From: a bacterium A37T11
GTDB lineage: Bacteria > Bacteroidota > Bacteroidia > Sphingobacteriales > Sphingobacteriaceae
Reading direction: 5' to 3'
Length of the DNA stretch: 40,837 nucleotides
NCBI GenBank assembly: GCA_900109895.1
Contig: FOBR01000030.1
Span: 1-40,837, forward strand
Below the pieces are notes generated by a model. That model was given only the letters and a program-made list of their open reading frames with translations. It was not told the origin of the DNA and did not search any database. Shown here in pieces: positions 1 through 40,837 of the stretch. The number at the start of each line of letters is the position of its first letter. The stretch's first letter is position 1. The position numbers and the translations under genes were made by a program.

Positions 1-303
1 ATTGCTGAATATAATAACTTAACGGACGAAGAAAGGATGTTGTACGATACGGAATTACAAAAGCGATGGGATAATCAAAATGCCCTGGATTTTAAATATG
101 AACAAGGTCGTCGTGAAGAACGTGCTAAGGCCGAACAGGAAATAGCCAAACTGAAAGCCCGAGCTGATAAAGCGGAAGTTGACAAGCAAAAAGCAGAAGC
201 TGAAAAACTGGAAACTGCCCGCAAAATGAAGAAAGCTGGTATATCCGTAGCGCAGGTTTGTGATTTTACTAGTTTACCACTTGATGTTGTGGAGAAACTT
301 TAA
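1..303 (+). CDS. Rpn family recombination-promoting nuclease / putative transposase, C-terminal part
   Basis: The reading frame is open from base 1, so the gene starts outside the window and only about 100 C-terminal residues are visible. The visible part is a highly charged coiled coil rich in Glu, Lys and Ala, followed by a short helical tail of the type KKAGISVAQVCDFTSLP that ends VVEKL. This coiled coil plus 'hydrophobic helix, then two short helices' tail is typical of the C-terminus of the PD-(D/E)XK Rpn/YhgA-like family, whose nuclease domain is N-terminal and therefore not seen here. Family knowledge: these proteins are DNA nucleases that promote RecA-independent recombination and are often found in accessory DNA. 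The catalytic residues lie outside the window, so activity cannot be judged. Confidence 0.75.
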   Translation: MAEYNNLTDEERMLYDTELQKRWDNQNALDFKYEQGRREERAKAEQEIAKLKARADKAEVDKQKAEAEKLETARKMKKAGISVAQVCDFTSLPLDVVEKL

Positions 304-449
304 GTATAATTTATATTCCTAATACAAATTGTCCGTTGTAAACAGACTCCAGCACAGAAAACAAAAGCCTGCCGTAATCAGCGCGTATGGCGTTTCGCGC
401 GAAAAAAACATACATGGCGGGAGTGCATCAAAGAAAAAAACCTTCAGTT

Positions 450-1115
450 ATGAAAATATCTACAATTTTTCAGCCATTCTCCTTACTAGCTGGTGTTATC
501 GTATTTTTAATTATTTCTTGTGGCAAAGAGGAAAAATCTATAGATGAGCAGCATGCCACCGCAAAATTAGCGGTTGTTGACGCGACTGCTACTTCGAATA
601 CTATTCCTTCGTCTATTCACATCGATGGGCTGGAAAACGGTTCCAACACGATTGACGTTTCAGAAGACCATATCAGCTATTCGGATATCCAGGCAGGGAC
701 GCGCTCTATTCAAATCGACAACTTTACTGATACCATCACTCTTACAGAAGGCAAACACCACTCGCTAATGGTATTTTCCTCAGACAGTGTGAGTCTGGTG
801 ATTGATGATTTTGATTCGGAAGCGCCTAAATACTCAAAAATCCGGTGGATGCTTACCGGTGATGATCCTATTCAATATCAAGTGGACTTTACTGTCGATT
901 CCACTTGGAAAAATCACGAATATCAATCATTCATACCCGTTGAGGGGAAAAAACAAGTTGGGGTCATTCTACGTAGGAATAATTTTGACCGAACCTTCCT
1001 AGCGCAATCAACTATATCTTTTGATGTCAAAAAGGTAGTTACCATGAAAATTGTCGTGTCTCCTGATAAACAGAGCTACACATTTGAGCCTCTTGTACAT
1101 GAGGTCATCGAATAG
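450..1115 (+). CDS. Hypothetical lipoprotein, possibly DUF4397-like
   Basis: A 221-residue protein. The ATG at 450 is preferred over the upstream in-frame ATG at 387 because it places a clean lipoprotein signal at the N-terminus: a hydrophobic stretch at residues 8-23 ending in the lipobox LIIS-C with the modified Cys at residue 24. The mature part is beta-rich, contains no further Cys and has repeated short strands. The segment from about residue 50 to 110 (SSIHIDGLENG, later QAGTRSIQI and TEGKHHSLMVF) resembles the DUF4397 beta-sandwich of Bacteroidota surface lipoproteins, but the match is weak. It stands alone on the plus strand, with a terminator-like hairpin about 150 bases downstream. 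Function unknown; the lipid anchor is the secure part of this call. Confidence 0.7.
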   Translation: MKISTIFQPFSLLAGVIVFLIISCGKEEKSIDEQHATAKLAVVDATATSNTIPSSIHIDGLENGSNTIDVSEDHISYSDIQAGTRSIQIDNFTDTITLTEGKHHSLMVFSSDSVSLVIDDFDSEAPKYSKIRWMLTGDDPIQYQVDFTVDSTWKNHEYQSFIPVEGKKQVGVILRRNNFDRTFLAQSTISFDVKKVVTMKIVVSPDKQSYTFEPLVHEVIE

Positions 1116-1123
1116 CTTTATAA

Positions 1124-1240
1124 AGTTCACTCATCAGAAATCTCTCCCGGCGCATTCCGGGAACACGCCATTCCGTTAGTGTAACGGAAGATTTTGTCAG
1201 AAAAGTACAGGCAGATTTAGCCAAGCAAAAGAAAAACTAA
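1124..1240 (+). pseudogene. Possible 3' end of a decayed gene
   Basis: A 38-codon frame, open directly after a stop at 1121 and without a start codon, ends in a coding-looking basic helix (TEDFVRKVQADLAKQKKN) followed about 30 bases later by a terminator-like hairpin. The composition fits the last exon-like remnant of a truncated gene. I do not recognise the family. It may also be chance. Confidence 0.2.
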
Positions 1241-1268
1241 GGTAAGTACACCTTATATATAATACAAA

Positions 1269-1299
1269 ACCATCAGCTTATTAAGCAGGTGGTTTTTTT
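1269..1299 (+). terminator. Probable rho-independent terminator
   Basis: Stem ACCA..GCTT against AAGC..TGGT with a 3x3 internal bulge and a three-base loop, followed by seven T. It would end transcripts coming from the lipoprotein region. Confidence 0.5.
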
Positions 1300-1442
1300 G
1301 GCACTTAGCCTGCATGGCCCACCAGGTAAATAATACATTACGGTATAAGATCTATGTTGATCACGCCTACCTAAGCTGTCTCAGCCATTCGGAATCCCAG
1401 AGATTGGCGGATGAAAACCGAATAAACTGAATGATAAATAAT

Positions 1443-1473
1443 TTAGTTTCGCACAACTGATATAATATTTTTG
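1443..1473 (+). promoter_or_regulatory. Candidate Bacteroidota promoter
   Basis: TATTTTTG at 1466-1473 fits the TAnnTTTG -7 element. A weak TTTAG sits about 19 bases upstream in place of TTTG. It lies 10 bases before the ATG of the 31-codon frame. Confidence 0.35.
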
Positions 1474-1483
1474 CATATTAACA

Positions 1484-1579
1484 ATGCATAAAACAATGAA
1501 GCAAGACTCATCTGAATACCTTAAAGATAGATTATTGGATGAAGATAAAGTGTACCCGCTAAAACTAAGAGTTCTGTGA
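1484..1579 (+). CDS. Possible 31-residue small protein or truncated gene
   Basis: ATG at 1484 (a second in-frame ATG at 1496) opens a frame with a charged, helix-prone product containing EYLKDRLLDEDKVYPLKL. It sits just behind a good -7 element and 52 bases before the DUF6934-like gene. The product looks like a real protein start cut off by a stop, so it may be either a genuine small protein or the 5' end of a broken gene. I do not recognise a family. Confidence 0.25.
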   Translation: MHKTMKQDSSEYLKDRLLDEDKVYPLKLRVL

Positions 1580-1631
1580 TTTAGAGAGAGATTTGGAAAA
1601 ATTGTAATTTGAAAGCAAATGTTAAAACTAT

Positions 1632-2183
1632 ATGATAAAAATTGACTTAAGTAATACACTGGAACCACTTTTTGTAAATAGGGAATTTACAGAATTCATA
1701 TTTCTTTCTGAACTTATTGATGGTTCTTCAAAAGAGCTGCATGTACTCATTAGCGAGCATCCCGATCCCTTATTGCCCAATGTTTACAATCTCGCTTTTG
1801 GCCCCTTAGGCGATGACGGGGAAATTGATGACCAGGCTATCATTAGCCATAAGAATGTAAATATCGTATTCTCGAGCATCCTGTTCTATGCCTATACCTT
1901 TTTGCTGGCTAATGAAGGAGAACCATTTAGTATGGGCGTAGATGGTTCCAATGAGACAAGGGCATACCTGTACCATCGAATGTTTAGCTACAACCAACAC
2001 GAATTGGCAGATGTTTTTTACATTGTTGGCGTAGACTGGTACGTTCGGTTGCTTCGCAACGGTAATGATATCGAGCGGGATGAACAAGGTTTTCCTTATT
2101 TCAAGCCAAGGCCGGAACCGTTTGACATAGCCCGGAAGCCCGCTGACATGTACCGTTATTACATGTTTTCGTTAAATCGTTAA
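1632..2183 (+). CDS. DUF6934-like hypothetical protein
   Basis: A 183-residue acidic, soluble protein without signal peptide or membrane segment. It starts MIKIDLSNTLEPLF and carries a central block of alternating hydrophobic strands (VYNLAFGPLGDDGEIDD) followed by helices (VFSSILFYAYTFLL) and a conserved-looking FYIVGVDWYVRLLR motif, ending in an aromatic tail (MYRYYMFSLNR). This outline matches the small Bacteroidota proteins I know as DUF6934, usually found with a short partner gene immediately downstream; here the partner begins 19 bases after the stop. The two-gene arrangement and accessory-DNA context are compatible with a toxin-antitoxin-like or other two-component cassette, but no catalytic motif is visible and no function is assigned. 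Confidence 0.7.
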   Translation: MIKIDLSNTLEPLFVNREFTEFIFLSELIDGSSKELHVLISEHPDPLLPNVYNLAFGPLGDDGEIDDQAIISHKNVNIVFSSILFYAYTFLLANEGEPFSMGVDGSNETRAYLYHRMFSYNQHELADVFYIVGVDWYVRLLRNGNDIERDEQGFPYFKPRPEPFDIARKPADMYRYYMFSLNR

Positions 2184-2198
2184 TATTTTATATCTTTG
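2168..2198 (+). promoter_or_regulatory. Bacteroidota promoter inside the end of the DUF6934-like gene
   Basis: TTCG at 2168-2171, exactly 19 bases, then TATCTTTG at 2191-2198. Transcription would start at about 2203-2205, at the ATG of the next gene, so the message would be leaderless or nearly so. Confidence 0.55.
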
Positions 2199-2202
2199 TA
2201 AT

Positions 2203-2394
2203 ATGAGACCAGTGATTCAACAAAAAATAGATGCTATCAAGGCTATTGCCAGGAATAGTGCTTCAACCGGTCATGAAGGGGCCAAAGCGCCCCGTGTGGT
2301 GAGTGATAACCTGTCAAAAGCCATACGCAATAAAAGGGATGCTGAAATATTCCAGAAAGAGTTGGAAGTTGCTTTCAGGCAGGCGAAGAAATAA
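2203..2394 (+). CDS. Small basic hypothetical protein, partner of the DUF6934-like gene
   Basis: A 63-residue, strongly basic, helical protein with no other in-frame Met to serve as start. The N-terminal half (VIQQKIDAIKAIARNSA) and C-terminal half (AIRNKRDAEIFQKELEVAF) each look like one amphipathic helix joined by a Gly/Pro linker. It begins 19 bases after the DUF6934-like gene and has its own promoter within that gene's 3' end. A basic, independently expressed small protein beside a larger acidic one is the usual outline of an antitoxin or binding partner, which remains inference. No known domain recognised. Confidence 0.6.
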   Translation: MRPVIQQKIDAIKAIARNSASTGHEGAKAPRVVSDNLSKAIRNKRDAEIFQKELEVAFRQAKK

Positions 2395-2552
2395 TTTTTT
2401 TGACACACATACAGAATGCCATACTCGCAACGGTTTGGCTTTTTTTATATCCTGAACTCCATTTTTGGCTTTGGAAGCCTTACTGCTGATGCCTTCCTTT
2501 TTGTTGCCGGCTTTGCGTTAATTTCCGGCAGGCCTTCCCTTCAAACAGAAAG
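2395..2552. other. Intergenic sequence, no supported gene
   Basis: An open frame at 2416-2601 on the plus strand has low-complexity, hydrophobic, Pro/Ser-rich content and lies antisense to the helix-turn-helix remnant, so it is not taken as a gene. Nothing else is visible. Confidence 0.5.
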
Positions 2553-2675
2553 TCAAAGGCCTCCGCTCACCACAATGTTTAGCGCTTTAGCCACAGCATA
2601 GACCTCTGCCGCAAACGGCCGGTTTTCCCCATGGTTGATCACGCCTAAGGTAGCTAATCGATTGACATCATTCAT
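2553..2675 (-). pseudogene. Remnant of a helix-turn-helix (XRE-like) gene
   Basis: Reading the minus strand from an ATG at 2675 gives 40 residues whose body (GENRPFAAEVYAVAKALNI) is the typical second half of an XRE/Cro-type helix-turn-helix: the 'E(N/R)G..RP' recognition-helix end, then the last helix 'YAVAKALNI'. The N-terminal helices and anything after the stop at 2553 are missing. The apparent start codon is supplied by the heptamer repeat at 2670-2704. The piece looks like a gene broken at a repeat, not a functional small protein. Confidence 0.4.
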
Positions 2676-2704
2676 AATTCATAATCCATCATTCATTATT
2701 CATT
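2670..2704. repeat. Heptamer tandem repeat, ATTCATA type
   Basis: Five consecutive 7-base units: ATTCATA, ATTCATA, ATCCATC, ATTCATT, ATTCATT. It lies between the helix-turn-helix remnant and the XRE gene and includes the XRE stop codon. Heptamer arrays of this kind are common between genes in Bacteroidota. Confidence 0.8.
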
Positions 2705-3080
2705 TCTCCCCCTCCCCTTTCTTCACCGGCTCCACCTTTATCACCTCCACCTTCTTTTCCTTAGAAGGCGTACCATCTTTCTTTAGTGCGGGTGTAATGC
2801 GCAGCGTGAGGCGCACCCAGTCGTGTTCGGGAGTAGGAAAATCAAATAGTTTAGATATAGATTTGTAGCCAAATGCTTTTGCAATAAGGGTTAAGTGCCG
2901 GATATTATATTTTTTAGAATGAAGGAATTGTTCAACATTCCCTACAAAACTTTTTGTCATTCCCATTTTAAGGCTTAACTCTTGCTGCGTAAACTTATTT
3001 CTCCTTAATTCTTTTACATGTAAAATGAGCTGATAATCTAATTCAGACATCTCAATATAAATCAATTCCTCCGTATTCAT
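2700..3080 (-). CDS. XRE-family helix-turn-helix transcriptional regulator
   Basis: A 126-residue DNA-binding protein. Residues about 17-80 form the helix-turn-helix fold: ELRRNKFTQQELSLKMGMT is the first helix plus the 'TQQELS' helix, KSFVGNVEQ the recognition helix, and NIRHLTLIAKAFGYKSISK the closing helices. The C-terminal 45 residues are basic and low in complexity (KKDGTPSKEKKVEVIKVEP), without a sensory domain. The start at 3080 is used; MSEL at residue 11 is an alternative. An 8 kDa repressor like this usually autoregulates and controls a divergent gene. A 14-base palindrome and a strong divergent promoter lie 39-75 bases upstream, but the target gene on the right is missing. Promoter and operator are described separately. 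Confidence 0.85.
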   Translation of the reverse strand: MNTEELIYIEMSELDYQLILHVKELRRNKFTQQELSLKMGMTKSFVGNVEQFLHSKKYNIRHLTLIAKAFGYKSISKLFDFPTPEHDWVRLTLRITPALKKDGTPSKEKKVEVIKVEPVKKGEGEK

Positions 3081-3118
3081 TTACAGATTTTTAAACATTG
3101 TTTTTAAAAATTTATTAC

Positions 3119-3132
3119 ACTCCATTTGGAGT
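3119..3132. promoter_or_regulatory. Probable XRE operator palindrome
   Basis: ACTCCATTTGGAGT: 6-base arms around two central bases. It overlaps the -33 element of the plus-strand promoter and lies 39 bases upstream of the XRE start, the expected position for a Cro/cI-type repressor site serving both directions. Confidence 0.55.
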
Positions 3133-3155
3133 ATTGAATAATTCTATTATCTTTG
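3125..3155 (+). promoter_or_regulatory. Near-consensus Bacteroidota promoter without a following gene
   Basis: TTTG at 3125-3128, 19 bases, TATCTTTG at 3148-3155. This is the best promoter match in the window. Transcription would start near 3160 and run rightward. The first ATG (3184) opens only eight codons, and no protein gene follows before 3754. Confidence 0.65.
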
Positions 3156-3326
3156 CATCATTAAGTCATACAATAGATTATATATGCACATAACAGACAC
3201 TAAAAACTAAGAATACATAGGGTCATTTTTGACCCCAAAGACATGCTTATTTCTCCCTAGCAAGGAGAGAACAAACGATGTCGCTCGCAACGAAACCGAC
3301 TAATTTTCCCGCGAGTTGACCGTGAG
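3156..3326. other. Intergenic stretch with a short palindrome
   Basis: No gene seen. It includes the perfect inverted repeat GGGTCA-TTTT-TGACCC at 3220-3235, which could be a regulator site or a small hairpin. Taken with 3327-3753, more than 670 bases between the XRE gene and the SusC gene carry no normal-sized gene. Confidence 0.5.
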
Positions 3327-3357
3327 TTCGCCCATTGGCCGGACATTCGTATCTTTG
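3327..3357 (+). promoter_or_regulatory. Promoter of locus A
   Basis: TTCG at 3327-3330, 19 bases, TATCTTTG at 3350-3357. Predicted start near 3364 leaves about 390 bases of untranslated leader before the SusC gene. Confidence 0.55.
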
Positions 3358-3363
3358 CCGATC

Positions 3364-3753
3364 AATTCCAGCCGGGCGCGCTTCACGTTTAGCTTTCGGG
3401 GAACCTCTCAAATTTCCGCCAGTTATTTGGGAGGAGGCTCTTTAGTCGGTGCCAGTTCGAAAGTGTGAAGCAACCCGCTGGTTTTGTTTTTGTAGGACCA
3501 AAACCAGCTGCTTTCCTTTCCCTGCATTCCTGCCTGCGTCGCGTTCTAAAACCAATTTAGACGATGGAAAAAAGCAATACCAAACACCCATTTATACCCA
3601 CAAAATCCTTCCAACCTGTTTCAAAGAACGTGATCTGCGCGCCCGAATGAGTACGCCATCGCTACCGGCTGCCTGTACCGTCGACTAAAACACCGCAGGC
3701 AGCCAATTTTCGTTCATTCATCCATTTTTTTAACTAAATGAATTCCCTAAAAA
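3364..3753 (+). promoter_or_regulatory. Long structured leader of the locus A transcript
   Basis: The leader carries two strong hairpins and a short frame. Hairpin 1 pairs CTGGTTTTG (3478-3486) perfectly with CAAAACCAG (3499-3507), extended by AAGCA (3468-3472) against TGCTT (3509-3513). Hairpin 2 pairs GGCTGCCTG (3667-3675) with CAGGCAGCC (3696-3704) and is followed by a T-rich run ending in seven T. Between them a 28-codon frame (3564-3650) could encode a leader peptide. This layout of short frame, then hairpin, then T-rich tract resembles attenuation, but no known riboswitch family was recognised. Confidence 0.4.
3564..3650 (+). CDS. Possible 28-residue leader peptide
   Basis: ATG at 3564 opens 28 codons with a Lys/Pro/Ser-rich product ending SKNVICAPE. 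It precedes the second leader hairpin by 16 bases. The coding value is uncertain; the interest lies in its position in the leader of the SusC gene. Confidence 0.2.
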   Translation: MEKSNTKHPFIPTKSFQPVSKNVICAPE

Positions 3754-6700
3754 ATGAAGGCAAAATTACCTTCTGGCATACTATTGCCCAAAAATATGCA
3801 TTTTTTGCTACAACCGCCAGTGCTTTTTACGATGGTAGTTATCTTTCTAGGCACGCATAGCTCCCAGGCGCAAACCACCCGACAGGACAGCCTGAAACTC
3901 AAACGTGACAGCACTCGAAAAAGCCTGCAGGATTCCATTTTCCAGCTAGATGAGGTGGAAGTGAGTACGGGTTATCAAACCCTGCCTAAGGAACGGGCAA
4001 CGGGGAGTTTTGAGGTGATTGATCAGAAGTTATTCAATCGTAACATCAGTACCAACGTCCTGGATAGACTGGACGGTTTGTTTGCTGGGGCAACTTTTGG
4101 CCTAAATAGCCGAAATCCGCTAAATGACCGACGCTATTTCTATCCATCTGAACCCTATATGATCCAGGTAAGGGGACAGAATACGTTCAATGGAGAATTC
4201 CGTCCCTTGATCGTGTTAGACGATGTGATCTACGAAGGAGACGTTCGAAACCTGAACCCAAATGATGTAAAAGAGATCTATTTATTAAAAGATGCCTCAG
4301 CTACATCAATTTGGGGTACTCGTGCAGGAAACGGTGTACTGGTGATCCGTACGAAAAGACCCGAAAGCGGGCAAGACACCCGGATCGGCCTAAGCAGCAA
4401 TTTCACGCTAACAGAAAAGCCGAATCTTTTTGCGTTACCTGAAATGAGCAGTAGCGATTTTATCGATTACGAACATTCGTTGTTCAACAGAGGTTACTAT
4501 GACAATACCATTAACGATACATGGAGCTATCCTACGATATCTCCGGTGGTGGAATTATTGGATAGGATTCGTAAACATACTCTTGACAGTGCGAAAACAT
4601 GGGAGCAGATCAATGCCTTTCGCCATATAGACGTCCGCAGTGATTATATGAAATACATTTATCGTCCTCAAATGCGACAGCAATATGCTATCGATCTAAG
4701 CGGAGGTACGCCGCAATCAGGTTACCTGATCTCGGCAGGCTTTGATAAAAACCTGAACCAGTTGGTTACTTCTGACGATCGGCGGCTCACGCTGCGCTCT
4801 GTGGTAAACTTACAGCCCCTTAAAAGGCTACAAATACAAAGCACGATCAGCTATGCCAAAAGCACGGCAAATAGTAATGGCACACAATCCCCTGTTGCCT
4901 ACGGCACCTTATATTCAGGAGGAGGCAAGACCTTTTGGCCGTACCTCCAATTAGCTGATGCCAATGGAAATCCGTTAGTGGTGGATGCAGTTACTTATCG
5001 AAAATCTTATCGGGACTCAGCAGGATATGGACATTTACTTAATTGGGATTATATTCCGCTAAAAGAACTTGATAAGAATAAGGAAGTAGCCAACCTGCAG
5101 GACTTACTTTTGAATGTAAGTGCCAATTACCGTTTTGGGGCATCTTGGACAGTTAAGGCCAATTATGCTTATGAACTTACCAATACGCAGATTGAAGACT
5201 GGACAGGATTAGGCTCCTATGCCATGAGAGAAACTATCAATATCTACAGCCAATGGAACAGCCGGGCGGTGACTAAAAGACCCATACCACTGGGGGACCA
5301 AATAAACTATCTTTATGAAAAGATCAAAGCAAGTACGTTCCGCATGCAGGTAAACTTTGAGCAGGAGTGGGATAGTCAACACCAACTTTCGGCTATTGCT
5401 GGTGCAGAACGTCGTGAAACCTCAACTACTCAGAACGGCTATACTATGTATGGGTATAACTGGGATAACCTAAGCTACCAGCCTGTTGATTTTGCAGGCA
5501 CCTATCCACTGCTAAATATGCCATATGGTGGCCAACGTATCAATAACTCATCAGAGTTCTTTATGGAAAGCCTGTTGGACCGCTACCTATCGGCTTATGC
5601 AAATGCGGCATATACCTACCATAGGCGTTATACGATTTCAGCTAGTGGTCGTCAGGACGCTTCTAACATTTTTGGCCAGCATAGCAACCAGCGCTGGACG
5701 CCTCTTTGGTCATCTGGGTTGGCTTGGAAGCTAAGCGATGAGGATTTTTATCACTGCGGCCTACTGCCTTACCTCAAATTACGGATGACTTATGGGTACA
5801 GCGGCCAATCCGTAAATTCTCAATCAGCCATTCCCGTTATTTATCATCAAGGCAGCAGCTTCCTGACGGGTCTGCCCTATGCCAGCATTACCTCACCGCC
5901 AAATCCTGGTTTGCGCTGGCAAAAGACCGGCATCTTAAATGCCGGAATTGATTTCAACAGCAGGAACAACCGCTTAAGCGGGAGTGTAGAGTGGTACACT
6001 AAACATGCCGTTGATCTCATCAGCCAGGGGCCAACAGACCCCACTACAGGCTTTAGCTCCGTTACGCTCAACAGCGCAAGCATAACTGGACACGGCTTGG
6101 ATATCACGCTAAATAGTAACAATATCAAAAACAAATTCTTCGATTGGCAAAGCGCCATACTTTTCAACTATAACAAAGATGTAGTTAAAAAATATTATTA
6201 TAAGCCTTCTTATGCCCGCGATTACGTCTATTCAGGTACAACGGTTAATCCTGTGAAAGGCAAGGATCTTCGGGCGCTTTTCGCCTTTCCGTTTGCCGGC
6301 CTTGAGCATGAGACCGGTGATCCTCTGGGCTACCTAAACGGTGAAATCAGTAAAAATTACAGGAGTATGCTGCTCGGACCCATGGAAAATCTAAAATACA
6401 TGGGATCAAGCATCCCACTCAGTAATGCTACACTACGCAATACGTTTACCTATAGGAAACTCAGCCTGTCATTCAGCATACAGGCAAAACTAGGCTATTC
6501 ATTTTTCAGGGAAGGTTTCAACGATTACGCTGCTGCGGTGTATTGGGATGGGCATAAAGATTATGCTACACGCTGGCAGCAACCCGGCGATGAAGCGTTT
6601 ACCAATGTTCCTTCCGTCGCCTATCCACTGAATTATTACCGCAGCGAGTTTTACAAAAAATCGGATGCCCTGGTGGTGAAGGGCGATCACATCCGTGTGC

Positions 6701-6885
6701 AGGACATCGCTTTATCCTATATGATTGACGATATACCCTATATCAGATCCCTACAGATCAATGCGTATATAAATAACCTGAATATATTGTTATGGCGGGC
6801 AAATAAACTTGGGATCGACCCGGTATATGGAGATGCTTTACCCGCGCCCAGAACATTTTCCATGGGTATACATGCTAACTTTTAA
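3754..6885 (+). CDS. SusC/RagA-family TonB-dependent outer-membrane transporter (locus A), no STN domain
   Basis: A 1043-residue transporter that would import a substrate captured by the SusD lipoprotein encoded 11 bases downstream, driven by TonB. After a signal peptide (residues 15-40, ending SSQAQ; Met15 is an alternative start) comes a short charged linker and a TonB-box-like DEVEVSTGY at about 67-75. The plug domain follows at roughly 75-205, with the SusC hallmarks PLIVLDDVIYEGD and LKDASATSIWGTRAGNGV, and the rest is the beta-barrel ending in aromatic FSMGIHANF. Both the STN domain and the carboxypeptidase-D-like domain usual in this family are absent, making it shorter than the SusC proteins of loci C and D. 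That agrees with the lack of a sigma/FecR pair here. Plug and barrel resemble the locus B transporter more than those of C or D. Confidence 0.93.
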   Translation: MKAKLPSGILLPKNMHFLLQPPVLFTMVVIFLGTHSSQAQTTRQDSLKLKRDSTRKSLQDSIFQLDEVEVSTGYQTLPKERATGSFEVIDQKLFNRNISTNVLDRLDGLFAGATFGLNSRNPLNDRRYFYPSEPYMIQVRGQNTFNGEFRPLIVLDDVIYEGDVRNLNPNDVKEIYLLKDASATSIWGTRAGNGVLVIRTKRPESGQDTRIGLSSNFTLTEKPNLFALPEMSSSDFIDYEHSLFNRGYYDNTINDTWSYPTISPVVELLDRIRKHTLDSAKTWEQINAFRHIDVRSDYMKYIYRPQMRQQYAIDLSGGTPQSGYLISAGFDKNLNQLVTSDDRRLTLRSVVNLQPLKRLQIQSTISYAKSTANSNGTQSPVAYGTLYSGGGKTFWPYLQLADANGNPLVVDAVTYRKSYRDSAGYGHLLNWDYIPLKELDKNKEVANLQDLLLNVSANYRFGASWTVKANYAYELTNTQIEDWTGLGSYAMRETINIYSQWNSRAVTKRPIPLGDQINYLYEKIKASTFRMQVNFEQEWDSQHQLSAIAGAERRETSTTQNGYTMYGYNWDNLSYQPVDFAGTYPLLNMPYGGQRINNSSEFFMESLLDRYLSAYANAAYTYHRRYTISASGRQDASNIFGQHSNQRWTPLWSSGLAWKLSDEDFYHCGLLPYLKLRMTYGYSGQSVNSQSAIPVIYHQGSSFLTGLPYASITSPPNPGLRWQKTGILNAGIDFNSRNNRLSGSVEWYTKHAVDLISQGPTDPTTGFSSVTLNSASITGHGLDITLNSNNIKNKFFDWQSAILFNYNKDVVKKYYYKPSYARDYVYSGTTVNPVKGKDLRALFAFPFAGLEHETGDPLGYLNGEISKNYRSMLLGPMENLKYMGSSIPLSNATLRNTFTYRKLSLSFSIQAKLGYSFFREGFNDYAAAVYWDGHKDYATRWQQPGDEAFTNVPSVAYPLNYYRSEFYKKSDALVVKGDHIRVQDIALSYMIDDIPYIRSLQINAYINNLNILLWRANKLGIDPVYGDALPAPRTFSMGIHANF

Positions 6886-6896
6886 TACGTGAACAG

Positions 6897-8267
6897 ATGA
6901 GAAAATATTTTAAAAAACTAATTAAACCCGGGTTGTTTGCAATTACAGCATGCTTACTATATTCTTGCGACCGATATCTGGAAGCCAAACCCGACAAAAA
7001 AATGGCAGAACCTATTAGCTTGGATGATTGCGATGAATTATTGGACAACGATAACGAAATGAATACCTGCTTCCCTGCCGTAGGAGAAGCGGCAGCAGAT
7101 GATTATTACCTTAGTTTAGTAAACTGGGAAGCGATCACCATAAATGAAGACCGGCTTAACTATCATTGGGATGCTGGTTTTACAGCTCAGCTTAACCAAT
7201 GGCAGTTGCCATATAAGGCGGTCATGTTAGCAAACCAGGTATTGCAGACATTGAGTAAAATCAACCGGTCAACTGATACTGAACGCTACGATCGTATCAG
7301 AGGAAGTGCTCTTTTTTTTAGAGGTTATGCATTCTTTTATATTGCGCAGGTGTTTGCAGCAGCCTACGATATCGGGCAGGCTACCAGTCTGCCAGGAATA
7401 CCCCTGAGGCTCAGCCCGGATATTGATTACCCGTCAGAACGGGGAACACTTGAAAATACCTATATCCAGATCTTAAACGACTTGCAGGAGGCTGCCAGCT
7501 TACTGCCGGCTATTTCGGCCGTTCCGACCCGTCCATCCAGGCCCGCTGCCTACGCAGCTTTGGCCCGTACTTACCTTAATACAGGCGACTACATTAAAGC
7601 AGGCGAGTCGGCGGCGCGTGCCCTGCAAGATAAGGCAAGCCTGTTGGATTACAGTCAACTTGATAGTAATTCCACAGCACCTTTTGTAAAGTTTAATAAA
7701 GAAGTCATATTCCAAGCCTCCACAGGTGGCAACACTGCTTTGGAAACTAGCCGGGCTTGTATGGATAGTATATTATACGAAAGCTACGACAATCACGACC
7801 TACGCAAACATTTATTTTTTAGTAGAAATGGTGACGGCAGTCATGCATTTAAAGGAAAATACGATGCACAGATCAATGCTTCTCCATTTTCAGGTATAGC
7901 AATAGATGAACTATACCTCATCAGGGCTGAATCAGCCGCTAGGCAGGGAGAAATAGGGCCGGCTTTGGAAGACCTGAACACCTTATTAAAAAACCGTTGG
8001 GACAAGGGTCATTTTATCCCTTTGACAGCTATGGATGAAATTGATGCATTGGAACTTGTTCTTAGGGAAAGAAGGAAAGAACTGGTGTTACGAAATCTAC
8101 GCTGGACTGATCTGCGCAGGTTGAACCAACAACCCCGATTTGCCAAAACATTAACGAGGATATTGGCCGGCCAACGTTATGTGCTTCCACCCAATGACAC
8201 GCGATATACCCTTCTGATCCCACAAGAAGTGATCCTGAATAGTACTATAACTCAAAACCCCCGTTAA
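6897..8267 (+). CDS. SusD/RagB-family surface lipoprotein (locus A)
   Basis: A 456-residue substrate-binding lipoprotein that caps the SusC pore. The signal ends in the lipobox CLLYS-C at about residue 24. Early in the mature part is the phrase LDDCDELLDNDNEMN, shared in form with the locus B SusD (LQKLLDNDVVMN). The TPR-like helical core includes QLPYKAVMLANQVLQTL and RGSALFFRGYAFFYIAQVF. The C-terminus has the family signature RERRKELVLRNLRWTDLRRL (about residues 388-407). It is shorter than glycan-type SusD proteins (500-600 residues). It starts 11 bases after the SusC stop and ends two bases before the thioredoxin gene, so the three are co-transcribed. Confidence 0.92.
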   Translation: MRKYFKKLIKPGLFAITACLLYSCDRYLEAKPDKKMAEPISLDDCDELLDNDNEMNTCFPAVGEAAADDYYLSLVNWEAITINEDRLNYHWDAGFTAQLNQWQLPYKAVMLANQVLQTLSKINRSTDTERYDRIRGSALFFRGYAFFYIAQVFAAAYDIGQATSLPGIPLRLSPDIDYPSERGTLENTYIQILNDLQEAASLLPAISAVPTRPSRPAAYAALARTYLNTGDYIKAGESAARALQDKASLLDYSQLDSNSTAPFVKFNKEVIFQASTGGNTALETSRACMDSILYESYDNHDLRKHLFFSRNGDGSHAFKGKYDAQINASPFSGIAIDELYLIRAESAARQGEIGPALEDLNTLLKNRWDKGHFIPLTAMDEIDALELVLRERRKELVLRNLRWTDLRRLNQQPRFAKTLTRILAGQRYVLPPNDTRYTLLIPQEVILNSTITQNPR

Positions 8268-8269
8268 AC

Positions 8270-9454
8270 ATGATTCAGCTTTTTAAACATATCGTAAGAT
8301 ACTTGTTATTTGTTTTTATGTCAATTACTCACCTGAACGCACAAAAAATAGGTGCTGTCATTCCGGAATTTAAAGAACTTCGAAGTCTGCATAAGCAGTT
8401 AATCATCCTGGAATTCTTTGACCTGACATGCAGCAATTGTATTTTTGGTGTTCCAAAACTCAATGCACTCCAAAAACAATTTAGCAATCGGATAGCCATA
8501 ATAATGGTAACCCAAACACCCCAAAAAGAAATCACTTATTTCTTTTCAAGAAACAAATATACAAAGAACAATAGGCTACAAATATTGGCAAATGACCGTC
8601 ATTTATCTGCATATTTTAAGCACCGGACTGTACCCCATGTTGCGTGGATAAAAAATAATGAACTGAAAGGGATAACAGAGGGGGAGTTTATTTCGGAAGA
8701 GTATATTCAGGCTATGTTGGACAATCCCAATGTAAAAATGCCTCTGAAAGATGATTTTAGAAATTATGACTATACTCAGGGCATTCATGACCAAGATACT
8801 ATAAACTCTGTTTATTCGTATCTTAGTGGCTATAAAGATGAGGCAAATCGAAAATACGGGATAGACACCTTGTTACTTAGACATAGTGTACGTGATTATA
8901 TGATTAATGTACCCGTAACCGGGTCCTACCTGTATGCATTTATGAAACTAAGAAAGTTACCTTTCATGAAACCAGCCAGGATATTCGTTGAGTCGGGAGA
9001 CCCCACGGCTTTTGTAAGGCCAGAGGAAATGCCTGAGGCATTGTGGGCACAGAAGTATGACCTATGTTATGAATCGGTACTTCCGGATAGTCTTACCGAA
9101 AAACAACGTATGGAGACCCTGATCAGGGACCTAAATAATAAGCTACGGTTGGATGTCCGGATAGAAAAACGTCCTATCCTATGTTTGGTTATCCGAGAGA
9201 CGGGAATACCATTGCCCGCTAGTGAATATTCCATCAAAGAATGGACAAATCAACCTCTGGAAGACTTTATATTTTTACTGGACATCAATCAGCAGAATAG
9301 TCTCCCCGTAATAAATTTTTCTAAACACCCTAAAAATATTTATATCCATGCCTGGAAAGGGGAGGAAGAGTTAAAAAATATGCTAAAAATAAATGGTCTA
9401 TCTATCCAGAAAGAAGTGCAGGAAACGGAGGTAATGGTTATCGGGAGGCAATAA
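8270..9454 (+). CDS. Thioredoxin-like (TlpA-type) protein with DUF3738-like C-terminal domain (locus A)
   Basis: A 394-residue exported protein. A hydrophobic signal (about 8-24) precedes a thioredoxin fold with the active-site motif C54-S-N-C57 in EFFDLTCSNCIFGVPKLNAL and the cis-Pro region HRTVPHVAWI. Residues from about 170 on match the outline of DUF3738/TIGR03435: a strand-helix block near 195-240, then LNNKLRLDVRIEKRPILCLV and the end LKINGLSIQKEVQETEVMVI. The C-terminal domain is of unknown function. The protein would act in the periplasm or at the outer face, reducing or rearranging disulfides. It follows the SusD gene by two bases. The same domain fusion is found in locus C (19500-20825), also behind a SusC/SusD pair. 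Confidence 0.85.
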   Translation: MIQLFKHIVRYLLFVFMSITHLNAQKIGAVIPEFKELRSLHKQLIILEFFDLTCSNCIFGVPKLNALQKQFSNRIAIIMVTQTPQKEITYFFSRNKYTKNNRLQILANDRHLSAYFKHRTVPHVAWIKNNELKGITEGEFISEEYIQAMLDNPNVKMPLKDDFRNYDYTQGIHDQDTINSVYSYLSGYKDEANRKYGIDTLLLRHSVRDYMINVPVTGSYLYAFMKLRKLPFMKPARIFVESGDPTAFVRPEEMPEALWAQKYDLCYESVLPDSLTEKQRMETLIRDLNNKLRLDVRIEKRPILCLVIRETGIPLPASEYSIKEWTNQPLEDFIFLLDINQQNSLPVINFSKHPKNIYIHAWKGEEELKNMLKINGLSIQKEVQETEVMVIGRQ

Positions 9455-9467
9455 TTATGGCAACAAA

Positions 9468-9493
9468 CCCGGCCGGATTAAACACCGGCCGGG
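9468..9493. terminator. Strong hairpin between convergent genes
   Basis: Perfect 9-base stem CCCGGCCGG / CCGGCCGGG with an 8-base loop, 13 bases after the thioredoxin gene and 32 bases from the end of the convergent peptide gene. There is no long T-run on either side, but its position suits a bidirectional terminator. Confidence 0.6.
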
Positions 9494-9525
9494 CTATTAA
9501 ATCCTTCGTCAAGGAGTAATAGAGG

Positions 9526-9744
9526 CTAAGATTTTAGTCTCACATTTGTAGTACTGGTGTGCGTATTTAACGCCTGCAGCATTTCGTTTTTTAATGCATC
9601 AGTAAGGTTTGGATCTCCCGAGCCACTTGCAGTCGTTTGAACCGCACAAATCTGTGAATTTCCAGAACACGACGGGGACGAATTTACTGAATAGCTGCTT
9701 GGGTCAGCTGGTGCTGAGGGAACATCTAATTGAAACCATGCCAT
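9526..9744 (-). CDS. 72-residue peptide with C-x6-C pair, family undescribed
   Basis: The ATG at 9744 is chosen because AAAGGAGG lies 10 bases upstream, an unusually strong Shine-Dalgarno for this phylum. An in-frame ATG at 9792 would add 16 residues that repeat the N-terminal pattern (MAWYQ, then MAWFQ). The product starts MAWFQLDVPSAPADP and has no signal peptide. A Ser/Pro-rich middle holds Cys26 and Cys33 (SCSGNSQICAVQ), followed by a Gly/Ser linker and a helical C-terminus (LTDALKNEMLQALN) ending NVRLKS. The sequence type is familiar from unannotated short Bacteroidota proteins near SusC/SusD/thioredoxin genes, but I know no function. Modified or secreted peptide, pheromone-like signal, or cargo model of the neighbouring transporter are all possible; none is shown. 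Confidence 0.65.
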   Translation of the reverse strand: MAWFQLDVPSAPADPSSYSVNSSPSCSGNSQICAVQTTASGSGDPNLTDALKNEMLQALNTHTSTTNVRLKS

Positions 9745-9831
9745 AACTTTAATACCTCCTTTCTTTTTATAAAATTTTTGATACCAGGCCATTTTAGAAG
9801 CTTCTTTTCAATCGTGATTTTTGCCTTGTTT

Positions 9832-9863
9832 CAATACTATAAAGGTCGGCACAATCGGTCGAA
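9832..9863 (-). promoter_or_regulatory. Candidate promoter of the Cys-peptide gene
   Basis: On the minus strand TTCG (9863-9860), 20 bases, TAGTATTG (9839-9832), one mismatch from TAnnTTTG. A start near 9826 leaves an 80-base leader that includes the strong ribosome-binding site. Confidence 0.35.
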
Positions 9864-9889
9864 TAATAAAATAAAAGTTCGTATAAAAC

Positions 9890-10004
9890 TAACATTTTCA
9901 ACACATTAACCTAACATTATTTTTTGAAGTTTTCATCATTTTTATTCGCAGATTTTACCATTCTTTTTAACAAATTCTAACACTATTTTTAACAGTTTTT
10001 ACCA
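9890..10004. promoter_or_regulatory. Helically phased T-tract and TAACA array
   Basis: In the 340-base gap between two divergent small genes, T-runs of 4-6 bases are centred near 9922, 9931, 9941, 9954, 9966, 9988 and 9998, about one helical turn apart with one turn skipped. Interleaved are TACCA 9956, TAACA 9968, TAACA 9978, TAACA 9990 and TACCA 10000 (steps 12, 10, 12, 10), with more TAACA-like words at 9890, 9899, 9907 and 9912. Such phasing predicts intrinsically curved DNA and could also be a cooperative binding array. Confidence 0.5.
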
Positions 10005-10069
10005 TATTTACTTAAAACCTTCGTTTATTGCGTTTCATGCATACCAAGCGTTCTCTTCATCACGCACTA

Positions 10070-10100
10070 TTGACATAAATTCTTGATTTTGTTAAGTTTG
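10070..10100 (+). promoter_or_regulatory. Promoter of the 66-residue gene
   Basis: ATTG ending at 10072, 20 bases, TAAGTTTG at 10093-10100. The predicted start near 10106 leaves a short leader before the ATG at 10131. Confidence 0.55.
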
Positions 10101-10121
10101 AATTATAAAACATAACTTAAC
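10091..10121. promoter_or_regulatory. Inverted repeat over the promoter, candidate operator
   Basis: GTTAAGTT (10091-10098) and AACTTAAC (10114-10121) are exact inverse copies separated by 15 bases. The left arm covers the -7 element, the right arm falls just after the predicted start, so a bound dimer would block transcription. Confidence 0.5.
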
Positions 10122-10130
10122 AATTTCATT

Positions 10131-10331
10131 ATGAACAACATGAATAACCCACTTTTTATCTACCCGGAAGATGTAGTGCTTCTCGAACGGCGAAGTATAC
10201 GCTATGCACAAGCACTGCTTCAAACCATCCGCGCCACCAATGGCAAGCTAAAACACCAGGGAACTACTGTGGCAGAATATGCCGCCTACAAAGGCATCCC
10301 CGAGGAAGAGGTACGAAAAAGGCTTGCATAA
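10131..10331 (+). CDS. Small hypothetical protein, possibly helix-turn-helix-like
   Basis: A 66-residue soluble protein (second in-frame ATG at 10140). It contains SIRYAQALLQTIRATNGKLK followed by TTVAEYAAYKGIPEEEVRK, an arrangement of two helical hairpins. The pattern 'helix with R-S-x-R-x-A-Q, G-K-x-x-x-Q, T-V-x-E-Y-x-x-Y, I-P-E-E-E-V' is familiar from short Bacteroidota proteins thought to be DNA-binding; this is inference. It is the only gene on its transcript, bounded by its own promoter with an inverted repeat on the left and a strong terminator on the right, a layout that would suit autoregulation. It converges with the Crp-like gene. Confidence 0.65.
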   Translation: MNNMNNPLFIYPEDVVLLERRSIRYAQALLQTIRATNGKLKHQGTTVAEYAAYKGIPEEEVRKRLA

Positions 10332-10367
10332 AAAAAGGTCCGCGCGCTTTTCGCGGACCTTTTTTTA
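10331..10367. terminator. Strong bidirectional rho-independent terminator
   Basis: Stem GGTCCGCG (10337-10344) / CGCGGACC (10352-10359), flanked by an A-run on the left and a T-run on the right. It would end the 66-residue gene on the plus strand and the Crp-like gene of the locus B operon on the minus strand. Confidence 0.9.
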
Positions 10368-10388
10368 CTTAAAAATGTTAGGTAGCTG

Positions 10389-10967
10389 TCAATCCACATC
10401 CGGCAGGTACTGCCTGGACATATCCAGGTAAGAGGCCAGTTCCTCGTTGGTTAAACTATGAAACAGACCCTTTGAATAAGTATCCCGAAAAAACTGCATC
10501 TTCTCCTTTCGGTTCCGCACCGAAAGGATCCACAACCGTTCCTTCAGGTAACTAATTTCCTGCCGCTGAAATTCCTGCAACAACAGGTTTGCCTGCCAAA
10601 ACTGGTCGCAAAGTAATTTTAGGTTCGCAGGGCTCATTCCATAAAGAACACTCGGCACTACCGCTACTAAGTTGTACGCGGCGCGCAGGCCAACTTTAAT
10701 TTCTAAACAGTTTATTAACCAGCTGCCCTTTTCCATCACCCGAATTACCTTTTTATGGCCCCGTTCATGCGTTTGATATCCCAAACTGTAACCACTCATT
10801 TGCCAGTAATGATGGGTCAAAAGCTGCCCTTTACGGAACAGGTATTCCTTTGGGTTCAGCTCAAACCGATCCAGCATGGATGCAAACACTTCTCTAAAGC
10901 CCGGTACCAGCTGGCAAAGCGCATGCATGCGGCTTAGGAATTCGGGGTAAAATGGGTCGTTTTGCAT
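10389..10967 (-). CDS. Crp/Fnr-family transcriptional regulator, divergent
   Basis: A 192-residue protein with the Bacteroidota Crp/Fnr outline. The N-terminal half is a cupin-like beta-roll (NPKEYLFRKGQLLTHHYW, then SLGYQTHERGHKKVIRVMEKGSW), followed by a long dimer helix (LLCDQFWQANLLLQEFQRQE) and a C-terminal helix-turn-helix (LTNEELASYLDMSRQYL, about residues 172-188). The phosphate-binding residues of true cAMP sensors are not evident, so its ligand is unknown. The chain stops shortly after the recognition helix, leaving almost no wing, shorter than usual. It lies 34 bases after the small secreted protein gene, so it is probably the last gene of the locus B operon, and may feed back on it. 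Confidence 0.8.
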   Translation of the reverse strand: MQNDPFYPEFLSRMHALCQLVPGFREVFASMLDRFELNPKEYLFRKGQLLTHHYWQMSGYSLGYQTHERGHKKVIRVMEKGSWLINCLEIKVGLRAAYNLVAVVPSVLYGMSPANLKLLCDQFWQANLLLQEFQRQEISYLKERLWILSVRNRKEKMQFFRDTYSKGLFHSLTNEELASYLDMSRQYLPDVD

Positions 10968-11001
10968 ATATTTAATGGCTTTTCTTTTTTTGCTTTAAGA
11001 C

Positions 11002-11304
11002 CTAATATTCATAAGGGCCCCAATAGGATTGTAAAAAATAACCATCCGGATAATATCTCCACGGGCTAACAGATGTATCCAGGTGATAGGCCGTATACTC
11101 CGCATAATAGGGCCGTTCATAGGGGCCAATCGGAACGGTCGGTAAAGTTGTGGGTGGCAAGGCGGTCACATATTCCACCTCCCAGAGATAATTATAAGGA
11201 AAAAAATAGGTTATTGTTGCAGGTGCCTGGGTACTTTTGGCAGGGTGCGACGAGGAATTGGGTGGCAAAAATAAGACGGATAAACAAAAGATGATTTTTT
11301 TCAT
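11002..11304 (-). CDS. Aromatic-rich small secreted protein
   Basis: A 100-residue protein with a signal peptide (MKKIIFCLSVLFLPPNSSSH; cleavage about residue 18-22). The mature part of about 80 residues holds 15 Tyr, 3 Trp and many Pro and no Cys, in short repeats such as GPYERPYYAEYTAY, SPWRYYPDGYF and YWGPYEY. Nothing in it resembles an enzyme. It begins 21 bases after the locus B SusD gene and precedes the Crp-like gene, so it is an operon member. Stacked Tyr/Trp/Pro suggests carbohydrate or aromatic-ligand binding, adhesion, or a structural role on the cell surface. Not a family I recognise. Confidence 0.75.
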   Translation of the reverse strand: MKKIIFCLSVLFLPPNSSSHPAKSTQAPATITYFFPYNYLWEVEYVTALPPTTLPTVPIGPYERPYYAEYTAYHLDTSVSPWRYYPDGYFLQSYWGPYEY

Positions 11305-11325
11305 GATACTTGATTTTTATGATTG

Positions 11326-12693
11326 TTAATGGAATGAATTTAAGGTCACGTCTGACGGTATGGGCCAAGTATAGCTTTCAGAATTGGGCAACAACGTGTA
11401 CGTTTTATCCTGGTAAATATGGGTGACCACGATGTGACGGCCTTCCGCATTTAACCGCCGCAGATCCATCCACCGCAGGCCCCGGCCATAAAGCTCTTTT
11501 TCCCGTTCCTGCAGAATAACGGTTAGCAGGGAGTCTGCTTGCTCGCGGAGTTTGGATAGGTACTCAGTTCCTTTATAGCGGTATTGCAGTAGTTTTTGCA
11601 AGGTGATCCTGGCTTCTGCCACCTCCCCCATCCTCGCCTCGCATTCGGCTTTGACCAAGTACTGTTCATCGGTAGCGAGCCCGGCAAAGAAAGCGGCGGT
11701 GCCCAGGTAGCTTCCGATAAATTGATACCCGTCCTTACCTGCAGTTTTATAAAACAGCGATTTCCGCAGATCATCCGGTGTATAACTATTTACCAGTTGC
11801 GGATTGACAGCTGCCTGCAAGGGTGATACGATCAGCACGGCATAATAAATGATCTCCGGGTTGGGCAGACTAAAGGCATAGGTGATCTTTGTGGATGTTT
11901 GCTTTTCGTTAAAGTTGATAACCTCACTGGTGATCTCCAGGCAGCGGCTGGCATAGAACCTTGCGTTTTCTATATTACCCAGACACAGGTACACCCGGCT
12001 CAGCAAGGCATAGACGGCTGCCTTGGAAGGCCTGGTTTTATAATAGGCGGTATCTGGCAGTAGTTTTTCTGCCTGGAACAGGTCATCCAAAATAAAGGTA
12101 TAGGTATCCTTCAGGCTGGCACGGTAGAGCGGCTCCTGGATATCACTGGTTTTTCTTAAGGGAATGCCAAGGTCTGGTTCTGCGGTTTGCAGGTGGTAAG
12201 GGCCGGCAAATACCTGGGCAAGCGAAAAATGCAGGAAGGCCCGGTGAAATAACGCCCCGCCCTTAACTGTGTTGTACTGCGTGCGCTCTGATTCGTTAAT
12301 TTTTAGTTGGGCAAGACCGTCCAGTACGGTGTTGGCATACAATATGGCCCGGTAGGGCAAATCCCATTCGGCCGTGGTATGGCCCTGAAAGGGGTCGTCA
12401 CCCCAAATAAATTGCTGGATCGCTGCTTTTCCCAATGTGCTGCTGCTGGCTGTGGGAAAGGTGACCTCATCTGTTCCTGATACGGCCAGCGAGGGTAACA
12501 GCCCTCCGGAGCCGGTGTTGCTGCCGTTCATCACCACGTCATTGTCCAGTAGCTTTTGCAGGTCGTTCAGACTGCGGGGTACTTGCAGGCTTAGGTCGGG
12601 CAGCGTGGTTAAGAAGGGTTCCTTACCGCAACTGGTCAACAGGAACCACCCGCTTATTATTACCTGTAAAAATTGGCTTTTAATGTGTTCCAT
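11326..12693 (-). CDS. SusD/RagB-family surface lipoprotein (locus B)
   Basis: A 455-residue partner of the SusC encoded 12 bases upstream. The lipoprotein signal ends FLLTS-C at residue 22. The mature start contains SLQVPRSLNDLQKLLDND, and the helical core includes WDLPYRAILYANTVLDGL and GGALFHRAFLHFSLAQVF, almost the same phrases as in the locus A SusD. The family signature near the C-terminus is QEREKELYGRGLRWMDLRRL. Length and motifs put it with the short SusD proteins, so A and B probably handle related cargo. Confidence 0.92.
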   Translation of the reverse strand: MEHIKSQFLQVIISGWFLLTSCGKEPFLTTLPDLSLQVPRSLNDLQKLLDNDVVMNGSNTGSGGLLPSLAVSGTDEVTFPTASSSTLGKAAIQQFIWGDDPFQGHTTAEWDLPYRAILYANTVLDGLAQLKINESERTQYNTVKGGALFHRAFLHFSLAQVFAGPYHLQTAEPDLGIPLRKTSDIQEPLYRASLKDTYTFILDDLFQAEKLLPDTAYYKTRPSKAAVYALLSRVYLCLGNIENARFYASRCLEITSEVINFNEKQTSTKITYAFSLPNPEIIYYAVLIVSPLQAAVNPQLVNSYTPDDLRKSLFYKTAGKDGYQFIGSYLGTAAFFAGLATDEQYLVKAECEARMGEVAEARITLQKLLQYRYKGTEYLSKLREQADSLLTVILQEREKELYGRGLRWMDLRRLNAEGRHIVVTHIYQDKTYTLLPNSESYTWPIPSDVTLNSFH

Positions 12694-12705
12694 CCGCTAA
12701 TCCGG

Positions 12706-15648
12706 TTAAAAGTGTGCTTTCAATCCCAGCGTGTAGCACCGGCTATCTGCTGGTTGGTTATTATAAAAGGGGTCTATACCAGCCTTGTTGGCTTTCCAAA
12801 GCAAGCCCAGCTGATTGATGTAGGTGTAGACCTCCACTTGTTTACAGGCATATCCCACCTTTAGGTTATCCAGCCGGAGGTGATCACCTGGTAATACGTG
12901 GATGGATGCATACTGATAAAATTTGTCGCGGGTCGCATCGTTTTTGATATCCAGGGATGGTATTTGGGTATGTTGCTCGTCACCGGGCTGCTGCCAGCGC
13001 TGGGCATACTCTCCACTACCTGTCCAGGTATTGATCAGGCTGCTGTAGGAAAGTGCCTCTTTCCGGAATACATATCCTCCCTGATAGCTGATGCTGAATG
13101 ACAGGGATATTTTTTGGTAGTGCAGTTCATGCAGGAATGCACCAAAGCGGCTGGGTGTGGCCGGGCCTGCATAGGATAGTTGGCCATCATGAAAACCGAT
13201 CGGGTCGCCGTTCTGCCCATCCAGTCCTTTCCAGGTATAACTGTATAACCCAAACAACGGCTGGTTATCGAGCGGCTGCTGTGCATAGGCTGATAACACA
13301 GACCGGACTGCCGAGAACCAGATGGTGCCCCGCCAGCTTAGGCCTGCATTGGTGTATCTCGTACTGCTGAGCATGCCTTCAATTCCTTTGGAGGTCATGC
13401 CTGCTGTATTGCCCAGGTAATGGCTGTCCAACGATTGGTCAATGAGGCCTAAGGTGGGATTCAGGGTTATTTCGCCCAGCAGGTTGTTTGCTGTTTTGCG
13501 ATAGACATCCAGGCTCCCGCTGAGGCATCCGAAGAGTTGGTGGATATCCAGCCCTAGGTTGACGGTCAGGGTTCGCTCCCAACTTAACCGGTCATTGGAT
13601 GGGGATACAATATACAGGTAATCCAGCTTGGTCAGGGCTGACTGAAATGAAAGTGCCGTGGTATACGCCGAAGCTTCCCGGGCGATGTTTCCTTGTGTAC
13701 CCACAGAAGCCCTAAGGCTGTAGTGGGGCTGAGCCCATTTGGCACCCAGTGACCAAAACGGGGCGCCCTTTTGATTGGTTTTGGCGCCAAATAAATTGGC
13801 GGCGTCCTTGCGGACACTGCCGGATAGGTAATAGTTTTCCTTATACGCGTAGGTTGCCTGCAGGTAGGCCGATAGAAAATGGTCGGTAAGTCGGCTTTCC
13901 TCGCTACTGTTTTGCAGGTGTTTGATCTCGTATCCGGCAAAGGCTTTCAGCTGGTGGTTCTCTAACCATTGATGGTGATAGTCCAGTTGTATACGGCCCT
14001 GATGGGATACCAGTTTACTTCTTTCCTGGTCACGGATGCCGCCTTTGGGAACCGGGAAGCTCAGTGTGCCGTCTGCCTCTTGCTGGGCAAAGACGTTGAT
14101 CAAGTTGCGGGCGTAATAGGATTCTGCCGTGTGAATGTTCAGTAAAAGGCTTCTTTGCGCTTCGTATTGGTAACTGAGCGAGCTGCTCAGCCCGTGGGCC
14201 ATATGATAATGAAGGTGGGTTTGCAGCAGCCCGTCCTGCCGTTTGAGGCGGTGGTCTTCCTGCCCGATTTCTTCCAAGGGTTTGTATTGCCAGTTTAGCA
14301 AGCCATTACTTTCTGCCTGGATCACGAAGCTTTCCCGGTATTGCAAGTACAGTGGCAGGGCATTGCCTTGGTCGTCTGCCAACCTGGCGTAGGGGTATAG
14401 GCTTTTGAGTGCACCCGATGGTTTGCCATAACCGTTGTTGGCACCATGCTTGTTGTTTTGGGCGGCATATTGTAGTGCAATTTCCAGCTCCAGTTGGTTA
14501 GTCAGCTGGCTGCTGCCTACCGCCCGGACGGTATACCGATCGGATTGCTCGCTGGTCATAGCGCCTCTGCCTTGGTCCCGGCTGCCGGAGATATAGTAAG
14601 CGGTTTTATTTGTCTTTCCACTGATGTCTAGCAGGTATCGCTGCGAGACTGCTGGCTGATACAGGTATTTGCTGATATCCTTTCGCACATCCTGTTTTTT
14701 CATCGATTCGATCTGCGCATCGGCTTCAGCTGCCGGGATCTTTCCGTCCCGCTTAGCAATTAGCAGCTCAACAACTGGCGTCAGTGGTGCATGGGCCGGG
14801 CTGATTTCATCTGCTGCATAGCGATTTTGTGCAAAAAGCTGTTTTTCCAACGCGATGTAGTCTGCGCTGGAGATGGTGCTGACCGTAGATAAATCCGGCC
14901 GGGCCTGGAAGGAAAGTTGGCTGCCAAAGGTTAGTTGGGGTTTAGGGCTTTCCCCCTTTCGCGTAGTGATCACAATCACTCCATTGCCTGCCCTTGCTCC
15001 CCAAAGGCTAGCTGCCGCTGCGTCTTTGAGAATGTCTACAGAAAGGAAATCATCCGGGTTTAAATTACCCAGGTCGCCATCATAGGGGAAATGATCAAGG
15101 ATGATCAGCGGTCGGGCGTCCGCATAAATCGTGCTCCTGCCCCGAATCAGCTGGGCATCGGTTTGGGCGGCATCGCCGTGGTTCATGAGTAAACTGGCTG
15201 TGGTATGTTCCAGGCGCTTCATAAAGTCGCCACTGGGGTTCCGGCCCAGCAAGGCTGCTCCAATATGATCAATGGCGCCGGTAGACTGGGTTTTGCTTAC
15301 CCGGAAATACCCGTTTGAAACCGTGACTTCCACCTCCTGGAGTTCTATGGCACTTTGGACCTTAGGGCTAACATAAATACAGTGATCCCTTAATACATAC
15401 GTAACGGGTTGCCCCTCAAAAACCAGTTCCAATGCTTCCAAAAGCGGTTTAGCATGGAAACGGATACGCACGGGCAGCGTTTTTTCAAAAGAAAGGCTAT
15501 TGGTCAGGTATCCATAACCTGTCTGCCGTGAAATACACTGCAGCACGGTATCTAAGCTCTTGTCCTGAACGTCCAAACTGACCGTTTGGGCAAAGCAGGG
15601 ATAGCTGCTGGCAGTTAAGCAAAGAACGAGCAAATAAAAATGTTCCAT
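12706..15648 (-). CDS. SusC/RagA-family TonB-dependent transporter with STN domain (locus B)
   Basis: A 980-residue transporter. The signal peptide (1-20, ending PCFAQ) leads into an STN domain at about 24-94 (SLDTVLQCISRQTGYGYL; LLEALELVFEGQPVTYVL), the part of a transducing transporter that contacts FecR in the periplasm. There is no carboxypeptidase-D-like domain: the STN runs straight into the TonB box region (LQEVEVTVSNGYF) and the plug, which has RPLIILDHFPYDGD and LKDAAAASLWGARAGNGV. The barrel ends YTLGLKAHF. It starts seven bases after the FecR stop. Sampled stretches look richer in G+C than loci C and D, and its plug is nearest to that of locus A. Confidence 0.93.
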   Translation of the reverse strand: MEHFYLLVLCLTASSYPCFAQTVSLDVQDKSLDTVLQCISRQTGYGYLTNSLSFEKTLPVRIRFHAKPLLEALELVFEGQPVTYVLRDHCIYVSPKVQSAIELQEVEVTVSNGYFRVSKTQSTGAIDHIGAALLGRNPSGDFMKRLEHTTASLLMNHGDAAQTDAQLIRGRSTIYADARPLIILDHFPYDGDLGNLNPDDFLSVDILKDAAAASLWGARAGNGVIVITTRKGESPKPQLTFGSQLSFQARPDLSTVSTISSADYIALEKQLFAQNRYAADEISPAHAPLTPVVELLIAKRDGKIPAAEADAQIESMKKQDVRKDISKYLYQPAVSQRYLLDISGKTNKTAYYISGSRDQGRGAMTSEQSDRYTVRAVGSSQLTNQLELEIALQYAAQNNKHGANNGYGKPSGALKSLYPYARLADDQGNALPLYLQYRESFVIQAESNGLLNWQYKPLEEIGQEDHRLKRQDGLLQTHLHYHMAHGLSSSLSYQYEAQRSLLLNIHTAESYYARNLINVFAQQEADGTLSFPVPKGGIRDQERSKLVSHQGRIQLDYHHQWLENHQLKAFAGYEIKHLQNSSEESRLTDHFLSAYLQATYAYKENYYLSGSVRKDAANLFGAKTNQKGAPFWSLGAKWAQPHYSLRASVGTQGNIAREASAYTTALSFQSALTKLDYLYIVSPSNDRLSWERTLTVNLGLDIHQLFGCLSGSLDVYRKTANNLLGEITLNPTLGLIDQSLDSHYLGNTAGMTSKGIEGMLSSTRYTNAGLSWRGTIWFSAVRSVLSAYAQQPLDNQPLFGLYSYTWKGLDGQNGDPIGFHDGQLSYAGPATPSRFGAFLHELHYQKISLSFSISYQGGYVFRKEALSYSSLINTWTGSGEYAQRWQQPGDEQHTQIPSLDIKNDATRDKFYQYASIHVLPGDHLRLDNLKVGYACKQVEVYTYINQLGLLWKANKAGIDPFYNNQPADSRCYTLGLKAHF

Positions 15649-15655
15649 AATCCGA

Positions 15656-16576
15656 TTATAAAATGATCATCCGTTTATCCCCTTCCATCCGAAAGTGTAT
15701 TCCGGCATCCCGCAGCATGAACAGCACGGTGGTTAATTTTAATGTTTTTGGCATTCTTCCTACCAGTTCTTTGTTTGGTATAGCCTCTGCATGGACCAAT
15801 TCAAAGCCATACCATCTCGACAGCTCCTGTAATACTTCCTCCGCTGGTTTATGAAAGAAATCAAAAAACCCGTCTTTCCAGGCAGTGGATGCTCCTGGTT
15901 TGATGAAACTTATCCGGGCTTTACCCTGTGTGTAAATTTCTTGCTGGCCAGGACGCAGGTGAAAGGAGTCCGTATTAGCCTTTACCAAAACTCTTCCCGT
16001 GACTAAGGAAATACGTTCTACCGAATCTGCCGGAAACGCCTTCACATTAAACTCCGTCCCCAAAACAGCAATCTCCTGAAGTGGGGTTTTCACTATAAAT
16101 GGGGAGGAAATGCTTTTGCCGACTATAAAATAACCTTCGCCATTAAGGTTTGCGGTACGGTTATTCGTGAAATTTTTTGGATACTGCAATATACTCCCTG
16201 CATTCAATACGACCATTGAACCATCCGGCAGCCGAACACTTTTTTTCTCCCCCGCCCCTACCGTCACCGATATCTCCTGCCTTAATAACATAGGCCACAC
16301 GAAATACAGCATCCCTACCAGCAACACGGATGCAGCAGCATACAGCCAAGGCGATTTATAAACTGGTTTAACGCGGCTTTTCCTCAGCATTTTGGCCATA
16401 TATCGGTCCATTTGGTCCAGGCTTTCCGGCATTCCGTCATATCCATTGTCTATACCCACCCGGTAATTATACCAGCTTTGCAACTTGGCCAGTTCCTCCT
16501 CATTCGGATTGCCTTCCCTAAAATGGCGGAAAATCCTTGCGGCTTCTTGCCTATAGTTTGTTTCTTCGTTCATCAT
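15656..16576 (-). CDS. FecR-family anti-sigma factor (locus B)
   Basis: A 306-residue inner-membrane regulator. The cytoplasmic N-terminus (1-77) should hold the ECF sigma factor, a single membrane helix lies at about 78-97, and the periplasmic FecR domain follows with VRLPDGSMVVLNAGSILQYP, FIVKTPLQEIAVLGTEFNV and LRPGQQE. The C-terminal STN-like part (ELSRWYGFELVHAEAIPNKE to the end) should contact the transporter's STN. It is shorter than the FecR proteins of C and D because it lacks the duplicated 'LADGT' segment and the variable linker before it. It sits 56 bases after the sigma gene at 16633 and seven bases before SusC, so the trio forms one signalling unit. Confidence 0.9.
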   Translation of the reverse strand: MMNEETNYRQEAARIFRHFREGNPNEEELAKLQSWYNYRVGIDNGYDGMPESLDQMDRYMAKMLRKSRVKPVYKSPWLYAAASVLLVGMLYFVWPMLLRQEISVTVGAGEKKSVRLPDGSMVVLNAGSILQYPKNFTNNRTANLNGEGYFIVGKSISSPFIVKTPLQEIAVLGTEFNVKAFPADSVERISLVTGRVLVKANTDSFHLRPGQQEIYTQGKARISFIKPGASTAWKDGFFDFFHKPAEEVLQELSRWYGFELVHAEAIPNKELVGRMPKTLKLTTVLFMLRDAGIHFRMEGDKRMIIL

Positions 16577-16632
16577 TCTTTGCCCTTATAAAATGAATGA
16601 CCGCTAAGTGGCTTGAAGGAAGTACTTATAAA

Positions 16633-17214
16633 TTAAAAAAAATGAAGAAAAATCAGCATGAGTGGGTGAAATTTGTTTTTAAGTATCTTAATGGCCTTAG
16701 CAATGTGTTTTTTAACCGTGTTTTCAGTTATGCCCAACCTGGTTGCAATCTCTCTATGGTTAAGTTGTGTGGTGCGGCTCAGCTGGAATACCTGCTTCAT
16801 TTTTGGAGGCAGCGCCGCTATGGCCTCTTCCATTATCCGAACAAGTTCTTGTTCGCGAATGGTGAGGTCGGTGGTATAAGCACTGGTTTCCAAAAAACTG
16901 GCAAAATCAGTGATATACTTATGTTCTACGCGCTGGTGAGACTGAAACTTAAAGACTTGGTTACGCAGAGCACCATATAAATAACTTTGAAGGTCTTTGT
17001 GTATTTCCAGTTTTTCCCGCATTTCCCACAGGTTGGCAAACAGATCCTGGATCATATCCGTGGCCGCATCCTGATCCATCGCATGGAGACTACGCTTGGC
17101 CTGCAATATTAATGGAGCTTTGTACTGATTGTAAATGGTTGCAAATGCACTTTCGTCACCTTCCTTCAACTGTTGAACAAGTTCGGCTTCGTTAAGTAGT
17201 ACAGGTTTTATCAT
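16633..17214 (-). CDS. ECF sigma-70 factor, FecI-type (locus B, paired with FecR)
   Basis: A 193-residue sigma factor. Region 2 spans about 20-85 with DMIQDLFANLWEMREKL; region 4 spans about 130-180 with ALPPKMKQVFQLSRTTQLNH and REIATRLGITENTVKKHIAK as the helix-turn-helix. The C-terminus ends in a short hydrophobic tail (LMLIFLHFF), common in Bacteroidota members. It is directly followed by the FecR gene, its likely partner, and would drive the SusC/SusD genes. Two 10-base direct repeats and the shared spacer motif lie upstream. A second sigma gene lies just before it on the same strand. Confidence 0.9.
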   Translation of the reverse strand: MIKPVLLNEAELVQQLKEGDESAFATIYNQYKAPLILQAKRSLHAMDQDAATDMIQDLFANLWEMREKLEIHKDLQSYLYGALRNQVFKFQSHQRVEHKYITDFASFLETSAYTTDLTIREQELVRIMEEAIAALPPKMKQVFQLSRTTQLNHREIATRLGITENTVKKHIAKAIKILKNKFHPLMLIFLHFF

Positions 17215-17238
17215 AGCATAATTTTATGAACGACTGTC

Positions 17239-17263
17239 GTTGTAGTGACGGCCGTTGAAGTGA
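17239..17263. repeat. Pair of 10-base direct repeats upstream of the sigma gene
   Basis: GTTGTAGTGA at 17239-17248 and GTTGAAGTGA at 17254-17263, 15 bases apart, in the leader of the sigma gene at 17214. Possible regulator half-sites. Confidence 0.35.
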
Positions 17264-17273
17264 TCAACTTTTC

Positions 17274-17306
17274 GGTATACACCACAGCTAGAAAAAGTAA
17301 TACAGG
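17274..17306 (-). promoter_or_regulatory. Sigma-FecR spacer motif, copy 1
   Basis: GGTATACACC, seven bases, then GAAAAAGTAATACAGG on the plus strand. It starts 10 bases after the stop of the sigma gene at 17316. The 16-base core is identical to that at 27477-27492. Probably an ECF-type promoter element read on the minus strand. Confidence 0.55.
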
Positions 17307-17315
17307 GAAAGGTAA

Positions 17316-17906
17316 TTAAATCAATAAAAAAGCCAGCGGCAGGAATATTATCAAGCCTTTGCCTGAGCGGATGATGGCTTCAAGTTTCTTTCCGGCACGT
17401 TGGATGTGCAGGTTGATGGCTGAATCGGTAATGCCCAGCTCTTCGCCTATTTCTTTATAACTTTTGCCTTCCAGTTTGTGCATCACAAATACTTGCCGTT
17501 GCCGGGGTGGCAGTTGGTCAAGGGCTTGTTTCAGCAGTTCTTGCGCTTCTTTCCGAAAAAGTTGTTCTTCTACATGGCTGTAACCTTCGGTGCTGCTATG
17601 CTGCACACCCGTCCGCATCCGGCTTTCGCGGAATTCTTTCCGAAAAGCATTGCTGGCTAAATTGGTGGCAATTTTATAGAGGAACGAAACAAAGGATAAT
17701 TCCGGATCGATGGTTGCCCGTACTTCCCACACTTTAATAAAGGTATCCTGCAGGATATCCTGAGCTGCATCCCTGGACTTCAATAAGTGAAGGAGTTTGG
17801 CTGAAATTCGGCCGGCATAAGCATGGTATAACTGGTCAAAGGCTTGGCGGTCGCCATCCCTGAGGCGTACCAATAGCTGCTTTTCAGTCTCTGAGGTTAA
17901 GGCCAT
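17316..17906 (-). CDS. ECF sigma-70 factor without an adjacent FecR of its own
   Basis: A 196-residue sigma factor. Region 2 has SRDAAQDILQDTFIKVWE (about 43-60), and region 4 has QLPPRQRQVFVMHKLEGKSY and KEIGEELGITDSAINLHIQ (about 133-175). It ends in a hydrophobic tail LIIFLPLAFLLI, long enough to touch the membrane. The next gene on the strand is another sigma gene instead of the usual FecR, although the sequence right after its stop is of the type found between sigma and FecR genes. It may act with the FecR at 16576, or with the sigma-less FecR at 26200-27429. The start ATG (17906) has no evident Shine-Dalgarno, as usual here. Confidence 0.9.
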   Translation of the reverse strand: MALTSETEKQLLVRLRDGDRQAFDQLYHAYAGRISAKLLHLLKSRDAAQDILQDTFIKVWEVRATIDPELSFVSFLYKIATNLASNAFRKEFRESRMRTGVQHSSTEGYSHVEEQLFRKEAQELLKQALDQLPPRQRQVFVMHKLEGKSYKEIGEELGITDSAINLHIQRAGKKLEAIIRSGKGLIIFLPLAFLLI

Positions 17907-17993
17907 TCCGCTTTGTCTTTGAATCTCTCAAAGCTAAAGAATATAAGGGATATATTCAAGGGGAATTTTTTATCTGCGTTATTGAATAATGTG

Positions 17994-18001
17994 TATTTTT
18001 G
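17994..18001 (+). promoter_or_regulatory. -7 promoter element of the hydrolase gene
   Basis: TATTTTTG, 21 bases before the ATG at 18023. The -33 region is only T-rich. Confidence 0.35.
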
Positions 18002-18022
18002 AACCCATTAAATCTTTCCATT

Positions 18023-18886
18023 ATGATTTTAAAAAATAAAGGGTGCATGGTTCTTTTTTTAGCAGTCATTTACTGCATAAGCAACATGCCCAGATCACGG
18101 GCTCAGCAGCAGGATACCACGTTTCATATATCCAAAAAACTATCAATAACCGCCACACACAGTAATTTTTGTGGTTTTGAGTGTATTAATTTTAAGTTAA
18201 AGGATCGGGAATGCAAGGTAGTTAGCCCGAAGTGGACGGCCGAAGGACATCCCTGGGTTTGGCGAGCCCGTTTTTGGGGGCATGAACCACAGGCAGATAG
18301 CGCCCTACTTGCAAAAGGATTTCACGTGGCCTATTGCGACGCTTCTGAACTATTTGGCAACCAAGAGGCCATTAATCTTTGGAATAATTTTTACCAGCTA
18401 CTTCACCATGCTGGATTGGCCAAAAAAGTGGCATTGGAAGGATTAAGCCGAGGCGGGGTCTATGCCTATAATTGGGCTGCTCAAAACCCTAATAAGATAA
18501 GCTGTGTGTATGTAGATAATCCGGTACTCGACCTTAAAAGCTGGCCTGGCGGTAAGGGCAATGGCCCCGGCAGCCCTTCGGATTGGGAATTGGTTAAAAA
18601 GGACTACAACTTATCAAGCGTGGCCAATGAACTAAATTTCCGCGGAAGTCCCATCGACAAGATAAAGCAGATCATTGCAGGCCACTACCCCATGCTGCAC
18701 CTGCTGGCAGATGCAGATGAAGTGGTACCTCCAGAAGAAAACACCTTGCCTTTCGAAAAAGCGATCAAAGCTGCTGGAGGACAAATCACCGTCATCCACA
18801 AACCCGGATTTAAACACCACCCGCACAGCTTTCCGGACCCGAAACCGATTGTTGATTTTATTGTAGAGGCTTATCGGTTAGATTAA
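18023..18886 (+). CDS. Secreted alpha/beta hydrolase
   Basis: A 287-residue enzyme. The ATG at 18023 is preferred over a TTG 24 bases upstream, which lies on the -7 element. The signal peptide (residues 8-28) ends in SRAQ. The nucleophile elbow is LEGLSRGG with Ser142. The acid is probably in LLADADEVVPP (Asp230 or Asp232), and the His in PGFKHHPHSF (His265-268). The core otherwise follows the esterase/peptidase-like alpha/beta fold (FHVAYCDASELFGNQEA; VYVDNPVLDL). The substrate is unknown. Family relatives act as esterases on sugar or peptide derivatives in Bacteroidota. It is a single gene between the locus B sigma genes, transcribed divergently from them, and the transposase remnant. Confidence 0.85.
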   Translation: MILKNKGCMVLFLAVIYCISNMPRSRAQQQDTTFHISKKLSITATHSNFCGFECINFKLKDRECKVVSPKWTAEGHPWVWRARFWGHEPQADSALLAKGFHVAYCDASELFGNQEAINLWNNFYQLLHHAGLAKKVALEGLSRGGVYAYNWAAQNPNKISCVYVDNPVLDLKSWPGGKGNGPGSPSDWELVKKDYNLSSVANELNFRGSPIDKIKQIIAGHYPMLHLLADADEVVPPEENTLPFEKAIKAAGGQITVIHKPGFKHHPHSFPDPKPIVDFIVEAYRLD

Positions 18887-18992
18887 CTTAGTCAATATTC
18901 TCATCCACCATTAGCACATAATGATTTGCCTGTTTATCTAAAAGGAAACGGCAGGAAAATACTACTCAGGTACCTTCATCCCTACCCGTGGG

Positions 18993-19277
18993 TTGGCTGC
19001 AGATATAAAATGTTGTCATATCTGTTTCAATTCATACCGCACTACTTATGTCAATCATAGGCAGCAATGCCACCAGCAAAAGGGGAACCGTGTCATTGAT
19101 GTCAACCACAATCTGAATCGGCTAAAACAACAGCGTTGCCATGATGTTGAACCCGTCTTTGGAAACATCAAACATAACCATAATTTTAAAAGATTTATGC
19201 TCAGAGGAATAAATAAAGTTAGCATTGAAATAGGCTTGTTGGCATTAGCTCACAACCTCAGAAAGAAAGTTGCATAA
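18993..19277 (+). pseudogene. IS1182-type transposase, C-terminal remnant
   Basis: The frame reads CHQQKGNRVIDVNHNLNRLK, then QQRCHDVEPVFGNIKHNHNF and KRFMLRGINKVSIEIGLLAL with the end AHNLRKK. That is the characteristic C-terminus of IS1182-family DDE transposases. Relatives have roughly 20-25 residues (ending '..RKQRC') between 'LNRLKQ' and 'QRC', missing here, so there is an internal in-frame deletion as well as loss of the N-terminal part and of the catalytic Asp residues. No terminal inverted repeat pair was found. Upstream sequence to 18890 may be further decayed IS material. Confidence 0.8.
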
Positions 19278-19445
19278 CACAACACATCCCAACCATCAAT
19301 TTATTCCTTAAAATAGCCTAATAGCCTAATAAACCCTCATTATTACATTAAATCAGTCCGGAAATAGAGCTAAAAACTAAAAATCAGGTTTTCATAATCA
19401 ATATCTGCGCATTAAATTTTTTTGTAACTGAAATGTTGCAAAATC
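19278..19445. other. Intergenic, AT-rich
   Basis: No gene seen. Two AATAGCCT units in tandem at 19312-19327 followed by a partial third. Together with the transposase remnant this fills the 613 bases between the hydrolase and the thioredoxin gene. Confidence 0.5.
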
Positions 19446-19480
19446 AAAAAAGCCGCCTCATAAATTTTGAGACGGCCACT
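19446..19480 (-). terminator. Terminator of the locus C operon
   Basis: Stem GCCGCCTCA (19452-19460) / TGAGACGGC (19468-19476) with one mismatch. Read on the minus strand it is followed by six T. It lies 20 bases after the thioredoxin gene. It may have come with the insertion sequence. Confidence 0.75.
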
Positions 19481-19499
19481 TATTTTTATACGAATTTCA

Positions 19500-20825
19500 T
19501 TAATTTCTTATTACCAATGTTTTAAAGTTCTTTTGGCCCAATACAAGTTCAAGTCCATATTGATTTAGCCCCCTTTTTACATCTGCTGGAAATGTAGTGA
19601 TCACAAATAAGGGTATGTCAATTTTAAATTTCACACCCGTATCGTCAATCACTTTTATAGGAAGATCAATACCTAATATTCGAGCTAGGTTATACATGCT
19701 TTGATTATATAATTCTCCGCCTTCACCGTGATCCCAATGATTTAAACTATCGTCCTTTATTCCGGAACTTACAAATTGTTTCAACTTTTTTATATCCTTA
19801 ACCCTAATGAAATAACATGGCTCTTGCCGCTCTTGTATTGATGCTTTGAAGTCAAAGTAAATTTGCAGAATTTTCCCGGCTTTCATTTTAGCTGATTCAA
19901 AACTTTCATCGCCCGGAAATTGTATTTGGAAGCAATATTGAATTTGACCTTCATTGGAATAAAACTTACTTGAATCTCGCAATTCAAATATGGGGTCTCT
20001 ATAACTTATGGTATCGTTCCAATAGTCTTTATCAAGATAAAAATCTTTTAATAGTCCTTTGATCGTTTGTTTGGTACTGCTGTAATATTTTATTCTAACA
20101 TTTTTTTTTGTTAAGTTATACCTTGTTTCTGCACTACCCATACCAGGTTCCCAATTCTTTATTGAAGTTGTATAAAGCCAGGTGTTATCAGCTACATTGG
20201 ATCTATTTTGGGCAATATTCTGAGAAACTTCGTGATCCCTCATCTGACTTTCAATACTTTTATCATAAAATTTAAAAGTCTTTCCGTCAACAAAATCATT
20301 AATGTTATTTTCCCGGAGATCATCGCCATCGGTTACTGCGACAACTATGCCCTGGCTATTAATCCAAACCAAAGTTGGAAGGCTGTTATAAATTCCTGGC
20401 AGAAATTTTTTTATTGTTGTTGTGTCTAAGGCACATGTAAGTTCTAAATTTTCCCTTTTTGAAATATTTTCAAAAAGGGATTTTATCTTCTTTTTATTAT
20501 CCGAATAGCCTACAAGGACAATCTTAATTTTATCACCATACTTTCTTTGAATATCATTTGAATGTGGGAAACTGGCTATGCAGCCAACGCATGTTTGTGC
20601 CCAGAAATCCAGTATATAATAATGGCCGTTGAGGTCTTTTGAAGATAACTGACTAGATTTGTAGTTTACCACATCATCAAATAAAAACGGCGGACAGGGT
20701 TGGCCAATTACTGGATATGGTTTTGCAGTAGCAGTTTGTGCATTCACCCCGGTTGAATATCCAAGAAGGAATAACCAAACAACGGAGATTGCCATTACTC
20801 TGGTAATACTCATAATTTTTTCCAT
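19500..20825 (-). CDS. Thioredoxin-like (TlpA-type) protein with DUF3738-like C-terminal domain (locus C)
   Basis: A 441-residue exported protein starting at ATG 20825, whose A is shared with the upstream TGA stop (TGATG overlap). A GTG one codon earlier is less likely. The signal ends in VNAQ (about residue 30). The thioredoxin fold carries C79-V-G-C82 in LDFWAQTCVGCIASFPHS and the cis-Pro segment YNSLPTLVWI. The C-terminal half has DUF3738/TIGR03435 features: GKILQIYFDFKASIQERQEP with CYFIRVKD, then LARILGIDLPIKVIDDTGVK and the closing NQYGLELVLGQKNFKTLVI. It is the last gene of locus C, next to a DsbD-alpha-like protein that could be its redox partner. Same domain pair as the protein at 8270-9454. 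Confidence 0.87.
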   Translation of the reverse strand: MEKIMSITRVMAISVVWLFLLGYSTGVNAQTATAKPYPVIGQPCPPFLFDDVVNYKSSQLSSKDLNGHYYILDFWAQTCVGCIASFPHSNDIQRKYGDKIKIVLVGYSDNKKKIKSLFENISKRENLELTCALDTTTIKKFLPGIYNSLPTLVWINSQGIVVAVTDGDDLRENNINDFVDGKTFKFYDKSIESQMRDHEVSQNIAQNRSNVADNTWLYTTSIKNWEPGMGSAETRYNLTKKNVRIKYYSSTKQTIKGLLKDFYLDKDYWNDTISYRDPIFELRDSSKFYSNEGQIQYCFQIQFPGDESFESAKMKAGKILQIYFDFKASIQERQEPCYFIRVKDIKKLKQFVSSGIKDDSLNHWDHGEGGELYNQSMYNLARILGIDLPIKVIDDTGVKFKIDIPLFVITTFPADVKRGLNQYGLELVLGQKNFKTLVIRN

Positions 20826-21286
20826 CACTTTCCAATTTTAAAGCTGAGTGATTTTGTTTTTTCTGGCAGGCACTCTTTGTTGGTGCAAGGCATATAGGTT
20901 ACTCTTATGCAACCTTCTGCGCTTGCGCTGCTTTTCATTTTTATCGTTTGTACAAAGCGCACCTTATCGGCGTAGTAGTATTGCTTTATGCCTGCCTCGG
21001 GCACGTTCTGCGTTTCTTTTCTACCCTCTTCGCATGTTTTTCCTGTCAATACTAATTTATCTTTGGGTTCAAACTCAAATGACGTTGGGGTGCTTACCGC
21101 ATTTGCTGGTTGGTTTTGCGAGTAGATATGCCATCCTTTTTGTATTTCAGCAGAAAGAATAATTTTATATCGGTCCGCAGATATTTTTTGTGTGGTTACA
21201 GTCCACTTTACAGGATCAGCGATTGTCTGCGCTTTAGTAATTGAAATATATAAGGAAAGCACGATGGCTATTATTATTGTTCTCAT
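20825..21286 (-). CDS. Stand-alone DsbD-alpha-like periplasmic protein
   Basis: A 153-residue exported protein (signal 1-19, ending TKAQ). The mature part is the immunoglobulin-like N-terminal domain of the thiol:disulfide interchange protein DsbD: VKWTVTTQKISADRYKIILS, KGWHIYSQ, and near the end VTYMPCTNKECLPEKT. Cys134 and Cys139 sit where the active-site pair of DsbD-alpha lies; here the spacing is C-x4-C instead of C-x5-C. Cys85 and Cys126 may form a further bond. The membrane (beta) and C-terminal (gamma) domains of full DsbD are missing, so electrons must come from elsewhere. Translation of the downstream thioredoxin gene is coupled by a TGATG overlap. Confidence 0.87.
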   Translation of the reverse strand: MRTIIIAIVLSLYISITKAQTIADPVKWTVTTQKISADRYKIILSAEIQKGWHIYSQNQPANAVSTPTSFEFEPKDKLVLTGKTCEEGRKETQNVPEAGIKQYYYADKVRFVQTIKMKSSASAEGCIRVTYMPCTNKECLPEKTKSLSFKIGK

Positions 21287-21291
21287 GTCTA

Positions 21292-22740
21292 TTAATTGTA
21301 TCCTTTGTTTTGTGTGAGATTGTTATCATTTTGGATTTCTTTAACCGGGATAGGATAAAGCTGCTGTGTTGTTGTCCATGACCCTCCTTTTAGTGGAGTT
21401 ACTATATTCATCACAGCATCCACGGCACTCGTTCTTTTCAGGTCAAGCCAACGGTGTCCCCATTCTGCAAATAATTCTACCTGCCGTTCATGCATGATGG
21501 CTGAGATAACTGATGCCTGGTCGTTCGCAGGGCTGATTCCTAGTCCGGCACGATCACGTATGGTCTTCAAATCGGCTTTGGCACCGTCAATATTGGACTG
21601 ATATGCCCTCGCTTCTGCACGGATCAGGTATTGCTCCGCAAGCCTTAGCGGCGTGCTGTATTCCGTGGGAGCTGTTGATTGGGGAACTTTTAGTTTATTC
21701 GGGTAATAATAATTGGTTGCCGGAACCGTGGTTTGATCGATATAGGTTCCGATCCAGTTGGTTTTACGTAAATCACCTGATTCAAATGCCCCCATAAGCT
21801 GATCACTGATCGTTGCGATCTGGTTAAGAACGCTGGTGAATTTTGGCGTAGTGGTAAGCACAAACCCGTATCCTTCCTGTGAGTTTGCATTTCCGTTATA
21901 AGGCGTTGGCATCATGAGTTGCCAGATAGCTTCTTTACTTCCGGTCAGAAACACATTAGTAAGTGTTTCCATCGAATAGCTGCTACTTTTGGAAATGACC
22001 TTTGTGGCTTCAGCTTCAGCATCCGGATAATTTTTCATATATAGATATACTCTCGCTAGTAATGCGGAAGCAGCAGCTTGATTTGGTCTTACACGGTCCA
22101 AAGTGGTTGTCGTGCTGTTAGCCGTCACATAGTTGGGATTTAAATTAGCCTCCGCAAGAGTTAAATCGGATACTATTTGATCGTAGACTGTTGCTACCGG
22201 TGTTCTTGTTGACTTGGAGTTCTGAACGTAGTCTGTATTCGTCACCAATGGAACATCCCCATACAAATTCACCAAGTAGAAATACCAGTAGGCCCTGATA
22301 AATAACGCTTCGGACATCAGTTGCTTTTTTACATCACTTGAAATAGTGCTTGACTGGCTACAACCTTCATAAACAGCATTCGCTTGGTAGATGTAACTAT
22401 AAGCACCTGACCAGATATTGTCGGTCGGACTATTTGTCTGCGAACTAATGCCGTTACGGTATATGGCGATGTAATTGGAGTTGTTGGAATAGCTTTTGAG
22501 TTCGTCTGAACCATATCCCGTGAACAATGGAATCGTAAAAGGCATCAGGCTATTGTCTTTAACCATCTGCGCATATACGGTAGTTAATGCCGCTGTGGCT
22601 GTCTCATTGGATGTAAAAACGCTGGTAGTCACCAACTGATTATTTGGTGGGTCTATTGCTATAAATTTTTTGCAGGAGGCAATGGTTAGCGTTACCGTTA
22701 ATACAAGTAACGGATATTTGAAAATTTTAAATTTTTGCAT
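21292..22740 (-). CDS. SusD/RagB-family surface lipoprotein (locus C)
   Basis: A 482-residue lipoprotein. ATG at 22740 is used; a GTG at 22761 that overlaps the SusC stop by four bases is an alternative that would only lengthen the signal region. The signal ends TLTIAS-C (about residue 23). SusD features: early FIAIDPPNNQL, helical core EALFIRAYWYFYLVNLYGDV PLV, and the C-terminal signature MHERQVELFAEWGHRWLDLK. It is closely coupled to SusC and ends five bases before the DsbD-alpha-like gene. Confidence 0.93.
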   Translation of the reverse strand: MQKFKIFKYPLLVLTVTLTIASCKKFIAIDPPNNQLVTTSVFTSNETATAALTTVYAQMVKDNSLMPFTIPLFTGYGSDELKSYSNNSNYIAIYRNGISSQTNSPTDNIWSGAYSYIYQANAVYEGCSQSSTISSDVKKQLMSEALFIRAYWYFYLVNLYGDVPLVTNTDYVQNSKSTRTPVATVYDQIVSDLTLAEANLNPNYVTANSTTTTLDRVRPNQAAASALLARVYLYMKNYPDAEAEATKVISKSSSYSMETLTNVFLTGSKEAIWQLMMPTPYNGNANSQEGYGFVLTTTPKFTSVLNQIATISDQLMGAFESGDLRKTNWIGTYIDQTTVPATNYYYPNKLKVPQSTAPTEYSTPLRLAEQYLIRAEARAYQSNIDGAKADLKTIRDRAGLGISPANDQASVISAIMHERQVELFAEWGHRWLDLKRTSAVDAVMNIVTPLKGGSWTTTQQLYPIPVKEIQNDNNLTQNKGYN

Positions 22741-22757
22741 CTGGTAAGGATTTATGT

Positions 22758-25700
22758 TCACAAACTAAACTGAGCGCCGAAAACAAATGTCCGGAGCGGC
22801 GGCAAGGTCAGAAGGCCGCCGGCAATCTCAGGATCGAGGCCCTTATAATTCGTAATCGTTAAAAGATTTTGGCATTGCAGATAGATACGAGCGTTCTTTA
22901 TGCCGCTTCCACTTCTCCATTTTTCCGGGAGATTCCATGCAAGCTGTAAGTTTCTTAGCCGGATATAGGACGCATCCGTTATACGACCGTCACTTTGATC
23001 AAACAAATAACCCTGGAGAGCAACAGCACTGTTATAATCCTGTGTCAGCGGTTCTATTGTTTTACTATTTATAACACTCCTAGGTTGATTTCCTGCGCCA
23101 CCGCTATATCCACCAGGCGTAGCATTGTATAAATAATTCTGCCCGGTTTGCTTGGTGAACTGGAACATAAAGGCCAACTCCCAATCCCTGTATTTGAAAT
23201 TGTTGGTGATACCGCCGTAGAATTTTTGGCCAACGAAGGTAGGCACGAGATCACCGGGTGAGTTAATTTGTTTATCCCCATCCATGTCTTTAAAAGTATA
23301 TAATCCGGTAGCCGGATCAATTCCAGTATAAGCATACCGATAGCTGATAAGCAAGGGTTGCCCAACAGCATAGCTCGTAGAATAGGATGACGCAGCAATA
23401 TTGGGATAAGAAACCAGTTTGTTGCGCGGGATGGTAAGATTAGCAGTAGTATTCCACTGGAAATTTTTAGTGGCGATGTTGCTGCTGGTTAGGTCAAACT
23501 CAAGTCCTTTATTTTCTATGACTGCCGGTAGGTTGGCTTGTATGGAAGAAAAACCGGTGATAGAAGGAAGACTGTAACCTACCAGTTGGTTGCCAGTCCG
23601 GCACCGAAATGCGCCGGCATTCAACATGATCCGGTTATCCAAAAAACCAAGTTCCAGCGCCAAGTCAATTTTACTAACCTTTTCCCATCCGTAGAACGGA
23701 TTCGCCAGTTGTGTCGGTACGATGCTGGAAACCCCCTGGTAGCTGTATGTGTAGGACGAATAGCTGCTGAGATATTTGTAGTTAGTCAAATTATCGTTGC
23801 CAGTTGTACCTAGACTGCCGCGCAACTTACCAAGGCTAAGAAACTTTAAATTTTCATTGATAAATTTTTCGTTGGAGAAAACCCATGATGCACCTGCGGA
23901 CCAAAAATTACCAAACTGCTTTCCTGGGCCGAAGCGGCTGCTTCCATCACGTCGGCCAGTGAAGTTAACAATGTATTTATCGGCTATATTATAACCTAAT
24001 CGGCCATATATCGCATCGTAACGGTATTGGCTTATGGCATTGGTAAGGACCGAAAGTGATGATCCGGCCTGCATATTATTTAGCTGACCATCGGAGGTAA
24101 AACCCGTAGCAGTCAGTGCAAGGGTTTTCTGATCGATACCTTGAGCCGTTGTGCCTATAAGTGCATCAAAATTCCCGATGCTCAATTTCTTGCTGTAAGA
24201 AATTTGTGGTTCGACAATCCAGGTAGCAATAGCATTATTGGCCATAAAATGCTGGCGTAAAGCATTTGCATTGGAAGCAAACGCCGGATTCTGTGAGCTA
24301 AACGGTCGCAACCTGTCCTGATCCAGCTCATCACGGTTATAACCGAAACTGGCCTTCAATTGTAGTCCGTCAAATAATCGGTAGCTGACAACGACGTTGC
24401 CAATCAGGTTCCTGGTGTCCTCTTTATAACTTTGAAAAAGGGTCTGCAAGGGATTGCTGAAAGTAGAATTAGCCCAGTTTAATTTCCCGTCGGCCGTGTA
24501 AGTGTCAGGCGCGTTAGGCGCCAACATGATAAACTGTGTCAGATCCATGCTAGGGATGTTGTTCATCCCTTCCACATAACTTGTGGTAAAATTGATGCGT
24601 AACTTTTTGTTATCCGAAATGTGTTGAATGGACATAATAGCATTGACACGCTTTGTATTGAAATCTCCGGGATATACGGTTGTCTCATAGTGGTACCCAC
24701 CGCCTAATCTAAACGTCGTTTGGTCGTTACCTCCCGATGCGGCCAACTGTGCATCAGATATATTAGCCGTGCCGCCGATCAGCTTTTTTTGCCAGTCAGT
24801 ATATTTATTCTGATCATAGGTGCCGTTAAGGTCATAATCAGATGCGGTCGGAGTGGCGCTATCATTAGCAAAAGCCTGTTTTCGCATTGCCAAATACTCC
24901 TGGGTGTTCATCAGATCTAACGTTCGGGTAATTTTTCCGACACCGCTGTAAGCATTTACGTCTATCGCTGTTTTTCCTGTTTTCCCCTTTTTGGTGGTGA
25001 TCAAGATAACCCCATTGGCGCCGCGGCTTCCGTAGATAGCCGTTGCATCGGCATCCTTCAATATGTCTATGCTATAAATATCACTCGGATTTATGTAATT
25101 AAACTGGCTGGATTGCCCATTACCTGCCGTGTTGAATGTTGAACTTAGGGTAGTATTACTAAACGGCACGCCGTCCACAATAATTAGCGGGTTATTCCCG
25201 TTCGCAATGCTGTTGCGTCCGCGCAACTGAATTTTATACGCACGACCGGGGCCGCCACTGGATTGTTGGATAGAAAGGCCGGGTACATTACCCTCCAGCG
25301 CCGCCATCGGGTCGCTAATAGGCTGCCGGCTGATCACATCCGATTTTACCGTGCTTATGCTGCCGGTATTGAGCAATTTAGTGGTACTGTAATAGCCTTT
25401 AGTTATTACTGCCTCATCCAAATTATTAATTGAAATTTTGAGAGATATCGAGAAAGTTCCATTTTTAAGCATTTCATTACTGACAACAACCGAAATAGGT
25501 TCAAACCCCACATAGGAAACCTCCAGACGGTCACCTAAAGAAACGTTTAAAGAAAGCCGGCCTTCGCCATCCGTAAGTCCAAGCGAAACGTGATTTTTAG
25601 AAGAACTGGAGAAGAAGGAAGCTCCAGAGAGGGGTTTGCCATCAGGGTCGAGCACCCGAAAAGAAACACGGGAGGGTTGTTGAGATCCATTCGACTCAGC

Positions 25701-26048
25701 ATACCGATTTGGAGAGGATGATAGGGTTTGTTTTCGCACCAGCGATATGGTCTTCCCTTCTATTTTACTTTCCAAAGGTTGATTCTTCAATATGAGTTGA
25801 ATAAAATCTTCAAGCGGCATATCTGAGACAGCTACCGAAACAGGATTGGTCTCTTTTAAACGGTCCATATCCATATACACCTCATACCCCGTTTGCTGGC
25901 GAATAGCCCGTATCACTTCCTCAAAGGCCAAATGAGTGCCTTTTAAGGTAACCGTCTGGGAAAAACTGGCCGCACTAACATGCATAAAGCCTACTATGGA
26001 AAAGAGTACAAATAATCTCATCACTCTGAGAAAGTAAATTTTATTCAT
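22758..26048 (-). CDS. SusC/RagA-family TonB-dependent transporter with STN domain (locus C)
   Basis: A 1096-residue transporter. Order: signal peptide (to about 30, VSAASFSQ), STN domain (about 36-104: LAFEEVIRAIRQQTGYEVYM; MPLEDFIQLILKNQPLE), carboxypeptidase-D-like domain (about 128-208: VSFRVLDPDGKPLSGASFFS; LEVSYVGFEPI), TonB-box region NLDEAVITKGYYSTTKLLN, plug with PLIIVDGVPFSN and LKDADATAIYGSRGANGV, then the barrel ending FVFGAQFSL. The 'KGYYSTTKLLNTGS' form of the TonB-box region differs from the GYGT form of locus D and is what I associate with thioredoxin- and peptidase-linked pairs. The upstream FecR gene is 151 bases away with a hairpin between. Confidence 0.93.
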   Translation of the reverse strand: MNKIYFLRVMRLFVLFSIVGFMHVSAASFSQTVTLKGTHLAFEEVIRAIRQQTGYEVYMDMDRLKETNPVSVAVSDMPLEDFIQLILKNQPLESKIEGKTISLVRKQTLSSSPNRYAESNGSQQPSRVSFRVLDPDGKPLSGASFFSSSSKNHVSLGLTDGEGRLSLNVSLGDRLEVSYVGFEPISVVVSNEMLKNGTFSISLKISINNLDEAVITKGYYSTTKLLNTGSISTVKSDVISRQPISDPMAALEGNVPGLSIQQSSGGPGRAYKIQLRGRNSIANGNNPLIIVDGVPFSNTTLSSTFNTAGNGQSSQFNYINPSDIYSIDILKDADATAIYGSRGANGVILITTKKGKTGKTAIDVNAYSGVGKITRTLDLMNTQEYLAMRKQAFANDSATPTASDYDLNGTYDQNKYTDWQKKLIGGTANISDAQLAASGGNDQTTFRLGGGYHYETTVYPGDFNTKRVNAIMSIQHISDNKKLRINFTTSYVEGMNNIPSMDLTQFIMLAPNAPDTYTADGKLNWANSTFSNPLQTLFQSYKEDTRNLIGNVVVSYRLFDGLQLKASFGYNRDELDQDRLRPFSSQNPAFASNANALRQHFMANNAIATWIVEPQISYSKKLSIGNFDALIGTTAQGIDQKTLALTATGFTSDGQLNNMQAGSSLSVLTNAISQYRYDAIYGRLGYNIADKYIVNFTGRRDGSSRFGPGKQFGNFWSAGASWVFSNEKFINENLKFLSLGKLRGSLGTTGNDNLTNYKYLSSYSSYTYSYQGVSSIVPTQLANPFYGWEKVSKIDLALELGFLDNRIMLNAGAFRCRTGNQLVGYSLPSITGFSSIQANLPAVIENKGLEFDLTSSNIATKNFQWNTTANLTIPRNKLVSYPNIAASSYSTSYAVGQPLLISYRYAYTGIDPATGLYTFKDMDGDKQINSPGDLVPTFVGQKFYGGITNNFKYRDWELAFMFQFTKQTGQNYLYNATPGGYSGGAGNQPRSVINSKTIEPLTQDYNSAVALQGYLFDQSDGRITDASYIRLRNLQLAWNLPEKWRSGSGIKNARIYLQCQNLLTITNYKGLDPEIAGGLLTLPPLRTFVFGAQFSL

Positions 26049-26123
26049 TAATTTTACATCGCTTTGGATAGTGAATAATTCTGTTACACGATAATGGGGA
26101 TACTGCTATCCGGGGCTACTTAA

Positions 26124-26146
26124 GGGGAGTGTTTGCACCACTCTCC
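26124..26146. promoter_or_regulatory. Hairpin in the FecR-SusC spacer, locus C
   Basis: GGGGAGTG, 7-base loop, CACTCTCC on the plus strand (one G-T pair; one mismatch on the minus-strand RNA). It resembles in size and stem the hairpin at 36698-36724 in the same place in locus D. Confidence 0.5.
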
Positions 26147-26199
26147 TTTCTTTAATGACGCCAGCCTGAACGTCTGTAGGGATTATGTTTTCATCGCAT

Positions 26200-27429
26200 T
26201 TATTTTTTAGTTTTTCCTCCTTTGTTATTTATAATGACCAGACGGTGGCCATGGTCGCTTGTTGCTTCTACTCGATAACTTAGCTCCAGGTTTTCAAGAA
26301 ACCGCAGCACCGTGGAGAGTTTATCCGTGCGAAAGGCTCCCCCCATGAGTCGATTGGTGGGTTTTGGACCTTCATATAATACCTCAAAGTTGTACCAGCG
26401 CGCCATTTCGTTCATGATCTGGGTGAAGGGTTTGTTGTCAAAGCTGAATCGGTTTTCTTTCCACGCAATGGCTGAGAATATATCGGTTTTGGATTTGGTT
26501 AAATTTCCGTTGTTTTGAAGGATGGATTGTTCACCAGGCACCCCGAGAACAAGCGGTACGCCAGCGGAAGAAGTCACCCGTATAGCACCGCTGGCGAGGG
26601 TTGTTTTGACCTCGGGCTCGTAAGAATTGATATTAAATTCAGTGCCGAGCACGGTGATTTGCTGGTTTTTGCTTTTTACTATAAAAGGCATTCGCGACAC
26701 GCGATCGCCAGCGACCTTATCATTAACAGAGAAATAGGCTTCACCTTCCAATTCCACTTCTCTCTTGTCTCCTAAAAACCGGGATGGGTAAATCAAGGTA
26801 CTGGCCGCATTTATCCAAACTTTGGTGCCGTCGCTAAGGATGATTTGGTATTGGCCGCCTTTGGGGGTGGTTAATGAATTATTTATGATTGATTCTTCCG
26901 GCGCGACTGGGCCTCTCCCCTTTTCCGCTAGAACGTTTTTTCCATCGTTGTATTTAATATCTTCTTCGTTGATGATGATTCCTCTTTGCGCACTATCCAA
27001 CTCTACTTTTGTGCCGTCAGCAAGTGTTAGGGTTGCTCTATTCCCTCCAGGACCGATTTCATTGACGATTTTCGATGTACGATTTACGATTAATTGGCTT
27101 TGATAAAAATACAGGGCTGTGGCTAACGCCACGATAAAAATCGCTGCGGCATAGGGCAACCACCGGAAATTTAGCTTGCGGGTAGGTGGTACCGTTTCTA
27201 TGGCGGCTATGACATTGGGATAAGCGCTTGCGGCCAGTTCATCGGCTGCTGCCTGCTGAACCGGTTCAATGACGTCTGTTTGGTGAAAATAAGCCTCAAT
27301 AAGCAGTTGAAGCTGCCCATCGGCATCATCAACCCCAAAATGGGCTTCCAACTGCACGATTTCTTCCTCCGTGCACTGCCCATTCAGGTACTTATCAAAC
27401 AAGATCACTAATTCCTTACTTATTTCCAT
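26200..27429 (-). CDS. FecR-family anti-sigma factor without adjacent sigma gene (locus C)
   Basis: A 409-residue regulator. The cytoplasmic part is 1-88 (LVILFDKYLNGQCTEEEIVQ), with a membrane helix at about 91-109. The periplasmic part has the duplicated motif ATLTLADGTKVELDSA and STLIYPSRFLGDKREVELEG, with TPKGGQYQIILSDGTKVW between, then QQITVLGTEFNI and the STN-like end (MARWYNFEVLYEGPKPTNRL). Two linkers look like translated repeats: residues 113-122 are coded by four CGAT heptamers, and residues 179-187 by a degenerate ATTCAT-type stretch. The usual sigma gene upstream is missing; instead a beta-helix gene ends 149 bases before it. A spacer motif identical in its core to that at 17291 lies 30 bases upstream. 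Confidence 0.9.
   Translation of the reverse strand: MEISKELVILFDKYLNGQCTEEEIVQLEAHFGVDDADGQLQLLIEAYFHQTDVIEPVQQAAADELAASAYPNVIAAIETVPPTRKLNFRWLPYAAAIFIVALATALYFYQSQLIVNRTSKIVNEIGPGGNRATLTLADGTKVELDSAQRGIIINEEDIKYNDGKNVLAEKGRGPVAPEESIINNSLTTPKGGQYQIILSDGTKVWINAASTLIYPSRFLGDKREVELEGEAYFSVNDKVAGDRVSRMPFIVKSKNQQITVLGTEFNINSYEPEVKTTLASGAIRVTSSAGVPLVLGVPGEQSILQNNGNLTKSKTDIFSAIAWKENRFSFDNKPFTQIMNEMARWYNFEVLYEGPKPTNRLMGGAFRTDKLSTVLRFLENLELSYRVEATSDHGHRLVIINNKGGKTKK
26870..26898. repeat. Degenerate ATTCAT-type repeat inside the FecR coding sequence
   Basis: TTAATGA, ATTATTT, ATGATTG, ATTCTTC in heptamer steps, coding for the linker just before TPKGGQYQ. Similar in make-up to the intergenic array at 2670-2704. 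Confidence 0.4.
27064..27091. repeat. CGAT heptamer array inside the FecR coding sequence
   Basis: Four 7-base units GACGATT, TTCGATG, TACGATT, TACGATT. This is a form common between genes in Bacteroidota, but here it encodes FecR residues 113-122 directly after the membrane helix. Confidence 0.7.
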
Positions 27430-27458
27430 ATCAACGCGGCCATTCCGCTGCTTTTATA

Positions 27459-27492
27459 GGTAATACACCGAAGCAGGAAAAAGTAATACAGG
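27459..27492 (-). promoter_or_regulatory. Sigma-FecR spacer motif, copy 2
   Basis: GGTAATACACC, seven bases, GAAAAAGTAATACAGG on the plus strand, 30 bases upstream of the FecR start. The core equals that at 17291-17306 base for base, and the flanking GGTA(A)TACACC is also kept. Probably read on the minus strand as an ECF promoter for locus C. Confidence 0.55.
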
Positions 27493-27578
27493 TAAAAGTG
27501 ATTTTTTTATTAAATATTTTAGTTTGTTGCTAATATATCATTTAAAGGACTTATAGGAGTTTTTTTTAGCGATTACGT

Positions 27579-29513
27579 TTAATGAATTTGGTGGATATTT
27601 TGGTTCATTGTGAAAACTATTTTATCGAGTGTGATATCCCCTCCTTTATCATAAACTAGGAAATCCCACTGCCCCGGCGTCACAGATATGGGAAGTGGAA
27701 GTTTTAACCATTGATAGTCTTTTTCAATACCGATCTTAACGGATCCTACTTCCTGATGATTAAAATTAAAAGACAATCTCCCTCCCTTATCACTCTTAAC
27801 CCTTAACCAAACATAATAATAGGCACTTTGGGAAATACCAACAGAATATTCTACTGAAGAACCTGCGTCTTTAAAAAGTATAATGCTATTTTTTGATTTT
27901 TTTGACACCGGAGCAATAGCCACTTTATTATAAGTATAGGCAAAATCCTGGGCATTGAGTGAAAATAGGCTATCTTTACCAAAGAAGCACTGTTTACCAA
28001 TGCCCTCGTTAATGTACCTAACCGTTACTTTATCCATCCACTGTTTATCAATCCCTGAAATATTAAGCGTAAATTCATAGATTCCCTGTTTTGAAAACAA
28101 TACCGGACTTGCTAATTGTGCAGATTTAAAGATTTGGCTGCTGGTTGGTCCGCTGGTTTGCTGCCAACTGGTTTTTAGATTAGGAGGCACATCGCCAATT
28201 ATCCTGCCAGATAACTCCATTTTTCCTCCAGTTGTTATAACCTGGTCTTGACCCGCATCTACATATATCCCGCTCAAGGTCCATATTGATGGGCGACTTT
28301 CATTTGCCCCAAATGCCCCTATGTTTGGAAAAGATCCATTTAATGGTATTTCCTTTGACTTAAAAATCAAGACACCCCCTTTTTTGAACTCCTTAATACC
28401 AGCTCCTATACAGGGGCTATGGGATAAGGGAAGCAGAGTGTTTTTGTCCAACCGTGGATCTTTTTGAAAAATATTGTCCGTTGAAATTACGTTTTTCCCT
28501 ATCCCGGCCAGATCAGCTCCTTTATTTTCATAAAATAAATTTTTAGTAATAAGGGAATTTGGGCCGAAGAACTTAAATGCACCTTCTGCATTATTAAACA
28601 CCGCATTATTTACAGCGATAATGCGGTTACCTCCTGTTGCAGCAAGCTCGCTTTCAGTAATAGTGTTGTTGTAAAAGTTTACTTCTTCATCCATTTTTGA
28701 GGCTCCCTTTAGGTCTTCAACTGTATGTGCTCCTTGCATACAACCTAGTGCAGTTTTACATCCTCTGAAAATATTGTGATGTATGTTAAAGGTTTTACCG
28801 GTAAAGGTATCATAGGAAATCAATTGAATCCCTGCATTTTTACTTCCAATGACCTCGTTGTGCGTTATATGGTAATCTATATTTTGATCTGGCCTCCTAA
28901 ATAACCGAATTTCCATCCCATCGTCATGACTATTGATAATCCGGTTATAAGCGATGCGTACATCGCTGCCGATTTTAGAGATTGCATCATCACCTATGTC
29001 AATATCAATGCCGTCATCCCGGTCATTCTCTATGAGATTATAGCCGATATATCCACCACTTCCTCCTTCCATGCTCACGGCATCAAGGCAATTTATAAAA
29101 TGATTATTAATGACCTTAACGGTAGCATTAGCTTCTATTGGGTGGTCACCATTAATTATTTTTAGTCCATTGATTTCTACGCTATCCACATTAATAACAA
29201 AGAGCCCCTTTCCGCCTGCGTTAAGAATGGTCTGGTCAATAATGTCTTTATCCCCTTTTTCTTTCCATTCGGAAGAAATTATAAGTGGTAAGTTGATTTG
29301 AACGTTCTGTACTTCATATGTACCCGGTGCTAACAGGATGGTATCTCCTTTTTGAGAATGTTTAATAGCTATAGACAAGGTTGGATATTGCGAAGGAATG
29401 CGTAATACTCGAGGCAGTTGGAATGAATTCCCAAGTAATTCTATACCCGGATATCCTGTAAGAAATAACAGGGATAGCAATAAATACATCCTATATTTTT
29501 TAACAGGTCTCAT
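27579..29513 (-). CDS. Secreted right-handed parallel beta-helix protein with PKD-like and CBM-like domains
   Basis: A 644-residue exported protein (signal about 10-28; MYLLLSLL at residue 9 is an alternative start). Residues about 40-390 form a parallel beta-helix of short Asn/Gly/Ile repeats (KVINNHFINCLDAVSM; DDGIDIDIGDDAISKIGSDV; DYHITHNEVIGSKNAGIQLI). The Asp cluster around 165-200 could bind Ca2+ or be catalytic as in pectate-lyase-like folds. About 400-510 resemble a PKD/Ig-like module (VDAGQDQVITTGGKMELSG; SWQQTSGPTS). About 535-640 look like a jelly-roll carbohydrate-binding module (YYYVWLRVKSDKGGRLSFNF; PGQWDFLVYDKGGDITLDKI). Last gene of the locus D operon, nine bases after the phosphoesterase. 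Probable polysaccharide lyase or glycan-binding protein; substrate unknown. Confidence 0.82.
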   Translation of the reverse strand: MRPVKKYRMYLLLSLLFLTGYPGIELLGNSFQLPRVLRIPSQYPTLSIAIKHSQKGDTILLAPGTYEVQNVQINLPLIISSEWKEKGDKDIIDQTILNAGGKGLFVINVDSVEINGLKIINGDHPIEANATVKVINNHFINCLDAVSMEGGSGGYIGYNLIENDRDDGIDIDIGDDAISKIGSDVRIAYNRIINSHDDGMEIRLFRRPDQNIDYHITHNEVIGSKNAGIQLISYDTFTGKTFNIHHNIFRGCKTALGCMQGAHTVEDLKGASKMDEEVNFYNNTITESELAATGGNRIIAVNNAVFNNAEGAFKFFGPNSLITKNLFYENKGADLAGIGKNVISTDNIFQKDPRLDKNTLLPLSHSPCIGAGIKEFKKGGVLIFKSKEIPLNGSFPNIGAFGANESRPSIWTLSGIYVDAGQDQVITTGGKMELSGRIIGDVPPNLKTSWQQTSGPTSSQIFKSAQLASPVLFSKQGIYEFTLNISGIDKQWMDKVTVRYINEGIGKQCFFGKDSLFSLNAQDFAYTYNKVAIAPVSKKSKNSIILFKDAGSSVEYSVGISQSAYYYVWLRVKSDKGGRLSFNFNHQEVGSVKIGIEKDYQWLKLPLPISVTPGQWDFLVYDKGGDITLDKIVFTMNQNIHQIH

Positions 29514-29521
29514 ATCTTTTT

Positions 29522-30604
29522 TTAGTTAAGTTGAAATGAAAATTCATCATATGGTTCTCTTCGCCATGCCAAGGCTTGTGTCGATGGTGAAATAGCAAAA
29601 AACGGAGAAAACGTTTTTACCTTCACAGTACGTTTATCCGGCATAAATTCCAGGATGCGAAGCCATCCGTCACCGCCATTTCCTCTATTCCCCCCACCGA
29701 GTGCCTGCGCGTTAAACATCATTTGATATACTGGTTTATTTGCAGCATTACTGTCAACTCTAAAGCCGACATTACTCCTAAAATCAAGACCGGTATTATG
29801 ACCACAAAACACCATTTGTATATTCGTAGATGGTTTTATGAGTTTTTGAAATAAATTTTCCCCATAATTTGCATCACGCAAATCATAATTTTCTTTCAAA
29901 ATACGTTCGCCAGATGATTTCAGATAACTATGTGTCAACAAAATGACTGTATAATCATTATACGCTGCTTTTTTAATGACTTTATTCGCCCACGCTATTG
30001 TTTTGTCGCGAGGGGCAAATTCAAGGCACAGGATCAAAAATTTCCTTCCTTGTGGTGACACGAATTCAAAAGCTGAATTTTCCATGGATGGTTTTCCGTG
30101 TACATTAAGACTTGTTTCCTTAACCATTTTTTGGGTTTTCCTATTTTTATTCAATGGGAAATAATGGTCAAACTGAGAATTTCGGCGATTATCTATTACT
30201 GTTGAGCCATAATCATGATTGCCCAAAGCAGTAATATACGGTATTTTGCCATCTAATTTTCCAAATGATGAGGCTACGGCCTCCCATTGCTGTCTACTGG
30301 TAAGGTTTGTTAATGTGGAATCAGGATGATCAACATCGTTGTTAATGATCAGATCTCCCATACATAAAACTAACTTGATATGTAGTCGGTCGGTATTTTC
30401 ATCAATCCAATCCATCATTAGATCGAATATGGATTTATTACGTTCAAAACGATGATAATTTTGTGGATCTGGAAGCAAGATCATAGACCATGAATTGCTG
30501 TCCGTTAATGTCGGGGCATCATAGTTTTTTTGTGCATTGGCGGTGTTCTCACCTACCCAGAAAACAAAAAAGACTGTAAGTATATATATGAATAATCTAA
30601 TCAT
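29522..30604 (-). CDS. Secreted calcineurin-like metallophosphoesterase
   Basis: A 360-residue exported enzyme starting at 30604, where a clean signal peptide begins (MIRLFIYILTVFFVFW to NTANAQ); the frame is open for 76 more codons upstream but overlaps the previous gene. Metal-binding motifs appear in order: LLPDPQNYHRF (the PDTQ-like first motif of this subfamily), LCMGDLIIND-type GD motif, TALGNHDYGS, ILLTHSYLKS and VFCGHNTGLDF. It would remove phosphate or cleave phosphodiesters outside the cytoplasm, which within a glycan locus fits phosphorylated or teichoic-acid-like substrates. It lies between the FN3 lipoprotein (26 bases away) and the beta-helix gene. Confidence 0.88.
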   Translation of the reverse strand: MIRLFIYILTVFFVFWVGENTANAQKNYDAPTLTDSNSWSMILLPDPQNYHRFERNKSIFDLMMDWIDENTDRLHIKLVLCMGDLIINNDVDHPDSTLTNLTSRQQWEAVASSFGKLDGKIPYITALGNHDYGSTVIDNRRNSQFDHYFPLNKNRKTQKMVKETSLNVHGKPSMENSAFEFVSPQGRKFLILCLEFAPRDKTIAWANKVIKKAAYNDYTVILLTHSYLKSSGERILKENYDLRDANYGENLFQKLIKPSTNIQMVFCGHNTGLDFRSNVGFRVDSNAANKPVYQMMFNAQALGGGNRGNGGDGWLRILEFMPDKRTVKVKTFSPFFAISPSTQALAWRREPYDEFSFQLN

Positions 30605-30630
30605 GAGAATATTTTTTAATGAATTACAAT

Positions 30631-31278
30631 TTAATTTTCTCGTGTGCTGGCTGAAATCGTTCCCCGCAACATATCCATGAGATAAATTTGGAATGTATAG
30701 GTCATCCCATTTTGCAGACCAGTTATGAGCGCTTCCCCTGTTGTGATCTGAGTAGGTGATAGATCTATCGTGCGATCTGCAACACCATCCGCTTTTACCA
30801 AAATAGCAGATACTTGTTTGGTTGCATCCCATTGAATAATTACGCTATTTGAGCTGATGTTTGCATCTGAAATTTCAAAAAAGATATTTTCCGTTCCTGT
30901 ATGAAAATTTAGCTGCTGCTCTTCGGAGTCGGCAATGCCCTCAATTTTACTGATTGCTTTAATGGTCACTTCATAAGTCGTTTCGCTGTAGAGGTTTTCC
31001 AGCAAAAAGGATTTCCTTGAATCGAATGAAAATGCCTGTGGTTTATCAGCCATACCTTCCCTGGCAATCGTTATTGTATAGGAAGCGCCTTTTATGGGAA
31101 CCCAGGTTAGCAATACCTCAGTACCATTTACCTCAGCAGAAAATTGCACTGGCCGGAACAATTTGGCCGGCATATTGACCGAATCGGGTTCGCTTTTTTC
31201 ACAGGATGTGCAAAAAAATGAAATAATAAAGGATATTAAAATATATCTAAAAAGTGGCGTTGGATTGTTTAACATCAT
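30631..31278 (-). CDS. FN3-domain surface lipoprotein in SusE/SGBP position
   Basis: A 215-residue lipoprotein with lipobox FFCTS-C at about residue 26. Two fibronectin-type-III-like repeats follow: about 45-128 (EVLLTWVPIKGASYTITIAR; SETTYEVTIKAISK) and about 132-212 (SNSVIIQWDATKQVSAILVK; NGMTYTFQIYL). There is no enzymatic motif. Its place directly after SusD is where glycan loci encode surface glycan-binding proteins, so binding or presenting the substrate is the likely role. It starts 13 bases after the SusD stop. Confidence 0.82.
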   Translation of the reverse strand: MMLNNPTPLFRYILISFIISFFCTSCEKSEPDSVNMPAKLFRPVQFSAEVNGTEVLLTWVPIKGASYTITIAREGMADKPQAFSFDSRKSFLLENLYSETTYEVTIKAISKIEGIADSEEQQLNFHTGTENIFFEISDANISSNSVIIQWDATKQVSAILVKADGVADRTIDLSPTQITTGEALITGLQNGMTYTFQIYLMDMLRGTISASTREN

Positions 31279-31291
31279 TTTAATTTTTTAA

Positions 31292-33103
31292 TTAAGGCAT
31301 TTGATCATTGCTCAGTACACCGTTGCTTGCAGTAATAATATTGCCGGATATGGGATACAGATAATTATTTTTACCTGAATCATAACCATGGGCAACCATG
31401 TTTATGTATTGGTCGAAATCTGTTTTATTACTGGATGACATGGCAGAAAGCCACGTTGTACGGGTGTAACCATTAATTGTGGTGCCTGGCAATGGATAAT
31501 CCGGATTCAGGATGTCTAGCGTTTCGCCATCTTCCTTATATTTCCAAAAAATGTACATGGGCACCAGAGCCGCATATTTCGGGTCATTATTAATGATTTT
31601 GCGGCACTCGTTTTTCATCTCCTGAAGTTTTGGTCCTAGCAAATTCCAGCGGATCAGGTCATTTTTACGAATTAACTCTCCTCCTCCAAATTCCCAGGCT
31701 CGCTCATTGACCAAAGCATTAAAAAAATCATCTTTGCTGGATGCTACAGAATCGACATAATGGGTAACTGTGTTTGACCAAGTTTCTTGTGGAAAAGCTC
31801 GCTTACGTATTAATGAAAGGGCATCTTTTGCCTCACTTGTAGGGCCGTTTAGCTCATTTTCTGACTCTGCAAACATGAGGATAACGTCCGCATACCTCAT
31901 AATGGGAAAGTTGATTCCGGTATAAGCTGCATCTTTCAAGTCTCCTCCCATTAGTGGGACGATCCATGATTTACGCCATTTACTGGGTGTAAATGCCCGA
32001 CCGTTGCTAGAAATTATCCGTTGAATACTGAGAAATCCAACCCCTCCATTATAATTGTACAATTCAACTGAAATATTTCGTCGGGTATCAGTCCGGTCAA
32101 ACGAATAGAAATAGGATAGTGGCACTTTCACATCTGCATAGGCTAAACCGTATTTTGGATCTGAGGTAGAGAACGACATGCCATTTCGTACGGCTAGCGA
32201 TCCAGAAGTCAATCGGCCAAAAGCTATTTCAAAAAGAACTTCTTTGTAATTTAAATCCTGCTGGTATGCATGCAATGTCCGGAAGATATTTTCAAAACTG
32301 GGATTCAGCTGGTGAGTGCCTGCTGCCATAATTTCAGCACACTCCTGCCGGGCGATGGCATAATAAGCTTGCCAATTCCGACCCCGTCGTGTTTCAAAGG
32401 TTTTGTTACGTAGCGAATACCCCGCATAGGCTAGCGCTATACGGGCCCTCAGCCCTTTTACAAAAGCCTTGCTTACACGTTCTGTTGTTTGGGTTTCACT
32501 CATCCAGGGTACATCATCTTGCACATCTTTTAAATCCTTTATAATATATTCATAAATAGAATCCCGCTCAGTTTTGGGTTTGTTAAAGTTATCACCTGCC
32601 TGAACGGATTTGGTAGTGAAAGGAACATCACCCCAAGTACCAATTAATTCATAATAACAAAGTGCCCGGAGTGTAACAGCTTCTCCATAAAGTCGATGAG
32701 CTTCCTTGGCAAATTCTCCTTGCCAAATCGGGCTTTTTGGTAAATTATCGATGCATAGGTTGGCGCGTTCAATTGTTTGAAATAATACATTCCACATAGT
32801 CTCCAAGCGGGCAGATCCAGGATTGCCGGCATAGTGACCCAATTGAAATTTGGCGTTGTCGTCAGCGGAATAAGAAAATTCTATGTCATTATCCAATTTC
32901 GTGTACATAAAATAATAATTATACGAATCCATCACCGTAAACATGTTATATATTCCATACACGGCTTTTGTGGCAAAGTCCAAATTGGAAAAAGCCAAAT
33001 CTTCTGTAAAAATTGAATGAGATGTGGATTCAAGAAATTTTTTGCAAGATCCTATGCTACAAGCACATATAATTATTAAAAAATATTTAATATATCTGTT
33101 CAT
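31292..33103 (-). CDS. SusD/RagB-family surface lipoprotein (locus D)
   Basis: A 603-residue lipoprotein, long as is usual for glycan-type SusD proteins. The lipobox is ACSIGS-C at about residue 20, followed by KKFLESTSHSIFTEDLAFSN. Core phrases are EAVTLRALCYYELIGTWGDV and the C-terminal signature NERAWEFGGGELIRKNDLIR, a variant of the usual 'RR.EL..EG.R..DL.R'. It begins 12 bases after the SusC stop and is followed by the FN3 lipoprotein. Confidence 0.93.
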   Translation of the reverse strand: MNRYIKYFLIIICACSIGSCKKFLESTSHSIFTEDLAFSNLDFATKAVYGIYNMFTVMDSYNYYFMYTKLDNDIEFSYSADDNAKFQLGHYAGNPGSARLETMWNVLFQTIERANLCIDNLPKSPIWQGEFAKEAHRLYGEAVTLRALCYYELIGTWGDVPFTTKSVQAGDNFNKPKTERDSIYEYIIKDLKDVQDDVPWMSETQTTERVSKAFVKGLRARIALAYAGYSLRNKTFETRRGRNWQAYYAIARQECAEIMAAGTHQLNPSFENIFRTLHAYQQDLNYKEVLFEIAFGRLTSGSLAVRNGMSFSTSDPKYGLAYADVKVPLSYFYSFDRTDTRRNISVELYNYNGGVGFLSIQRIISSNGRAFTPSKWRKSWIVPLMGGDLKDAAYTGINFPIMRYADVILMFAESENELNGPTSEAKDALSLIRKRAFPQETWSNTVTHYVDSVASSKDDFFNALVNERAWEFGGGELIRKNDLIRWNLLGPKLQEMKNECRKIINNDPKYAALVPMYIFWKYKEDGETLDILNPDYPLPGTTINGYTRTTWLSAMSSSNKTDFDQYINMVAHGYDSGKNNYLYPISGNIITASNGVLSNDQMP

Positions 33104-33115
33104 ATTTCTTTTATT

Positions 33116-36100
33116 TTAAAATTCAACATTTAAACCGACATTAAATGTACGGCTCCGGGGATATGCATTCCAATCGATACCCGGGGTCAATGGTGTAGCA
33201 CGCCTGGTATCTACTTCAGGATCATAACCCGTATAATTTGTCCAGGTCCAGATATTGTAGGCCGATCCATAAATCCGCAGGCTCTGTATGTGCCATTTTT
33301 TTAAGATTGCCTCAGGTACTGTGTAACCAAATGTTAATGTATTCAGCCGCAAAAAAGATCCGTCTTCAACATCCCAGGAATGAAAGACGCCGTAGTTATA
33401 GGCTGCAGACCATATGGTGGCATTTTTATTCATTTCAGCAAGCAGCGCCGGATCACTAACAATTGCCCCGCTTGTTTTGTCAATGTAGGTAAATCGGTGT
33501 TCGGAGTTCATTATATTTAAAATATTTTTATAAATACCACCTGTAGCAGATTGAGAAAAGTACAATTTGTTGGCATTATAAATATCATTGCCATAAGTCC
33601 AGTTAAAAAAGGCTGTTAAATCAAAAGACTTATATTTTGCCGCAATGTTAAAGCCACCGGAGTGTTTAGGATTTGCATTGCCTATAACCACTTTATCATT
33701 AACGGCATCTACCTTATAATCCCCATTTTGATCCTTTAATTTTAAAGCCCCAGGCCAAAATCTTTTAGCGCTAAGAAGTGCCCTGTCATCCGCTACGCCC
33801 TCTTTTAGGGTGTATTGTCCATTCACATAATCAAAATCGTCAAAAGTGTACATACCATCGGTTTGATAGCCATACATCAGCCCTACCTGACCCCCTTCTT
33901 TGATCAGATATTCTCCTGATGGACCACTATTGGTTGTAAACCAGTCACTTGATTGTTCCCAACGTTTTGTATCTCCCAGCTTGTCAATCCGGTTCTTATT
34001 CAATCCTATGTTAAATGATATGTCTAATTGGAAATCTTTTGTGTGCATCAAATTTCCGTTTAAAGTTACCTCCAAACCTCGGTTTGATGTTTGTCCAATA
34101 TTCTGCCATTGATTTGCATACCCTGTACTAGAGGGAATTGTTGCGGATATTAGAAGGTCTTTTGTGTTGTTTTTATACACTTCCAAGATACCAGACAGGC
34201 GGTTGTGAAACAGACTAAAATCAAGACCAATGTTCTTTGTAATAGTGGTTTCCCATTTCAGGATTGGGTTTGAAAGTACGTTGTTTGGCTGAAGGAAGGC
34301 TGTGCGCGTTGATCCGTCGCCATCCCCATCGAGATAAACACCTCCAGTACCCACGGTATAGGTTTTTTGCCAGGCATTATCTGGGATGCGGTTATTACCT
34401 GATGCCCCATAACTGATACGCAGTTTAAGGTCATCCAGCCAGCGGCGGCTGCCCGCCATAAAATTTTCATCGTTAATGCGCCAGGCAAGTGCTGCTGAAG
34501 GGAAATAACCCCAGCGATTAGCTGGCACAAACTTCGTCGAGCCATCCGCACGGTATGTTGCCGAAAGCAAATAACGGCCTTTATATGAATAGTTCAACCG
34601 GCCGAAAAAAGATGCAATTTTTACAGCCGGATCATCAAACGTCTCAGTTGGATCCGGAATTCCGAGACTCATCATATTAATTGCACTCACCGCATCGATG
34701 TATTTAGGAAAATACCGTGAGGTACTGGTAATTGAGTTGGATTTGTTATAGTTTAGTTCCTGCCCAACCATTAGCGTTAAATCATGATCAGGAAACATGT
34801 TGGTTTTAGTATATGTAAGGACATTTGCAACCCTTTGACTATTGGCCGTGATACCTTGAATGGTTGCGATTGGCTGTTTACCATAGTTGACGGCGTTGGA
34901 GGTGTTGATACCGTAGAACCGGTTATTAGCATCTTCTCCGTATTGAACGCCATATTCAAACCGATAATTTATATGATCGGAAATTTTAACGGAAGCCGAA
35001 CCGTTGAAATTGAAGGTCAACCGGTGTAGCCGACGATAGTCATCCAATGTCTGCTTTAGAGGATTCAGTATACCAGCGGCGGTCGTTTCGTAGTCGCCAT
35101 CGTCAATATCAGTATCCACAAAATCCATTAACCCATTTACAGGCCGGAACTGTACCGCATGCGAAAGCCGCGTCCCGCTGGTTGTACCTGCACCCTTCAG
35201 GCGGTAGTCGGAGAGGCGGGTGTTAAGGTTTAAAGAAAGCCAATCATTAACTTTGTGCGTTGTATTGGCAGTTAGGTTAGTTCGTGAATATCCAGAACCT
35301 ATCATGATCTCTTTTTCGTCATTCCGCGTCACACTGATGTTGTAGGTCGTAGTTTTTGAGCCCCCGCTGAAGGAAAGGTTGTTTGAAAAGCTACTGCCCG
35401 TTTGGCCAAAAATCTCATCCTGCCAGTTGATTCCTTTTACCTGTTTATAAAGCCCGAAATCCCTGAAATCACCAAAATATCGATCGATTGTAGCGGTAGA
35501 ATTTTGCAATTCATATTGCCAGTAAACATATTCGTATGGATCCAACACCTCTAAATATTTTGTAATTTTTTTTATACCAGCATAACTATTGATACGAATC
35601 TTTCCCCCGCCTTCTAAACCACTTTTAGTGGTGATGACAATGACACCGTTTGCCCCACGCGCACCATAAATAGCTGTGGATGAAGCATCTTTTAAAACAT
35701 CGACCTTGACAATATCAGTCGGTGATATGTCACTAATATCATCAACCGGGAAACCATCAACGATAAATAAAGGAGAATTATCCTGCGTGATTGAACCACC
35801 GCCTCGTACCCGAATTTTAATTGGTGCATCCGGATCTCCTTCGGTTCTGCTTACTTGTACACCAGCCATTCTGCCGACAATTGCGTCGCCTATTGAAGTA
35901 ACGGGCATATCTTTAAAGGTAACTCCCTTTACTGAAGAAACTGCTCCTGTCAGGTCCCGTCGGTTCATGGTTCCGTACCCTACCACTACCACCTCATTTA
36001 AATTATCTTCCTGGGGGGATAATACTACATTAATGACGTTGCTTTCCCGCACATTCCGTTCAACAGACCCAAAACCGACATAACTAAAAATTAATATGGA

Positions 36101-36622
36101 ATTCTCTTGGACAACTTTAATTGTATATAAACCTTGTGAATTGCTAATTGTACCACCTGCCACACCTTTTAACTGTATATTTACCCCATCTAAAGCATTG
36201 CCTTTATCATCCGTTACTTTTCCGGTAATGGTTCGTTGTTGAAATGGAAAAGGAGCCGCATTTTTTTTCGTTATCAGAATAGTCGTCCCGTCCAATGAAT
36301 AGCATAAGGGTTGGCTGGCGAGTATTTTCTTTAAAAATCCTTCCAATGGTATCCGGTCGGCATTTATCGTGACCGGCTCGGTTGTGCTTAACAGGTCGTC
36401 GTTATAAACCACGAAATAACCGGTTTGCTTTTCTAGTAAAGCAAAAACTTTTGAAAGCGGCTCTTTTTTAAGATGCAGCGTAATTGTTTGAGATAAGGAT
36501 GCGGCGCTTAGGTGCATACAAGCAGCCAATAGTAAAATGCTAGCTATTCGCATAACTAAGAGTAGTTGATGGATGCTTTTGGGCAATTTTATACCCCAAA
36601 GCATTATTACATAATTTATCAT
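33116..36622 (-). CDS. SusC/RagA-family TonB-dependent transporter with STN domain (locus D)
   Basis: A 1168-residue transporter, full-length domain set. Signal region to about 47 (MRIASILLLAACMHLSAASL; several Met choices), STN (about 52-117: EPLSKVFALLEKQTGYFVVY; IPLEGFLKKILASQPLCYSL), carboxypeptidase-D-like domain (about 129-210: ITGKVTDDKGNALDGVNIQL; LIFSYVGFGSVE), TonB box NLNEVVVVGYGTMNRRDLTG, plug with SPLFIVDGFPVDDISDISPT and LKDASSTAIYGARGANGV, and the barrel ending FNVGLNVEF. It heads the structural part of the operon, 184 bases after FecR. Confidence 0.95.
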   Translation of the reverse strand: MINYVIMLWGIKLPKSIHQLLLVMRIASILLLAACMHLSAASLSQTITLHLKKEPLSKVFALLEKQTGYFVVYNDDLLSTTEPVTINADRIPLEGFLKKILASQPLCYSLDGTTILITKKNAAPFPFQQRTITGKVTDDKGNALDGVNIQLKGVAGGTISNSQGLYTIKVVQENSILIFSYVGFGSVERNVRESNVINVVLSPQEDNLNEVVVVGYGTMNRRDLTGAVSSVKGVTFKDMPVTSIGDAIVGRMAGVQVSRTEGDPDAPIKIRVRGGGSITQDNSPLFIVDGFPVDDISDISPTDIVKVDVLKDASSTAIYGARGANGVIVITTKSGLEGGGKIRINSYAGIKKITKYLEVLDPYEYVYWQYELQNSTATIDRYFGDFRDFGLYKQVKGINWQDEIFGQTGSSFSNNLSFSGGSKTTTYNISVTRNDEKEIMIGSGYSRTNLTANTTHKVNDWLSLNLNTRLSDYRLKGAGTTSGTRLSHAVQFRPVNGLMDFVDTDIDDGDYETTAAGILNPLKQTLDDYRRLHRLTFNFNGSASVKISDHINYRFEYGVQYGEDANNRFYGINTSNAVNYGKQPIATIQGITANSQRVANVLTYTKTNMFPDHDLTLMVGQELNYNKSNSITSTSRYFPKYIDAVSAINMMSLGIPDPTETFDDPAVKIASFFGRLNYSYKGRYLLSATYRADGSTKFVPANRWGYFPSAALAWRINDENFMAGSRRWLDDLKLRISYGASGNNRIPDNAWQKTYTVGTGGVYLDGDGDGSTRTAFLQPNNVLSNPILKWETTITKNIGLDFSLFHNRLSGILEVYKNNTKDLLISATIPSSTGYANQWQNIGQTSNRGLEVTLNGNLMHTKDFQLDISFNIGLNKNRIDKLGDTKRWEQSSDWFTTNSGPSGEYLIKEGGQVGLMYGYQTDGMYTFDDFDYVNGQYTLKEGVADDRALLSAKRFWPGALKLKDQNGDYKVDAVNDKVVIGNANPKHSGGFNIAAKYKSFDLTAFFNWTYGNDIYNANKLYFSQSATGGIYKNILNIMNSEHRFTYIDKTSGAIVSDPALLAEMNKNATIWSAAYNYGVFHSWDVEDGSFLRLNTLTFGYTVPEAILKKWHIQSLRIYGSAYNIWTWTNYTGYDPEVDTRRATPLTPGIDWNAYPRSRTFNVGLNVEF

Positions 36623-36697
36623 TAAATTAGCAGCGTTTGGATAGTTGTCCCATCCGGGTTAAATACTTGGTTCTATAATGGTATTATCCGAACAACG

Positions 36698-36724
36698 CAG
36701 GGGGGTGGTTACGACACTTCCCTG
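36698..36724. promoter_or_regulatory. Hairpin in the FecR-SusC spacer, locus D
   Basis: CAGGGGGGTG, 7-base loop, CACTTCCCTG on the plus strand with two G-T pairs. Counterpart of the hairpin at 26124-26146. Confidence 0.5.
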
Positions 36725-36806
36725 TATTGTTATAGCTAGTTAGTTAGGTACTTTTCATCTTGTTTATTTTTAGGTTCATCATTTAGTTTAAATGTTTTAT
36801 TGGTTA

Positions 36807-37940
36807 TTAATCGATCACTAATTTGTTTCCATCTACTTGAAAACGGATGCCCGAACCATCCAGGAATTTGAGGACTGACGCTAAACTTACGTCCCGTTTC
36901 ATTTTTCCGCTAAACGTCTTTTTTGGAATTTCACCATTATAGACGATATCCAGATCATACCAGCGACCAATTTGATTCATAACAGTTGAAAATGGGGTGT
37001 TCTTAAAGAAAAAGAATCCCAGCTTCCATGAAATGGCTTCTTGTACATCTACTTGTTTGGCAATTATTTCCCCGTTATTTACAGATGCTTGTTCTGTGGG
37101 TTTTAGCAGCCTGGTGTTAGCTGTATTTTGCTTGGTATCTTGTGATCGAACTTGAATGCTTCCACTGACAAGGGTGGTTATTTCACTGCCATCCTCTGCG
37201 TAGGCACGGAGGTTAAACGTGGTCCCCATGACATCGATCTGTTGCCCTTTTGACCGTACGATAAATGGTTTGCTTTTCATCTGGGCAACATCAAAAAATG
37301 CTTCGCCCTCGAGCTCGACCTCTCTCCTATTGCCAGAAAACTTGGATGGGTATTTTAAGGTAGTGGCGGCGTTGAGCCAGACAATTGTTCCGTCTGAAAG
37401 AACAATTTGATATTGCCCTCCTTTTGGAGTTGAAAGAGATATAGAAGTCGGCAGAGATCCTTCGGCTCCCACCTCCTCTTTCCGGCGCTCGCCGCTCAGG
37501 ATGACGCTCTTTATTAGTTCTCCGCTTTGATATTCAATACGCTCGTCATTGACCCGGATGCCGGCTTTGGCGCTGTCTAAGCTAATTTTGCTGCCGTCGG
37601 CTAGTGTTATTGTTGCTTGATTGTATCCGGGATGGATGTCGGCGGTTTTTATTGGCTGTGTTGTTGAGCTTGTGGATTTTCGCGGTTTTAAGAAAAGACC
37701 AAATGCGACTAATAATAAGGCCGCGACGGATGGTATTGCCCATAGCATCCGTTTTTTGATGCTGAATGGGTTCTTCGTATTCAACCGTGCCCATACTGCC
37801 ATTTTTGCTGCATCATTTATGGGGTTTCCTTGCGGTGTATAGGTGTGTATATGCAGGCTTTCAACCAGCACAGCCTCTTCAGGAGTACAGGTGCCTTTTT
37901 TATAGCGGTCTATCAATGCTGCGATATACTTCTCGTCCAT
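36807..37940 (-). CDS. FecR-family anti-sigma factor (locus D)
   Basis: A 377-residue regulator. Cytoplasmic part 1-65 (LIDRYKKGTCTPEEAVLVES), membrane helix about 66-84. Periplasmic motifs: ATITLADGSKISLDSAKAG, TPKGGQYQIVLSDGTIVW, TTLKYPSKFSGNRREVELEG, QQIDVMGTTFNLRAY, and the STN-like end (IGRWYDLDIVYNGEIPKKTF). The linker at residues 146-163 is encoded by a copy of a dispersed GTCATCCTGAGC...CGAAGGATCTC-type repeat, giving a charged stretch (VILSGERRKEEVGAEG) unlike the rest of the family. It is 69 bases after its sigma gene and is the presumed partner of it. Confidence 0.92.
   Translation of the reverse strand: MDEKYIAALIDRYKKGTCTPEEAVLVESLHIHTYTPQGNPINDAAKMAVWARLNTKNPFSIKKRMLWAIPSVAALLLVAFGLFLKPRKSTSSTTQPIKTADIHPGYNQATITLADGSKISLDSAKAGIRVNDERIEYQSGELIKSVILSGERRKEEVGAEGSLPTSISLSTPKGGQYQIVLSDGTIVWLNAATTLKYPSKFSGNRREVELEGEAFFDVAQMKSKPFIVRSKGQQIDVMGTTFNLRAYAEDGSEITTLVSGSIQVRSQDTKQNTANTRLLKPTEQASVNNGEIIAKQVDVQEAISWKLGFFFFKNTPFSTVMNQIGRWYDLDIVYNGEIPKKTFSGKMKRDVSLASVLKFLDGSGIRFQVDGNKLVID
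37453..37505 (-). repeat. GTCATCCTGAGC-type dispersed repeat inside FecR
   Basis: On the minus strand the segment begins GTCATCCTGAGCG and ends CGAAGGATCTCT, the two ends of a short palindromic repeat common between genes in Bacteroidota. It keeps the FecR frame open and encodes residues 146-163. Confidence 0.65.
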
Positions 37941-38009
37941 CTTAAATGGGGTTTTTATCCCCTTCGAATACTATGACGGGGAAAAGGGGGTTCAGGGTAA
38001 GAAAAATTT
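37941..38009 (-). promoter_or_regulatory. Sigma-FecR spacer of locus D
   Basis: Read on the minus strand it contains TTACCCTG, a C-rich stretch, TTTTCCCCGTCATAGTATTC and GAAGGGG before the FecR start. In layout (TTACC-TG, then TTTTC, then GT.T or GTATT) it parallels the motifs at 17274 and 27459, though the sequence differs. Confidence 0.4.
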
Positions 38010-38588
38010 TTAAAAAAATAACATAACCGATAAAAGCCGTTTTTTTAGCACGATCAGTGCATTTTTAATTTGCCGGTTCACATTGTCGCGGGAAATGCCC
38101 AATTCATCGCTGATCTCCTGATGGGTTTTCTGCTCCAGGCGGCTTTGTTCAAAAATCGTCCGCATTTTTGTGGGCAATTCATTTAAACCGGCCTCAAACT
38201 TCTGGATCAGCTCTTTTTCGTGTATAAGGTTGTCAGTAGTATAATCACCCTCTTGATAGGTGGCTTTCAGGTCATGGAGATAGGTTGCGGCATATTTGGT
38301 TTTATGCGACTGGTCGATCACGCGGTTTAAAACGCTGCGGTATAAATAGGCTTGCAATGATTGGCTGATCTGGATAGTGTTTCTTTTCTCCCATAAAGTC
38401 GCAAACACTTCTTGTACGATGTCTTGTGCATCTTCCTGACTTTTCATCGCTTGTGATGCATACCGCCAGAGCACAGGCCAGTACCGATTATAAAGTTCGG
38501 TAAAGGCACGATGATCGCCCTGATGCATCTGCTCAAGCAATTGTTTATCAGTGTGTGCTTCAGAAGGCTTCATACCATCGTTTATCAA
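38010..38588 (-). CDS. ECF sigma-70 factor, FecI-type (locus D)
   Basis: A 192-residue sigma factor (MKPSEAH at residue 6 is an alternative start). Region 2 has KSQEDAQDIVQEVFATLWEK (about 49-68). Region 4 has ELPTKMRTIFEQSRLEQKTH and QEISDELGISRDNVNRQIKN (about 137-176). The end is the hydrophobic LLSVMLFF. It precedes FecR by 69 bases and follows the beta-helix gene by 40 bases on the same strand. It should direct transcription of the transporter and downstream enzymes when FecR is signalled. Confidence 0.92.
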   Translation of the reverse strand: MINDGMKPSEAHTDKQLLEQMHQGDHRAFTELYNRYWPVLWRYASQAMKSQEDAQDIVQEVFATLWEKRNTIQISQSLQAYLYRSVLNRVIDQSHKTKYAATYLHDLKATYQEGDYTTDNLIHEKELIQKFEAGLNELPTKMRTIFEQSRLEQKTHQEISDELGISRDNVNRQIKNALIVLKKRLLSVMLFF

Positions 38589-38628
38589 CTGGTTATTTGA
38601 CGCACAAATATATATTTTTTTGCGAACT

Positions 38629-40710
38629 TCAAAAAGAATTTACCAGCTGATCAAACAAGGCAGCCCGTGCAGGATCAAAAGCGGCAAGTTTTAGCCAGGC
38701 ATCATCGCCATAAACTCCCGCTTTTGAATAATCAAAGGGTTTAAACCCAATTTTACGCAGCAATTTTTTGCCCTTTACGGTAAAGTCAAGATGGGCAGCA
38801 TCGGCAAAACGCGGATCCACGACCAGTGAATGGACATCCTTTCCCGTAGCTTGCCATTGTTTAAAGGACATTTTGCCCATGATAATATCCTTACCCCGAC
38901 TATCCCAATAAACATTTGAATCGGCCTGCATATTCACTTGGGTCCAGCGGATCCCGATTAAATCTCCCTGGTCAAATTGCACGATGTTATGCGTGAATCG
39001 AAACCCCACATGAGGCTCCACCTTGGTAGCCTCCAGCTGGGCACGCAGCTGGTTGTAAAAAATGTTGTTGCGGATGCGGTTATTTTGTCCATAGTGCTGG
39101 TGAAACGCCGAGCTTTTGCAAGCATAGACCAAGTTATTTTCCATCAGCACGCCGGTGGAGCCTTCATCGGTATAAAGGCCCCACCCGCCATATGTATGGG
39201 CATAGATGTGATGAATAACGTTGTTGCTCACGGTAGTCCCTTCGGAGAGGCCCAGCGTATAGACACCCCCCATATCACTCATGATGCCCCAGCCCAGATG
39301 ATGGATATGGTTATATTCAACATGATTGTTTTTTGACGGGCTGGGATCGTAGCCCCATACCCACCCTACTGAAACACCTGAATAATTAAAATCGGCGATC
39401 TCATTATGGGTTACCTGGTTGTCCTTTGCATTAAAAATGGTAACCGCAACAGCACAGGCAAAGATATGCCCACCGGAACGGAGGATGTTATTGTCAACGC
39501 GGATGTTGCGCGTCAGCAAAGGCTGGCTTTGCTTCAATTCACCAATCTTAACCGCACCGGCACCCAGATCGTGTAAGTAACAATGTTCCAGGTTGCTATC
39601 AAAACAACCTTTTCTAAACCAGATGCCGTGGGCACCGGTATGGGCTAGTTCACAATGGCTAAAGGTAATGTTCCCGGCAAAATCAATCATAATGGCTGCT
39701 TCCAGCTGTGCGGCCGCTTGTGATGGCTCGTCGCCTTTTTCGGGCATGTGGTAACCTGCACCCTCAAAAACCAAGCCTTCAAAACGTACGTTTTTCAATG
39801 GATTATCTGCACTGCCTCCTAATTGGATCACCTGACTTAGCAAGGGGGTAAACGCACGGGTATTGGCCAGCGTTTCGCCGGCGCGGGGTACATAATATAG
39901 GTAGCCTGAGTCTTCCAAATACCACTCACCTGCTGTATCTAAACCCGCTTTGACATTGGTAAGCGTAAAAAAGCTCTCGCTATCCAATTTATTCCATGGT
40001 TTCATTCCCTGCCCCGTGATATAGAGGGCTGAATCGCGTGCGCTGAAATAACTGATCCGTTTGCGGGTATTGTCCCACTTATGATACAAGGTGAGGATGC
40101 CGTTTTCCAGGTCTTTTTCGGGAATTTTAAGCATTAACTGAAGCTGTTCAGGTCTGAGTGCGATTTTTTGCACAGCCCACTCGGGAGCACGGCCCCCGGT
40201 ATCCACCGTCAGTTTTTCTGTTACTTTTCCTGGTGTGAAAAAACCGCTGTTAGGAAAACCCGCAACCCGGGCTCGCTGTCCATTGACATACAATTGTTCA
40301 AACCTGGAGCCTTTATCGCGCACATCAGGGATCAGGCATCGCCAAAGGTGGTCATTTACCTTTTCAAAGCTTGGTAAAAACGTTCCTCCATAAAAAACCA
40401 CTTTTCCGCCGGGCTGCCCACGGTAAATAACGGGATTACCGTCTGTGCCACCATCGTCAGGTCCTAATTGCAAAGGCTCATTGAGTAGGTACTCACCTGG
40501 CGACACCGACACGATTAGCGGTTCGTTGGCATGCCCTTGCTTTTTCAAACTGCGAATTTTGTCGCGAGCCGCTTTCAGCGAAGCCAATGGTTGCTCTTTT
40601 GTTCCATCATTGGTATCCCTGCCATCCGGAGCGACAAAAATCTGTGCATGCACCTGCACGCTGAAAAGACACAAACATAGACCAATAAGAATGTTTTTGG
40701 AATGGATCAT
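38629..40710 (-). CDS. Secreted right-handed parallel beta-helix protein, GH141-like
   Basis: A 693-residue exported protein (signal 1-22, ending QVHAQ). The start of the mature part (FVAPDGRDTNDGTKEQPLAS, then LKAARDKIRSLKKQGHANEP, VSPGEYLLNEPLQLGPDDGG and PVIYRGQPGGKVVFYGG) is the typical N-terminal cap of secreted beta-helix glycan enzymes. About residues 300-640 form the helix, with Asn/His-rich coils (CELAHTGAHGIWFRKG; NVIHHIYAHTYGGWGLYTDE; NRIRNNIFYN). The outline reminds me of GH141-type enzymes (fucosidase/xylanase activities), but the catalytic Asp pair could not be placed, so the family is inference. It lies upstream of the sigma gene, either a separate unit or the first gene of locus D. 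Confidence 0.8.
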   Translation of the reverse strand: MIHSKNILIGLCLCLFSVQVHAQIFVAPDGRDTNDGTKEQPLASLKAARDKIRSLKKQGHANEPLIVSVSPGEYLLNEPLQLGPDDGGTDGNPVIYRGQPGGKVVFYGGTFLPSFEKVNDHLWRCLIPDVRDKGSRFEQLYVNGQRARVAGFPNSGFFTPGKVTEKLTVDTGGRAPEWAVQKIALRPEQLQLMLKIPEKDLENGILTLYHKWDNTRKRISYFSARDSALYITGQGMKPWNKLDSESFFTLTNVKAGLDTAGEWYLEDSGYLYYVPRAGETLANTRAFTPLLSQVIQLGGSADNPLKNVRFEGLVFEGAGYHMPEKGDEPSQAAAQLEAAIMIDFAGNITFSHCELAHTGAHGIWFRKGCFDSNLEHCYLHDLGAGAVKIGELKQSQPLLTRNIRVDNNILRSGGHIFACAVAVTIFNAKDNQVTHNEIADFNYSGVSVGWVWGYDPSPSKNNHVEYNHIHHLGWGIMSDMGGVYTLGLSEGTTVSNNVIHHIYAHTYGGWGLYTDEGSTGVLMENNLVYACKSSAFHQHYGQNNRIRNNIFYNQLRAQLEATKVEPHVGFRFTHNIVQFDQGDLIGIRWTQVNMQADSNVYWDSRGKDIIMGKMSFKQWQATGKDVHSLVVDPRFADAAHLDFTVKGKKLLRKIGFKPFDYSKAGVYGDDAWLKLAAFDPARAALFDQLVNSF

Positions 40711-40749
40711 TATTTAAGTAAGTTTTAGTATCTGGCTAAGGCGTAAAGG

Positions 40750-40780
40750 TGCTATGTTTGAACGGTAAAACCAAATAGCA
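40750..40780. promoter_or_regulatory. Imperfect inverted repeat upstream of the beta-helix gene
   Basis: TGCTATGTTTG (40750-40760) against CCAAATAGCA (40771-40780), one base unpaired, about 40 bases before the start codon at 40710. A possible regulator site; no convincing -7 element was found near it. Confidence 0.35.
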
Positions 40781-40837
40781 TAAGCTAAGTTTATATAAAT
40801 TGATAATATTTCAGTGTTCACCAATAAAATAAAAATA

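Follow-up and report, generated by a model that had tools for sequence, protein, structure and literature searches.

A recurrent gene module of Sphingobacteriales: a Cys-pair peptide gene facing a SusC–SusD–thioredoxin operon

The window studied here, the whole stretch of 40,837 nucleotides from the bacterium A37T11 (Sphingobacteriaceae; contig FOBR01000030.1), carries between positions 3754 and 9744 a compact operon and, tail to tail with it, a small gene on the opposite strand. The operon opens with a SusC/RagA TonB-dependent outer-membrane transporter of 1043 aa (3754..6885, + strand), which scores 379 bits with TIGR04056 against a curated cut-off of 368.25 and in which the Plug domain PF07715 (29.3 vs. 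23.9 bits) is the sole Pfam domain reported at E ≤ 1. It is followed after 11 bases by a SusD/RagB surface lipoprotein of 456 aa (6897..8267, + strand), above the gathering scores of both PF14322 (E 2.5e-32, 113.1 vs. 27 bits) and PF07980 (E 2.9e-6, 27.6 vs. 23.1 bits) and with an LLYSC lipobox read by eye, and after a further 2 bases by a putative ResA/TlpA-like thioredoxin of 394 aa (8270..9454, + strand) with a C-terminal domain of unknown role. The facing gene (9526..9744, − strand) encodes a leaderless peptide of 72 aa, beginning MAWFQ, with the Cys pair C26-x6-C33. The tight packing, the convergent Cys-pair peptide and the intact CSNC motif (residues 54–57 of the thioredoxin protein) had all been described in the original prediction and agree with our coordinates; its claim that the locus holds no glycan enzyme was borne out as well, the six proteins scanned in 3754–10967 including no CAZyme of the kind that defines a polysaccharide utilisation locus.

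Between the stop codons of the thioredoxin and peptide genes lies a perfect 9-bp G+C inverted repeat with an 8-nt loop (9468..9493), which is a possible shared terminator for the two; despite this repeat, a terminator scan between the convergent genes called none by its rule, and Rfam gave no match at gathering scores over positions 1–12700. The peptide gene is preceded by a Shine-Dalgarno-like AAAGGAGG (9755..9762, − strand), common to L018, L019 and L155; L018 has a homologue of the window peptide (64% in the best segment). In stretches of the window's own genome, none of 164 ORFs with 200 aa or more has AGGAGG within 20 nt of its longest start. The motif is not family-wide: a scripted count gave it for 3 of 33 leaderless genes and for 4 of 52 of the signal type, and missed the window's own site, where an upstream ATG was taken as the start. 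Upstream of the peptide gene and on its strand stands a CRP/FNR-like regulator (10389..10967, − strand; PF00027 at E 9.9e-5, below the cut-off), and divergent from SusC an HTH (XRE-like) regulator (2700..3080, − strand; PF01381 at E 0.0012, below the cut-off), which possibly belongs to the module. In L018 and in several cassettes of the window's own genome, SusC has an HTH gene of another family upstream of it, and phmmer did not link the window's HTH protein to that family.

The window thioredoxin matches PF00085 below the threshold (E 0.025, 15 vs. 23.5 bits), while a profile of its family matches ResA structures (best 4nmu, E 4.1e-15); its own genome holds 31 further matches to it at E ≤ 0.01. 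The DUF3738-like character ascribed to its C-terminal domain is suggested only weakly and at the level of the family: PF12543 (DUF3738) was matched at E ≤ 0.1 by 5 of 19 aligned thioredoxin proteins (best 1.8e-5) and TIGR03435 by 2 of the 19 (best 9.1e-6), but the window protein itself matched neither at E ≤ 1. AlphaFold models of the thioredoxin and the peptide, each from an alignment with one relative, were poor (pLDDT 39.0 and 46.4) and were set aside.

Of 250 genomes in the order, 139 contain matches to homologues of the peptide with the signature W...C-x5-8-C. The original prediction had named the absence of the peptide from such operons in other genomes as the outcome that would speak against it, and our neighbourhood survey found the opposite. 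From the order-level list, 40 places were opened and the peptide ORF was recovered in 39; each of these 39 converges with SusD or thioredoxin at a distance of at most 3.5 kb, and for 36 the distance is no more than 300 bp. In a second, array-biased sample 14 of 20 places face a thioredoxin/SusD operon, the order-level counts resting on these 40 + 20 places. The same orientation was seen for 9 of 11 profile matches in other genomes outside the profile-building set, and for both matches outside the bacterial family (L233 and L234), each of which has MauE upstream. Relatives without a convergent SusCD are found at L158, L162, L298, L305, L306 and L310, and in the window's own genome at C8:82851, overlapping a 206-aa SusC fragment. 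The neighbourhood set comprises 71 of 75 loci; L036, L037 and L132, with long N-terminal extensions and not in profile A3, as well as L197, without a standard start codon, were left out of its counts and of the co-divergence counts. Plasmid and phage collections gave no match to the peptide at E ≤ 0.01, nor did PDB sequences to the family profile at E ≤ 1. The window locus is a single case of a gene module that recurs in the order, usually with a thioredoxin among its genes.

Most relatives of the peptide carry a signal peptide and often lie downstream of a gene for MauE, a disulfide factor. The coupling of operon and peptide proposed at the outset is repeated in many genomes, and the thiol theme is matched by MauE beside many relatives, but the window peptide belongs to a leaderless subfamily, and its missing signal peptide had gone unnoted. 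Among signal-type loci, 30 of 50 have MauE upstream of the peptide gene, vs. 2 of 21 leaderless ones, and the 3.5 kb upstream of the window's peptide gene contain none; all five MauE genes tested exceeded the cut-off of PF07291. Upstream CRP-like genes accompany the peptide at 9 of 21 leaderless loci and at 17 of 50 of the signal type, an AraC-like family (one member tested with models) occurs in 9 of 57 loci, and the thioredoxin is retained in 21 of 21 leaderless loci; for the MauE, CRP and thioredoxin counts, the leaderless class was set by hand to the window, L018 and L193–L212, a hydropathy rule having misfiled L023, L134 and L228. The leaderless type is tied to one SusD clade, by a single change on the SusD tree (SH-aLRT 94), and has elsewhere expanded into diversified arrays of up to seven members, with up to 18 matches to the leaderless profile in another single genome and with Cys-rich members such as the ORFs L198:9059 (7 Cys) and L212:7324 (11 Cys). 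The idea that this type is a rarity of two species was abandoned, the order-level searches having shown that it is common.

The window's own genome has 19 matches to the peptide profile, all of them convergent with SusD or thioredoxin. Among its 95 SusC records, two of them doubled and several cut by stretch ends, the peptide is present in 19 of 22 with thioredoxin but without FecR and in none of the eight with both (Fisher p 2.8e-5), though FecR may lie outside cut stretches, as at C11:276, C12:131000 and C27:34002. The three FecR-free exceptions are C12:131000 and C27:34002, both cut by stretch ends, and C10:10175, which probably picked up the thioredoxin of the next operon. FecR and sigma are absent at the window locus. 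As a general rule, the mutual exclusion of FecR and peptide had to be given up, for it holds in this genome and not elsewhere: sigma–FecR pairs adjoin leaderless cassettes in L203 and L206, and in L296/L297 the peptides lie upstream of sigma–FecR–SusC.

Outside the W and the two Cys, the peptide sequence is highly diverged, and its relatives are under purifying selection, the window/L018 pair being saturated. Nearest neighbours agree between peptide and SusD in 18 of 65 cases (shuffle mean 1.0, maximum 6), between peptide and SusC in 21 of 56 (mean 1.0, maximum 7) and between peptide and thioredoxin in 16 of 52 (rho 0.34); within the signal type, the Mantel comparison of peptide and SusD was not significant (rho 0.05, 508 of 2000 shuffles as high). 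Peptide and operon diverge together as a unit. Since the agreement with thioredoxin is as strong as that with SusD or SusC, the pattern identifies a co-inherited unit and not a binding partner.

The locus resembles the known SusCD/RagAB importers in that both families, recognised by curated models, are adjacent and co-oriented, but in place of glycan or peptide enzymes or FecR/sigma it has a Cys-pair peptide and a thioredoxin. Astexin-type lasso peptide clusters likewise provide a peptide made by the cell with a dedicated TonB-dependent receptor and include an S9-like isopeptidase; here, however, no lasso enzymes were recognised, and SusCD and thioredoxin take the places of receptor and isopeptidase. 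The nearest Pfam family to the peptides is DUF6520 (PF20130), whose genes also encode a small protein with a signal-like start and have a MauE neighbour in all 11 loci above the cut-off, but whose convergent partner is an S9 oligopeptidase, where the window's family has SusCD; this held in 4 of 4 tested of the 11 loci, the test having taken only S9-looking loci and left out the convergent side of L252, and L259 has another downstream gene. The S9 oligopeptidase is again a protein able to handle peptides. PF20130 was matched weakly, at E ≤ 0.5, by 9 of 31 family peptides (best E 3.2e-4), with none seen above its 25.4-bit cut-off and no match to the window peptide at E ≤ 1, which places the latter outside DUF6520; at L260, which scores 22.2 bits, a CRP-like gene, MauE and the peptide gene stand in this order opposite SusD. 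Bufferins (DUF2282 and others) are likewise small proteins with Cys, which often bear a signal peptide and cluster with a DoxX gene, but they are modified by MNIO enzymes, and the part of the source consulted makes no mention of SusCD (PMC12452194); no MNIO (DUF692) was recognised among the recurrent neighbours of the 57 loci, taken as similarity clusters. In Streptomyces, MauE homologues beside small Cys-bearing precursors have been proposed to modify them, but there the phylum is another, the precursors have at least 8 Cys and SusCD does not figure in the portion of the article seen (PMC7794033). The open-access literature searched yielded no papers on DUF6520, NVEALA or DUF3738, only unrelated ones, judged from titles, on MauE with SusC/SusD, and among the matches listed (titles and abstract starts) no description of the module.

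For a module marked by its gene order and conservation, by purifying selection and co-divergence, and by the signal/leaderless split, the reading that we tentatively favour, at somewhat short of an even chance, is that the Cys-pair mini-protein serves its own SusCD as cognate ligand or cargo and that the thioredoxin deals with its disulfide. The mini-protein would leave the cytoplasm by Sec in the signal type and perhaps through lysis or vesicles in the leaderless type of the window; it would contain a disulfide within the C-x6-C pair, introduced by MauE at loci that have it, or else bind a ligand through its thiolates. SusD would capture it, SusC and TonB would pull it inward, and the thioredoxin could reduce it in the periplasm, making release or degradation possible; it would then act as a scavenging ligand, kin signal or public good and not as an outside nutrient. 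The window peptide lacks a signal peptide, so that an export route is missing, which counts against the cargo reading and complicates any simple story of a secreted cargo.

A peptide without a leader that stays in the cytoplasm would be in keeping with regulation, and the peptide might instead regulate its own SusCD or serve it as an accessory subunit (a plug, lid factor or expression signal), replacing the FecR/sigma circuit. The mutual exclusion of FecR-type and peptide-type loci in the window's genome and the frequent CRP-like or AraC-like gene upstream are in line with such a role; yet the exclusion fails in the sigma–FecR loci named above, five to seven diverged array copies would be odd for a subunit, and signal peptides and MauE indicate a place outside the cytoplasm, so that we regard it as rather unlikely. 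A peptide acting between MauE and thioredoxin as redox relay or thiol buffer, with SusCD importing another disulfide-rich nutrient, would account for the co-occurrence of MauE, Cys-pair protein and ResA/TlpA-like thioredoxin. The leaderless type, however, keeps its thioredoxin with no export signal and mostly no MauE, and divergence outside the W and two Cys, in step with the operon, is unlike a generic electron carrier, and this explanation appears improbable.

We give still less credence to a ribosomal peptide of antagonistic or metal-binding kind (bacteriocin- or metallophore-like) recovered by SusCD. The diversified arrays with Cys-rich members and the Streptomyces proposal (PMC7794033) fit such a peptide, but no modifying enzyme, exporter or immunity gene was recognised among the families present in at least 4 of the 57 loci, several of them unnamed and only part run against models. 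The C39-type exporter of L036, named by eye, adjoins a different small gene; considered as an exporter of Cys-pair peptides, it was rejected, as it seems to go with a separate double-glycine bacteriocin gene. Least probable in our view is an ordinary SusCD that scavenges peptides and is linked to a functionally unrelated small gene: RagAB-type SusCD are implicated in protein and peptide uptake and the locus is free of glycan enzymes, but linkage alone is hard to accept given the 39/39 convergence and the co-divergence across genera.

Sphingobacteriaceae may maintain diversified self-made Cys-pair peptides matched to private SusCD–thioredoxin importers, a many-channel system that would exchange peptides across the outer membrane for signalling, kin recognition or metal capture; this broader view we consider doubtful at present. 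SusCD pairs are the main nutrient gates of Bacteroidota, and to our knowledge most of those without glycan enzymes have no known substrate. If members carry the gene of a candidate ligand next to them, the substrate question would become testable for up to about twenty transporters per genome, and a novel system by which cells exchange peptides might come to light.

The operon and its convergent gene were read again in the window. SusC (3754-6885, plus strand), passing a curated model, SusD (6897-8267, plus), passing curated models, and a 394-residue thioredoxin-like protein with a CSNC motif (8270-9454, plus) lie 11 and 2 bases apart, and a 72-residue ORF with a C26-x6-C33 pair (9526-9744, minus) faces them; the packing, the facing peptide gene and the motif are all as originally predicted. 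A perfect 9-bp inverted repeat separates the stop codons of the thioredoxin and peptide genes, and the AAAGGAGG element preceding the peptide start at 9744 recurs in the Parapedobacter defluvii gene (L018) and in two relatives with signal peptides (L019 and L155). Among 164 ORFs encoding 200 aa or more in stretches of the same genome (GCA_900109895.1), none has AGGAGG upstream. Nearby, directly after the SusD of a neighbouring FecR-type SusCD, window positions 11002-11304 encode a 100-residue aromatic-rich protein with a signal-like start, for which the family-model scan gave no match.

The prediction of a DUF3738-like C-terminal domain in the thioredoxin-like protein stands for some of its relatives and not for the window protein itself: the C-terminal half is DUF3738-like in 5 of 19 relatives (best E 1.8e-5), and 2 of the 19 match TIGR03435. 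Alone, the window protein scores under the Pfam cut-off; when the 19 relatives are combined into a profile, it finds ResA and other thioredoxin structures, and in the best 60 of 77 matches the aligned part always falls inside profile positions 22-176. A second thioredoxin protein (DUF3738 17.3 bits, under the cut-off of 22) lies with a DsbD N-terminal-domain protein at window positions 19500-22761, adjoining a FecR-type SusCD.

Searched against the proteins of its own genome, the peptide returned itself and one weak match (E 0.4), convergent with another adjoining thioredoxin gene. In other thioredoxin neighbourhoods, small genes whose products combine C-x5-8-C with a signal peptide and an aromatic residue likewise face SusC-SusD-thioredoxin operons tail to tail. 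The A2 profile of the family gave 19 own-genome matches at E<=10, the weakest at 0.035, and the four outside its building set (C58, C59, C10 and C50) are also convergent with SusD or thioredoxin. Across 60 other genomes of the same family it found 16 places in 16 genomes; among the 11 that had no part in building it, SusD or thioredoxin is the facing gene at 9 and at neither L158 nor L162. The succeeding profile (A3; 31 sequences, with only the tryptophan and two cysteines invariant) matched at E<=0.001 in 139 of 250 genomes of the order and in 5 of 296 across the phylum, three of these five, A37T11 included, belonging to the same family. Locus L039 of G056, a genome of the same family as A37T11, has the same reading as the Parapedobacter defluvii locus (L018), and the family is accordingly taken to be Sphingobacteriaceae. 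Within the reach of this profile, and with scoring limited to at most 16-19 candidates in each genome, the peptide family is thus centred on Sphingobacteriaceae. The two matches outside it (L233 and L234) have the order MauE-peptide, facing thioredoxin.

Forty places were drawn from the A3 order-level list, blind to their surroundings; in 20 the match begins at about profile position 17-33, in the other 20 at the profile start. Each of the 39 peptide ORFs found by script has a convergent SusD or thioredoxin gene no more than 3.5 kb away; the distance is at most 300 bp for 36 of them and at most 100 bp for 34, with a median of 64 bp. At the fortieth (L197:7020-7241), ATC replaces the start codon of a leaderless peptide gene that faces a thioredoxin gene roughly 60 bp away, a possible non-canonical start or decay. 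A second sample, 20 places picked from the leaderless-profile list towards arrays and weaker matches, was less clean: 14 face a thioredoxin/SusD operon (four with one gene intervening), two lie upstream of sigma-FecR-SusCD and four have another context. Peptide genes beside such operons elsewhere were what the original prediction called for. A further own-genome match, at C8:82851 (L134), overlaps a SusC fragment of 206 residues and has a short thioredoxin-like gene next to it, so an intact transporter is not present at every peptide copy. Beside another cassette (L036:1715-4810) we noted by eye an apparent double-glycine bacteriocin gene and a C39-peptidase ABC exporter, and in 7 of 57 loci a gene for a protein of about 140 residues precedes the peptide gene by about 1.4 kb on the same strand; the copy at L025:10763-11233 has no Pfam match at E<=0.01.

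Most relatives carry an N-terminal hydrophobic signal; at the window gene and 20 further loci the proteins are leaderless, beginning at the mature domain (MAWF...). The longest possible ORF starts within 9 residues of the aromatic pair in 28 of 33 leaderless ORFs, two of them (the window gene and L198:6229) qualifying only through an aromatic pair in a short upstream extension. A gene for the disulfide factor MauE (PF07291 over cut-off in 5/5 tested; PC-x-C motif) precedes the peptide gene on the same strand in 30 of 50 signal-type against 2 of 21 leaderless loci (Fisher p 7.5e-5; 22/36 against 2/21 in long loci only, p 2.0e-4). The nearest convergent partner is thioredoxin in 21/21 leaderless and 16/50 signal-type loci; in the remaining signal-type loci it is SusD, with thioredoxin sometimes the first gene of the operon. 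A single change accounts for the leaderless label on a quick-search tree built from 74 SusD proteins (SH-aLRT 94). The leaderless profile matched at E<=1e-6 in 61 of 250 genomes, some matches being signal-type relatives, with 18, 16 and 14 matches in G303, G233 and G241, often in tandem arrays. Such arrays of diverged peptides occur at L198:6229-9292, L212:5720-7599, L294-L297, L307 and L309, single members having extra cysteines (7 in ORF L198:9059, 11 in ORF L212:7324).

Many cassette peptides have a short stem-loop ending about 6-12 nt before the ATG (L021, L147, L149, L150, L152, L162, L198, L209, L211, L212, L213, L231 and L232). The stems vary yet pair (TGCTTTT/AAAAGCA, TGGCTT/AAGCCA, CTTTTTTTC/GAAAAAAAG), and the loop is often TGATYTAT. 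A stem at p<=0.05 occurs in 24.7% of 85 peptides, a figure that also takes in stems further upstream, against 6.3% of 317 control ORFs; none was seen before the window peptide start (p 0.83).

Peptide dN/dS is 0.07-0.28 in seven of eight pairs, the computable ones, with dS near saturation in several and the window/L018 pair saturated; these values lie in the range of SusD, SusC and thioredoxin (0.06-0.27 where computable). The nearest neighbour of the peptide agrees with that of SusD in 18 of 65 loci (shuffle mean 1.0, maximum 6), of SusC in 21 of 56 and of thioredoxin in 16 of 52. Between peptide and operon proteins, Mantel rho is 0.25-0.34 over all loci, 0.65-0.66 in the leaderless set and 0.05-0.08, not significant, in the signal-type set; an earlier test on 30 loci gave a rho of 0.15, with 27 of 2000 shuffles equally high. 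Since this agreement extends to SusD, SusC and thioredoxin alike, peptide and operon parts travel and diverge as one unit, and no single physical partner is picked out.

Two reports describe neighbouring cases: MauE homologues beside Streptomyces RiPP candidates with at least 8 cysteines (PMC7794033) and DoxX adjoining bufferins (PMC12452194). Unlike either, as there described, the present module has SusCD and thioredoxin and no recognised recurrent modifying enzyme. Open-access searches found no paper on DUF6520 (PF20130), the Pfam family nearest to the peptide, and, among the papers listed for MauE together with SusC and SusD, only unrelated ones; no other paper listed in these searches treats the combination.

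The main rival to a transported peptide is a regulatory or accessory factor standing in for FecR signalling. In the own genome, SusC genes with thioredoxin have the peptide in 19 of 22 cases without FecR against 0 of 8 with it, and those without thioredoxin in 1 of 39 and 0 of 26; the 95 SusC records include two doubled and several cut by stretch ends, and the profile was built partly from the same loci, a circularity that touches neither the FecR contrast nor the four matches outside the building set. What weighs most against the cargo reading is that the window-type peptide has no leader. The convergent partner in this family, usually accompanied by thioredoxin, belongs to the SusCD transporters, which are known for glycans and peptides. 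At DUF6520, a MauE gene adjoins the peptide in 11/11 over-cut-off loci, and in the four tested loci, picked for their S9-like look, the gene facing the peptide encodes an S9 oligopeptidase (L259 differs, and L252 lay outside the test). Because SusCD here and the S9 oligopeptidase there can both handle peptides, we favour the peptide as a ligand or cargo of its own SusCD. The module itself exists, is conserved and has associated parts; for its working, we infer that the peptide would be exported, bound by SusCD and then imported as ligand or cargo, with MauE making, and thioredoxin undoing by reduction, its disulfide around transport.
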